From the IMG/VR virus record IMGVR_UViG_3300045999_004446, positions 1 to 36,710 of that record: DNA of 36,710 bases. One strand, given 5' to 3'. The notes beneath the pieces are model-generated. The model had not been told where the DNA came from and searched no databases. It saw only the letters and a program-made list of their open reading frames with translations. Positions 1 through 36,710 of the stretch are shown one piece after another (position 1 is the first letter of the stretch; every line of letters begins with the position of its first letter). Source of the stretch: a virus. A program made the position numbers and the translations under genes.

Positions 1-35
1 GAGAGCGTATTATCTATATCTATTGCATATCTCAT
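1..35 (-). CDS. HAD-family phosphatase, N-terminal fragment cut by window edge
   Basis: Reading left from an ATG at position 35, eleven codons are open to the window edge and give MRYAIDIDNTL. The D-I-D-N-T core matches motif I (DxDxT/V) of haloacid-dehalogenase phosphatases, where the first Asp is the nucleophile, and in many HAD sugar phosphatases this motif lies at the very N-terminus. The start codon overlaps the stop of the upstream cupin gene as ATGA, the junction used repeatedly in this genome, which supports it as a real start. After kinase, nucleotidyltransferase and epimerase genes of ADP-heptose synthesis, a GmhB-type heptose-bisphosphate phosphatase would fit, but eleven residues cannot prove substrate. 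A generic capsule-locus HAD protein is the main alternative. Confidence 0.6.
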   Translation of the reverse strand, partial: MRYAIDIDNTL

Positions 36-379
36 TTGGATGATGGTTCTATTCTATATGTGTCTGCATCAAAATGTTGCGTAGAAACTTCAAAAATTAT
101 CGTATCCTCTAGAGCATGTACTTGGTGTGGATATCCTGGAGCGAGATGAATCACTTCTCCAGCACCAAGCACCTCAATGTGTTTAGTTGCGTTTACTGGT
201 TCAATCCAATGCAATTCGATTTTGCCACTTTGGATATACCAGCTTTCATCTTTCATCAGATGATAATGAAGACTCGAATGTTTCCCACAATCAAACACCA
301 GCAATTTACCACAATACTTTGGGTTATTTGCGAATACAATTTCACGACCCCATGTCTTTTCAACTATTTTTGGTTTCAT
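32..379 (-). CDS. Small cupin protein, sugar-phosphate isomerase/epimerase-like
   Basis: A 115-aa single-domain cupin. Cupin motif 1 is visible as HYHLMKDE (residues 38-45, two His plus Glu as metal ligands) and motif 2 as PGYPHQVHA (81-89). The opening KTWGREIVFAN resembles the C-terminal cupin of mannose-6-phosphate isomerase/GDP-mannose pyrophosphorylase proteins (KPWGxE). It probably binds a metal and acts on or senses a sugar phosphate or nucleotide sugar, but the reaction cannot be assigned. Its ATG lies 20 nt inside the end of the HldD-like gene, and its stop overlaps the next gene's start as ATGA, so it is embedded in the heptose module and likely co-translated with it. Confidence 0.8.
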   Translation of the reverse strand: MKPKIVEKTWGREIVFANNPKYCGKLLVFDCGKHSSLHYHLMKDESWYIQSGKIELHWIEPVNATKHIEVLGAGEVIHLAPGYPHQVHALEDTIIFEVSTQHFDADTYRIEPSSK

Positions 380-1226
380 TTTTTAGTTTCTCATAATAAA
401 TATTTATTCCACTAACCAATGTCTCAGTAGTATCTATCCATCCATTATCCATTGCCTTGCCGATATCAGCAATTGTATTTGTCTGATATTGCTTCTTCAA
501 CTTTTCTGGCATTGCAATTTCAATCTTGGACCCTGCACCAAATGCAGCAATGCATTTATCTGCTACGTCATCAAACGACGATTGAATTCCAGATCCCAAG
601 TCATACACCCCAGGAATTGGATTCTTATATGCATTGAAAAATACTCGACAAACATCATCGACGTAGATAAAATCTCTATTGTATGTGTGAGAGTTCGCGA
701 AGATATGGAGTCTTTCACCATCCTTCAATTGGTTGAACCATTTGAACATCACAGATGCCATATCTCTTTTATGATATTCATTCGGACCATAGACATTGAA
801 CAACCGAAAACAAACACCATGATCGGAGATGTCTTTTTCTGACACTAACTTGGACATGGCATAGAGATTCAATGGACCAGATCCATTTCCATATATTGCA
901 GCAGTAGATGCAAAAAACAATGGAAGTTTCTTTGTTCGGCAAAAATTAGATAACTTTTTGGTAAAATCGATATTATATTTTTGTATTACATCGATGTTGG
1001 TTTCTAGCGTATCTGATATTGCTCCAAAATGAAAAACTGATGTGATTTCCTGATTGAACAAGTCATCATCAAGCACATCATAAGACTTGAAATATTTTGC
1101 TTTATTGTTGTAACGATAAGAATTTTCTTGAAAATCACATAGGATAATATCTTCAATTCCAATAGAATTGAGATAAAGAAGCATTCTGCTTCCTATAAAC
1201 CCAGAAGAACCAGTTACTAATATCAT
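360..1226 (-). CDS. hldD: ADP-L-glycero-D-manno-heptose-6-epimerase-like SDR (HldD-like)
   Basis: A 288-aa extended short-chain dehydrogenase/reductase. Visible motifs are the Rossmann loop GSSGFIG (residues 6-12), GAISDTLE (68-75), which is close to the GAISxTTE of HldD, catalytic Ser/Thr in STAA (107-110), and YxxxK as YAMSK (122-126). The segment FNVYGPNEYHKRDMAS (143-158) is characteristic of HldD, as is RDFIYVDDV further on. HldD interconverts ADP-D,D- and ADP-L,D-heptose, the donor for LPS inner-core heptose. It is slightly shorter than the usual roughly 310 aa. The start overlaps the upstream nucleotidyltransferase stop as ATGA. The preceding HldE-like genes make the HldD assignment more likely than a generic UDP-sugar epimerase. 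Confidence 0.88.
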   Translation of the reverse strand: MILVTGSSGFIGSRMLLYLNSIGIEDIILCDFQENSYRYNNKAKYFKSYDVLDDDLFNQEITSVFHFGAISDTLETNIDVIQKYNIDFTKKLSNFCRTKKLPLFFASTAAIYGNGSGPLNLYAMSKLVSEKDISDHGVCFRLFNVYGPNEYHKRDMASVMFKWFNQLKDGERLHIFANSHTYNRDFIYVDDVCRVFFNAYKNPIPGVYDLGSGIQSSFDDVADKCIAAFGAGSKIEIAMPEKLKKQYQTNTIADIGKAMDNGWIDTTETLVSGINIYYEKLKNETKNS

Positions 1227-1621
1227 AATCTTTCTATTATACTAGTAGATGAATAGTTTTCAAGTCTATTAAATAAAATTAATTTAGAATTATCACATAT
1301 TGCATCAGTCTGACGTATGAAATCTAAATTCCAATCTGAACCTTTCACCACAACATCGGGTTTCAATAAAGCATGAAACTCTTTCAATTCTTCGTGTGTG
1401 TTGAATACTACCACTTCGTCTACAAATCTTATGGATTGTAGTATCTTCTTCCTATCCTCGACAGTGTTGATTGGTCTACTCATTCCTTTTGTCTTCTTGA
1501 CTCTTTCATCGGAATCTATAGCAACGATAAGATAGTCTCCTTGTGTCTTGCAAAACTCAAGAAGTTCCACATGACCCCTATGAATTATATCAAAAACACC
1601 ATTAGTGAAAACAGTCTTCAT
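1223..1621 (-). CDS. hldE2: HldE C-terminal-domain-like nucleotidyltransferase (heptose-1-phosphate adenylyltransferase)
   Basis: A 132-aa cytidylyltransferase-fold protein. It begins MKTVFTNGVFDIIHRGHVEL, with the HxGH nucleotide-binding motif at residues 14-17, and continues with DSDERVKKTKG and VVVKGSDW, as in the C-terminal domain of HldE/RfaE. In the pathway this domain adenylylates heptose-1-phosphate to ADP-heptose. The frame is open 48 nt further upstream, but the ATG at 1621 forms a perfect ATGA overlap with the kinase stop, so I chose that start. Bacterial HldE is often one two-domain polypeptide; here the two activities are separate, coupled genes. A glycerol-3-phosphate cytidylyltransferase (TagD-like) is the main alternative, but the context favours heptose. 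Confidence 0.85.
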   Translation of the reverse strand: MKTVFTNGVFDIIHRGHVELLEFCKTQGDYLIVAIDSDERVKKTKGMSRPINTVEDRKKILQSIRFVDEVVVFNTHEELKEFHALLKPDVVVKGSDWNLDFIRQTDAICDNSKLILFNRLENYSSTSIIERL

Positions 1622-2352
1622 AATTGTGGGACCGATACTCCACGATACTTGACAACATTGGATGCACACTTGTTTGCAAATTCAATGGATGATACTATAT
1701 CACTTGTTTTGAAATATTCAACAACTAATCCTGCTAAAAAAGTATCACCAGCACCAGAAACATCCTGGACATCTACTTTATTCACTGGATAATGTTTATC
1801 TCTATATTCACATCCATTGCTACCCAAAGTATGAATTATCTTATTCTTCATGGTAGGTGTGATTGCATCATATGAATTTCTAAACTCCGTGTCGTTGATC
1901 TTTATATACTTTGCATTATTTGCCCAGGATCCAAGTTTTTTCTTGGTATCTAAAAACACCGTATCGTGATTTGCACAGATGGTTTCAATATCATATTCAG
2001 AGATGAATCCCTTGTCATAATCAGATATCACGATGATTTTATAGGAGTATGATAATTCCTTTATGTTAATGGACTCTTTGCCTTCCACCGAATCAACTCG
2101 AAAAAAAGTATGATTGCTTTTCTTGTGAACGTATCTTGTCTTGGTGACATTGTACCAATTCTTATTCACAATAGCATCACACGAATATCCTAGAGAAATA
2201 ATATTCCTCTGCACATTTTTTGCCATACCAGGATTTTCCGTTGAGTCCAGGACATTCAATACTGGAACGGGTACATCTGGACACAATCTGTTTGAGTCGC
2301 AATATACGAATATATCACGACAAGCATCACCAATAACAAGAATGTCTTTCAT
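1618..2352 (-). CDS. hldE1: HldE N-terminal-domain-like PfkB sugar kinase (heptose-7-phosphate kinase)
   Basis: A 244-aa PfkB/ribokinase-family kinase. RLCPDVPVPVLNV (22-34) matches the R-I-S-P-E-A-P-V-P-V segment typical of HldE, ISDYDKGFI (109-117) matches its LSDYGKG segment, KINDTEF (151-157) is the N-x-x-E region, and DVSGAGDTF (197-205) contains the anion hole and catalytic Asp 203. The enzyme would phosphorylate D-glycero-D-manno-heptose-7-phosphate at C1. It is short against the roughly 320-aa bacterial domain, and the glycine-rich GGAANVA element is altered to NPGMAKNV. ATGA overlaps join it to genes on both sides. Product specificity is inferred from motifs and neighbours. Confidence 0.85.
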   Translation of the reverse strand: MKDILVIGDACRDIFVYCDSNRLCPDVPVPVLNVLDSTENPGMAKNVQRNIISLGYSCDAIVNKNWYNVTKTRYVHKKSNHTFFRVDSVEGKESINIKELSYSYKIIVISDYDKGFISEYDIETICANHDTVFLDTKKKLGSWANNAKYIKINDTEFRNSYDAITPTMKNKIIHTLGSNGCEYRDKHYPVNKVDVQDVSGAGDTFLAGLVVEYFKTSDIVSSIEFANKCASNVVKYRGVSVPQL

Positions 2353-3728
2353 AGTCTAGTAAAAGCAAGATTCGAATTGTCTGTAATATGCTTAAAGTTC
2401 ATTAGATAATTAAATGAGTTTAGGTATTTGATTGTCTTCTGAAGTTTATTACCCTGAGTAAAAACACCGTCAGAATGAACCGTCTCAAAGAATATGTTCT
2501 TTATATTTAACTTACTGAAATCAACTGAAAGTATTATATCACAATCATGACCTTCTGCGTCAATATACAGCCAATCAATCTCGCTGGTGTGCCATCCATA
2601 CTTTTCCAGCAACGTCTCTAGCTTCATGCACGAAACATTCTGACTTGTTATATTGGATAGTTTGTTATTATGCTTAACAACATGATCTAGCAAAATTGAG
2701 CTATGTGATGAATCCCCAGAGTCGATATCGTTAAAATGCATTTCTATTTTACCATCGTATGTGGTTATTGCACATTCGTCAAAATGACAGTTATCAAAAT
2801 CAGCGTAGCATTCCCGCAGATGTTCGAGCGAATATGGATTTGGTTCCACTAACAAGCATTCATATTTTCGATTCTTTACTTTTTCAAAAACATGATCATA
2901 ACCCTTGTTTGCTCCAATTTGTACTAGTTTTTTAGGATGTGGTGGTTCAACATAAATGATGGAACTATTAGATCTTCCCCACGGACCAGATATCAGATTT
3001 GATATGTGCATTGGAAAGAATCTTTTATCAAGTGAATTGATAAGTTTCCATCTTTCGTAAATTTTTTCGTGACCACCATACCACTTATCCTTGAATATTA
3101 CATCTTTATCAAAGTAGTAATTGTAGTGTCGGAATACCTGAGAGAGCATCCTTGGCTCTATGCCCATCTGCCCCTCTATGATCGGTGGTTCGTGGCAGAT
3201 AAACTTCTCACCTTCCCACTTCCATAAACGAATATACCCACTGGTATATGCCTCCCCCCAATCTCCTATCGCACGAAGATTCCTTCCAATAAAGCATTGA
3301 GCGCGGAAACATCCTGCCTTCGAACCGCTGTCAAACAACTCTTTTTCAGCAGCGTCCATTTGTTCTAATTCCCATTGCTCGTCTATATCGATTTCCCATA
3401 GCCAGCAACGATTTGTGATTTTCTTAACTTCTTCTATGGCTCTGTTGACTTGATGATCTTTAGATTGCCAAAATCCATTCGAAGGAATATAGATCAACTT
3501 ATCCGTTTCTTTGGATAGAAATTGAAGAAACTCCCGTGTTCCATCAATACTTCCTCCATTGAGGTGAAGATCATCTGGAAACTCGTTACACCATTTGGTA
3601 CTGCCGTTTGAGCGTGATGCACCTTCGACAACTATCCATTTGTCGCATGATTTAAGTATATTTTCGTATTGTGTGTTGTGATGAAGATGATGAAGTCCAT
3701 TATGAATAATTGAAAACACGATTCTCAT
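2349..3728 (-). CDS. Two-domain glycosyltransferase / FkbM methyltransferase fusion
   Basis: A 459-aa protein with two apparent enzymes. Residues 1 to about 245 look like a GT-A glycosyltransferase: an N-terminal beta strand, SIDGTREFLQ, and the metal-binding D-x-D in WLWEIDIDEQW (Asp 113 and 115). Its layout recalls GT17-like proteins. Residues about 265-459 form an FkbM-type SAM methyltransferase: the SAM-loop region QIGANKGYD (270-278), VEPNP (294-298), and LYIDAEGHD (387-395), the hallmark IDxEG motif. A sugar added by the first domain could be O-methylated by the second; this is inference. It lies 3 nt after the small 135-aa gene and overlaps the kinase gene as ATGA. Acceptor and donor are unknown. 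Confidence 0.8.
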   Translation of the reverse strand: MRIVFSIIHNGLHHLHHNTQYENILKSCDKWIVVEGASRSNGSTKWCNEFPDDLHLNGGSIDGTREFLQFLSKETDKLIYIPSNGFWQSKDHQVNRAIEEVKKITNRCWLWEIDIDEQWELEQMDAAEKELFDSGSKAGCFRAQCFIGRNLRAIGDWGEAYTSGYIRLWKWEGEKFICHEPPIIEGQMGIEPRMLSQVFRHYNYYFDKDVIFKDKWYGGHEKIYERWKLINSLDKRFFPMHISNLISGPWGRSNSSIIYVEPPHPKKLVQIGANKGYDHVFEKVKNRKYECLLVEPNPYSLEHLRECYADFDNCHFDECAITTYDGKIEMHFNDIDSGDSSHSSILLDHVVKHNNKLSNITSQNVSCMKLETLLEKYGWHTSEIDWLYIDAEGHDCDIILSVDFSKLNIKNIFFETVHSDGVFTQGNKLQKTIKYLNSFNYLMNFKHITDNSNLAFTRL

Positions 3729-3731
3729 ATT

Positions 3732-4139
3732 TTATCCGTTTGTTGAAATAAAAGCATCTATCTCTTCGTGAGTTGTGAGATTTTCAATTTCTGTTCTTTT
3801 GCTTCTATATGCCGAGATTGCTCCCTGCACAAGAGCGAAGTCAGAACTCTCACCTTGAAACTCCTTTATTAATTCATCATGTACTATTTCATAGGAGTCT
3901 GAATTCAATTGTTGTAGCAACATAGATTTGCGATCTTCAATTGTCAAATCTATAACAGACCATACAATTTCAACAGGAGTTTTTGTAAGATCAAAGGAAT
4001 GTGCTCCTGTTATTTGCCTTCCAGCAATAAGAGTAGGCTCAATTTCTATAGCATCTCTCCAATCACCAGTTGCATTCTCTGGAAGATAATCAAGACATTC
4101 CACTACTTCATCGTTTTCTACCCTAATATGCTTTGGCAT
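3732..4139 (-). CDS. Small hypothetical protein, possible tail-fibre accessory/assembly protein
   Basis: A 135-aa protein I do not recognise firmly. The N-terminus (MPKHIRVENDEVVECLDYLP) is an acidic beta-rich stretch, followed by LIAGRQITGAHSFDL. The second half is predicted helical (DRKSMLLQQLNSDSYE; EIENLTTHEEIDAFIST). Proteins of this size with a beta N-terminus and helical C-terminus commonly follow fibre genes in tailed phages, sometimes as fibre-assembly chaperones, so that role is possible but unproven. The start lies 22 nt inside the end of the sulfotransferase fusion gene. No signal peptide, membrane segment or catalytic motif is seen. Confidence 0.75.
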   Translation of the reverse strand: MPKHIRVENDEVVECLDYLPENATGDWRDAIEIEPTLIAGRQITGAHSFDLTKTPVEIVWSVIDLTIEDRKSMLLQQLNSDSYEIVHDELIKEFQGESSDFALVQGAISAYRSKRTEIENLTTHEEIDAFISTNG

Positions 4140-5908
4140 AGTTTACTCCATTTTGATTTCTTTACAATTCCAAACTGACCCTCTAAATTTTTCTTCAACT
4201 CCGATATAGGATGCTTCCAACATCCAAACTTTTTTTGCCTGAACAACTTTACTGAATCATAGTAAGGTGATTTGTCACCAGGCACAGACCATATGTAATA
4301 GTTCAAGACAGGAACAATTATCCATGTTGGAACTCCCATTGCTCCTGCAAGATGTGCAACACTGGTGCATGATGATATCACAAGATCGCAGCCAGATATA
4401 GCATCTCGTGTTTGTTCCCAATTATTTAGGGGAACTTTCTTGATGAATTCTGGACAATCTTCCTCTCCAGCATCTCTTTGTAAACAAATAAAATCAGCAT
4501 CAATATTCTTTAGAGCATCAAAGAAAGACTTCAGTGGAAATCTACGATTTTGCTCATGTTCGAACTTTGGATTTCCCTGCCAACGAACTCCTATCACGGG
4601 TCGCTTGTTCTTTGGGCTATTTGTTTTTGGAATATAAGGAGAACCATTAATATCTTTATATTCATAACCCAACGGTATGAGAACTGACATGGCTGGAACC
4701 CAAAAATCATGGTATACACCACCAGCAGCGGAGTGTTCTATAATCATCTTTACACCTATGCAGCATTTAACAATCGGAAACAATTCAGCAGAACAAGCAA
4801 CAATAATATCACATCCTCGTCTATTCATGTCTTTGATGTATTTTAAAGCATGAATCTGATCTCCTATTCCACCTTCAAGGTAATATAGGATTGTTCCCAT
4901 ACTCTTCCCATCCCACATTGGTGTTGGTACTGGTGGTCTTGGATTGCCAAAACAGTTCTCATATCGACCCCTAGCCAAACCCTCCATTCCCTCTTGTAAT
5001 CTTCCCTGACGCAAGGCATACCAACCCATGTTGAAGGCAATCTTGTTACATAGAGGATTCTCCTTCTGTGCTTCACAAAGAAGTTTATATGACTCCCCAA
5101 ACTCACCTTTCATCGAAAGTGCAACGGAGTGGTCGATCTTTTTTTTCTTATAGTCACGAACCTCTCCCTTCCAGAATTTTGGTTGGTCGTAACTGTCGAA
5201 GTGCTGTGCTAGAATTTTTCTTGAATCTTGATTATGTTGATATCCTAATCGTGGTGATATCGTATGAAGATTTGGAATTCCCCATGCTGCATCATCTTTT
5301 TCTGCCACAACCTTTGTGTCGATATTTCCAAAATCATATTCAAATGGATCAAGTCCAAGAAACTTATGAATTAGATTCAGTTGTTCCTGTGGAGACTGAA
5401 TAAGATCATCATAGTCAATGAATAATATATTATTTGGCGCAGAGTCATATCCATTTTTCAGTTCAGCATATGATGATTTGAGATGTTGAATCAATTGCGA
5501 AGAGCGAAGAAACTCTGAAACATCGTTTGGTTTTGCAACTCTTACAAATGATGCAGCACAGTCGGCAGTAGATCGAACGGTTGCTATAATCTTTGGATGA
5601 TGACCAAGAACCTTTGTCATTGTTTCCATTATCTGTGGATTCACCCATCCCCTGCTCTTGTCAATGATTACTGATTTCTTCACATCCTTATACTTTGCAT
5701 CAATGACGGATCGAAGCATACGATAGGCTTCTTCCTTCTCTCCACCCTGTGCAACAGTGGTTGGTGAACTTTCCCATGTTGTGCATACAGAGCCAAGAAT
5801 GTCTATAAGACCGCTTGTTGGTGTTGAATGGACTTGAGGGTGCTGATTAAGAAGGGAAGAGAGAACGGTTGAACCACTACGGGGAAGACCACTGAGAAAA
5901 TAAATCAT
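4118..5908 (-). CDS. Sulfotransferase - TPR - GT9-like glycosyltransferase fusion
   Basis: A 596-aa multidomain protein. Residues 1 to about 235 form a PAPS-dependent sulfotransferase: the 5'-phosphosulfate loop GLPRSGST (7-14), the 3'-phosphate-binding segment ATVRSTADCAAS (109-120), and FIDYDDLIQSP with FLGL before the domain end. Residues about 255-320 look like one or two TPR helices (FGESYKLLCEAQKENP; AFNMGWYALRQGRLQEG). Residues about 335-596 resemble TPR-linked GT9/heptosyltransferase-like proteins: LEGGIGDQIHALKY (344-357), VIGVRWQGNP (438-447) and SSCTSVAHLAGAMGVPTW (512-529). The start has a good AAGGAG site. It directly follows the RCC1 fibre gene and precedes the ADP-heptose genes, so sulfation and heptose-like transfer to a surface or virion glycan is plausible. 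Exact substrates are unknown. Confidence 0.85.
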   Translation of the reverse strand: MIYFLSGLPRSGSTVLSSLLNQHPQVHSTPTSGLIDILGSVCTTWESSPTTVAQGGEKEEAYRMLRSVIDAKYKDVKKSVIIDKSRGWVNPQIMETMTKVLGHHPKIIATVRSTADCAASFVRVAKPNDVSEFLRSSQLIQHLKSSYAELKNGYDSAPNNILFIDYDDLIQSPQEQLNLIHKFLGLDPFEYDFGNIDTKVVAEKDDAAWGIPNLHTISPRLGYQHNQDSRKILAQHFDSYDQPKFWKGEVRDYKKKKIDHSVALSMKGEFGESYKLLCEAQKENPLCNKIAFNMGWYALRQGRLQEGMEGLARGRYENCFGNPRPPVPTPMWDGKSMGTILYYLEGGIGDQIHALKYIKDMNRRGCDIIVACSAELFPIVKCCIGVKMIIEHSAAGGVYHDFWVPAMSVLIPLGYEYKDINGSPYIPKTNSPKNKRPVIGVRWQGNPKFEHEQNRRFPLKSFFDALKNIDADFICLQRDAGEEDCPEFIKKVPLNNWEQTRDAISGCDLVISSCTSVAHLAGAMGVPTWIIVPVLNYYIWSVPGDKSPYYDSVKLFRQKKFGCWKHPISELKKNLEGQFGIVKKSKWSKLCQSILG

Positions 5909-5932
5909 AATATAAAACTCCTTGTCATATAA

Positions 5933-8900
5933 CTATGTAGTTTCTATTGCAGCACAATTATCTCCCGCACCTCTAGAAATAACCACGGTGCTCCAATTTG
6001 AAGATGTGCCAACTTGGACAGGAGAAGATACATGGTTTGTAAATCTAATAATTTCGGAAAATCCGTTTCTTCCCATACCATACAACAAATTAGATGTATT
6101 TTTTGCCATGTTGTGATTATACGCACTACTTATGTCGTTCCAATTCGTAGCACTTCCCACTTGAACAGGAGATGATCGGTTGGTGGTATCACTAGTACCC
6201 AATCCACCGTATGAATTAAATCCCCATGCCCAAAGAGTTCCACCAGTTTTAATTGCTTTTGTGTCATATCTTCCGATTGAAACTTTACTCCAATCAGTAC
6301 CTGTTCCCACTTGAACAGGAGATGATCGAGTGGTGGCATCACCAAGACCCAATTGACCATTATTATTCCTACCCCACCCCCACAGGGTTCCAGTGGTTTT
6401 CCTAGCCATCGTGGAATTTCCAGCAGTTGATACACTTGACCAATCTGTAGCAGTTCCTACTTGTTTGGGTGAATTGTAATAATTAAAAGTTTGTATTCCT
6501 AATCTTCCGTAACCAGAATTCAAACCAAAAGCATAAAGTTTTCCTGAAGTGTTTATTCCAAAAGATGCACTAGTTCCAACACCAATATTGCTCCAGTCTG
6601 TTTTAGATCCAATTTGCGTTGGTGCAGATCGGTTACTAACATTACCAAGACCCAATTCACCGCCAGTATTTCTTCCCCATGCCCACAGGGTTCCTGTGGT
6701 TTTTAACCCAATTGTATGGAATCTTGCAGAGGAAACTTTACTCCAATTAGTATCTGTTCCCACTTGAACAGGAGATGATCGGTTGGTGGTATTACCAAGA
6801 CCCAATTGGTATTGAGCATTTAGTCCCCATGCCCAAAGAGTTCCATTGGTTTTTATTGCCAATGTACTGGCATAGTTACAGTTAACACTAGCCCAATCCG
6901 TACCTGTTCCCACTTGAACAGGAGATGATCGGTTGGTGGTATCACCAAGACCCAATTGACCAAAATTATTTCTACCCCATGCCCACAGGGTTCCTCCAGT
7001 CTTAACTGCACAAACATGACTACTAATGCCGCAAGATACACTAGCCCAATCAGTACCTGTTCCAACTTGGACAGGAGATGAACGGCTGGTAGTATTGCCA
7101 AGACCCAATTGACCATAGGTATTTCTACCCCATGTCCAAAGAGTTCCAGTGGTTTTTATTGCCGCACAATTTCTGTTTGCAGCAGATACTTTCGACCAAT
7201 CGGTTTGTGTTCCCACTTGAACAGGAGATGATACTGTGACAGCAGTGCCATTTCCCAAAGAACCATATGATCCACTACCCCATGTCCAAAGAGTTCCAGT
7301 GGTTCTTATTGCAGATGCAACAAGATATCCCATTGAAGCCGTAGCCCAATTACTGTCTGTTCCCTGTTGAGTAGGAGAGAACCGTGATACATAACTATAG
7401 ATAAGACCTAAATGATAACTATTATTTCTTCCCCAAACCCAAAGTGTTCCAGTAGTTTTCACTGCTATTGTTGAGCCTCCAAATCCCGCATTTCCTCCTA
7501 CCAAAGACCAATTCGTATCTGTTCCCACTTGGACAGGAGAACTAGTACGATCACGGGCAAGCGTTCCTAAACCAAGTTTTCCATAATTATTATTCCCCCA
7601 TGCCCAAAGAGTTCCAGTGGTTTTTACTGCAAATGATTGAGCATCATTAGTTGCTAGACCACCAGCAGAAACGCTTGCCCAATTGCTATCACTTCCTATC
7701 TGTACTGGTGATGACCTTGTAACAAAACTATCATTCCCTAATTGTCCATGTGCACCTCTTCCCCATGCCCATAGAGTTCCATTTGTTTTTACAGCAAGTG
7801 TATGATATGGACTAGAAGAAGTGCTTGCCCAATTCGTATCTGTTCCCACTTGAACAGGAGATGATCTACTATTATTGTTACCTGAACCAAGTCTTCCATA
7901 TGTACCTAATCCCCAAGTCCAAAGAGAACCATTAGTTTTTATTGCAACAGTGAATCTGTCTGTTGTTGCAGCAGAACCAATAGAAGACCAATCCGTACCA
8001 GAGCCTATTTGGACAGGAGAAGACTGATTTACTTCATTTCCAGTTCCCAATACCCCACTAAAGTTCTTTCCCCATGCCCAAAGAGTTCCTGTAGTCTTAA
8101 TTCCAAAAGTATGATCTCGTTTTGCTGTAAAAGAAGACCATGTATCATTTGATATTAGTGTTGGTTTGCTTATGCGTAAATTGTATGCTCTTCCATTTTC
8201 AAACACCAACAGACCATATGCACTTGAACCCCATGCCCAAAGAGTTTTATTTGATCTTCTTGCTATTGATGCATTCCTTCCAGCACCAACATTTATCCAA
8301 TCGGTGTTCGCTCCCACTTGAACAGGAGATGATCTATTTACTTGATCTCCAACTCCAAGTTCACCTCTTAGCACATTAGCACCAAAACTCCAAAGAGTTC
8401 CAGTGGTTCTTATTGCGTGGCTGTGAGTGTATCCTGCATCTACAATCGACCAATTCGTATCTGTTCCAACTTGGACAGGAGATGATCGGTTGTTAGTATC
8501 ACGGAGTCCAAGACGACCATAACCATTATTTCCCCATGCCCAAAGAGTTCCATTTGATTTTACAGCAAGTGTATGTTGTCTTCCAGATGAAACTTTACTC
8601 CAATTCGTATCTGTTCCAACTTGGACAGGAGATGATCGGTTGGTGGTATCACCAAGACCCAATTGACCAGCATTATTTCTACCCCATCCCCAAAGAGTTC
8701 CAGTAGTTTTTAAAGCAATTGTATGATATTCTCCAACAAAAACGCTTGCCCAATCCGTACCTGTTCCAACTTGGACAGGAGATGAACGGCTGGTAGTATT
8801 GCCAAGACCCAATTGACCATAGGTATTTCTACCCCACGCCCAAAGAGTTCCATTGGTTTTTATTGCAAATGATGCTCTTCCACCAGCAGAAACGCTTGCC

Positions 8901-9238
8901 CAATCCGTACCTGATCCAACTTGGACAGGAGATGAAAGGCTGGTAGTAGTACCAGAACCCAATTGACCGAAGCCTCCATAACCCCAAGACCAGAGACTAC
9001 CTCCTGTTTTTGTTGCTAAAATATGACCGTTACCAAAAGAAACCACATTCCAATCTGTGGCAGTTCCAACTTGGACAGGAGAAGAAACATTTTGAGCAGG
9101 CACAACCCCAGTTGTAGAATTTCCCACTTGACCAGCATTATTGTTTCCCCAAATAAACAATTTTCCATTTGTTGGAATAGCAGCAACAATTTTCCTGATG
9201 AAAGTTAAGATACCAGCCTTGAAGCTTGGAATTATCAT
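5933..9238 (-). CDS. Giant RCC1-type beta-propeller repeat protein, putative fibre/adhesin
   Basis: An 1101-aa protein that, after about 25 residues, consists entirely of roughly 51-residue RCC1 (regulator of chromosome condensation) repeats. The unit reads GTLWAWGxNxxGQLGLG, then SSPVQVG, then TDWxxVxxG, then xAIKTT. I count 21 copies of the D/N-W or T-W position. RCC1 propellers have seven blades, so 21 suggests three closed propellers. The chain begins in the middle of a blade (NGKLFIWG) and ends with CAAIETT, which would complete it, as in velcro closure. No enzyme motif is seen. Its place at the end of the fibre operon, with its start overlapping the 314-aa fibre gene as ATGA, argues for a virion surface role such as receptor binding. 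Repeat 7 is degenerate (RISKPTLISNDTW). Confidence 0.85.
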   Translation of the reverse strand: MIIPSFKAGILTFIRKIVAAIPTNGKLFIWGNNNAGQVGNSTTGVVPAQNVSSPVQVGTATDWNVVSFGNGHILATKTGGSLWSWGYGGFGQLGSGTTTSLSSPVQVGSGTDWASVSAGGRASFAIKTNGTLWAWGRNTYGQLGLGNTTSRSSPVQVGTGTDWASVFVGEYHTIALKTTGTLWGWGRNNAGQLGLGDTTNRSSPVQVGTDTNWSKVSSGRQHTLAVKSNGTLWAWGNNGYGRLGLRDTNNRSSPVQVGTDTNWSIVDAGYTHSHAIRTTGTLWSFGANVLRGELGVGDQVNRSSPVQVGANTDWINVGAGRNASIARRSNKTLWAWGSSAYGLLVFENGRAYNLRISKPTLISNDTWSSFTAKRDHTFGIKTTGTLWAWGKNFSGVLGTGNEVNQSSPVQIGSGTDWSSIGSAATTDRFTVAIKTNGSLWTWGLGTYGRLGSGNNNSRSSPVQVGTDTNWASTSSSPYHTLAVKTNGTLWAWGRGAHGQLGNDSFVTRSSPVQIGSDSNWASVSAGGLATNDAQSFAVKTTGTLWAWGNNNYGKLGLGTLARDRTSSPVQVGTDTNWSLVGGNAGFGGSTIAVKTTGTLWVWGRNNSYHLGLIYSYVSRFSPTQQGTDSNWATASMGYLVASAIRTTGTLWTWGSGSYGSLGNGTAVTVSSPVQVGTQTDWSKVSAANRNCAAIKTTGTLWTWGRNTYGQLGLGNTTSRSSPVQVGTGTDWASVSCGISSHVCAVKTGGTLWAWGRNNFGQLGLGDTTNRSSPVQVGTGTDWASVNCNYASTLAIKTNGTLWAWGLNAQYQLGLGNTTNRSSPVQVGTDTNWSKVSSARFHTIGLKTTGTLWAWGRNTGGELGLGNVSNRSAPTQIGSKTDWSNIGVGTSASFGINTSGKLYAFGLNSGYGRLGIQTFNYYNSPKQVGTATDWSSVSTAGNSTMARKTTGTLWGWGRNNNGQLGLGDATTRSSPVQVGTGTDWSKVSIGRYDTKAIKTGGTLWAWGFNSYGGLGTSDTTNRSSPVQVGSATNWNDISSAYNHNMAKNTSNLLYGMGRNGFSEIIRFTNHVSSPVQVGTSSNWSTVVISRGAGDNCAAIETT
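5950..9130 (-). repeat. Tandem array of about 21 RCC1-encoding units of roughly 150 bp
   Basis: The coding sequence repeats with a period of about 150-160 bp. Several units are nearly identical over long stretches; for example the block around 6905-6965 recurs around 8615-8670, and the block around 7065-7130 recurs around 8760-8830. The element GGTACTGATTGG (or variants) marks each unit. Such similarity should allow homologous recombination within the gene and so expansion, contraction or shuffling of blades. Confidence 0.85.
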
Positions 9239-10179
9239 CCTGTTAGTCCTCCAGCAACATTGAATACATTGCTGCTGTAGGAAATGATACTTACCGCAGC
9301 ATGTTGTCCTGCTGTATTTAGTTTGTTTTCAAAACTATTGAGTGTTGTTCCAGACCCAGTGATGCCAATTGCAGCAGTTCCTGTTTGAATCAAAGTGGCA
9401 TTGAATCCAACAGGAAGACCAGATGGAATGGTCAAGGTTCCTGCTGAACTTGTATTCCAAACTATAATCTCACCATTGTCTGTCGAGAGCAAAGTGTATG
9501 TTGTTCCAGTTCGTGAATTGATTGCTCCAGAACCAACTCTAAATCCATTTTCAGCATAAAGATATGAAGCAGTTGTAATACCACCAGATGCAGAAATACC
9601 AGAAGTAGATGTTATCAATGCACTGAATGTTGCACCCGCGATTGTGGGTGATATATTCATTGTGGTGGTATTGAAGTTTATCATGTTGGAACCAGTAGAA
9701 CTGATTCCGTTGTAGAAGGTTAGAGTACCATCACTATTATTGATAAATGTATTAAATGTTGAAGTTGTTGAATTTCCAAGTTTAATAGCACCAGCTCTTG
9801 CCTGACCAGATGTTGATACTTTCAAAGCACCAGTAGAAGAATGCTGGACATGTAATGGATCAACATTTGCTGTCAGATTTGAGATAAAAACAGTGGCACT
9901 ATTGAATGAAGAACCAGCAGATGCTGAAATTCCATTATTAAAACTTTGAAGCGATGTAAAGACATTTGCTGCTTGTGTATATGCAACACCTAGAATAGCA
10001 CCAGTAGAACCATCTATACTAGTAACTACATTATTCTGATCGTGTAAAGTAACTACACCCTCTACAGCATTTCCAATAAAGATCTTTTTATCAGTAATGT
10101 TAACAGCCATTTCACCAAAGGATAATCCAGATGGAGCAGATCCTGCTGTTACTGAGTTCTTGATCTTAATTTTTGCCAT
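9235..10179 (-). CDS. Tail fibre / virion structural protein with IKIK...GLxFGE N-terminal module
   Basis: A 314-aa protein rich in Ser, Thr, Gly and Ala. The N-terminus KIKIKNSVTAGSAPSGLSFGEMAV is the same module that opens the 555-aa neighbour (IKIKRTSGSTTPTGLTFGELAY), typical of fibre and structural proteins of T4-like marine phages. It is followed by a VTSIDGSTGAILG element. The middle has beta-helix-like low complexity (FNTFINNSDGTLTFYNG), and the C-terminal 100 residues (TYTLLSTDNGEIIVWNTSSAGTL) resemble a common fibre-tip domain. An exact TATAAATA late-promoter motif lies 32 nt upstream, inside the end of the coiled-coil gene. Its stop overlaps the RCC1 gene start. A structural role is likely, but the receptor is unknown. 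Confidence 0.82.
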   Translation of the reverse strand: MAKIKIKNSVTAGSAPSGLSFGEMAVNITDKKIFIGNAVEGVVTLHDQNNVVTSIDGSTGAILGVAYTQAANVFTSLQSFNNGISASAGSSFNSATVFISNLTANVDPLHVQHSSTGALKVSTSGQARAGAIKLGNSTTSTFNTFINNSDGTLTFYNGISSTGSNMINFNTTTMNISPTIAGATFSALITSTSGISASGGITTASYLYAENGFRVGSGAINSRTGTTYTLLSTDNGEIIVWNTSSAGTLTIPSGLPVGFNATLIQTGTAAIGITGSGTTLNSFENKLNTAGQHAAVSIISYSSNVFNVAGGLTG

Positions 10180-10181
10180 GA

Positions 10182-10607
10182 TTATGCTTGCTTATCTTTA
10201 GTCTTCTTATTATTTATAGAAGTTTGATATGCTTCGACTTGTGCTGCCAATACATCGTGCTTTCCCTTTAAAGTGTTATATTCAGTATGAATACTTTCAC
10301 GAACACTCGTTTCTCGTTTCAAATCATTTTCTAACTTTTGAATCAATGCATCTTTACTGGTGTTTTCAGAATTAATTAAACTGATTTGAGTCTTTAATTC
10401 AGTTATTCTATTATTTTTTTGATCTAGTTCATTTTTTATGGAATCAACATGACCAATTTGATTTTTGTAATAATTTTCAATGTCTTTTGTTTTTGCCTGT
10501 TCAACCAATAAAGAAACTTCCAGAAACAGATTGTTTATCTGCAATTCTTGAAGTTTCTTTTGAAGTGTTGGAATAACAATCGTTTCTTGATAATTCACAG
10601 TATTCAT
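10182..10607 (-). CDS. Small coiled-coil protein in fibre operon
   Basis: A 141-aa protein of unknown function. From about residue 55 to 130 it shows continuous heptad-type helix (NRITELKTQISLINSENTSK and following), with Leu and Ile at repeating a/d positions and many Lys/Glu, so a coiled-coil oligomer is expected. The N-terminal third is also helical (TLQKKLQELQINNLFLEVSL), and the C-terminus is a short Lys-rich tail. It sits between two fibre genes with an AAAGGTAA ribosome-binding site. A trimerisation or assembly partner for the fibres is a reasonable guess; nothing in the sequence proves it. Confidence 0.75.
   Translation of the reverse strand: MNTVNYQETIVIPTLQKKLQELQINNLFLEVSLLVEQAKTKDIENYYKNQIGHVDSIKNELDQKNNRITELKTQISLINSENTSKDALIQKLENDLKRETSVRESIHTEYNTLKGKHDVLAAQVEAYQTSINNKKTKDKQA
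10211..10218 (-). promoter_or_regulatory. T4-type late promoter motif TATAAATA
   Basis: The minus strand reads TATAAATA exactly, the T4 late promoter -10 element recognised by gp55-RNA polymerase. It lies within the last codons of the coiled-coil gene, 32 nt upstream of the 314-aa fibre start, a suitable distance for a short late leader. Confidence 0.65.
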
Positions 10608-10625
10608 AATTTACCTTTATATTAA

Positions 10626-12293
10626 TTAATAAGATCCACCATCAACCGTTCCAAGAGATATAGTACCACTACTATTAGTGAATTCTCCAGAAGCAAAACT
10701 AAATGTTCCCATATTTAGACCGCTAGTTATAGTGGCAAAGTTTACAGTGACAGCGGCAGACTCTGCTCCAGAATTTGCTACTGTAAGACCAGTGCTGGAG
10801 GTAGATAGAGTTGCAACATAATTTCCAGTCGTATCAGTTCCAAGAGCAACAGAATTTGCTGCTATGGTCGCGGTGATATTAATGTCAGCAGATCCGTTGA
10901 ATGATGCAGATCCACTTACATCTCCAGTAAGTCCAATTGATCTTGCTGTCTGTAGGGTTGATGCTGTTGAAGCATTTCCAGTAAGTGCTGCGGTAATTGT
11001 TCCAGCAGAGAAATTACCAGATGCATCTCTTGCAACTATTTGAGAGACAACGTTGTTTGATGTTGCTCCAGACGTAACTGTATAAGTTGCATTCTCTCCA
11101 GAACCAGCAACTGAAAGTCCTATTCCAGATACAGCAACTGCGGCAACGTAATCACCAGTTGTATCAGTGCCAAGTGCAACCGAGTTTGCAGCTATGGTTG
11201 TGGTAAGTGTTATATTTCCACTACCGTCAAAGGTAACTCCAGTTGCGGTAACATCACCAGAAAGAGCAATCGTAGCTCCAGGTGTCAGACGAGTCGCGGC
11301 ATATGCAGTAAATCCAGCTGCACTTGCGTCAATCCATGTTGGTTGTGATGTTCCACCATTCGACTTAATAATATAACCAGAAGTTCCTAGTGTATTTGGA
11401 ATTAGAACATAACCAGTATGATCTTCGAAGATAACTTGTTTATTATTTGTAGTTGAAAGTGATGAAAATACATGATTCCCAAGAGTGTTAACATTTTGAT
11501 TAGCTCTTACGCTTAATCCATAAGTTTCAATCATGGCAAGAGTAGATCCAGCCTGTGTTGCATCATTTAAAATATTTACACGTTCGTATGCTCCAAAAAC
11601 CGCACCTTGACCAGGAATTCTGAATCCAAAAAATCCAGTTTTACCTATTGTGTTTCCATCATCATAATAAGTAAATGCCACACCTCTTGATTTACCACCA
11701 TCAGATGCTGAAATTGGAACACCACCAGATGTACCAAGAACTATAATTGGATCGTCAACAGTCATAGTATTGCTATTGACTGTGGTTGATGTACCATTTA
11801 CCGTAAGATTACCAGTGACTGTAAGGTCTGTGGTGACATTCAATGAACCAGGAACAGTTACAGTGGATGGAAGAGAAAGAGTGACAGCACCAGTAGATCC
11901 ACTTACAGAAATTTGATTGGAAGTTCCAGTGAGACTCTGTACACCACTGTTACTAATATTGATGTTTTTACCAGCAGCAGATGCTATAAAAATACCAGTT
12001 CCAGCAACTAGTTGTACAGCACCAGTAACACCATTTATGTCAGTTACAAGACCAGCACCGCCAGTTACAATAGAATCCACATATGTTTTTACTGCATTCT
12101 GTGATGGAATTTTATTATCACTGGTTCCCAGTGCGGTAGATGTGTCAACTTCAGCACCTATTCGAAGTGCAGGATCACCCGCAGTCTGACCGATATAGAT
12201 TGATTTGATACCTTGGACATACGCAAGTTCACCAAAGGTAAGTCCTGTTGGAGTGGTAGACCCACTTGTTCTTTTAATTTTAATAGTTGACAT
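10626..12293 (-). CDS. Tail fibre / virion structural protein (555 aa)
   Basis: A low-complexity Ser/Thr/Gly/Val-rich fibre protein. The N-terminal module STIKIKRTSGSTTPTGLTFG (2-21) and YIGQTAGDPALRIG are shared with marine T4-like phage structural proteins. Around residue 100 comes DINGVTGAVQLVAGTGI. Next is VTGNLTVNGTSTTVNSNTMT with DDPIIVLG, then a compact region (GFFGFRIPGQGAVFGAYER). Two internal copies of IAANSVALGTDTTGxYVA indicate duplication near residues 365-405 and 475-515. The chain ends GTVDGGSY, a C-terminus shared with two neighbouring fibres. The start follows a duplicated Shine-Dalgarno sequence. A fibre role is well supported by composition and modules. Confidence 0.82.
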   Translation of the reverse strand: MSTIKIKRTSGSTTPTGLTFGELAYVQGIKSIYIGQTAGDPALRIGAEVDTSTALGTSDNKIPSQNAVKTYVDSIVTGGAGLVTDINGVTGAVQLVAGTGIFIASAAGKNINISNSGVQSLTGTSNQISVSGSTGAVTLSLPSTVTVPGSLNVTTDLTVTGNLTVNGTSTTVNSNTMTVDDPIIVLGTSGGVPISASDGGKSRGVAFTYYDDGNTIGKTGFFGFRIPGQGAVFGAYERVNILNDATQAGSTLAMIETYGLSVRANQNVNTLGNHVFSSLSTTNNKQVIFEDHTGYVLIPNTLGTSGYIIKSNGGTSQPTWIDASAAGFTAYAATRLTPGATIALSGDVTATGVTFDGSGNITLTTTIAANSVALGTDTTGDYVAAVAVSGIGLSVAGSGENATYTVTSGATSNNVVSQIVARDASGNFSAGTITAALTGNASTASTLQTARSIGLTGDVSGSASFNGSADINITATIAANSVALGTDTTGNYVATLSTSSTGLTVANSGAESAAVTVNFATITSGLNMGTFSFASGEFTNSSGTISLGTVDGGSY

Positions 12294-12295
12294 TT

Positions 12296-12317
12296 ATAAT
12301 TCCTTTATAATTCCTTT
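12296..12317 (-). promoter_or_regulatory. Tandemly duplicated ribosome-binding site
   Basis: On the minus strand an 11-bp unit AAAGGAATTAT occurs twice back to back directly before the ATG at 12293. Each copy has an AAAGGA Shine-Dalgarno core, at about 8 and 19 nt from the start. The same leader (AAAGGAATTATA) precedes the gene starting at 21682. The upstream copy overlaps the stop of the 381-aa fibre gene. Confidence 0.7.
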
Positions 12318-13460
12318 AAAAAGTTCCGCCATCTATATATATGCTTCCGTTTACCCTTAAAGAACCCGATATTACGACATCATTGGGCAGTCCTATTTGA
12401 ATAGATGGGCAACTTGTGGTAATTTCAACCTCGTTTGGGGTTCCAGTTATTCCAATATTACCAGTACATCCATTTATAGTTTTTAGTTGGGGTGCTGTTC
12501 CTTGGGTAGTTCCATCAGAAAATTTTAATCCACCGTTTATAAGTTCTAGTGAAGTAGTTCCATCCCCATATATGGAAGTATACGCATCAATTGTCAATGT
12601 TTCTGAATTTATACTTACGGTCGAAAGAGCACTATCTGTAGCAATTCTTAATATATCTGCCTTTTTGCCTAGTGTCGCACCATAAGCATAAACTTTAAAT
12701 GCTCCAGCTATACCATCACTAACACCAAAATTTAAACTCGGATTTGTTCCAAGAATTCCCCAACTGTTCAAAATAACTGCTAAGTCAACACCATCAACTG
12801 TTCCATCTAGATTTACATCTCCTAGAAAGGCATTAGATAATAAAGACATCTTAACCCATGCATTTGGACTTAATGCAGTAGTATAATAATAATATCCACC
12901 AAAACCATTTCCATCATTAACGACCCATGCTAGATCACCATCCTGTGGGTTTGGTGAATTGTTTAAAGCAGTAACATCAGGGTATGATCTTAATAATTTG
13001 TAACCTGGTTCGAGAGATACACTGACATTTCCTACACCAGTGGTTGGACTTGCAGTTAATCCACCAGTTCCAGTAACAGAAAGCACACCAGTATTTGAAT
13101 AGGTAAAAATATTGTTTAAATAAGTTAATCCTATTCCAGTTCCACCAGCAAATGTAATACCACCAGTAAATCCATTTATTTTTGAAACATAAGGTCCAGA
13201 AATTCCAGAAGAAGTGGAAGCAAACTCTACAAGATTAGAGTCGGTAATTCCATCGCGATACCAATACTTGTATGACTCACCACCAACAATAATACGAACT
13301 TCCATTGATTGAAAACGAATTGCACTTGGAATAGAAGTATTTGCTGCTGTAAGTGCTTCGGCAATAGTGCCACCAGTATACGGACCAGACCAACTGTCTA
13401 CTGGCAGTGGGTTTACTGGTTGTATACCGAATGGTAATTGGAATCCGTTTGTTAATGCCA

Positions 13461-13461
<1 letters not shown>
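12316..13461 (-). CDS. Tail fibre protein with dockerin-like calcium-binding loop
   Basis: A 381-aa fibre protein. The N-terminus (MALTNGFQLPFGIQPVNPLP) leads into EVRIIVGGESYKYWYRDG, a small domain often found at the head of such fibres. KINGFTGGITFAGGTGIGL (94-112) is the recurrent fibre module. At residues 214-235 the chain reads DVNLDGTVDGVDLAVILNSWG, which has the Asp/Asn spacing of a type-I dockerin or EF-hand-like calcium loop (DxNxDGxVDxxDL). A second INGCTGNIGITG module follows, and the protein ends VNGSIYIDGGTF. The start shares its A with the stop of the collagen-like gene (TAATG) after a GAGG site. A receptor-contacting or assembly role is inferred. Confidence 0.82.
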
Positions 13462-15590
<2,129 letters not shown>

Positions 15591-15591
15591 T

Positions 15592-16020
15592 TTAAATTCT
15601 TGTTATTTGTTTTGAAATGTCAAATGTGCCTTCTATGAGTCTCTTAACATCGCCTGATGTGTTTTTGATTTTAAAATCATAAAAATGCTTACCTGGAATT
15701 ACTCTAGTCATTGTGGCATCATCAATTTTAAACAATATACCACCAGTTTCACCAGTTCCATTAATAGAAGTATTGAAACTTATTCCACCAACACCAAGAA
15801 CTCCATTTACTCCAGGAGTAAAGTCTCCAGTAATTCCGCCACCAGTTACACCATTTGTGGTGACATATAATAATGCTTTTTCATCTTTTAAAGATCTTCT
15901 AACTTGAAAATCGCCACTATAACCAGATAGATTAACTGGTACACCATTTAACTTCCAATTGAAGTATAACTTAAACGTGGTTCCTTGTTCTGCATATATG
16001 TCGTATCTTGCTGCTGACAT
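15592..16020 (-). CDS. BppU-like N-terminal baseplate/fibre protein (142 aa)
   Basis: A 142-aa, beta-rich protein. It begins with [19 protein letters not shown] and continues [17 protein letters not shown], a pattern seen in the N-terminal domain of lactococcal-type BppU and in many phage proteins encoded beside fibre genes. The end reads [20 protein letters not shown] and then [13 protein letters not shown], which completes the small sandwich fold. It would be an adaptor between baseplate and fibre. A good AGGAGA ribosome-binding site precedes it, and a GATAAATA late-promoter-like motif lies about 51 nt upstream. The next gene begins 2 nt later. Fold assignment is by pattern only. Confidence 0.75.
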
Positions 16021-16029
16021 TGAAATCTC

Positions 16030-17358
16030 CTAGTATAATCCACCATCGATGGTTAATGCATTTACTGATTTATTTATCCACGAATTAGCAGTTGAATCAT
16101 AATATAAAACATCATTACCACATGCTCCAGTTATAATAACATCTGTCAAATCATCTAATGTTAGAGATACCGAACCACCACCACTAGAAGTGCTTCTAAA
16201 ACTTCCCGCTTGTATTATAAGAGCATCTGATGTATTCAGAAGACTTGTTGCATTGCCTTTAACTATTAAATATGCAGCAAATACAGCATTTGTTTTTGTG
16301 TTTTCAATCTCGCTAAATTCTTCTAGATTGATATTTGCTGCTGCTTCTGCAATACTGATATAAGTAGTTCTTCCATAATAAACACCAAGTAACGTTGGTG
16401 TGTTTGGATAATAAAATATTCTTTGAATGGTGTATTTACCACCAGGAACTGATTGTAATGTACCAGAACCATTATCATAATGTGTTGGATCTATTACTGT
16501 TTGGTTTGGGACAGTTACGAACGTACCAGCAGTAGCACCTCTATAATATCTAAAAAATATACAATCGGTATAAGCATTATCTGAAACTACACTCGGATCG
16601 TCACTATCATTGATCCAATTTCTTCCAAGACTAAATGCCTTACCAGAAGATCTGTTTAATTTTAAATTTGCACCATTTGCGCTTATGGTATGACCAGATA
16701 TCTTAATTGGACCGAATGCTCGTATAAATTGCTCGTACTGCTTGTCGGTGGCATAAGCAACATTTGGATTGGTTCTTGCTAAATTTATAAAGGTTCTAGA
16801 TGGATGCACCAACTGACCAATTATAATGGTTTCTTCTACCTGCTGATCTGTATAATATTCTGTTCTTTGTTGTAATGTACCAGAACCATCAATATATAAC
16901 CAAGTTGTGTCAGATGTTGCTAAGTTTGTAACCGCAACACCTGTTTGTCCAGGCCATGACACATAATTTAATGTTGGTACTGGATCTAAAGTATAAGATG
17001 ACCCTGAAGCATGTATTTGTCCTCTACCAGCAGTTATGTTGAATGTTGCAGTATTTCCAGCATTAATGCTTATGATTCCACCGTGCAAAAGACCAGTTGC
17101 CAGATTAGATGCGTAAATACTTCCAGAAACACCATAAAGCGTTTCTGATGAAATGGTGAATGTTTTTCCTGTTATCGATATAGAAACATCTTGACCAGCA
17201 GACAAACCGATAGCACCAGTAATTCCATTTATAGAATAAACCTCAGCTGAGGTTGCATCAGCAGGATCATATCTTTCCCACCCATACCCATTAAATAACC
17301 ACACACGACCATTGTTGTCGTGTGTGGCGCCTTGAACTGGATCTATTGGAAATGCCAT
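16030..17358 (-). CDS. Tail fibre / virion structural protein (442 aa)
   Basis: The first gene of the fibre operon. The N-terminus (MAFPIDPVQGATHDNNGRVW, then LFNGYGWERYD) is a short module typical of fibre heads. YSINGITGAIGLSAGQDVSI (41-60) is the recurrent fibre element. A central folded domain follows (about 90-390), including FNITAGRGQIHASGSSYTLD and LVHPSRTFINLARTNPNVAY, which recalls phage receptor-binding-protein necks. Near the end LDDLTDVIITGACGNDVLYY and DSTANSWINKS form a widespread tail-tip motif, and the chain ends TIDGGLY. An exact TATAAATA late promoter lies just upstream. A virion structural role is strongly supported. Confidence 0.83.
   Translation of the reverse strand: MAFPIDPVQGATHDNNGRVWLFNGYGWERYDPADATSAEVYSINGITGAIGLSAGQDVSISITGKTFTISSETLYGVSGSIYASNLATGLLHGGIISINAGNTATFNITAGRGQIHASGSSYTLDPVPTLNYVSWPGQTGVAVTNLATSDTTWLYIDGSGTLQQRTEYYTDQQVEETIIIGQLVHPSRTFINLARTNPNVAYATDKQYEQFIRAFGPIKISGHTISANGANLKLNRSSGKAFSLGRNWINDSDDPSVVSDNAYTDCIFFRYYRGATAGTFVTVPNQTVIDPTHYDNGSGTLQSVPGGKYTIQRIFYYPNTPTLLGVYYGRTTYISIAEAAANINLEEFSEIENTKTNAVFAAYLIVKGNATSLLNTSDALIIQAGSFRSTSSGGGSVSLTLDDLTDVIITGACGNDVLYYDSTANSWINKSVNALTIDGGLY
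16071..16078 (-). promoter_or_regulatory. Possible late promoter motif GATAAATA
   Basis: One mismatch from the T4 TATAAATA late element, in the position that varies in the NATAAATA motif described for cyanophages. It lies inside the end of the 442-aa fibre gene, 51 nt before the 142-aa gene. It may be chance in AT-rich DNA. Confidence 0.35.
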
Positions 17359-17374
17359 AGTTTCTCTATAGCAT

Positions 17375-17382
17375 TATTTATA
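17375..17382 (-). promoter_or_regulatory. T4-type late promoter motif TATAAATA, head of fibre operon
   Basis: An exact TATAAATA on the minus strand lies between the GT2-TPR gene stop and the first fibre gene start, 17 nt from the ATG. Initiation a few bases downstream would leave a very short leader containing AGAGAAA as a weak ribosome-binding site. Confidence 0.72.
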
Positions 17383-18594
17383 TTAGTTTTTTAATTTCTT
17401 TTTATCTTTAAACTTTTTAGGTTTTTTGATAACATCGACTACTTTTGTACTTGCTGCTTCTAACTTCATTTTCTCTTCTGCTAGTTTCTGCATGATTGTT
17501 TGGTAATGTTTGTAATTATTTTGAACTCTTGTCAGGTGTTCCTCTGGAACACGACCATCTTCTAGCAGTTTTTTACATGCAAGATATCCAAGTTCTGGTC
17601 TTCCAGCAGCATGAGCAACAGCACCCAATTCATCAAGAGCAGTAAATCGATATAACAGATCAGGAACAAACAAGATCTCAGTTGTTGGGAATGGTATTTC
17701 TGCTGCGATTCTAGCAAAAACAAATGCTGCTGCTGGTTGATCAAATTTTGTTCTCAGTGCTTGTGCGATATGAATTAGTGGTTCTGCACGAATTGGTCGA
17801 TAGTTGTATGCATCAAGAAACGATGCTTGAATCTCCGACCATGGTCTATCTAACATTGCACGGCAAATTGCAATTCTATACAATGAATAATAAACTTCCT
17901 CAGGCCATCCACCAGATTGTGCTCTTCTCATATATGCTTCAATTGCCTTTTCCCATTGCTGAGAATCAAAATACGATTGTGCAAGATAAAACTGATATCT
18001 GGTATTTGTAGGTTCATCAATCAATGCTTTCTCTAGGAGTTCAGCATCTTTCTTGTACTTCTCAATGACAGTAATACCAACATTTCTTGCACCAAGCGTT
18101 CTCGCATTGATGTTGTACTTTCCTTCGATTTTAACCAATACTGGTTTATCGTTTGTCGTGCATGATGGATATTCATGAAGAACACCACGATATTCCCACT
18201 TAGAATCTACCTTGAATATCTGGGTTCTCCACCAAGAAAAGTCTTCTCTTCCCATTCTTACAACATATGCATCACCATCTGGATTTTCTGGAAACTTAAA
18301 ATTTCCTTCTACCTTATCATCTGCGTCGATCATCCACGCATATTCTGCTTTGCCTTGGCAATGATTTAATGCTAACGTGCGATTATGTCCAAAGTTTTTC
18401 CATTCGTCTTGGTGAATTTCGCCAGGAATTCCCTTTGACTCAAAAAACTTTCTTATGATGTCTTGTGTTCCGTCTGTAGAACCAGTATCTGATACTACCC
18501 AATAATCAATATACTTGTAAATAGATTCAAGACACTCATGAATAATATGAGATTCATTCTTGACGATCATGCAGAGTGTTAGTTTTGGTTTCAT
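17383..18594 (-). CDS. GT2-family glycosyltransferase with TPR-like C-terminal half
   Basis: A 403-aa protein. Residues 1 to about 175 are a GT-A glycosyltransferase of family 2: LTLCMIVKNESHII (5-18), VVSDTGSTDGTQDII, and the DxD-type motif MIDADDKVEG near residue 90, followed by a HEYP segment. Residues about 180-370 are helical with TPR character (YQFYLAQSYFDSQQWEKAIE; AYMRRAQSGGWPEEVYYSLY), and the C-terminal 20 residues are Lys-rich. GT2-TPR proteins of this arrangement occur in bacterial surface-polysaccharide loci and in T4-like marine phages. It is the last sugar gene before the fibre operon. Donor and acceptor are unknown; the leader carries an AAAGGA site. Confidence 0.85.
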   Translation of the reverse strand: MKPKLTLCMIVKNESHIIHECLESIYKYIDYWVVSDTGSTDGTQDIIRKFFESKGIPGEIHQDEWKNFGHNRTLALNHCQGKAEYAWMIDADDKVEGNFKFPENPDGDAYVVRMGREDFSWWRTQIFKVDSKWEYRGVLHEYPSCTTNDKPVLVKIEGKYNINARTLGARNVGITVIEKYKKDAELLEKALIDEPTNTRYQFYLAQSYFDSQQWEKAIEAYMRRAQSGGWPEEVYYSLYRIAICRAMLDRPWSEIQASFLDAYNYRPIRAEPLIHIAQALRTKFDQPAAAFVFARIAAEIPFPTTEILFVPDLLYRFTALDELGAVAHAAGRPELGYLACKKLLEDGRVPEEHLTRVQNNYKHYQTIMQKLAEEKMKLEAASTKVVDVIKKPKKFKDKKKLKN

Positions 18595-18638
18595 TGTATA
18601 AATCCTTTATTGTATTTAGGTTAATTTATAAAATAGTT

Positions 18639-19244
18639 TTATCTCTTATAGATTATATTTGTAGCATTTGTATAATGAACTGTAAAATTAAATTTACTCA
18701 TATAAGAATTAATCATATCAATTGAATTATCATGTTCTATACAAACAACTTTAGTTTGTAATTGATCATAATTTATCAATGTAGAAAGATAAGCACTTTG
18801 TCCTTCAACATCAATGTTGATAAAATCAATAACAGGTGGTAAAATAGTTTGTAATGTATTCATACTAATCATAACAGTATAGACTTCTCTGAATTGAGAA
18901 CCACTTTTTTTCCATTTATCAGCATGATTTATATCTGTAGACGAAATTGCATCAGTAATACTATTATAAAATTTGATAAATCTGTCAGCATCTCCTATGA
19001 GTGCCTGTACAATTTTAATTTTGTCATTATCTTTATATTCTTGAATAAAACGTCCAATAGCAAATGAACATCCATCTACATAGCATCCACCCCATCCACG
19101 ATCCACTAAAAATCTTGTATTTGAAAATATAAATGGACAAAAAGAACCTATTTCTAAAAAATATCCATTTTCTGATAATATTTCTTTTAAGATTAAATCT
19201 TCTCCATATTGTGAGTATCCGCCTTGTGAATTTTTCCAAGTCAT
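18639..19244 (-). CDS. FkbM-family SAM-dependent methyltransferase (201 aa)
   Basis: A 201-aa methyltransferase. It opens with GGYSQYGEDLILKEIL, common at the start of FkbM proteins; SAM-binding motif I is YFLEIGSFCPF (27-37), and the hallmark FINIDVEGQSA lies around 140-150. FkbM enzymes O-methylate sugars or other hydroxyls. The protein is short but appears complete. An AAGGAC ribosome-binding site precedes the ATG, and the 57-aa gene ends 18 nt upstream. Its position between nucleotide-sugar genes and a glycosyltransferase suggests methylation of a glycan. The acceptor is unknown. Confidence 0.83.
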   Translation of the reverse strand: MTWKNSQGGYSQYGEDLILKEILSENGYFLEIGSFCPFIFSNTRFLVDRGWGGCYVDGCSFAIGRFIQEYKDNDKIKIVQALIGDADRFIKFYNSITDAISSTDINHADKWKKSGSQFREVYTVMISMNTLQTILPPVIDFINIDVEGQSAYLSTLINYDQLQTKVVCIEHDNSIDMINSYMSKFNFTVHYTNATNIIYKR

Positions 19245-19262
19245 ATTATAGTCCTTATAAGT

Positions 19263-19436
19263 TTACCAACCAATAAAAACATCTTTAGTTTGTATTTTAA
19301 ATTTAACATTTTTATCTAGAGAATAATTTTTTATTAATTTATTTCTATTGAATTGTTTCTTATAGGTTGGTATAGAAATAATTGGATACCCGTCAAGATA
19401 TCCAATCAAGTAGTAAATTTTATTATTCTTTTTCAT
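19263..19436 (-). CDS. Small unknown protein (57 aa)
   Basis: A complete frame of 57 codons lies in what would otherwise be a 190-bp gap. It starts MKKNNKIYYLIGYLDGYPII and ends KIQTKDVFIGW before TAA. The ATG overlaps the stop of the GDP-mannose epimerase gene as ATGA, the junction used throughout this cluster, and the next gene follows after 18 nt. The protein is basic (many Lys) with an aromatic N-terminal strand, looks like a small beta-rich domain, and has no membrane segment. No family is recognised. The position argues that it is translated with the sugar genes. Confidence 0.65.
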   Translation of the reverse strand: MKKNNKIYYLIGYLDGYPIISIPTYKKQFNRNKLIKNYSLDKNVKFKIQTKDVFIGW

Positions 19437-20452
19437 CTACGAAAACGGTCTTCTACATCCATTTGAGCAGAACTACAATATTCTTTTTTATTTCGATTTA
19501 AAACTTGTGTTTCTATCCAATCATAGGTTGTTTCCATACCAACACGAAGTGAACGATAATTTGGAGATCCAACCATTCTATTAAATAATTTATTATCTGA
19601 ATTTCTTCCACGAACCCCAACTGGTCCCTTTACATTTTTAATATCAATATTTTTTCCAGATATTTCAATTGCCATTTCTGCCAGATCATTAATCTTGATC
19701 ATTTCCTCAGAACCAATATTAACTGGAACTGTACAATCTGAATTCATAAGTCGAATTGTAGCATCAATACAGTCATCGATGTATAAGAATGATCGTGTTT
19801 GTTGTCCATCTCCCCATACCTCAATCATTGAACTATTATTTGCTTCTGCTACCTTTCTACACATTGCTGCTGGTGCTTTTTCTTTTCCACCCTGCCATGT
19901 TCCTTCTGGTCCAAAGATGTTGTGATAACGAGCAATTCTAACCCTCATTCCGTGATTGCGAGCATATGCGAGATATAGTCTTTCGCTGAATAGTTTTTCC
20001 CAACCATACTCGCTATCTGGTGCTGCTGGATATGCAGACTCCTCCGAGCATTTGGGGTTGTCAGGATCTTCTTGATTGTATGCTGGATACATACATGCCG
20101 AAGACGAGTAGAAAACCTTTCCCACTTTAGTCTTATGGCATCGCTCTACGACATTTAAATTAATAAGAGCAGAATTATGCATGATATCAGCATCGTGCTC
20201 TCCTGTGAAAATATAACCAGCACCACCCATATCTGCTGCTAGTTGATAAACTTCATCAAACTGAATATCAAATGCCTTATCACAAATTTGTTGTAGTCTC
20301 AAATCTCCTATGATAAAATCATCTGCTGGAGATTTTGAAAATTCTGGATATTTAAGATCAACAACTCTTACCCAATGACCTTCTCTCTTGAATCGTTTTA
20401 CAAGATGAGAACCGATAAAACCACCACCGCCAAGTACAAGAATCTTTTTCAT
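19433..20452 (-). CDS. gme: GDP-mannose 3,5-epimerase-like extended SDR
   Basis: A 339-aa nucleotide-sugar epimerase. Motifs are the Rossmann loop GGGGFIG (8-14), ADMGGAGYI (73-81), SSSACMYP (116-123), YxxxK at Tyr 149/Lys 153, and GTWQGGKEKAPAAMCRK (184-200). The last three closely match plant GDP-D-mannose 3,5-epimerase, whose catalytic Cys (in SSSACxYP) and Lys (in GGxEKAPAA) are both kept here. The product would be GDP-L-galactose or GDP-L-gulose, rare donors for surface glycans. Length fits the family (about 340-375). It starts 10 nt after the 195-aa gene with a GAGG site. A related GDP-sugar 4- or 5-epimerase activity cannot be excluded. Confidence 0.85.
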   Translation of the reverse strand: MKKILVLGGGGFIGSHLVKRFKREGHWVRVVDLKYPEFSKSPADDFIIGDLRLQQICDKAFDIQFDEVYQLAADMGGAGYIFTGEHDADIMHNSALINLNVVERCHKTKVGKVFYSSSACMYPAYNQEDPDNPKCSEESAYPAAPDSEYGWEKLFSERLYLAYARNHGMRVRIARYHNIFGPEGTWQGGKEKAPAAMCRKVAEANNSSMIEVWGDGQQTRSFLYIDDCIDATIRLMNSDCTVPVNIGSEEMIKINDLAEMAIEISGKNIDIKNVKGPVGVRGRNSDNKLFNRMVGSPNYRSLRVGMETTYDWIETQVLNRNKKEYCSSAQMDVEDRFRR

Positions 20453-20462
20453 AATATTTGCC

Positions 20463-21050
20463 TCAATAAATTAAAACTATGTCACTTCCAATACCAGTAT
20501 GTATGATATTGTATTTTGGATTTATTTCAAGAACTTTATCATAATCTACAGAAATTGTATTACAATCATCAATCATTATTACATGATTATTACTATTACT
20601 ATAATCCTTTATACATTTTAACTCTTCCATGACAGGAGATTCCCTGCCAGTATGAGCATCTAATAGGATAAAATAATCAGTATCTGGATTTTTAATAAAA
20701 ATTTCTCTCATATGATCTGGACTATTTCCATAATGAAAATTAATATTTGGATTTGTATTTTTAATATCATTGTGAATGGAAATTAATGATTTGTGTTTAT
20801 ACGGATTATGATCTGGATATTTTTCTATGGTGTCAACCGTTTCGAATAAATAAGAAAAACAAATAGAACTATTTCCCTCATAAGTTCCAGTTTCAATTGC
20901 ATGATTTATGTTAGACAATCTTCCAATATCATTAGCATATTTAAATAAAATATGACAAAATATGTTTGGCATTTTCCAATCTGGTCGATTTGTATTTCCC
21001 CAAATATGTTCCCACAACCAATGGGTTTTTAGTTCAAAATCAATATTCAT
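20463..21050 (-). CDS. Class I methyltransferase-like protein (195 aa)
   Basis: A 195-aa Rossmann-like protein. HAIETGTYEGNSSICFSYLF (50-69) resembles SAM-binding motif I (E-x-G-x-x-x-G), TDYFILLDAHTG lies where the central strand with acidic residue is expected, and NHVIMIDDC follows as the next strand. The pattern fits a class I SAM methyltransferase of the type found in LPS and capsule clusters, but no substrate can be named. The start shares its A with the stop of the 210-aa gene (TAATG), so the two are probably co-translated. A cephalosporin-hydroxylase-type fold is a related possibility. Confidence 0.65.
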   Translation of the reverse strand: MNIDFELKTHWLWEHIWGNTNRPDWKMPNIFCHILFKYANDIGRLSNINHAIETGTYEGNSSICFSYLFETVDTIEKYPDHNPYKHKSLISIHNDIKNTNPNINFHYGNSPDHMREIFIKNPDTDYFILLDAHTGRESPVMEELKCIKDYSNSNNHVIMIDDCNTISVDYDKVLEINPKYNIIHTGIGSDIVLIY

Positions 21051-21682
21051 TATATTCTCACAAATGTTTTAAATAAAGTCTTATTATCAATAAATCTTTG
21101 ATTAAATGGTTCATGTGGTTGTAATATGTTATAATTGATATTTTGGTCAAAAATTTCATGTCCAAAATCATGCGCCATAATCATATCACCACTCTTAAGT
21201 AAAGAAGAATACATATAAACTTCTTTAGCTTTATTTCCCCCATCACATATAATTAAAGTTTTATATTTTTTAATATTCTCAAAGATCAAATTATAAGAAT
21301 ATTCTGAGAATATATCAGATTCGAATGATTTACAAAATGGACAGATTGATTCCATTTTTTCAAACCAATGTCCAGCACCTTCATGAGCTCTATTATTCCA
21401 ATCTGATTTGGTGATATCAAATGTGTGAAATAAAAATTGTTCAGCTACACATGCAATAGTTCCAAGATATACGGATAGACCACCTTTTTGTGAACCAATT
21501 TCAACTACATATTCTGGTTTTTCATATGCAATGTAGTTTTCTAGAAGTTTAAATGCAACAAAATTTTGAGAAGCACCGCCACCCAAAATTCTAGTATTAA
21601 CATTCTTTATGCTTTCACAATCAATATTTTGATTGAAATCATTTTTTGGAATCGCTGTTCCATGATCACGGTTAAAATTCAT
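21050..21682 (-). CDS. Class I methyltransferase / cephalosporin-hydroxylase-like protein (210 aa)
   Basis: A 210-aa protein with YVVEIGSQKGGLSVYLGT (about 58-75) as SAM-type motif I, FHTFDITKSDW after it, and LIICDGGNKAKEVYMYSSLL followed by KSGDMIMAHDFG, the D-G/H-D pattern of the cephalosporin-hydroxylase/rhamnosyl O-methyltransferase group. An O-methyltransferase acting on a sugar is the likeliest role. It is the first gene behind an exact TATAAATA late promoter (21 nt upstream) and has the AAAGGAATTATA leader seen also at the 555-aa fibre gene. The gene is AT-rich like its neighbours. Confidence 0.7.
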   Translation of the reverse strand: MNFNRDHGTAIPKNDFNQNIDCESIKNVNTRILGGGASQNFVAFKLLENYIAYEKPEYVVEIGSQKGGLSVYLGTIACVAEQFLFHTFDITKSDWNNRAHEGAGHWFEKMESICPFCKSFESDIFSEYSYNLIFENIKKYKTLIICDGGNKAKEVYMYSSLLKSGDMIMAHDFGHEIFDQNINYNILQPHEPFNQRFIDNKTLFKTFVRI

Positions 21683-21702
21683 ATTCTATAATTCCTTTCT
21701 TG

Positions 21703-21710
21703 TATTTATA
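21703..21710 (-). promoter_or_regulatory. T4-type late promoter motif TATAAATA inside the sugar island
   Basis: An exact TATAAATA lies in the only sizeable gap (91 bp) of the sugar-gene cluster, 21 nt before the 210-aa gene, with an AAAGGA ribosome-binding site between. It would place that gene and those following (methyltransferases, GDP-mannose epimerase, GT2-TPR) under late control with the fibres. Apart from the promoter, the gap holds only a 23-codon frame that I do not accept. Confidence 0.72.
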
Positions 21711-21773
21711 AAGACAACATCAGCATTTGGACTAGAATTTGATGAATAATCAACCATACAACAGTATCAATGT

Positions 21774-22769
21774 TCATATATTATCCTTAATTTTTAAGAC
21801 TGTTTGTTGTATGGATTCATCGATCTCAATACTAGGTTTCCATCCGAGTATTTGTTGTGCTAGAAGATTTGATCCTCTACATACTTTATTAGTTTCACTG
21901 AATACCACATCTTTCGACAGAGAATAATTGCCAGAAAATAATTCTGGATATGAATCCCACAACATTGTTGCATCTCTGTATATTGGTTCGATTTTTACAT
22001 TTAAAGTCTTTCTAACAATATCAACTATATCTCGAACTGTTATTGTTTTACCAGTACAAACATTTAAAATCATATTTGGTTGTTTTACCAAACAAGAATT
22101 TAAAAATCCAATAACATCATCAATGTTTATATAATCTCTTCGTTGTAATCCAGTTGAATGCAAAATAGGTTGTCTATTATTAATAAATTCCCTAACAAGA
22201 TAATTTATTAATGGTGGATTTTTTCTATACATATCCTGTTTTGGTCCAAAAACATTAAACAATCTAGCAGTGGTTATCGTCATCCCATAATTATTTCTAT
22301 ACGATTCACACAAATCTTCAGACATTTTTTTAGATAAAGAATACCAAAGTCTAGGAGATACTGGATATGATTCCTCTAATGTGTCTTGTTTATTATTTTC
22401 ATAAACAGCACTGGTGCTAGTAAAAAACACATAAGGAATATTTCGTTTTCTGGCAAATTCTAAAATATTAGCAGTTCCCTCTAAATTGACCGAAATAGTT
22501 TTTTGAACATTGTTTTCACATTCTGGTAGTGATGTGATTGCTGCCAAATGCAAAATAGCATCATATTCTATGGTTGGTTGAAACTTATTTGGATTCAATT
22601 CGCGAATATCATATTTGTAAAAATTATCATATTGTCTATTGTATTTTATATTTTCTATATAACCATATTCTAAATTATCAATCATAGTCAATTTATGACC
22701 ATGGAAATCTAAAGAATTACAAACAGTAGATCCAATACCACCTGCTGCTCCTGTGACCATTATATTCAT
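21774..22769 (-). CDS. NAD-dependent nucleotide-sugar epimerase/dehydratase (extended SDR)
   Basis: A 331-aa extended SDR. The Rossmann loop is TGAAGGIG (6-13), LHLAAITSLPECENN follows where UDP-glucose 4-epimerase-type enzymes have HLAA, the catalytic site is STSAVYE with YSLSK (YxxxK), and ARLFNVFGPKQD is the usual post-catalytic strand. RDYINIDDVIGF and LNVCTGKTITVRDI complete the family pattern. It would convert one nucleotide sugar to another; 4-epimerisation is the most common activity for this shape, but the substrate is open. It starts 2 nt after the nucleotidyltransferase-HAD gene, implying a shared pathway. Confidence 0.85.
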   Translation of the reverse strand: MNIMVTGAAGGIGSTVCNSLDFHGHKLTMIDNLEYGYIENIKYNRQYDNFYKYDIRELNPNKFQPTIEYDAILHLAAITSLPECENNVQKTISVNLEGTANILEFARKRNIPYVFFTSTSAVYENNKQDTLEESYPVSPRLWYSLSKKMSEDLCESYRNNYGMTITTARLFNVFGPKQDMYRKNPPLINYLVREFINNRQPILHSTGLQRRDYINIDDVIGFLNSCLVKQPNMILNVCTGKTITVRDIVDIVRKTLNVKIEPIYRDATMLWDSYPELFSGNYSLSKDVVFSETNKVCRGSNLLAQQILGWKPSIEIDESIQQTVLKIKDNI

Positions 22770-22771
22770 AA

Positions 22772-23842
22772 TTACCTCAAATAAGATTCAATAAGTTCAT
22801 CTCTTGGAATATTTATTGCCAAGCAACTTGGAAATGGATTACTTGCTGCAAAATCATTAATGATGATTCGTTTAGAATGTAGACACGAATCAATTATAGT
22901 TTTATATTTTATATTTCTATTCTTCAATAGATCTTTAAATTTTTGAAGTGCATCGAAAGGTCTTGAAGTTACAAAAATAATTTCATGACCTTCATCCGAT
23001 AACTGTTTGATTGTTGATATATTTTGTTCTATAGGTTCTATTGTATTATACCAATTTTTACTTCCGTATTTTCCAGTATTTACCAACATGACACCATCAA
23101 TGTCTACAAAATATGTATTTTTAAGGTTTGCCGAAGAAAACCATTCTTCTTTAGTTCCCCAATCTATAAATTCTGTTGCATCTATCTCAACAAAAACTTT
23201 ATTATCAGTATCAATAATGTCTGAAATTATATGACTAAAATATAATTCTGTTCCTATAGTTTGATTCAAGCGAAAAAATGATTTTATAAAATTATAAGAA
23301 TTCATCCCATACACCCCAAGACAAATCTTATCAGAAACTATTTTCTTTTCTACTATTTCTTGTATAATATTGTCTTGATTGACTAATATAAATGATTTTT
23401 GTTGAATATTTTTAATAGTGGAATTGACATCTATACCAACAACAAAATTTGTCATATTTGGACTATTATATGATACTAAACAATCACAATCCTTTACTAC
23501 TATTGATCCACTAATATTTTCTTTTATTAAACAATTATATACAGTTTCTGGACTACTGTTTGTAGACTCTTCCAGTATTACCACTTTATGTGATATGTTA
23601 TGAAAACATTGTTTCAATATTACATCTGCCTCATATTTTTGACAATGCTCTTTCAAAACTACAAAATAGATCATAGAATAATCATTAATAGATAATCCTT
23701 CTACTACTTTTTCAATCATTAATTTTCCAGATGGATGTGTAAGCATCCATTTTGGTTTCATATTTTGAAATCTAGATGACTTTCCAGCAGCTGGTATTAT
23801 TAAAATTGGTTTATTTTGGTCTTCACTCGATTTATCATACAT
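22772..23842 (-). CDS. Nucleotidyltransferase - HAD phosphatase fusion
   Basis: A 356-aa two-domain protein. The N-terminal about 235 residues are a sugar-phosphate-type nucleotidyltransferase: PILIIPAAGKSSRFQ (12-26) has the AAGxSxR nucleotide loop, followed by KPKWM and KDCDCLVSYNSP as the metal-binding strand. From about residue 245 a HAD phosphatase begins with YFVDIDGVMLV (DxDG motif I) and continues EIIFVTSRPFDALQ (motif II) and SKRIIINDFAAS. The start lies 43 nt inside the end of the upstream kinase gene. With that kinase it recalls LicA/LicC-type activation of phosphocholine-like groups, or activation of a sugar; the choice cannot be made here. Confidence 0.8.
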   Translation of the reverse strand: MYDKSSEDQNKPILIIPAAGKSSRFQNMKPKWMLTHPSGKLMIEKVVEGLSINDYSMIYFVVLKEHCQKYEADVILKQCFHNISHKVVILEESTNSSPETVYNCLIKENISGSIVVKDCDCLVSYNSPNMTNFVVGIDVNSTIKNIQQKSFILVNQDNIIQEIVEKKIVSDKICLGVYGMNSYNFIKSFFRLNQTIGTELYFSHIISDIIDTDNKVFVEIDATEFIDWGTKEEWFSSANLKNTYFVDIDGVMLVNTGKYGSKNWYNTIEPIEQNISTIKQLSDEGHEIIFVTSRPFDALQKFKDLLKNRNIKYKTIIDSCLHSKRIIINDFAASNPFPSCLAINIPRDELIESYLR

Positions 23843-24531
23843 AATAAATTTTCTTTCTTTGCTGCATTTGCATATGGTATTATTCTAAATAAATGCAACA
23901 ACAACATACAATAGTGTTGTCTGGTGTCAAACTTATCACAAACCGTAATAAGTTTTCTTTTTGGAATATTGTTTTTAAATGACCAATAACAAAAAGAATC
24001 TTGCAACAATTTAGATTCATCAATAATTGGACATTCGACAAAAGAATCTAAAAAATCTATAAGATAGACACCATCACTATTTATCAGAACATTTTCGAAT
24101 GTCAAATCACCATGACAATATCCACTAGATACCGTCCATCTTTGATCTGTAATTAATTTCAATGATTCTTCATCAATATTAATAGTTCTTATTTTTTTAT
24201 TAATTGCGTCACTAATATCAATTTGGTTTTCAGTATTAAAACTAGAAAACAAATCTATTATTTTCATGCAAGAATTTAAAGTATTTTGTTGAAAATATAT
24301 CGATAGATTTACACCACGAATATATTTCATATCAAAATAAAATAATCCATCTGAATTATAACCACAATCAACTATATCCGTTGTCCTTATAACTGGATGA
24401 TAAAACTGTTTTTGCTTTAACATCTGATTTTGTAATCTACTGTTATAATCAGTATTGGATGATGTTTTTCTGACAATACCATCCGATAACATCTTTATAG
24501 AGCATCCAGAGTGACCATTAAATGAAATCAT
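23800..24531 (-). CDS. Aminoglycoside/choline-kinase-like phosphotransferase (APH fold)
   Basis: A 243-aa kinase-like protein. YCHGDLTFENVLIN (138-151) holds the Brenner motif HGDxxxxN of APH/choline kinases, with Asp 141 as catalytic base, and VYLIDFLDSF (155-164) gives the DFxD metal-binding motif. The N-lobe is short, with IVRKTSS likely supplying the ATP-contacting Lys and GLFYFDMKYIRGVNL the hinge. The family phosphorylates small hydroxyl compounds such as choline or sugars. It overlaps the nucleotidyltransferase-HAD gene by 43 nt and starts in an ATGA overlap with the WavE-like gene, so it most likely makes the substrate activated by the next enzyme. Confidence 0.8.
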   Translation of the reverse strand: MISFNGHSGCSIKMLSDGIVRKTSSNTDYNSRLQNQMLKQKQFYHPVIRTTDIVDCGYNSDGLFYFDMKYIRGVNLSIYFQQNTLNSCMKIIDLFSSFNTENQIDISDAINKKIRTINIDEESLKLITDQRWTVSSGYCHGDLTFENVLINSDGVYLIDFLDSFVECPIIDESKLLQDSFCYWSFKNNIPKRKLITVCDKFDTRQHYCMLLLHLFRIIPYANAAKKENLLCMINRVKTKINQF

Positions 24532-25310
24532 TTTAAATCTTCATAATAGTATTCACCCATAGACCCATACCAAGAATATGGATATGCATCCCATTTATAT
24601 TTCTCCCAAAACATACTAAATTTAGGAAGAACTTTAAAAACTTTATCTCTTGTTTTTTCTGACAGGATTAGAGCATCTAACTTTTTTGGATTGTCTACCA
24701 AATAATCTTCAAAATTATCAATATACTTTTCCACTTCTGGATAAAACTGCTTAAAATACATTGCTCCCAAATAAATGTTACATCGCACTTCTTTTGTGAA
24801 ATCTGCCGTGTCTCTTTTCATCCTTGCTGGTTTTAGTGGTATATCAAACACCCTATAAACATCTTCCCTATATCCCCAAAAGATATGGTCTTGTGGATGG
24901 AATGGAAATATTTTATTCATTCCTATCACAAATACATTTCCTTTTCTTTTTGATCCATCAGAATACATTAAATCAGTATCATCTATATTATCAGTTATAA
25001 AATTGTTAAGATAATTCATACTGTCTTTATGAATTATTTGATCAGATCTCATTTTTGCTACAAGTTTGGACTCTGTTTTTTTAATTCCTTCAAACGAAGA
25101 AACTATTTGGTAATTCATATTACCAACTCCATTAACAGGTTTATTTGATTTTATAACTTCTATACCATTTTCATTATATTCATTAATGGGTTCATCATCC
25201 CAAGTGGATATAATAACTTTATTGACAAATGGCAATTCCAGATAATACTTTGCAGTATCCACTGTAGTTTTCCATATAGGGCCCTGTAAAACAATATCTA
25301 ATACTTTCAT
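24528..25310 (-). CDS. WavE-like lipopolysaccharide synthesis protein
   Basis: A 260-aa protein from the ATG at 25310; the frame is open 42 nt further, but 25310 gives an ATGA overlap with the FkbM gene and the expected N-terminus MKVLDIVLQGPIW. The pattern IVLQGPI, then VIISTWDDE, then VAKMRSDQIIHKD, then HIFWGYREDVY is that of the WavE family, named from the Vibrio cholerae LPS-core cluster. These proteins look like GT-A glycosyltransferases, and the RSD segment may stand for a DxD-like metal site. Function is known only by association with LPS loci. Confidence 0.78.
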   Translation of the reverse strand: MKVLDIVLQGPIWKTTVDTAKYYLELPFVNKVIISTWDDEPINEYNENGIEVIKSNKPVNGVGNMNYQIVSSFEGIKKTESKLVAKMRSDQIIHKDSMNYLNNFITDNIDDTDLMYSDGSKRKGNVFVIGMNKIFPFHPQDHIFWGYREDVYRVFDIPLKPARMKRDTADFTKEVRCNIYLGAMYFKQFYPEVEKYIDNFEDYLVDNPKKLDALILSEKTRDKVFKVLPKFSMFWEKYKWDAYPYSWYGSMGEYYYEDLK

Positions 25311-25954
25311 TTCTTTTTCTCCAAAAAATATTGATATTGAACAGAATCGCAATAAATCAAATCGTGTGTATTAAGATGTTCAGTTAAATAATTTAAAAAA
25401 TATTGATGCAAATTTATTTTATTCAATATCGACAAATCAAATCCATGTGGATGTGCTTCTACCAGCACATATGGAATTTCTTTCAAAATAGTTGAATTTT
25501 GCAAAACATTATATTCAGCACCTTCGATATCAATTTTTATAAAATCAATATTTTTAATATTAAAATATTCTAAAGGTTTAAGATCTACAGTCTCATATTC
25601 TTCTATTATATTTTTTTCTACGGAGTATCCACCAACATTTGAATCTTGTCTATACAAGTTTGATTGTTCCTTACCATAATAAATTCCATATTTAAATAAT
25701 TTAAATTTTGAATTATTTTGAAATCTATCGAAGATAAAGTTAAAATTATCATTTTGTGGTTCAAACAGATATAAATTTTCTATTGATGGTATCTTCTCAA
25801 AAAATACATTAGAGACTTCTCCAACATTTGCTCCAAGATCAACAACAGTCTTTATATTCAAATTATTCAATTTATCAAGAATAAATTTAAAAATTGACCA
25901 AGTTTCCCATTCTCTTCTCGTATAATTTATATGTTCTTCTCTATTATTGGGCAT
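25307..25954 (-). CDS. FkbM-family SAM-dependent methyltransferase (215 aa)
   Basis: A 215-aa protein with canonical FkbM features: TVVDLGANVGEVSNVF (36-51) as SAM motif I, LYLFEPQNDNFNF as the acidic strand contacting ribose, and DFIKIDIEGAEYNVL as the family hallmark, followed by YVLVEAHPHG. It would O-methylate a glycan hydroxyl. It lies 17 nt after the DUF6165-like gene, and its stop overlaps the WavE-like start as ATGA. It differs clearly from the other FkbM gene (18639-19244) and from the fused FkbM domain at 2349-3728, so the phage carries three members. Confidence 0.87.
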   Translation of the reverse strand: MPNNREEHINYTRREWETWSIFKFILDKLNNLNIKTVVDLGANVGEVSNVFFEKIPSIENLYLFEPQNDNFNFIFDRFQNNSKFKLFKYGIYYGKEQSNLYRQDSNVGGYSVEKNIIEEYETVDLKPLEYFNIKNIDFIKIDIEGAEYNVLQNSTILKEIPYVLVEAHPHGFDLSILNKINLHQYFLNYLTEHLNTHDLIYCDSVQYQYFLEKKK

Positions 25955-25971
25955 AATGAATCCATATTGTA

Positions 25972-26343
25972 TTAAGAATACGACTTTTCTTCTTTAATAT
26001 TTGAATTTGATAACGTATTAATTCGATTCTTGACAGCAAATCTACGATCATTTGTCATATAGACAGATCGTGCAAGTTCAATAAATTCTTCATCGAATTC
26101 TAATCTTGATTCTTTGATTCTGATGTCATCTTCAATCTTCCACAAATGTGAATTAATATCTTTCAGTTCTGCTATTTCAGAAGCAAACTTATTAAGATAA
26201 TTCATCTTTTCAAGTTCTTTTTGAATTATAAATTTTTCTTTTTTGATATTACTTAACTTGGAAGAATCTGTAATATGTTCTTCCTTGATTTCTAAAATAG
26301 TATATTTATCAATTACTTCACCAACTGAAACTTCTACCATCAT
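25972..26343 (-). CDS. DUF6165-like small protein of polysaccharide clusters
   Basis: A 123-aa helical protein. The N-terminus VEVSVGEVIDKYTILEIKEE (3-22) is the conserved signature of a small family (DUF6165, as I recall it) that occurs beside glycosyltransferase genes in bacteria. The remainder is long amphipathic helices rich in Lys/Glu (SNIKKEKFIIQKELEKMNYL; SHLWKIEDDIRIKESRLEF), ending FAVKNRINTLS. No catalytic motif is visible, so a scaffold or regulatory role for neighbouring transferases is possible. The first of two adjacent ATGs overlaps the preceding stop as ATGA and is chosen as start. The family name rests on pattern memory. Confidence 0.75.
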   Translation of the reverse strand: MMVEVSVGEVIDKYTILEIKEEHITDSSKLSNIKKEKFIIQKELEKMNYLNKFASEIAELKDINSHLWKIEDDIRIKESRLEFDEEFIELARSVYMTNDRRFAVKNRINTLSNSNIKEEKSYS

Positions 26344-27077
26344 AATATTTTATTCCATTCTTTTTTGTAAATATTTTTAATATAATCAAAATTTAAATAT
26401 TGATTATATCCATTTATTTTTCTCGAATATAAATTCAAAGAAGCTTTTGTATCTAAACATTCAATCAAGTAACATAATGAAGTTTCTACAGTATGAATTT
26501 CTTCTGCATTTTCCAATAACCATGAAAAATCAAAAAATTTAAACATATTCAAATGCTCTAGTTTGTGTTCAACTATTTTAAAATTAGTAGAATAATTCAT
26601 CTCTCTAATATAAGTTTCTGGAGGAGAAGCAAAAATATTATTAACAAATATAAATTTATCCCCCTTATCGATGCCAAAATATTCTCTACATTTATTTTCT
26701 CGCTCTGGGTATCTTTTAAATTTACAATATTTTTGCCAATCATTAAAATTTAACTGAAATGAATGATATTTTTGTTCCATAAAATTATTACAATTTCCTT
26801 CAACATGACAAAGTTTATCTATTGGGAGATATAAACTAGTATCATTTACTTTAGAAATTGTATTCTGCAAATACAAGTTTTGTAGTTCATCACTCATAGA
26901 ATCTATTGAAATATACTTTATTTTTTCATTTTCATTATATTCTTTTAAATATTCATAATGTTTAATAACTGGCCAGATTATTTCATCATAACCTAAATCT
27001 ATAAAATTATTTACTAGTTTTTGTAGAAAAAAAATATCTCCGAGTCCAGCATATTGTCTAATATAAAGTTTATTCAT
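26340..27077 (-). CDS. GT9-like glycosyltransferase-related protein
   Basis: A 245-aa protein. The start at 27077 is chosen because its ATG overlaps the previous stop as ATGA, and it yields MNKLYIRQYAGLGDIFFLQK; the frame runs ten codons further upstream. The G-x-G-D segment near residue 11 is like the N-terminal G-G-x-G-D loop of GT9 (heptosyltransferase) proteins. Later FIFVNNIFASPPETYIREMN and WLLENAEEIHTVETSLCYLI correspond to the strand and E/S-rich nucleotide-sugar-binding region of GT-B enzymes. The protein is shorter than typical heptosyltransferases (about 350), so it may be a reduced or divergent GT-B enzyme. Specificity is unknown. Confidence 0.6.
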   Translation of the reverse strand: MNKLYIRQYAGLGDIFFLQKLVNNFIDLGYDEIIWPVIKHYEYLKEYNENEKIKYISIDSMSDELQNLYLQNTISKVNDTSLYLPIDKLCHVEGNCNNFMEQKYHSFQLNFNDWQKYCKFKRYPERENKCREYFGIDKGDKFIFVNNIFASPPETYIREMNYSTNFKIVEHKLEHLNMFKFFDFSWLLENAEEIHTVETSLCYLIECLDTKASLNLYSRKINGYNQYLNFDYIKNIYKKEWNKIL

Positions 27078-28591
27078 TTTTGTGTTAATGTTTCTTGTGG
27101 CGACCACAAGTAATGGTACATGACTTCATCAAAATTATACTCACTTTTCACTAAACCTGATTCCAACAAACGATCACAATAATCCGAATCTTCAGCATAA
27201 TTTTTATCAGGGAATCTAATTGCTTTTGCAATTTCAGTTCTTACTGGATTTAAATGATTTAATGGACGATATTGCTTTCCATCTTTCTTGAAGTGTCCAT
27301 TATTTATGTTTGCATGATTGAACAACATTGTAGGGTTTTCTGAAACATAGTACATACCCCAAAATCCAATTCCATCATATATTTCTTTATGCAATTTATT
27401 AAAAATTTTAGGAATGTAATTTGGTGATATCAAGTCGTCGTCATCAATAAAACATACATATTTGCCATTTGCTTTGTCCAAAACTTCATTTCTTTTATCA
27501 CCAACAGTTCTAGTTTTATCATCACTAACAATAATCAATTCAATTCTATTTGCAATGCTAACTAGAACTTGATCGTCTATCTTTTTGATTAATCTTGATA
27601 ACTTATCTTTTCTTTCAGGAACTGTCAATATTCCTATTGTCCATAAAATATCAGTTTTAGATAATTTTTCATTTCTATATTTTATTATTTGTTCTTTTAC
27701 TCTGTGAAATAAATCTCTACCATATTCTTTTGCTTTTTCATAATTAGCATCAATATATGGTTTCATTTCATTATAAGTTTTTTCATTTATAGAATTTATC
27801 TTTATTAAAAATTCTTCATATGTTTTAAACGATATAATTCCACGATCATCGAAAAAATCACTGATATTAGGACATCCCCAATAAATAGGAACTGTTTTTG
27901 TTAACAAACAATCAATTAGTTTTTCTGTAAAGTAGTTTTTTTCGTAACTACTTTCTACAGCAATACTAAACATAGAATTAAACAAATTGATTTTATCGTC
28001 ATTTGGTATTAATCCATCATGTAATGTATTTGAAAAATTTAATGTATTTGTTGGATGTCTTGTACTAGAATAAAATTTAGTATTCAATTCAATTTTATTT
28101 CTTTGATTCCAAATCATACATCTTAAATTGTATCCTATTTTTCCTAGATGTGATGTTGATAAAAAAGATACATTATATTCTTTATTAAGAATTGGTATTT
28201 GTGATTCATCAAATACACCTAACGAATCTAAATGATTTTCTTTCTTTTTATTTAACCAAGTTCCACCATATGGAAAAAATACAGCATTATCACAGTTATT
28301 GATTATTTCTTCTTCAGAAGTTAATATTAAATCATATTGATTAGAATTTGTAATAATATTAACATTTGTTTCTCTATTAGTAGAAGTTGAAGGTTCGTTA
28401 GAACAAACAAAAACTTTAAATGAACTATTATTAGTAAAATTAATGTTATCATAAACTGGTTCTAATTTATTGTATTTGAAATGTAACGCAGAATCAGTAT
28501 TTCCAAATCGTGTAAAATGTATTTCACATGGAAAATCTAAGTCTATAGGACCAAAACCAAAATAATCAGCATTATAAATTGTAGCATTCAT
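27074..28591 (-). CDS. GT10 (fucosyltransferase-like) - GT2 glycosyltransferase fusion
   Basis: A 505-aa bifunctional candidate. Residues 1 to about 310 resemble GT10 alpha-1,3-fucosyltransferases: YNVSFLSTSHLGKIGYNLR, FSIAVESSYEKNYFTEKLID, then PIYWGCPNISDFF, which matches the highly conserved donor-binding FxxExxxxxxYxTEK...P(V/I)YxG block. From about 316 a GT2 domain follows: WTIGILTVPERKDKLSRLIK, LIIVSDDKTRTVGDKRNEVL, and the acidic FIDDDDLISPNY (about 383) as the DxD site, then AEDSDYCDRLLESG. It would add two sugars in sequence. It starts 5 nt after the DxD glycosyltransferase gene. Donors are inferred; GDP-fucose or another GDP-sugar suits GT10. Confidence 0.85.
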   Translation of the reverse strand: MNATIYNADYFGFGPIDLDFPCEIHFTRFGNTDSALHFKYNKLEPVYDNINFTNNSSFKVFVCSNEPSTSTNRETNVNIITNSNQYDLILTSEEEIINNCDNAVFFPYGGTWLNKKKENHLDSLGVFDESQIPILNKEYNVSFLSTSHLGKIGYNLRCMIWNQRNKIELNTKFYSSTRHPTNTLNFSNTLHDGLIPNDDKINLFNSMFSIAVESSYEKNYFTEKLIDCLLTKTVPIYWGCPNISDFFDDRGIISFKTYEEFLIKINSINEKTYNEMKPYIDANYEKAKEYGRDLFHRVKEQIIKYRNEKLSKTDILWTIGILTVPERKDKLSRLIKKIDDQVLVSIANRIELIIVSDDKTRTVGDKRNEVLDKANGKYVCFIDDDDLISPNYIPKIFNKLHKEIYDGIGFWGMYYVSENPTMLFNHANINNGHFKKDGKQYRPLNHLNPVRTEIAKAIRFPDKNYAEDSDYCDRLLESGLVKSEYNFDEVMYHYLWSPQETLTQK

Positions 28592-28596
28592 TTTTA

Positions 28597-29256
28597 TTAC
28601 CCCACTAAGTTAAATTTAACCATATGCTCTGACAATCCCATTTCCCTGAGTGATTTTTCTTTGGATGGTCCGTCTGCAATACCCATAGTGATCATAGGTT
28701 TCAACTCGGGTGAGATAGGATTTCCAGGCCATATTGCATAATTCATTCCCAACGCAGCAACTTTCATCTTAGGAAAGAATACAGGAATTACTTTTTCCAT
28801 TAATATTTCGTGATCAAATACCTTTCTTTGGTTCTGATTGCGTTCATTCTCTTCACACATGGCAATCCAGTATTTTACAAATTCTATGACAATATCTTTG
28901 TATGTAAAAAGAATTGGAGATGCTTTTGGATAACTATAATCTATATGAGGAAAGATACTTTGATATGCAAATGCCATATCAACTGATTCCGATAGAGGAT
29001 CAAAAATATCAAGTTCTGCATGTATGATCGAATCGACATCCATCCAGACAAATGGTTTTTTCTTCTCTTCCAGAATAGAAAGAATAAATTTGGGTTTTGC
29101 CAAACAATTCAATCTATACTCGCCACGCGAAGGCAATTCACGGATGTCGTGAGGAATATTATTCTCATTACAGTTAATTCTCAATCTTCGAGAATGATCG
29201 CTGTAATATGTTCTATTATCAATATCGCAATAAAATGATACAATTTCAGTTTTCAC
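28597..29256 (-). CDS. DxD-motif glycosyltransferase (GT-A-like), 219 aa
   Basis: A 219-aa protein. PFVWMDVDSIIHAELDIFD (around 68-86) holds a clear D-x-D metal/nucleotide-sugar site preceded by a hydrophobic strand, and RLNCLAKPKFILSILEEKKK before it is the usual helix. FDHEILMEKVIPVFFP and ALGMNYAIWPGNP fit the acceptor half of a small GT-A enzyme. The N-terminus (MKTEIVSFYCDIDNRTYYSD) is a typical first strand. It overlaps the GT10-like gene by 11 nt and is followed by the GT10-GT2 fusion, so all three probably build one oligosaccharide. Exact family and sugar are unknown. Confidence 0.72.
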   Translation of the reverse strand: MKTEIVSFYCDIDNRTYYSDHSRRLRINCNENNIPHDIRELPSRGEYRLNCLAKPKFILSILEEKKKPFVWMDVDSIIHAELDIFDPLSESVDMAFAYQSIFPHIDYSYPKASPILFTYKDIVIEFVKYWIAMCEENERNQNQRKVFDHEILMEKVIPVFFPKMKVAALGMNYAIWPGNPISPELKPMITMGIADGPSKEKSLREMGLSEHMVKFNLVG

Positions 29257-30079
29257 GGATTAGTCCAAATAATTCATCATCTGCCATTCTTAGACCTTTA
29301 ACACGATTAAAGTTATCTATAACCGAATTCAATTTGCTGTTGTATAATTCTTCAGTCAAAGAATTGATATCAAAGTCACCAGTTAGTGTTATGATACCAT
29401 CTTTATTGAAATGAGTTTCAATGTCAGGAGCACCCCAATATACAGGGATGGTTCCTGTTGCAAAACAATCTGTTAGTTTTTCTGTGTAATATGTTTCATA
29501 CTTATCATTCTCAATGATTATTGAAAAACGATAATCTTTTAGTGCTTCTAATTTATCCCATGTGGTGCTTCCGACTCGCTTTGATCCCATCACACCACCA
29601 TATAGATCTACGTTATCTTTCCACTTTTCTGCCAATGAATGACGAAGTGCATGACCAAATGCATACTTTTTTGGTGATGCAATCAGTGATGTCATTTTTG
29701 TTTTGGGATAGACTTCTTGTTCTTTGATCCATGGCAGATTGCTTCCTGCTGGGCAGTATCTGATGTTGGGATGTTTATCTACCATTGATTTTTCTGATGT
29801 GAACAGAAGATCAAAAGATGAAGCAATCATGACTATATTGTTTTCCCAGATGTCTCTTGGGAAATGCATGGAATGAAAGATAACACGGGACTCGCAGACC
29901 CATGCTATCTTTCTCTCTCCTAATTTTTTTTGGTAACTTATACCAGATGCAATTGCACCGTCAATGAATACCTTTATGGGGTGGTCATCGGGGGTCCAAT
30001 CAAATTCTTTTGGTTTTAAATCTGAACAAGATGAATGTTCTATGGTAAATGGAGCACCAATTGCTTGCATTTTTTTCAT
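29246..30079 (-). CDS. GT10-family (fucosyltransferase-like) glycosyltransferase
   Basis: A 277-aa protein with the GT10 donor-binding block FSIIIENDKYETYYTEKLTD followed by CFATGTIPVYWGAPDIETHF (roughly residues 180-220). The upstream half contains KIAWVCESRVIF and IRYCPAGSNLPWI, as in other bacterial and phage GT10-like enzymes. It is short compared with animal fucosyltransferases and lacks any signal or membrane segment, so it would act in the cytoplasm. First gene of the sugar island after RegA, with GGAG about 10 nt before the ATG. It is a divergent paralogue of the first domain of the 505-aa fusion. Confidence 0.83.
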   Translation of the reverse strand: MKKMQAIGAPFTIEHSSCSDLKPKEFDWTPDDHPIKVFIDGAIASGISYQKKLGERKIAWVCESRVIFHSMHFPRDIWENNIVMIASSFDLLFTSEKSMVDKHPNIRYCPAGSNLPWIKEQEVYPKTKMTSLIASPKKYAFGHALRHSLAEKWKDNVDLYGGVMGSKRVGSTTWDKLEALKDYRFSIIIENDKYETYYTEKLTDCFATGTIPVYWGAPDIETHFNKDGIITLTGDFDINSLTEELYNSKLNSVIDNFNRVKGLRMADDELFGLIREN

Positions 30080-30106
30080 ATTGTAAATTCTCCACTATTA
30101 TGTATG

Positions 30107-30505
30107 TCACTTTCCTATATGGTACTTTGGTACAAGTGTCCATTCTGACTTTTCTTTGTGTGGAATAATTTTCAATCTTGCAAGCGAAAGTTGTGGTTGT
30201 TCGTATTTTGTACGATCTACTACTTCAACCAATCCCCACTCTACCAATAACTTTACAATCGTGTTTCTTCTACCCAAATCATCGGTAGACATGTCACTGT
30301 CTAGACCATCTAAAACAAACATTTCCTTAAAATGCATGATTGCATATCTACCACGTTTGTGGAGAATATGGCAAGATTGGTAAAGTTTCTTTTCTGTTTT
30401 GGAAGACACACCTATGCGAGTAAGTGTTTCCTTTACTTTAAGGAAATCTTCTTCCTTCTTCAATTTTACTTCTACACCCAAACCTTCAAAAATATCTTCT
30501 GTCAT
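30107..30505 (-). CDS. regA: RegA translational repressor
   Basis: A 132-aa homologue of T4 RegA, which binds mRNA at start regions of replication and early genes and blocks translation. LKKEEDFLKVKETLTRIGVS, then LYQSCHILHKRGRYAIMHFK and EMFVLDGLDSDM follow T4 RegA almost in register, and the end (EWTLVPKYHIGK) matches its conserved C-terminus. The N-terminus is about ten residues longer than in T4 (MTEDIFEGLG precedes the first strand). The gene keeps the T4 position after gp62 and has its own GGGAG ribosome-binding site. In T4, gene 43 (DNA polymerase) follows; here the sugar island does. Confidence 0.95.
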   Translation of the reverse strand: MTEDIFEGLGVEVKLKKEEDFLKVKETLTRIGVSSKTEKKLYQSCHILHKRGRYAIMHFKEMFVLDGLDSDMSTDDLGRRNTIVKLLVEWGLVEVVDRTKYEQPQLSLARLKIIPHKEKSEWTLVPKYHIGK

Positions 30506-30541
30506 AATATACTCCCATTTTGACAGAAATTATTTAGGGTT

Positions 30542-30913
30542 TTACCGTTTTTGACCACCTTTTCGACTTAGTTGCTTGAGGTCTTCTAGGTTTAGAAGGT
30601 CTGCTACATTTCTTGCTTGCCTGTCAGAATACCCGTAAACCTCTTTGATGAGTGCTATCTTTTCCTCTTTTTCTGGTTTTACCCACTTAGAAAACCTCTT
30701 TTTCTTGCTCAAGGCATACAGGTAATAGTCGTATTGTATCTTTTTATCCAGAAAAGCACAAGCATTCATCTTGGACGCATGTAGTATTGTTTCTGGAAAA
30801 TAAGAAAAACACTTATTAGTAACGTAAGGAATATACTCCTTTTCGAGTTTTGGGTCACTCTTTATGAGGTTTTCCTTTGTTTGGTTGATTGAGTTTAGGA
30901 ATTCGGAAAGCAT
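30542..30913 (-). CDS. 62: Clamp-loader small subunit gp62
   Basis: A 123-aa protein in the gp62 position. It is shorter than T4 gp62 (187 aa), as in marine T4-like phages. YVTNKCFSYFPETILHASKM and KKIQYDYYLYALSKKKRFSK correspond to the conserved N-terminal helices of gp62, and the C-terminus (DRQARNVADLLNLEDLKQLS) is helical. With gp44 it forms the 4:1 ATPase complex that loads the gp45 clamp on primer-template DNA. It starts one base after the gp44 stop, which favours coupled translation and correct subunit ratio. Recognition relies on motif similarity plus gene order. Confidence 0.88.
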   Translation of the reverse strand: MLSEFLNSINQTKENLIKSDPKLEKEYIPYVTNKCFSYFPETILHASKMNACAFLDKKIQYDYYLYALSKKKRFSKWVKPEKEEKIALIKEVYGYSDRQARNVADLLNLEDLKQLSRKGGQKR

Positions 30914-30914
30914 A

Positions 30915-31859
30915 TTATTTGAATGAGCACATCAACATAATGCGAATCAGGCAATCCATCAGTTGAATCTCTTGATCAGCAACGAACGCAGATCGGTACT
31001 GGGACTTTGCAATGATCTGGATTGCCTCTGGAATGCTCTGATTCTCCAGATAGTCTCCCAGGGCATCGTAGAGTTTCCTGTAAAGTTCCTGTGGAGCGTT
31101 CTCTGCATTCAATGCTGCCCACTTACGAACAGTGGCAAAGTCCTTTGCCTTAAGAGCACCCATGAGATTCTTGATCTCTACGTCACTGACATTTGCTAGA
31201 ATCCCAATATCAATGGTTCCAGATACCCCGTATCGTTGGAGTTCATTGATGATTCTACGCATATCTGGGAAATACTTTAGAATCAGTTGACCTAAAATCT
31301 TTTTATCGTAAGAGATTCCCTCCTGTGTCAAGATATGGCAACAACGCTCCATCATTTTAGCAGCAATTGCTGGTTTCTCGTTGACTGGTAGAGAAAAATC
31401 GATGCATGTGCATCGGGAGTGTATCGGTTCGATAATCCTTGACTTGTAATTACAGGTCAGAATAAATCTGCAATTATTTGCAAACTCCTCAATCGCTCCA
31501 CGAAGAGCAGGTTGAATGCTGTTAGCATTTGAATAGTCAAACTCGTCAAGGATCACTACCTTACGAACATCTCCACTCAGGGAGACTGTACTGGCAAATT
31601 GACGAATCTTTGTGCGTAGTGTATCAATGTTGCCCTCTTCAGAGCAGTTGATCAATATCCAATCGCAACCCATTTCGTTACAAAGTGCCTTGGCAACGGT
31701 TGTCTTACCGACACCAGCAGTACCCGAAAACAGTAAATTCTGTGGTTCTCCTTTAGCAACCATGTCGCTGAAGGTTGACTTCAGCGACATGGGGAGAACA
31801 CACTCCGAGATGGTCTTTGGTCGATACTTTTCGACCCACAAAAAATTGTCAGGGTTCAT
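30915..31859 (-). CDS. 44: Clamp-loader ATPase subunit gp44
   Basis: A 314-aa AAA+ ATPase of the T4 gp44 type. MNPDNFLWVEKYRPKTISEC opens the protein; the frame extends 16 codons upstream into gp45, but the ATG at 31859 gives the family N-terminus and standard length (T4 319 aa). Walker A is SGTAGVGKTT (45-54), Walker B VVILDEFDY, and the arginine-finger SRC motif is HSRCTCIDF. The C-terminal collar helices end QLMDCLIRIMLMCSFK. Together with gp62 it opens and loads the gp45 ring. There is no clear Shine-Dalgarno; the start sits in TTAATTATTATGAACC, resembling the gp45 start, possibly a RegA target. Confidence 0.95.
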   Translation of the reverse strand: MNPDNFLWVEKYRPKTISECVLPMSLKSTFSDMVAKGEPQNLLFSGTAGVGKTTVAKALCNEMGCDWILINCSEEGNIDTLRTKIRQFASTVSLSGDVRKVVILDEFDYSNANSIQPALRGAIEEFANNCRFILTCNYKSRIIEPIHSRCTCIDFSLPVNEKPAIAAKMMERCCHILTQEGISYDKKILGQLILKYFPDMRRIINELQRYGVSGTIDIGILANVSDVEIKNLMGALKAKDFATVRKWAALNAENAPQELYRKLYDALGDYLENQSIPEAIQIIAKSQYRSAFVADQEIQLMDCLIRIMLMCSFK

Positions 31860-31864
31860 AATAA

Positions 31865-32548
31865 TTAAGATCCATACTTTGAAGTGTTCGCTTCCATGGC
31901 AAACCAATACTTGAGTGAAATGTTGTTGTTTACAAATTCACCCACTACGTTCTTAGCAAAATTAACGGTATAATCTCCAGGGAGAATCTTGATGTTTTCC
32001 ATCTTGAAGTTGAACAAGAAAGACTCACCCTTCCAATCCTCAAACACCACGACCTTGTATGTATTGCTGGTTGGATCTCCAAGATCCGAAACCATTGCTA
32101 CAATGTCACCAGAATCATTTGTGAATGAAAGATCGGGCAATTGCATTACTGATGCTGCTTTCTGAAGTTCAGAAAATTGCTTATCAGTAAGTGTAATGGA
32201 TATATTGACCGCTGGCATGATGACATCTTTGGTCGGAACCGAAAGCAGTCTTGGTTCTGAATAGTAATAATTCACTACAGAATTACCACCATTCTTGATC
32301 TTCACGCTCTTCTCACCAAAAGTAAATGATGGATTGTTGAAAAGACTGATAACACCCAGAAACTTGTTTAGATCCCAGATTCCAAACTCAACATCAAATG
32401 TTTCGTCAACGGTTGCAATTGCCATTCCATTCTTGGATGGTGTAATTGTCTTGATTATCTTTCCTGGTTTAACCAGGAGATTTGAATTTAAACTTGAAAA
32501 GTTCTTAAGAATCGCTAGAGTATTTTTAGAAAATGTTACAGTGCTCAT
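31865..32548 (-). CDS. 45: DNA polymerase sliding clamp gp45
   Basis: A 227-aa protein, nearly the same length as T4 gp45 (228). FSKNTLAILKNFSSLNSNLL with VKPGKIIKTITPSK match the gp45 N-terminal domain, and GDYTVNFAKNVVGEFVNNNI (toward the end) the C-terminal domain; KYWFAMEANTSKYGS is the usual end. The trimeric ring tethers polymerase and, in T4, also activates late transcription by contacting gp55 and gp33. Located between a 58-aa gene and gp44 as in T4-like phages. The start has no good Shine-Dalgarno (TTTTAATTATGAGC). Confidence 0.93.
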   Translation of the reverse strand: MSTVTFSKNTLAILKNFSSLNSNLLVKPGKIIKTITPSKNGMAIATVDETFDVEFGIWDLNKFLGVISLFNNPSFTFGEKSVKIKNGGNSVVNYYYSEPRLLSVPTKDVIMPAVNISITLTDKQFSELQKAASVMQLPDLSFTNDSGDIVAMVSDLGDPTSNTYKVVVFEDWKGESFLFNFKMENIKILPGDYTVNFAKNVVGEFVNNNISLKYWFAMEANTSKYGS

Positions 32549-32550
32549 AA

Positions 32551-32727
32551 TTAAAATTTCTGAAAATTGTTCTCAAAATCATCGTACCCATCATCAAAAC
32601 CATTTTGCCAAAGATTTTTTAATTTTTGCTTTGACTTTGTTTTTTCCGAATCTTTTTCTTTTTTATTTACGGATTTTAATTGTTTAGGTGGTTTTGGTTT
32701 TTCCTGATGTTTATCGTCACGCTTCAT
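32551..32727 (-). CDS. Small charged protein of unknown function upstream of gp45
   Basis: A 58-aa protein from the ATG at 32727, chosen because GGAG lies 6 nt upstream; an ATG at 32739 would put the Shine-Dalgarno sequence inside the gene. The first 40 residues are almost all Lys, Glu, Asp, Pro, Gln and Ser (KHQEKPKPPKQLKSVNKKEK) and probably disordered. The C-terminus switches to LWQNGFDDGYDDFENNFQKF, aromatic and acidic. The T4 region holds the small gene 45.2 and rpbA here, but I see no clear similarity. A partner of RNA polymerase or the clamp is possible from position only. Confidence 0.6.
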   Translation of the reverse strand: MKRDDKHQEKPKPPKQLKSVNKKEKDSEKTKSKQKLKNLWQNGFDDGYDDFENNFQKF

Positions 32728-32740
32728 TACAATCTCCATT

Positions 32741-32770
32741 ATACCATGTCATGCTCATAATTCAACCCAA
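32741..32770 (-). promoter_or_regulatory. Possible sigma70-type extended -10 promoter before the gp45 group
   Basis: The minus strand reads TTGAAT, a 16-bp spacer ending in TGG, then TATAAT, just upstream of the 58-aa gene. The TGNTATAAT form is an extended -10 element. The -35 lies in the last codons of the 106-aa gene. It could give the clamp genes an extra host-polymerase promoter, but AT-rich DNA makes chance matches common. Confidence 0.35.
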
Positions 32771-33075
32771 ATCTTGTTACTTTCTTCTTGTATTCTAGTA
32801 TACATTATTCCTGTAGATGGAACATACCATCTATCTCCTATTGAGGAATTCGGTGGAGTAAATTCTGAAATATAAAATCCATCGCTATCACCCAGATCGC
32901 TCCAATAAGATTTACCTTCCATAGTTCCAGGAATTCTGGATGAAGTGGGTTTGACAGCAACATAAACATTACCATTGAATTCTACAGAATCACCTATACG
33001 GTACAAATATGGTTTACCATCGGGATCGTATTGTTTAAACTTACCTCTAAAGTTTAAATTGTCTGTCGATTTCAT
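32755..33075 (-). CDS. Small two-module, fibre-like protein in the replication cluster
   Basis: A 106-aa protein with two short modules. Residues 8-60: FRGKFKQYDPDGKPYLYRIG, then DSVEFNGNVYVAVKPTSS and SYWSDL, a pattern like carbohydrate-binding CBM5/12-type domains of chitinases and phage structural proteins (Y..GD.V..NG..Y.A). Residues 80-106: NSSIGDRWYVPSTGIMYTRI and KIWVEL, a motif frequent at fibre ends (GDRWxxxxTGxxYxxx...WVEL). It lies between gp46 and the clamp genes, 1 nt after gp46. A virion decoration or sugar-binding role is suggested by the modules but contradicts the neighbourhood. Similar small genes are known at this place in marine T4-like phages, function unknown. Confidence 0.7.
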   Translation of the reverse strand: MKSTDNLNFRGKFKQYDPDGKPYLYRIGDSVEFNGNVYVAVKPTSSRIPGTMEGKSYWSDLGDSDGFYISEFTPPNSSIGDRWYVPSTGIMYTRIQEESNKIWVEL

Positions 33076-33076
33076 A

Positions 33077-34807
33077 TCAGTTATTTATCATTCTACTAAA
33101 ATTATTCTTTTTCTCAAAAGAGATTATCGTAGAAAATTTGTCAACCAATTGATCTGCTTTATGACTGATCACATATACATTTGCTTTGTCGCTTATGATC
33201 TTTAGTAATTTCATGAGATCGTCCATACCGACACCATCAAGTGAAGAATCAAAAACCTCGTCTAGAATAAGCAAATTACAATTTACACTATTCTTGAGTC
33301 GTGCTACCTCACGCCATGCAAGGAGCAATGCCAGATCTATACGCATCTTCTCGCCTTCACTAAAATTCATATAGGAAAACTCATCGCGATATCTTGATTT
33401 GATCTGCTCATTGAATTCTTCATCCATATGGAACTGCACGAAGAAATCCATCGAAGATAAGAATTTATTGATGTACTTGTTCATGTGTGGAAGATAATAT
33501 TTTATAATCTTTGTCTTCACACCACCATCGCGAAGAAGTTCGTTGGCAAATTCATGATACATTAATTCTTCGGAATGAAGATTGCGTTCTTCTTCAAGTG
33601 CTACAAATCCACCTTCAAGAAGTTTTAGTTTTTCCTTTTCATCCACAATATTATTTTTAATCGTGGATTTCTTAGTTGATGATTTAATTCTTTCAATTTC
33701 TTTCTTAAGCATCTCAATCTCTCTGTTGACACCATTTGTATATGACAGAGATTTTGATGCTCTTTCAAGTTGTAATTCCAACATCTCAACATTCTGCGTA
33801 TTGTCTTTTAACGCACTGTTTACATGTTCGATCTGATCATCAATATTTGAAATTTCATAATTTGTAGTCAGGATTTTTTCCTTCTTCATCTTTTCTTCAA
33901 TGGGTTGACTACAGGTTGGGCATTTGCAATTTTCTTTAAAGAAAACAATCTCTTGTTGCTTTTGCTTTTTATTTGCACCAAACTCAGAAATTATAGAGTT
34001 ATATTTCTTTGATTTGGATTGACATTCTTTGATGCCATTTTTAAGATATTGAATATCAGTTTCTATAGCATTTAGAGTAAGATTCTCAGAAAGAAGAGAG
34101 TAATTATGATGAAGAATCTTATCCTCTAGTTCTTTAATTCTATCGGAAACATCTTCATCTTCTTCTGAGTTCTTCTTTTCCAGAGTTGAAATATAATTTC
34201 TCTGAATTGATATCTTGCTCTTTTCCAATTCAATTTTAGAATTCAATTCCTTGATTGTTTCCTTAAGTGAAATAATCTTTCCCTTAAGTACGATATTCAT
34301 GGTGCTGAATATATTGATATCAAGAATATTTTCAATGACTGATCGTCGGTCTGCTGCACTCAACTGCATGAATGGCACAAAGGATGAACTACCGAGAATG
34401 ACAACCTGAGTGAACGTCTTATAGTTCATCTTTAGTATTTGTTGTTCAAGAATATCCTGATAATCAAGACTCTTTGCTTCTTGATCAATTATCGTTCCGT
34501 TTTTATAAATCTCAAATATTCTTGGACCGATGCCTCTTCGAACCATGAACTTATCAGCACCCTTTGAGAATTCAATTTCAACTAGACATCCCTTTTCATT
34601 GATTGAGTTGACCAGTTGTGGTATGTTTATTTTTCTAAAAGGTTTACCAAACAAAGCAAAGGTAATGGAGTCTAGAAATGCAAAAGACTTTCCACTTCCA
34701 TTGTTACCACAAATTAAAGTTGTATTATTCTTGTCTAGTTCGATTTCGGTAAAGGTATTGCCGAAAGATCCAAAGTTTTTAAATCTTACTTTTTCAAATT
34801 TAATCAT
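33077..34807 (-). CDS. 46: Recombination endonuclease subunit gp46 (Rad50-like SMC ATPase)
   Basis: A 576-aa SMC/Rad50-family ATPase. Walker A is GNNGSGKS (35-42), a long coiled coil follows (about 170-460) broken by the zinc-hook CKCPTCSQP (around 295), then the ABC signature NFSEGEKMRID (about 480) and Walker B NLLILDEVFD with the D-loop SSLDG. It partners gp47 to resect DNA ends for recombination-dependent replication and host DNA breakdown. Length is close to T4 gp46 (560 aa). The ATG overlaps the gp47 stop as ATGA. Confidence 0.96.
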   Translation of the reverse strand: MIKFEKVRFKNFGSFGNTFTEIELDKNNTTLICGNNGSGKSFAFLDSITFALFGKPFRKINIPQLVNSINEKGCLVEIEFSKGADKFMVRRGIGPRIFEIYKNGTIIDQEAKSLDYQDILEQQILKMNYKTFTQVVILGSSSFVPFMQLSAADRRSVIENILDINIFSTMNIVLKGKIISLKETIKELNSKIELEKSKISIQRNYISTLEKKNSEEDEDVSDRIKELEDKILHHNYSLLSENLTLNAIETDIQYLKNGIKECQSKSKKYNSIISEFGANKKQKQQEIVFFKENCKCPTCSQPIEEKMKKEKILTTNYEISNIDDQIEHVNSALKDNTQNVEMLELQLERASKSLSYTNGVNREIEMLKKEIERIKSSTKKSTIKNNIVDEKEKLKLLEGGFVALEEERNLHSEELMYHEFANELLRDGGVKTKIIKYYLPHMNKYINKFLSSMDFFVQFHMDEEFNEQIKSRYRDEFSYMNFSEGEKMRIDLALLLAWREVARLKNSVNCNLLILDEVFDSSLDGVGMDDLMKLLKIISDKANVYVISHKADQLVDKFSTIISFEKKNNFSRMINN

Positions 34808-35862
34808 ATGGAGAGACTTTCCATGTATAAGTCTTTAATGATCGTCTTCAATTTAGTCTTGTCTATATCTCTTTCAATTGCATCCACTTCACGATTTATG
34901 ATGCTTATTGTATCCTCTGATTCATCGAATTCAACAGTTGATGATTTTTCTAGAGGATCTTCATTAATTGAAAGATCCTGGATTCCCTTGCTCCACAAAG
35001 CATCAATGAATTTATCAAAGATTTCCTGCTTTGATTTGCTTCTTACAGTTATTCGAATAAATGCATTTTTTAGATTTGTTTCTTTCACATAATTGGCAAT
35101 CTTTTTTACCTCATCAGGAGTCGAGTCGTCATATGTGAATACATGAAAGATGTTGTTTTCATTTGGTATGAATTCCAATACATCCTTTTCAGTATCGTAG
35201 ACATGAAACCCCTTGGTAGAATAAACATCAGAAAAAGTCATCTGATATTGTGTGCCAAGATAATGTATGTTGCCTTGTGACTGCTTGATATGGAAGTGAC
35301 CAGATAACACTTTATCGAAACGTTTAAAGTTCGATGCACTAAACCCATGTGAGTGCTTGACTCCAGCGATAACCTCGAATCCTGCAATTTCAAAATGACC
35401 ACCAATCATTCGACAAGGGCATGTCGAGAGAAAATCCAAGACATCTTGTTCGTTTTCCTTAGTAATCCAAGGAACTATCCCAAAACAAAAGTCATCAAAT
35501 TTGATTGTCGATGGTTTCTCATAAAGAATAATGGATTTATACTTTTCCGTCAACAATTCCTTCAATGAATTCAATTCATTTGTGTTGCGAAAATAAGTAT
35601 CATGATTTCCAATAGTTATGTGCATTCTCAGATTATTATTCTCAATGTAATTGATAAATCTCTTTCGAACCGAAGAAAGAGTGTTGAAATTAACAAACTT
35701 TCTTCGGTCGAAAAAGTCGCCAAGGTGAATAACGTCGAGAATCTGGTTTTCCTTTAGATAAGGAAAAAATTGTTTTTCGAAAAAGGTAAGAGCGTTCTCT
35801 AGGAAAAAAGGTGAATCATTACGAACTCCGAAGTGGGTATCGGATATAAATGCTATTTTCAC
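34804..35862 (-). CDS. 47: Recombination endonuclease subunit gp47 (Mre11-like nuclease)
   Basis: A 352-aa metallophosphoesterase-type nuclease. The five phosphoesterase motifs are visible: SDTHFG (7-12), HLGDFFDRR (45-53), IGNHDTY, GGHFEIAG and SGHFHIKQ, whose Asp/His/Asn residues bind two Mn ions. The C-terminal part (VDAIERDIDKTKLKTIIKDL) is helical and would contact gp46. With gp46 it forms the T4 Mre11-Rad50 complex. The start codon appears to be GTG (GTGAAAATAGC), overlapping the gp55 stop as GTGA, unusual here since nearly all neighbours use ATG. Length fits T4 gp47 (339 aa). Confidence 0.96.
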   Translation of the reverse strand: MKIAFISDTHFGVRNDSPFFLENALTFFEKQFFPYLKENQILDVIHLGDFFDRRKFVNFNTLSSVRKRFINYIENNNLRMHITIGNHDTYFRNTNELNSLKELLTEKYKSIILYEKPSTIKFDDFCFGIVPWITKENEQDVLDFLSTCPCRMIGGHFEIAGFEVIAGVKHSHGFSASNFKRFDKVLSGHFHIKQSQGNIHYLGTQYQMTFSDVYSTKGFHVYDTEKDVLEFIPNENNIFHVFTYDDSTPDEVKKIANYVKETNLKNAFIRITVRSKSKQEIFDKFIDALWSKGIQDLSINEDPLEKSSTVEFDESEDTISIINREVDAIERDIDKTKLKTIIKDLYMESLSI

Positions 35863-36419
35863 TTTCGCTTCCTTTTCTTTCTTTTCTTTTTGTCTTTTGG
35901 TTCTAGTTTTTCAACATCCATTTCACTGAGTGAAAAGTGTTTCTGTAGAAATTCGCTGTAAGTTGCAGTATCTGATTCTTTCTTCATCCACTCTACAAAC
36001 TTACCATCCATGTCTTTCATCTGTAAGCACTTATATTTGATGAATGCTTGCTTCTTTTCCTTTTCTATTCTGCGTAAAAACGCATAATAAATTATTTGGG
36101 TAAAATAAGAAAAGGGATTTGATGATTTTTCTGGATCAAAATTGTGTGCATATAAAAGACAATTTTCCACCCCATCACCAATCATATCTTCCTTAAATGG
36201 GTAGTTGATAAAATTTGGTCTGTGTGATAAATGTTCTGCAATCTTAAGAAAAGATTCTGCAATATAGTCAGTTACTGGTGGTCGTCTGTCACCACATTCC
36301 TCTGCATCTTTTACTAATTTTTTCCACTCGGTCATTGCAGCACAAAACTTAACATTGTTGATATAATGTTTTAATGTTTTTACTTCTTCTTCTATTTCTT
36401 TTTCATCTTCTTGATTCAT
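35859..36419 (-). CDS. 55: Late-promoter sigma factor gp55
   Basis: A 186-aa homologue of T4 gp55, the sigma-family protein that directs RNA polymerase to TATAAATA late promoters. KEDMIGDGVENCLLYAHNFD and SNPFSYFTQIIYYAFLRRIE match gp55's conserved sigma-region-2-like core; the flanks ESFLKIAEHLSHRPNF and KKQAFIKYK also align. The ATG at 36419 is preferred because GAGG lies 6 nt upstream; a GTG at 36431 and an ATG at 36425 are in frame but have worse spacing. The C-terminus (KDKKKRKKRKRK) is strongly basic and lacks the hydrophobic SLDFLYE clamp-binding end of T4 gp55. It heads the gp55-gp47-gp46 group behind a sigma70-like promoter. Confidence 0.92.
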   Translation of the reverse strand: MNQEDEKEIEEEVKTLKHYINNVKFCAAMTEWKKLVKDAEECGDRRPPVTDYIAESFLKIAEHLSHRPNFINYPFKEDMIGDGVENCLLYAHNFDPEKSSNPFSYFTQIIYYAFLRRIEKEKKQAFIKYKCLQMKDMDGKFVEWMKKESDTATYSEFLQKHFSLSEMDVEKLEPKDKKKRKKRKRK

Positions 36420-36440
36420 GTTCATCCTCACTACGAATCA

Positions 36441-36468
36441 AGTATAGCATACTCAATTGTTTTTTCAA
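36441..36468 (-). promoter_or_regulatory. Sigma70-like promoter for the gp55-gp47-gp46 group
   Basis: The minus strand reads TTGAAA, a 16-bp spacer ending in TGC, then TATACT, about 20 nt upstream of gp55. The TGN before the -10 makes it an extended -10 promoter. It is the only spaced -35/-10 pair found directly before gp55 and would allow host polymerase to read the group before late transcription. Confidence 0.5.
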
Positions 36469-36483
36469 GTAGTTTATAAGATT

Positions 36484-36510
36484 TTTCAAAAAACCCTTAC
36501 TTGGGGCTTG
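36484..36510 (-). terminator. Possible weak terminator of the upstream gene
   Basis: The minus strand reads AAGCCCC, AAGTAA, GGG, then six T residues. The stem is only three G-C pairs plus a mismatch and weaker pairs, so it is marginal, but it is followed by a T run and lies between the upstream stop and the gp55 promoter. Confidence 0.3.
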
Positions 36511-36537
36511 ACACCGTTTTGAAGACATGTGTATAAT
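36508..36537 (+). promoter_or_regulatory. Near-consensus sigma70 promoter pointing rightward
   Basis: The plus strand carries TTGACA, an 18-bp spacer, then TATAAT, with TGTG directly before the -10 box. Both hexamers are perfect consensus. It fires away from gp55 and against the direction of every gene in the window. The product would be antisense to the gene at the right edge, or would serve a rightward gene outside the window. Confidence 0.6.
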
Positions 36538-36584
36538 CTTTGTGTGGGAAAGAAGAAGAGATCTAGTAATACTGTATTATACTA

Positions 36585-36710
36585 TTAGTAATCAGTAGAA
36601 TTGGGATCAGGATTCCAGTCGGAGAAGGTGTTCCCAAAATCCTTCCTATCCTTCTCGTCACCAGTAAAGCGATTACGCTTTTTAATCTCATCAATCATAT
36701 TTAAAAGTCT
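36585..36710 (-). CDS. C-terminal end of an unidentified gene, cut by window edge
   Basis: An open frame enters from the right edge and ends at TAA (36585-36587). Visible residues include MIDEIKKRNRFTGDEKDRKD and FGNTFSDWNPDPNSTDY at the C-terminus. It is hydrophilic and helical at first, with an Asn/Asp/Pro-rich tail. The ATG at 36698 is in frame but may be internal, since the four codons before it are also open. The gene cannot be identified from 41 residues. A short imperfect inverted repeat (TAGTATAATACAGTATTACTA) follows its stop. Confidence 0.5.
   Translation of the reverse strand, partial: RLLNMIDEIKKRNRFTGDEKDRKDFGNTFSDWNPDPNSTDY

Follow-up and report, generated by a model that had tools for sequence, protein, structure and literature searches.

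A 21-unit RCC1 array behind a phage tail-fibre gene, a probable exchangeable fibre-tip adhesin

What might a protein composed of 21 RCC1 units do for a phage, and how are its units arranged? These questions arise from a viral metagenomic contig of 36,710 nucleotides (IMG/VR record IMGVR_UViG_3300045999_004446, analysed whole and hereafter termed the window), in which a gene at 5933..9238 encodes a 1101-amino acid (aa) protein with an ATG start and 21 units of about 50 aa. The original prediction described the product as a phage fibre of three seven-bladed propellers; it gave no strand, and the open reading frame lies on the minus strand.

The 21 units of the array

A motif scan of the protein for G-x-L-[WYF]-x-[WFM]-G returned 21 occurrences, at residues 25, 80, 130, 180, 230, 280 and 331 (occurrences 1-7), 384, 437, 487, 542, 597, 648 and 698 (8-14), and 749, 799, 849, 899, 950, 1000 and 1050 (15-21). 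A second conserved tryptophan (T-[DN]-W) was found in 21/21 units and a unit HMM likewise delimited 21 domains, such that two independent motifs and the HMM bear out the predicted count. Family membership was judged by repeats of about 50 aa bearing G-x-L-W-x-W-G, G-Q-L-G, S-P-V, W and G-x-x-H-T, together with a score above the curated Pfam cut-off. The protein carries these repeat positions and scored 982 bits with WD40_RLD/RCC1-like PF25390 (E=1.3e-296; cut-off 150) and 555 bits with RCC1 PF00415 (E=8e-171; cut-off 21.7; 19 stretches), placing it in the RCC1 repeat/RCC1-like domain family and ruling out a chance origin of the array. An assembly artefact, by collapse or expansion of the array, is also unlikely: the longest exact internal repeat is only 80 bp and 21 units recur in an independent contig, L083.

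As predicted, the seventh unit (8090..8248, minus strand, aa 331-383) is the most degenerate, scoring 28 bits versus 32-85 for the rest, and it is also degenerate in L083 (21 units) and in L171 (14 units); we read it as the border of a putative first propeller. The claim that the chain begins and stops mid-blade held as well, unit 1 lacking its first half and unit 21 stopping after AIETT. While this register fits the further suggestion that the two terminal pieces could complete a single unit, each ring of a tandem triple propeller would close within itself, and the fit is therefore not evidence for a triple.

Arrangement of the units into rings

Read as three consecutive sevens on the minus strand, units 1-7 (8090..9166, aa 25-383), 8-14 (6995..8089, aa 384-748) and 15-21 (5936..6994, aa 749-1101) would form propellers 1, 2 and 3, the latter two being delimited by reference to relatives. 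From the window sequence alone, 3 x 7 is arithmetic only. No seven-unit super-periodicity was detected within the protein, in which units at offset 7 share a mean identity of 0.496 and all offsets fall between 0.43 and 0.53, and a triplication of a seven-unit ancestor was rejected for want of any offset-7 signal among the 21 units. Nor does unit degeneracy mark the 14|15 border of this protein, where units 14 and 15 score 84 and 83 bits.

Full-chain structure prediction did not bring out the rings. AlphaFold2 gave an unusable model from the single sequence (pLDDT 35), and one of pLDDT 59 and pTM 0.44 from 11 array-length sequences, with about four strands per unit and the ring partition not resolved. 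Relatives with 7 and 14 units were left out of this alignment because MAFFT scattered their units across the 21, an omission that also avoids bias on the ring partition. Structural matches of the pLDDT 59 model were RCC1/UVR8-like; UVR8 was the best solved match (phmmer E 7e-49), and VIA aligned residues 23-368 of the low-confidence model with UVR8 32-381 (Z 15.4, rmsd 4.0 Å). Some structural alignments of this same low-confidence model draw on both chain ends (range 24..1101), and in places its N-terminus closes with its C-terminus. Such alignments, along with the missing internal periodicity and the unmarked 14|15 border, would fit 21 blades that do not form three sequential rings, but rather a ring of N- and C-terminal units around inserted rings, or an open superhelix.

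The relatives make this arrangement quite improbable. Across 153 distinct complete phage ORFs, 108 contain 7 units, 8 contain 14, 8 contain 21, one contains 28 and 28 contain other numbers; of the arrays with 10 or more units, 17/28 have a count divisible by seven (binomial p=1.9e-8), a regularity that an open superhelix does not need. Counts off this series (3-6, 8, 12, 13, 15, 19, 20, 26, 40 and 55) are due in part to degenerate or missed units, and calls of 8 units in L035 and 15 in L010 proved on inspection to be HMM artefacts for 7 and 14. Linkers occur where consecutive rings would meet: in the 14-unit proteins the longest spacing falls at 7|8 in 5/8 cases (p=1e-4), reaching 145 aa in L130, and the 21-unit protein of L051 has spacings of 71 and 72 aa exactly at 7|8 and 14|15. 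Linkers lie at 7|8 in L051, L130, L129, L014 and L010, and at 14|15 in L051. Mean unit scores likewise dip at particular positions: units 1 and 7 in 105 seven-unit proteins, units 1, 7, 8 and 14 in 14-unit proteins, and units 1, 7, 8 and 21 in 21-unit proteins. Moreover, single-ring (7-unit) and double-ring proteins are borne on the same anchor and in the same gene slot as the window protein (see below). Thus, the predicted three seven-bladed propellers, which neither the window sequence by itself nor AlphaFold2 brings out, are well supported by the count series, linkers and end-unit decay of the relatives.

A modular slot behind the fibre gene

The gene directly upstream (9235..10179, minus strand; 314 aa, MAKIKIKNS...) encodes a tail fibre and shares 4 bp with the start of the RCC1 gene, an overlap found alike in the window, L083, L084, L087 and L171. 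The RCC1 protein itself has neither a shaft nor a fibre N-domain; being a separate protein, whose place is taken in relatives by other tip-like proteins, it is not the fibre that was originally proposed. It opens with a 22-residue anchor (MIIPSFKAGILTFIRKIVAAIP, MIIPSFKAGI...; aa 1-22, 9173..9238, minus strand), of which MIIPS and G9 are invariant in 13/13 aligned slot proteins. Together, the C-terminal domain of the fibre (...AGQHAAVSIISYSSNVFNVAGGLTG) and the anchor form a conserved junction (9173..9644, minus strand), and on the basis of this conservation the two may be in contact.

The order fibre gene, 4-bp overlap, MIIPS protein defines a slot, which holds 21 units in the window and L083, 14 in L171 and 7 in L084 and L087, each on the MIIPS anchor. 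In L178 the same slot holds a Gly_rich_2 protein (PF21722, E=2e-16), as it does in L184; Gly_rich_2-type sequence also fills it in L180, L185 and L186, and other domains in L172-L176, while L177 has this fibre end but no MIIPS protein behind it. The slot is thus modular by sequence comparison, one anchor bearing one, two or three putative propellers or unrelated domains. Neither the upstream fibre protein nor the Gly_rich_2 slot protein had a match among the isolate phages searched.

Further upstream, beyond the fibre gene, lie a coiled-coil gene (10182-10607, 141 aa) and a tail-fibre/structural cluster (10626..17358, minus strand; 555, 381, 709 (collagen-like), 142 and 442 aa). Directly downstream of the RCC1 gene is a sulfotransferase-domain gene (4118..5908, minus strand, 596 aa), which is also found there in L083, L084, L087 and L171.

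Comparison with L083, the closest relative, sets the array apart from these neighbours: downstream DNA is 92.4% identical and the fibre end with anchor 86.4%, versus 52% at the protein level for the RCC1 body. One-to-one descent of the units was rejected, as only 2/21 are most similar in register (identity 0.533 in register, 0.497 off register), indicating that units have been reshuffled or homogenised. A sign of recent unit exchange (gene conversion) is an 80-bp stretch of unit 3 (8757..8836, minus strand) that is exactly repeated in unit 14 (7053..7132, minus strand).

The candidate role at the fibre tip

This arrangement resembles gp38 of T2/S16/PP01-type phages, a separate fibre-tip protein whose N-terminus docks on gp37 and whose receptor-binding part is hypervariable (PMC12892980). 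Like gp38, the RCC1 gene directly follows a fibre gene, in the window as in L083, L084, L087 and L171, and its product combines a conserved N-terminus, presumably for docking, with a variable body. Unlike gp38, which has a polyglycine-II sandwich, its body consists of 21 RCC1 repeats and its 22-aa anchor differs in sequence; it is therefore no gp38 homologue, and is gp38-like only in place and presumed role. In relatives, the slot is also filled by Gly_rich_2 proteins.

We consider the window protein, with a probability of roughly 0.7, to be an exchangeable, gp38-like fibre-tip adhesin of a T4-like phage, with three seven-bladed RCC1 propellers in tandem. The anchor would dock on the fibre specified by the adjacent upstream gene, at its C-terminal domain, units 1-7, 8-14 and 15-21 would fold into the three propellers, and variable loop positions on these would offer binding surfaces to the host envelope. 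Units would be swapped and diverge fast, whereas their total would stay divisible by seven, since ring closure requires exactly seven blades. With its pI of 10, the protein would be suited to an anionic receptor on the host surface, either a glycan or a protein.

Links between RCC1 arrays and tails recur elsewhere. Single ORFs join RCC1 units to tail-fibre N-terminal regions in L052 and L070, an RCC1 fusion ORF of Pseudomonas phage SeaP2 matches several tail-fibre PHROGs, and RCC1 genes adjoin annotated tail-fibre genes in S-SRM01 and BUCT-ZZ01. In L067, a single ORF combines a baseplate wedge with RCC1 units (phrog_17744, E=4.5e-53; PF23786, E=3.6e-12). Three RCC1 proteins were detected in the W70 virion by ESI-MS/MS (PMC11370258), and an RCC1-type protein is present in that of GAP32 (PMC5259590). 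That these virion proteins have no known position, and that the L067 fusion partner is a baseplate subunit, would also suit propellers decorating another part of the particle, such as capsid, tail whiskers or baseplate. We regard this as unlikely, given the 4-bp overlap with the fibre gene, the joint conservation of anchor and last fibre domain while the body diverges, and a slot shared with Gly_rich_2 tip-like proteins.

Far less probable still is an intracellular protein organising DNA or chromatin, as the PHROG name ('regulator of chromosome condensation; DNA metabolism') implies. That name was given by homology; the pI would also fit nucleic-acid binding, and the phAPEC6 authors proposed an ordering role for DNA (PMC7247149). 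Yet phrog_4219, which bears the name, opens with about 424 positions matching the tail-fibre-like region of SeaP2, the window gene sits within a fibre cluster, and RCC1 arrays elsewhere are fused to tail domains. Furthermore, the body is hypervariable beside conserved neighbours, and UVR8 and HERC domains outrank RCC1 itself in sequence and structural matches. RCC1 proper, a Ran exchange factor and chromatin binder whose partners, Ran and nucleosomes, reside in the nucleus, is implausible in a phage. Since relatives equip this anchor with one, two or three putative propellers or a glycine-rich domain, the protein is probably an exchangeable tip rather than a 'chromosome regulator'.

RCC1 arrays are less unusual in phages than the original prediction implied; they are common, 41 isolate-phage records carrying one, and have been detected in virions as cited above. 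Known phage RCC1 proteins (phrog_4219, 7220 and 16766; S-SRM01 gp335/337/344, W70_237-239, GAP32_001) share the repeat family of the window protein and are often encoded by several genes beside tail fibres; they differ in having mostly one propeller each and in being annotated as chromosome-condensation or DNA-metabolism proteins. The papers found on them do not describe the anchor or slot, and our literature search found none joining 'RCC1', 'receptor binding protein' and 'phage'. We would give even odds to a broader proposal, namely that a T4-like group has an exchangeable slot, in which a 22-residue anchor carries either a wholly different glycine-rich domain or one, two or three closed sets of seven blades, and blade recombination alters receptor specificity while ring closure fixes the count in sevens. 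If true, phages have a repeat-based receptor-switching system that was concealed by the annotation 'regulator of chromosome condensation'. Taken with the published virion proteomes, the slot, the fusions and the pattern of divergence suggest that many phage genes so named encode tail adhesins, in which case host-range prediction that ignores them would miss receptor-binding proteins. The 7/14/21 series would also be a clear case of fold closure number limiting the evolution of a repeat array, and the rule for modular tip exchange that the 22-aa anchor suggests can be tested directly.

Multiple RCC1 domains in one chain are found beyond phages. Surface proteins of bee-gut Bifidobacterium, which are extracellular and diversifying, have between two and four such domains, each with about seven repeats; unlike the window protein, they are bacterial and cell-wall anchored, with Flg_new repeats and LPxTG (PMC4449606). 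The unit consensus aligns throughout with eukaryotic RCC1, UVR8, HERC1/HERC2 and RPGR, whose fold is seven-bladed, whereas these act inside cells as regulators or photoreceptors. Three RCC1-like domains likewise occur in HERC2 (its first, second and third being listed as 4l1m, 7q40 and 3kci); judging by the chain numbering of the matches, these lie far apart in a huge chain, whereas the window propellers are apparently in direct tandem.

The RCC1 array and its partition

The source record, an IMG/VR contig of 36,710 bases, belongs to a T4-like phage; a gene at 33077-34807 shares 46% identity with the gp46-type recombination endonuclease gene in cyanophages, e.g., S-IOM18. The RCC1-array gene (5933-9238, minus strand, ATG start) lies downstream of a tail-fibre and structural gene cluster (9235-17358) and encodes a protein of 1101 aa, composed of an N-terminal stretch of 22-24 residues (MIIPSFKAGILTFIRKIVAAIPTN) followed by 21 RCC1 units, each 50-55 aa long. 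Three independent counts, using the G-x-L-W-x-W-G motif, the unit's second conserved Trp and a unit HMM, all gave 21, confirming the number originally predicted, and Pfam searches established the protein as a member of the RCC1-repeat family (PF25390, RCC1-like domain, E=1.3e-296; PF00415, RCC1, E=8e-171).

The original prediction also read these units as three seven-bladed propellers. Within the window protein, units seven apart were as alike as units at other offsets (mean identity 0.496), i.e., there is no 7-unit periodicity that would point to a block of seven having been triplicated recently. The partition draws its support from the relatives. Among 153 complete ORFs from viral contigs and isolate phages (clustered at 90% identity, at least 3 units, counts including a few units imputed from spacing), 108 have 7 units, 8 have 14, 8 have 21 and one has 28; 28 fall off this series, and many of these are divergent arrays in which the HMM found only part of the units. 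Multiples of seven made up 17 of the 28 arrays with at least 10 units, where 4 were expected (p=1.9e-8). Moreover, the longest spacing falls between units 7 and 8 in 5 of 8 fourteen-unit proteins (p=1e-4), reaching 145 aa in relative L130, and in a 21-unit relative (L051) the 7|8 and 14|15 borders are precisely where spacings reach 71 and 72 aa, the others being 43-56 aa.

The quality of the units followed the same pattern: mean bit scores are low at units 1 and 7 of seven-unit proteins (n=105), at units 1, 7, 8 and 14 of fourteen-unit proteins, and at units 1, 7, 8 and 21 of twenty-one-unit proteins, indicating that units at ring ends decay. The degenerate seventh unit of the window protein, already predicted, is its most degenerate (28 bits), and unit 7 is degenerate in L083 (21 units; 21 bits) and L171 (14 units; 44 bits) as well. 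The 14|15 border carries no mark in the window protein. Based on the counts, spacings and end-unit decay in relatives, we concluded that the building block would be a closed ring of seven, and that the window protein most likely has three rings, the 14|15 border being the one we infer.

Structure prediction of the full chain gave models of low confidence. AlphaFold2 gave a pLDDT of 35 on the single sequence, and a pLDDT of 59 (pTM 0.44) when supplied with ten array-length relatives, picked so that no partition was imposed. In this low-confidence model each unit contributes about four strands, and residues 6-14, within the N-terminal stretch, are predicted to be helical. In VIA, its residues 23-368, i.e., units 1 to 7, aligned with residues 32-381 of UVR8, one complete seven-bladed protein (Z 15.4, rmsd 4.0 Å); since other VIA rows span both chain ends (24..1101), the model leaves it ambiguous how the rings close. 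The best solved Foldseek matches of the model were UVR8, HERC, RPGR and RCC1. The closest BFVD match was an RCC1 protein from an uncultured Caudovirales phage; at 1077 aa, it shows that databases already contain proteins of such length. The 385-aa 'DNA condensation protein' of GAP32 is among the BFVD matches too.

Several relatives have unusual arrays. L091 and L106 (the latter a contig of 372 kb, jumbo-phage size) carry neighbouring RCC1 genes of about 21, 8 and 19 units in tandem; the 8- and 19-unit genes depart from multiples of seven, and a single 28-unit array that was split might account for both. L098 has adjoining genes of about 19 and 21 units and a cut-off third. Single ORFs of 2870 aa (L095:1849-10461) and 2043 aa (L094:760-6891) hold about 55 and 40 units. 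A six-unit protein (L031:2280-3239) has the same ends as a 7-unit one (L015:2288-3397) with one unit fewer, either a natural deletion or an assembly collapse.

A slot with a fixed anchor and a changing body

The first four bases of the RCC1 gene lie within the fibre gene (9235-10179). In relatives whose fibre has the same last domain (..AGQHAAVSIISYSSNVFNVAGGLTG), the next gene mostly stands in the same 4-bp overlap and starts with MIIPS. Behind this anchor (residues 1-22) follow 21 RCC1 units in L083 (1090 aa), 14 in L171 (733 aa), 7 in L084 and L087 (373 and 371 aa), a glycine-rich protein in L178, L180, L184, L185 and L186 (251-253 aa; PF21722, Gly_rich_2, E=2e-16 and 3e-14 in the two tested), and, in L172-L176, short proteins of other kinds. 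All 13 slot proteins aligned have MIIPS and Gly9 unchanged. Two records with related fibre ends (L085, L177) have no MIIPS gene behind them.

The DNA downstream of the RCC1 gene shares 92.4% identity over 2637 bp with L083, the closest relative found; the junction (last 410 bp of the fibre gene and first 66 bp of the RCC1 gene) shares 86.4%, but the RCC1 body shares 52% in protein. The locus thus has a fast-changing body between a conserved junction and conserved downstream genes, as one would expect if a receptor-binding module kept its dock fixed. The sequences further indicate exchange of RCC1 units within the body: an exact 80-bp stretch is common to units 3 and 14, which are 94% identical in DNA over 38 codons. 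Units of the window protein and L083 are barely more alike in register (0.533) than out of register (0.497), the best match being in register for 2/21; unit content thus appears scrambled at a constant count of 21. The most variable positions across 1444 units are 8, 10, 11, 36, 41 and 42. In UVR8, positions 41-42 correspond to the W-R within its G-W-R-H-T motif, which lies on the dimer-interface face; the positions that vary are therefore likely to sit along one face of each ring.

Virion adhesin or DNA organiser

Among relatives, RCC1 arrays are fused in single ORFs to a T4-type baseplate wedge subunit (L067:3733-9351, 1872 aa; phrog_17744, E=4.5e-53; PF23786), to tail-fibre modules (L052, L070) and to a minor-tail/fn3 module (L009). 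The N-terminal region of the Pseudomonas phage SeaP2 RCC1 ORF matches several tail-fibre PHROGs, with PF03906 (T7 tail fibre) just below cut-off, and the RCC1 genes of cyanophages S-SRM01 and BUCT-ZZ01 adjoin annotated tail-fibre genes. RCC1 proteins were detected by mass spectrometry in virions of E. coli phage W70 (three proteins; PMC11370258) and of GAP32 (PMC5259590).

A DNA-organising role, raised for the RCC1 protein of phAPEC6 (PMC7247149), would agree with the window protein's pI of 10, yet nothing in the gene's setting favours it. Such proteins are labelled 'regulator of chromosome condensation, DNA metabolism' after phrog_4219, misleadingly, since the first ~424 positions of this family match the tail-fibre-like region of SeaP2. 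Slot, divergence, fusions, neighbours and relatives' virions point indirectly to the window protein as a probable virion adhesin. Taken together, the predicted triple propeller of a phage fibre is partly supported and can be sharpened: we give a probability of roughly 0.7 to three seven-bladed RCC1 propellers that together would form an exchangeable fibre-tip adhesin, and we are surer of the ring partition than of where exactly on the virion the protein sits.

By analogy, the window protein may work like gp38 of T2/S16/PP01-type phages, a separate receptor-binding protein at the fibre tip that docks via its N-terminus (PMC12892980); it is not a gp38 homologue, because its body is RCC1 rather than a polyglycine sandwich. 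Several RCC1 rings per chain also occur elsewhere: Bifidobacterium surface proteins have 2-4 domains, each with about seven repeats (PMC4449606), and a single HERC2 chain has three RCC1-like domains. New with respect to the papers found are a tip slot in phages that is built on one shared anchor, the 7/14/21 dose series which this anchor carries, the alternation of RCC1 arrays with a Gly_rich_2 protein, and unit scrambling at constant count.

Neighbouring genes

The upstream cluster includes a fibre protein with collagen-like repeats (13461-15590, minus strand; PF01391) and a protein with a dockerin-like calcium-binding motif (12316-13461, minus strand; FLGDVNLDGTVDGVDLAVILNSWG; Pfam Dockerin_1 E=0.0035, below cut-off). 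Downstream of the RCC1 gene lie a sulfotransferase-domain gene and sugar-metabolism genes. The sulfotransferase domain has a long C-terminal extension (4118-5908, minus strand), and stands directly behind the RCC1 gene in L083, L084, L087 and L171 too. Four adjoining genes at 32-2352 (minus strand), read by eye as a cupin, an HldD-like epimerase, an HldE-like nucleotidyltransferase and a kinase, resemble an ADP-heptose type sugar pathway.
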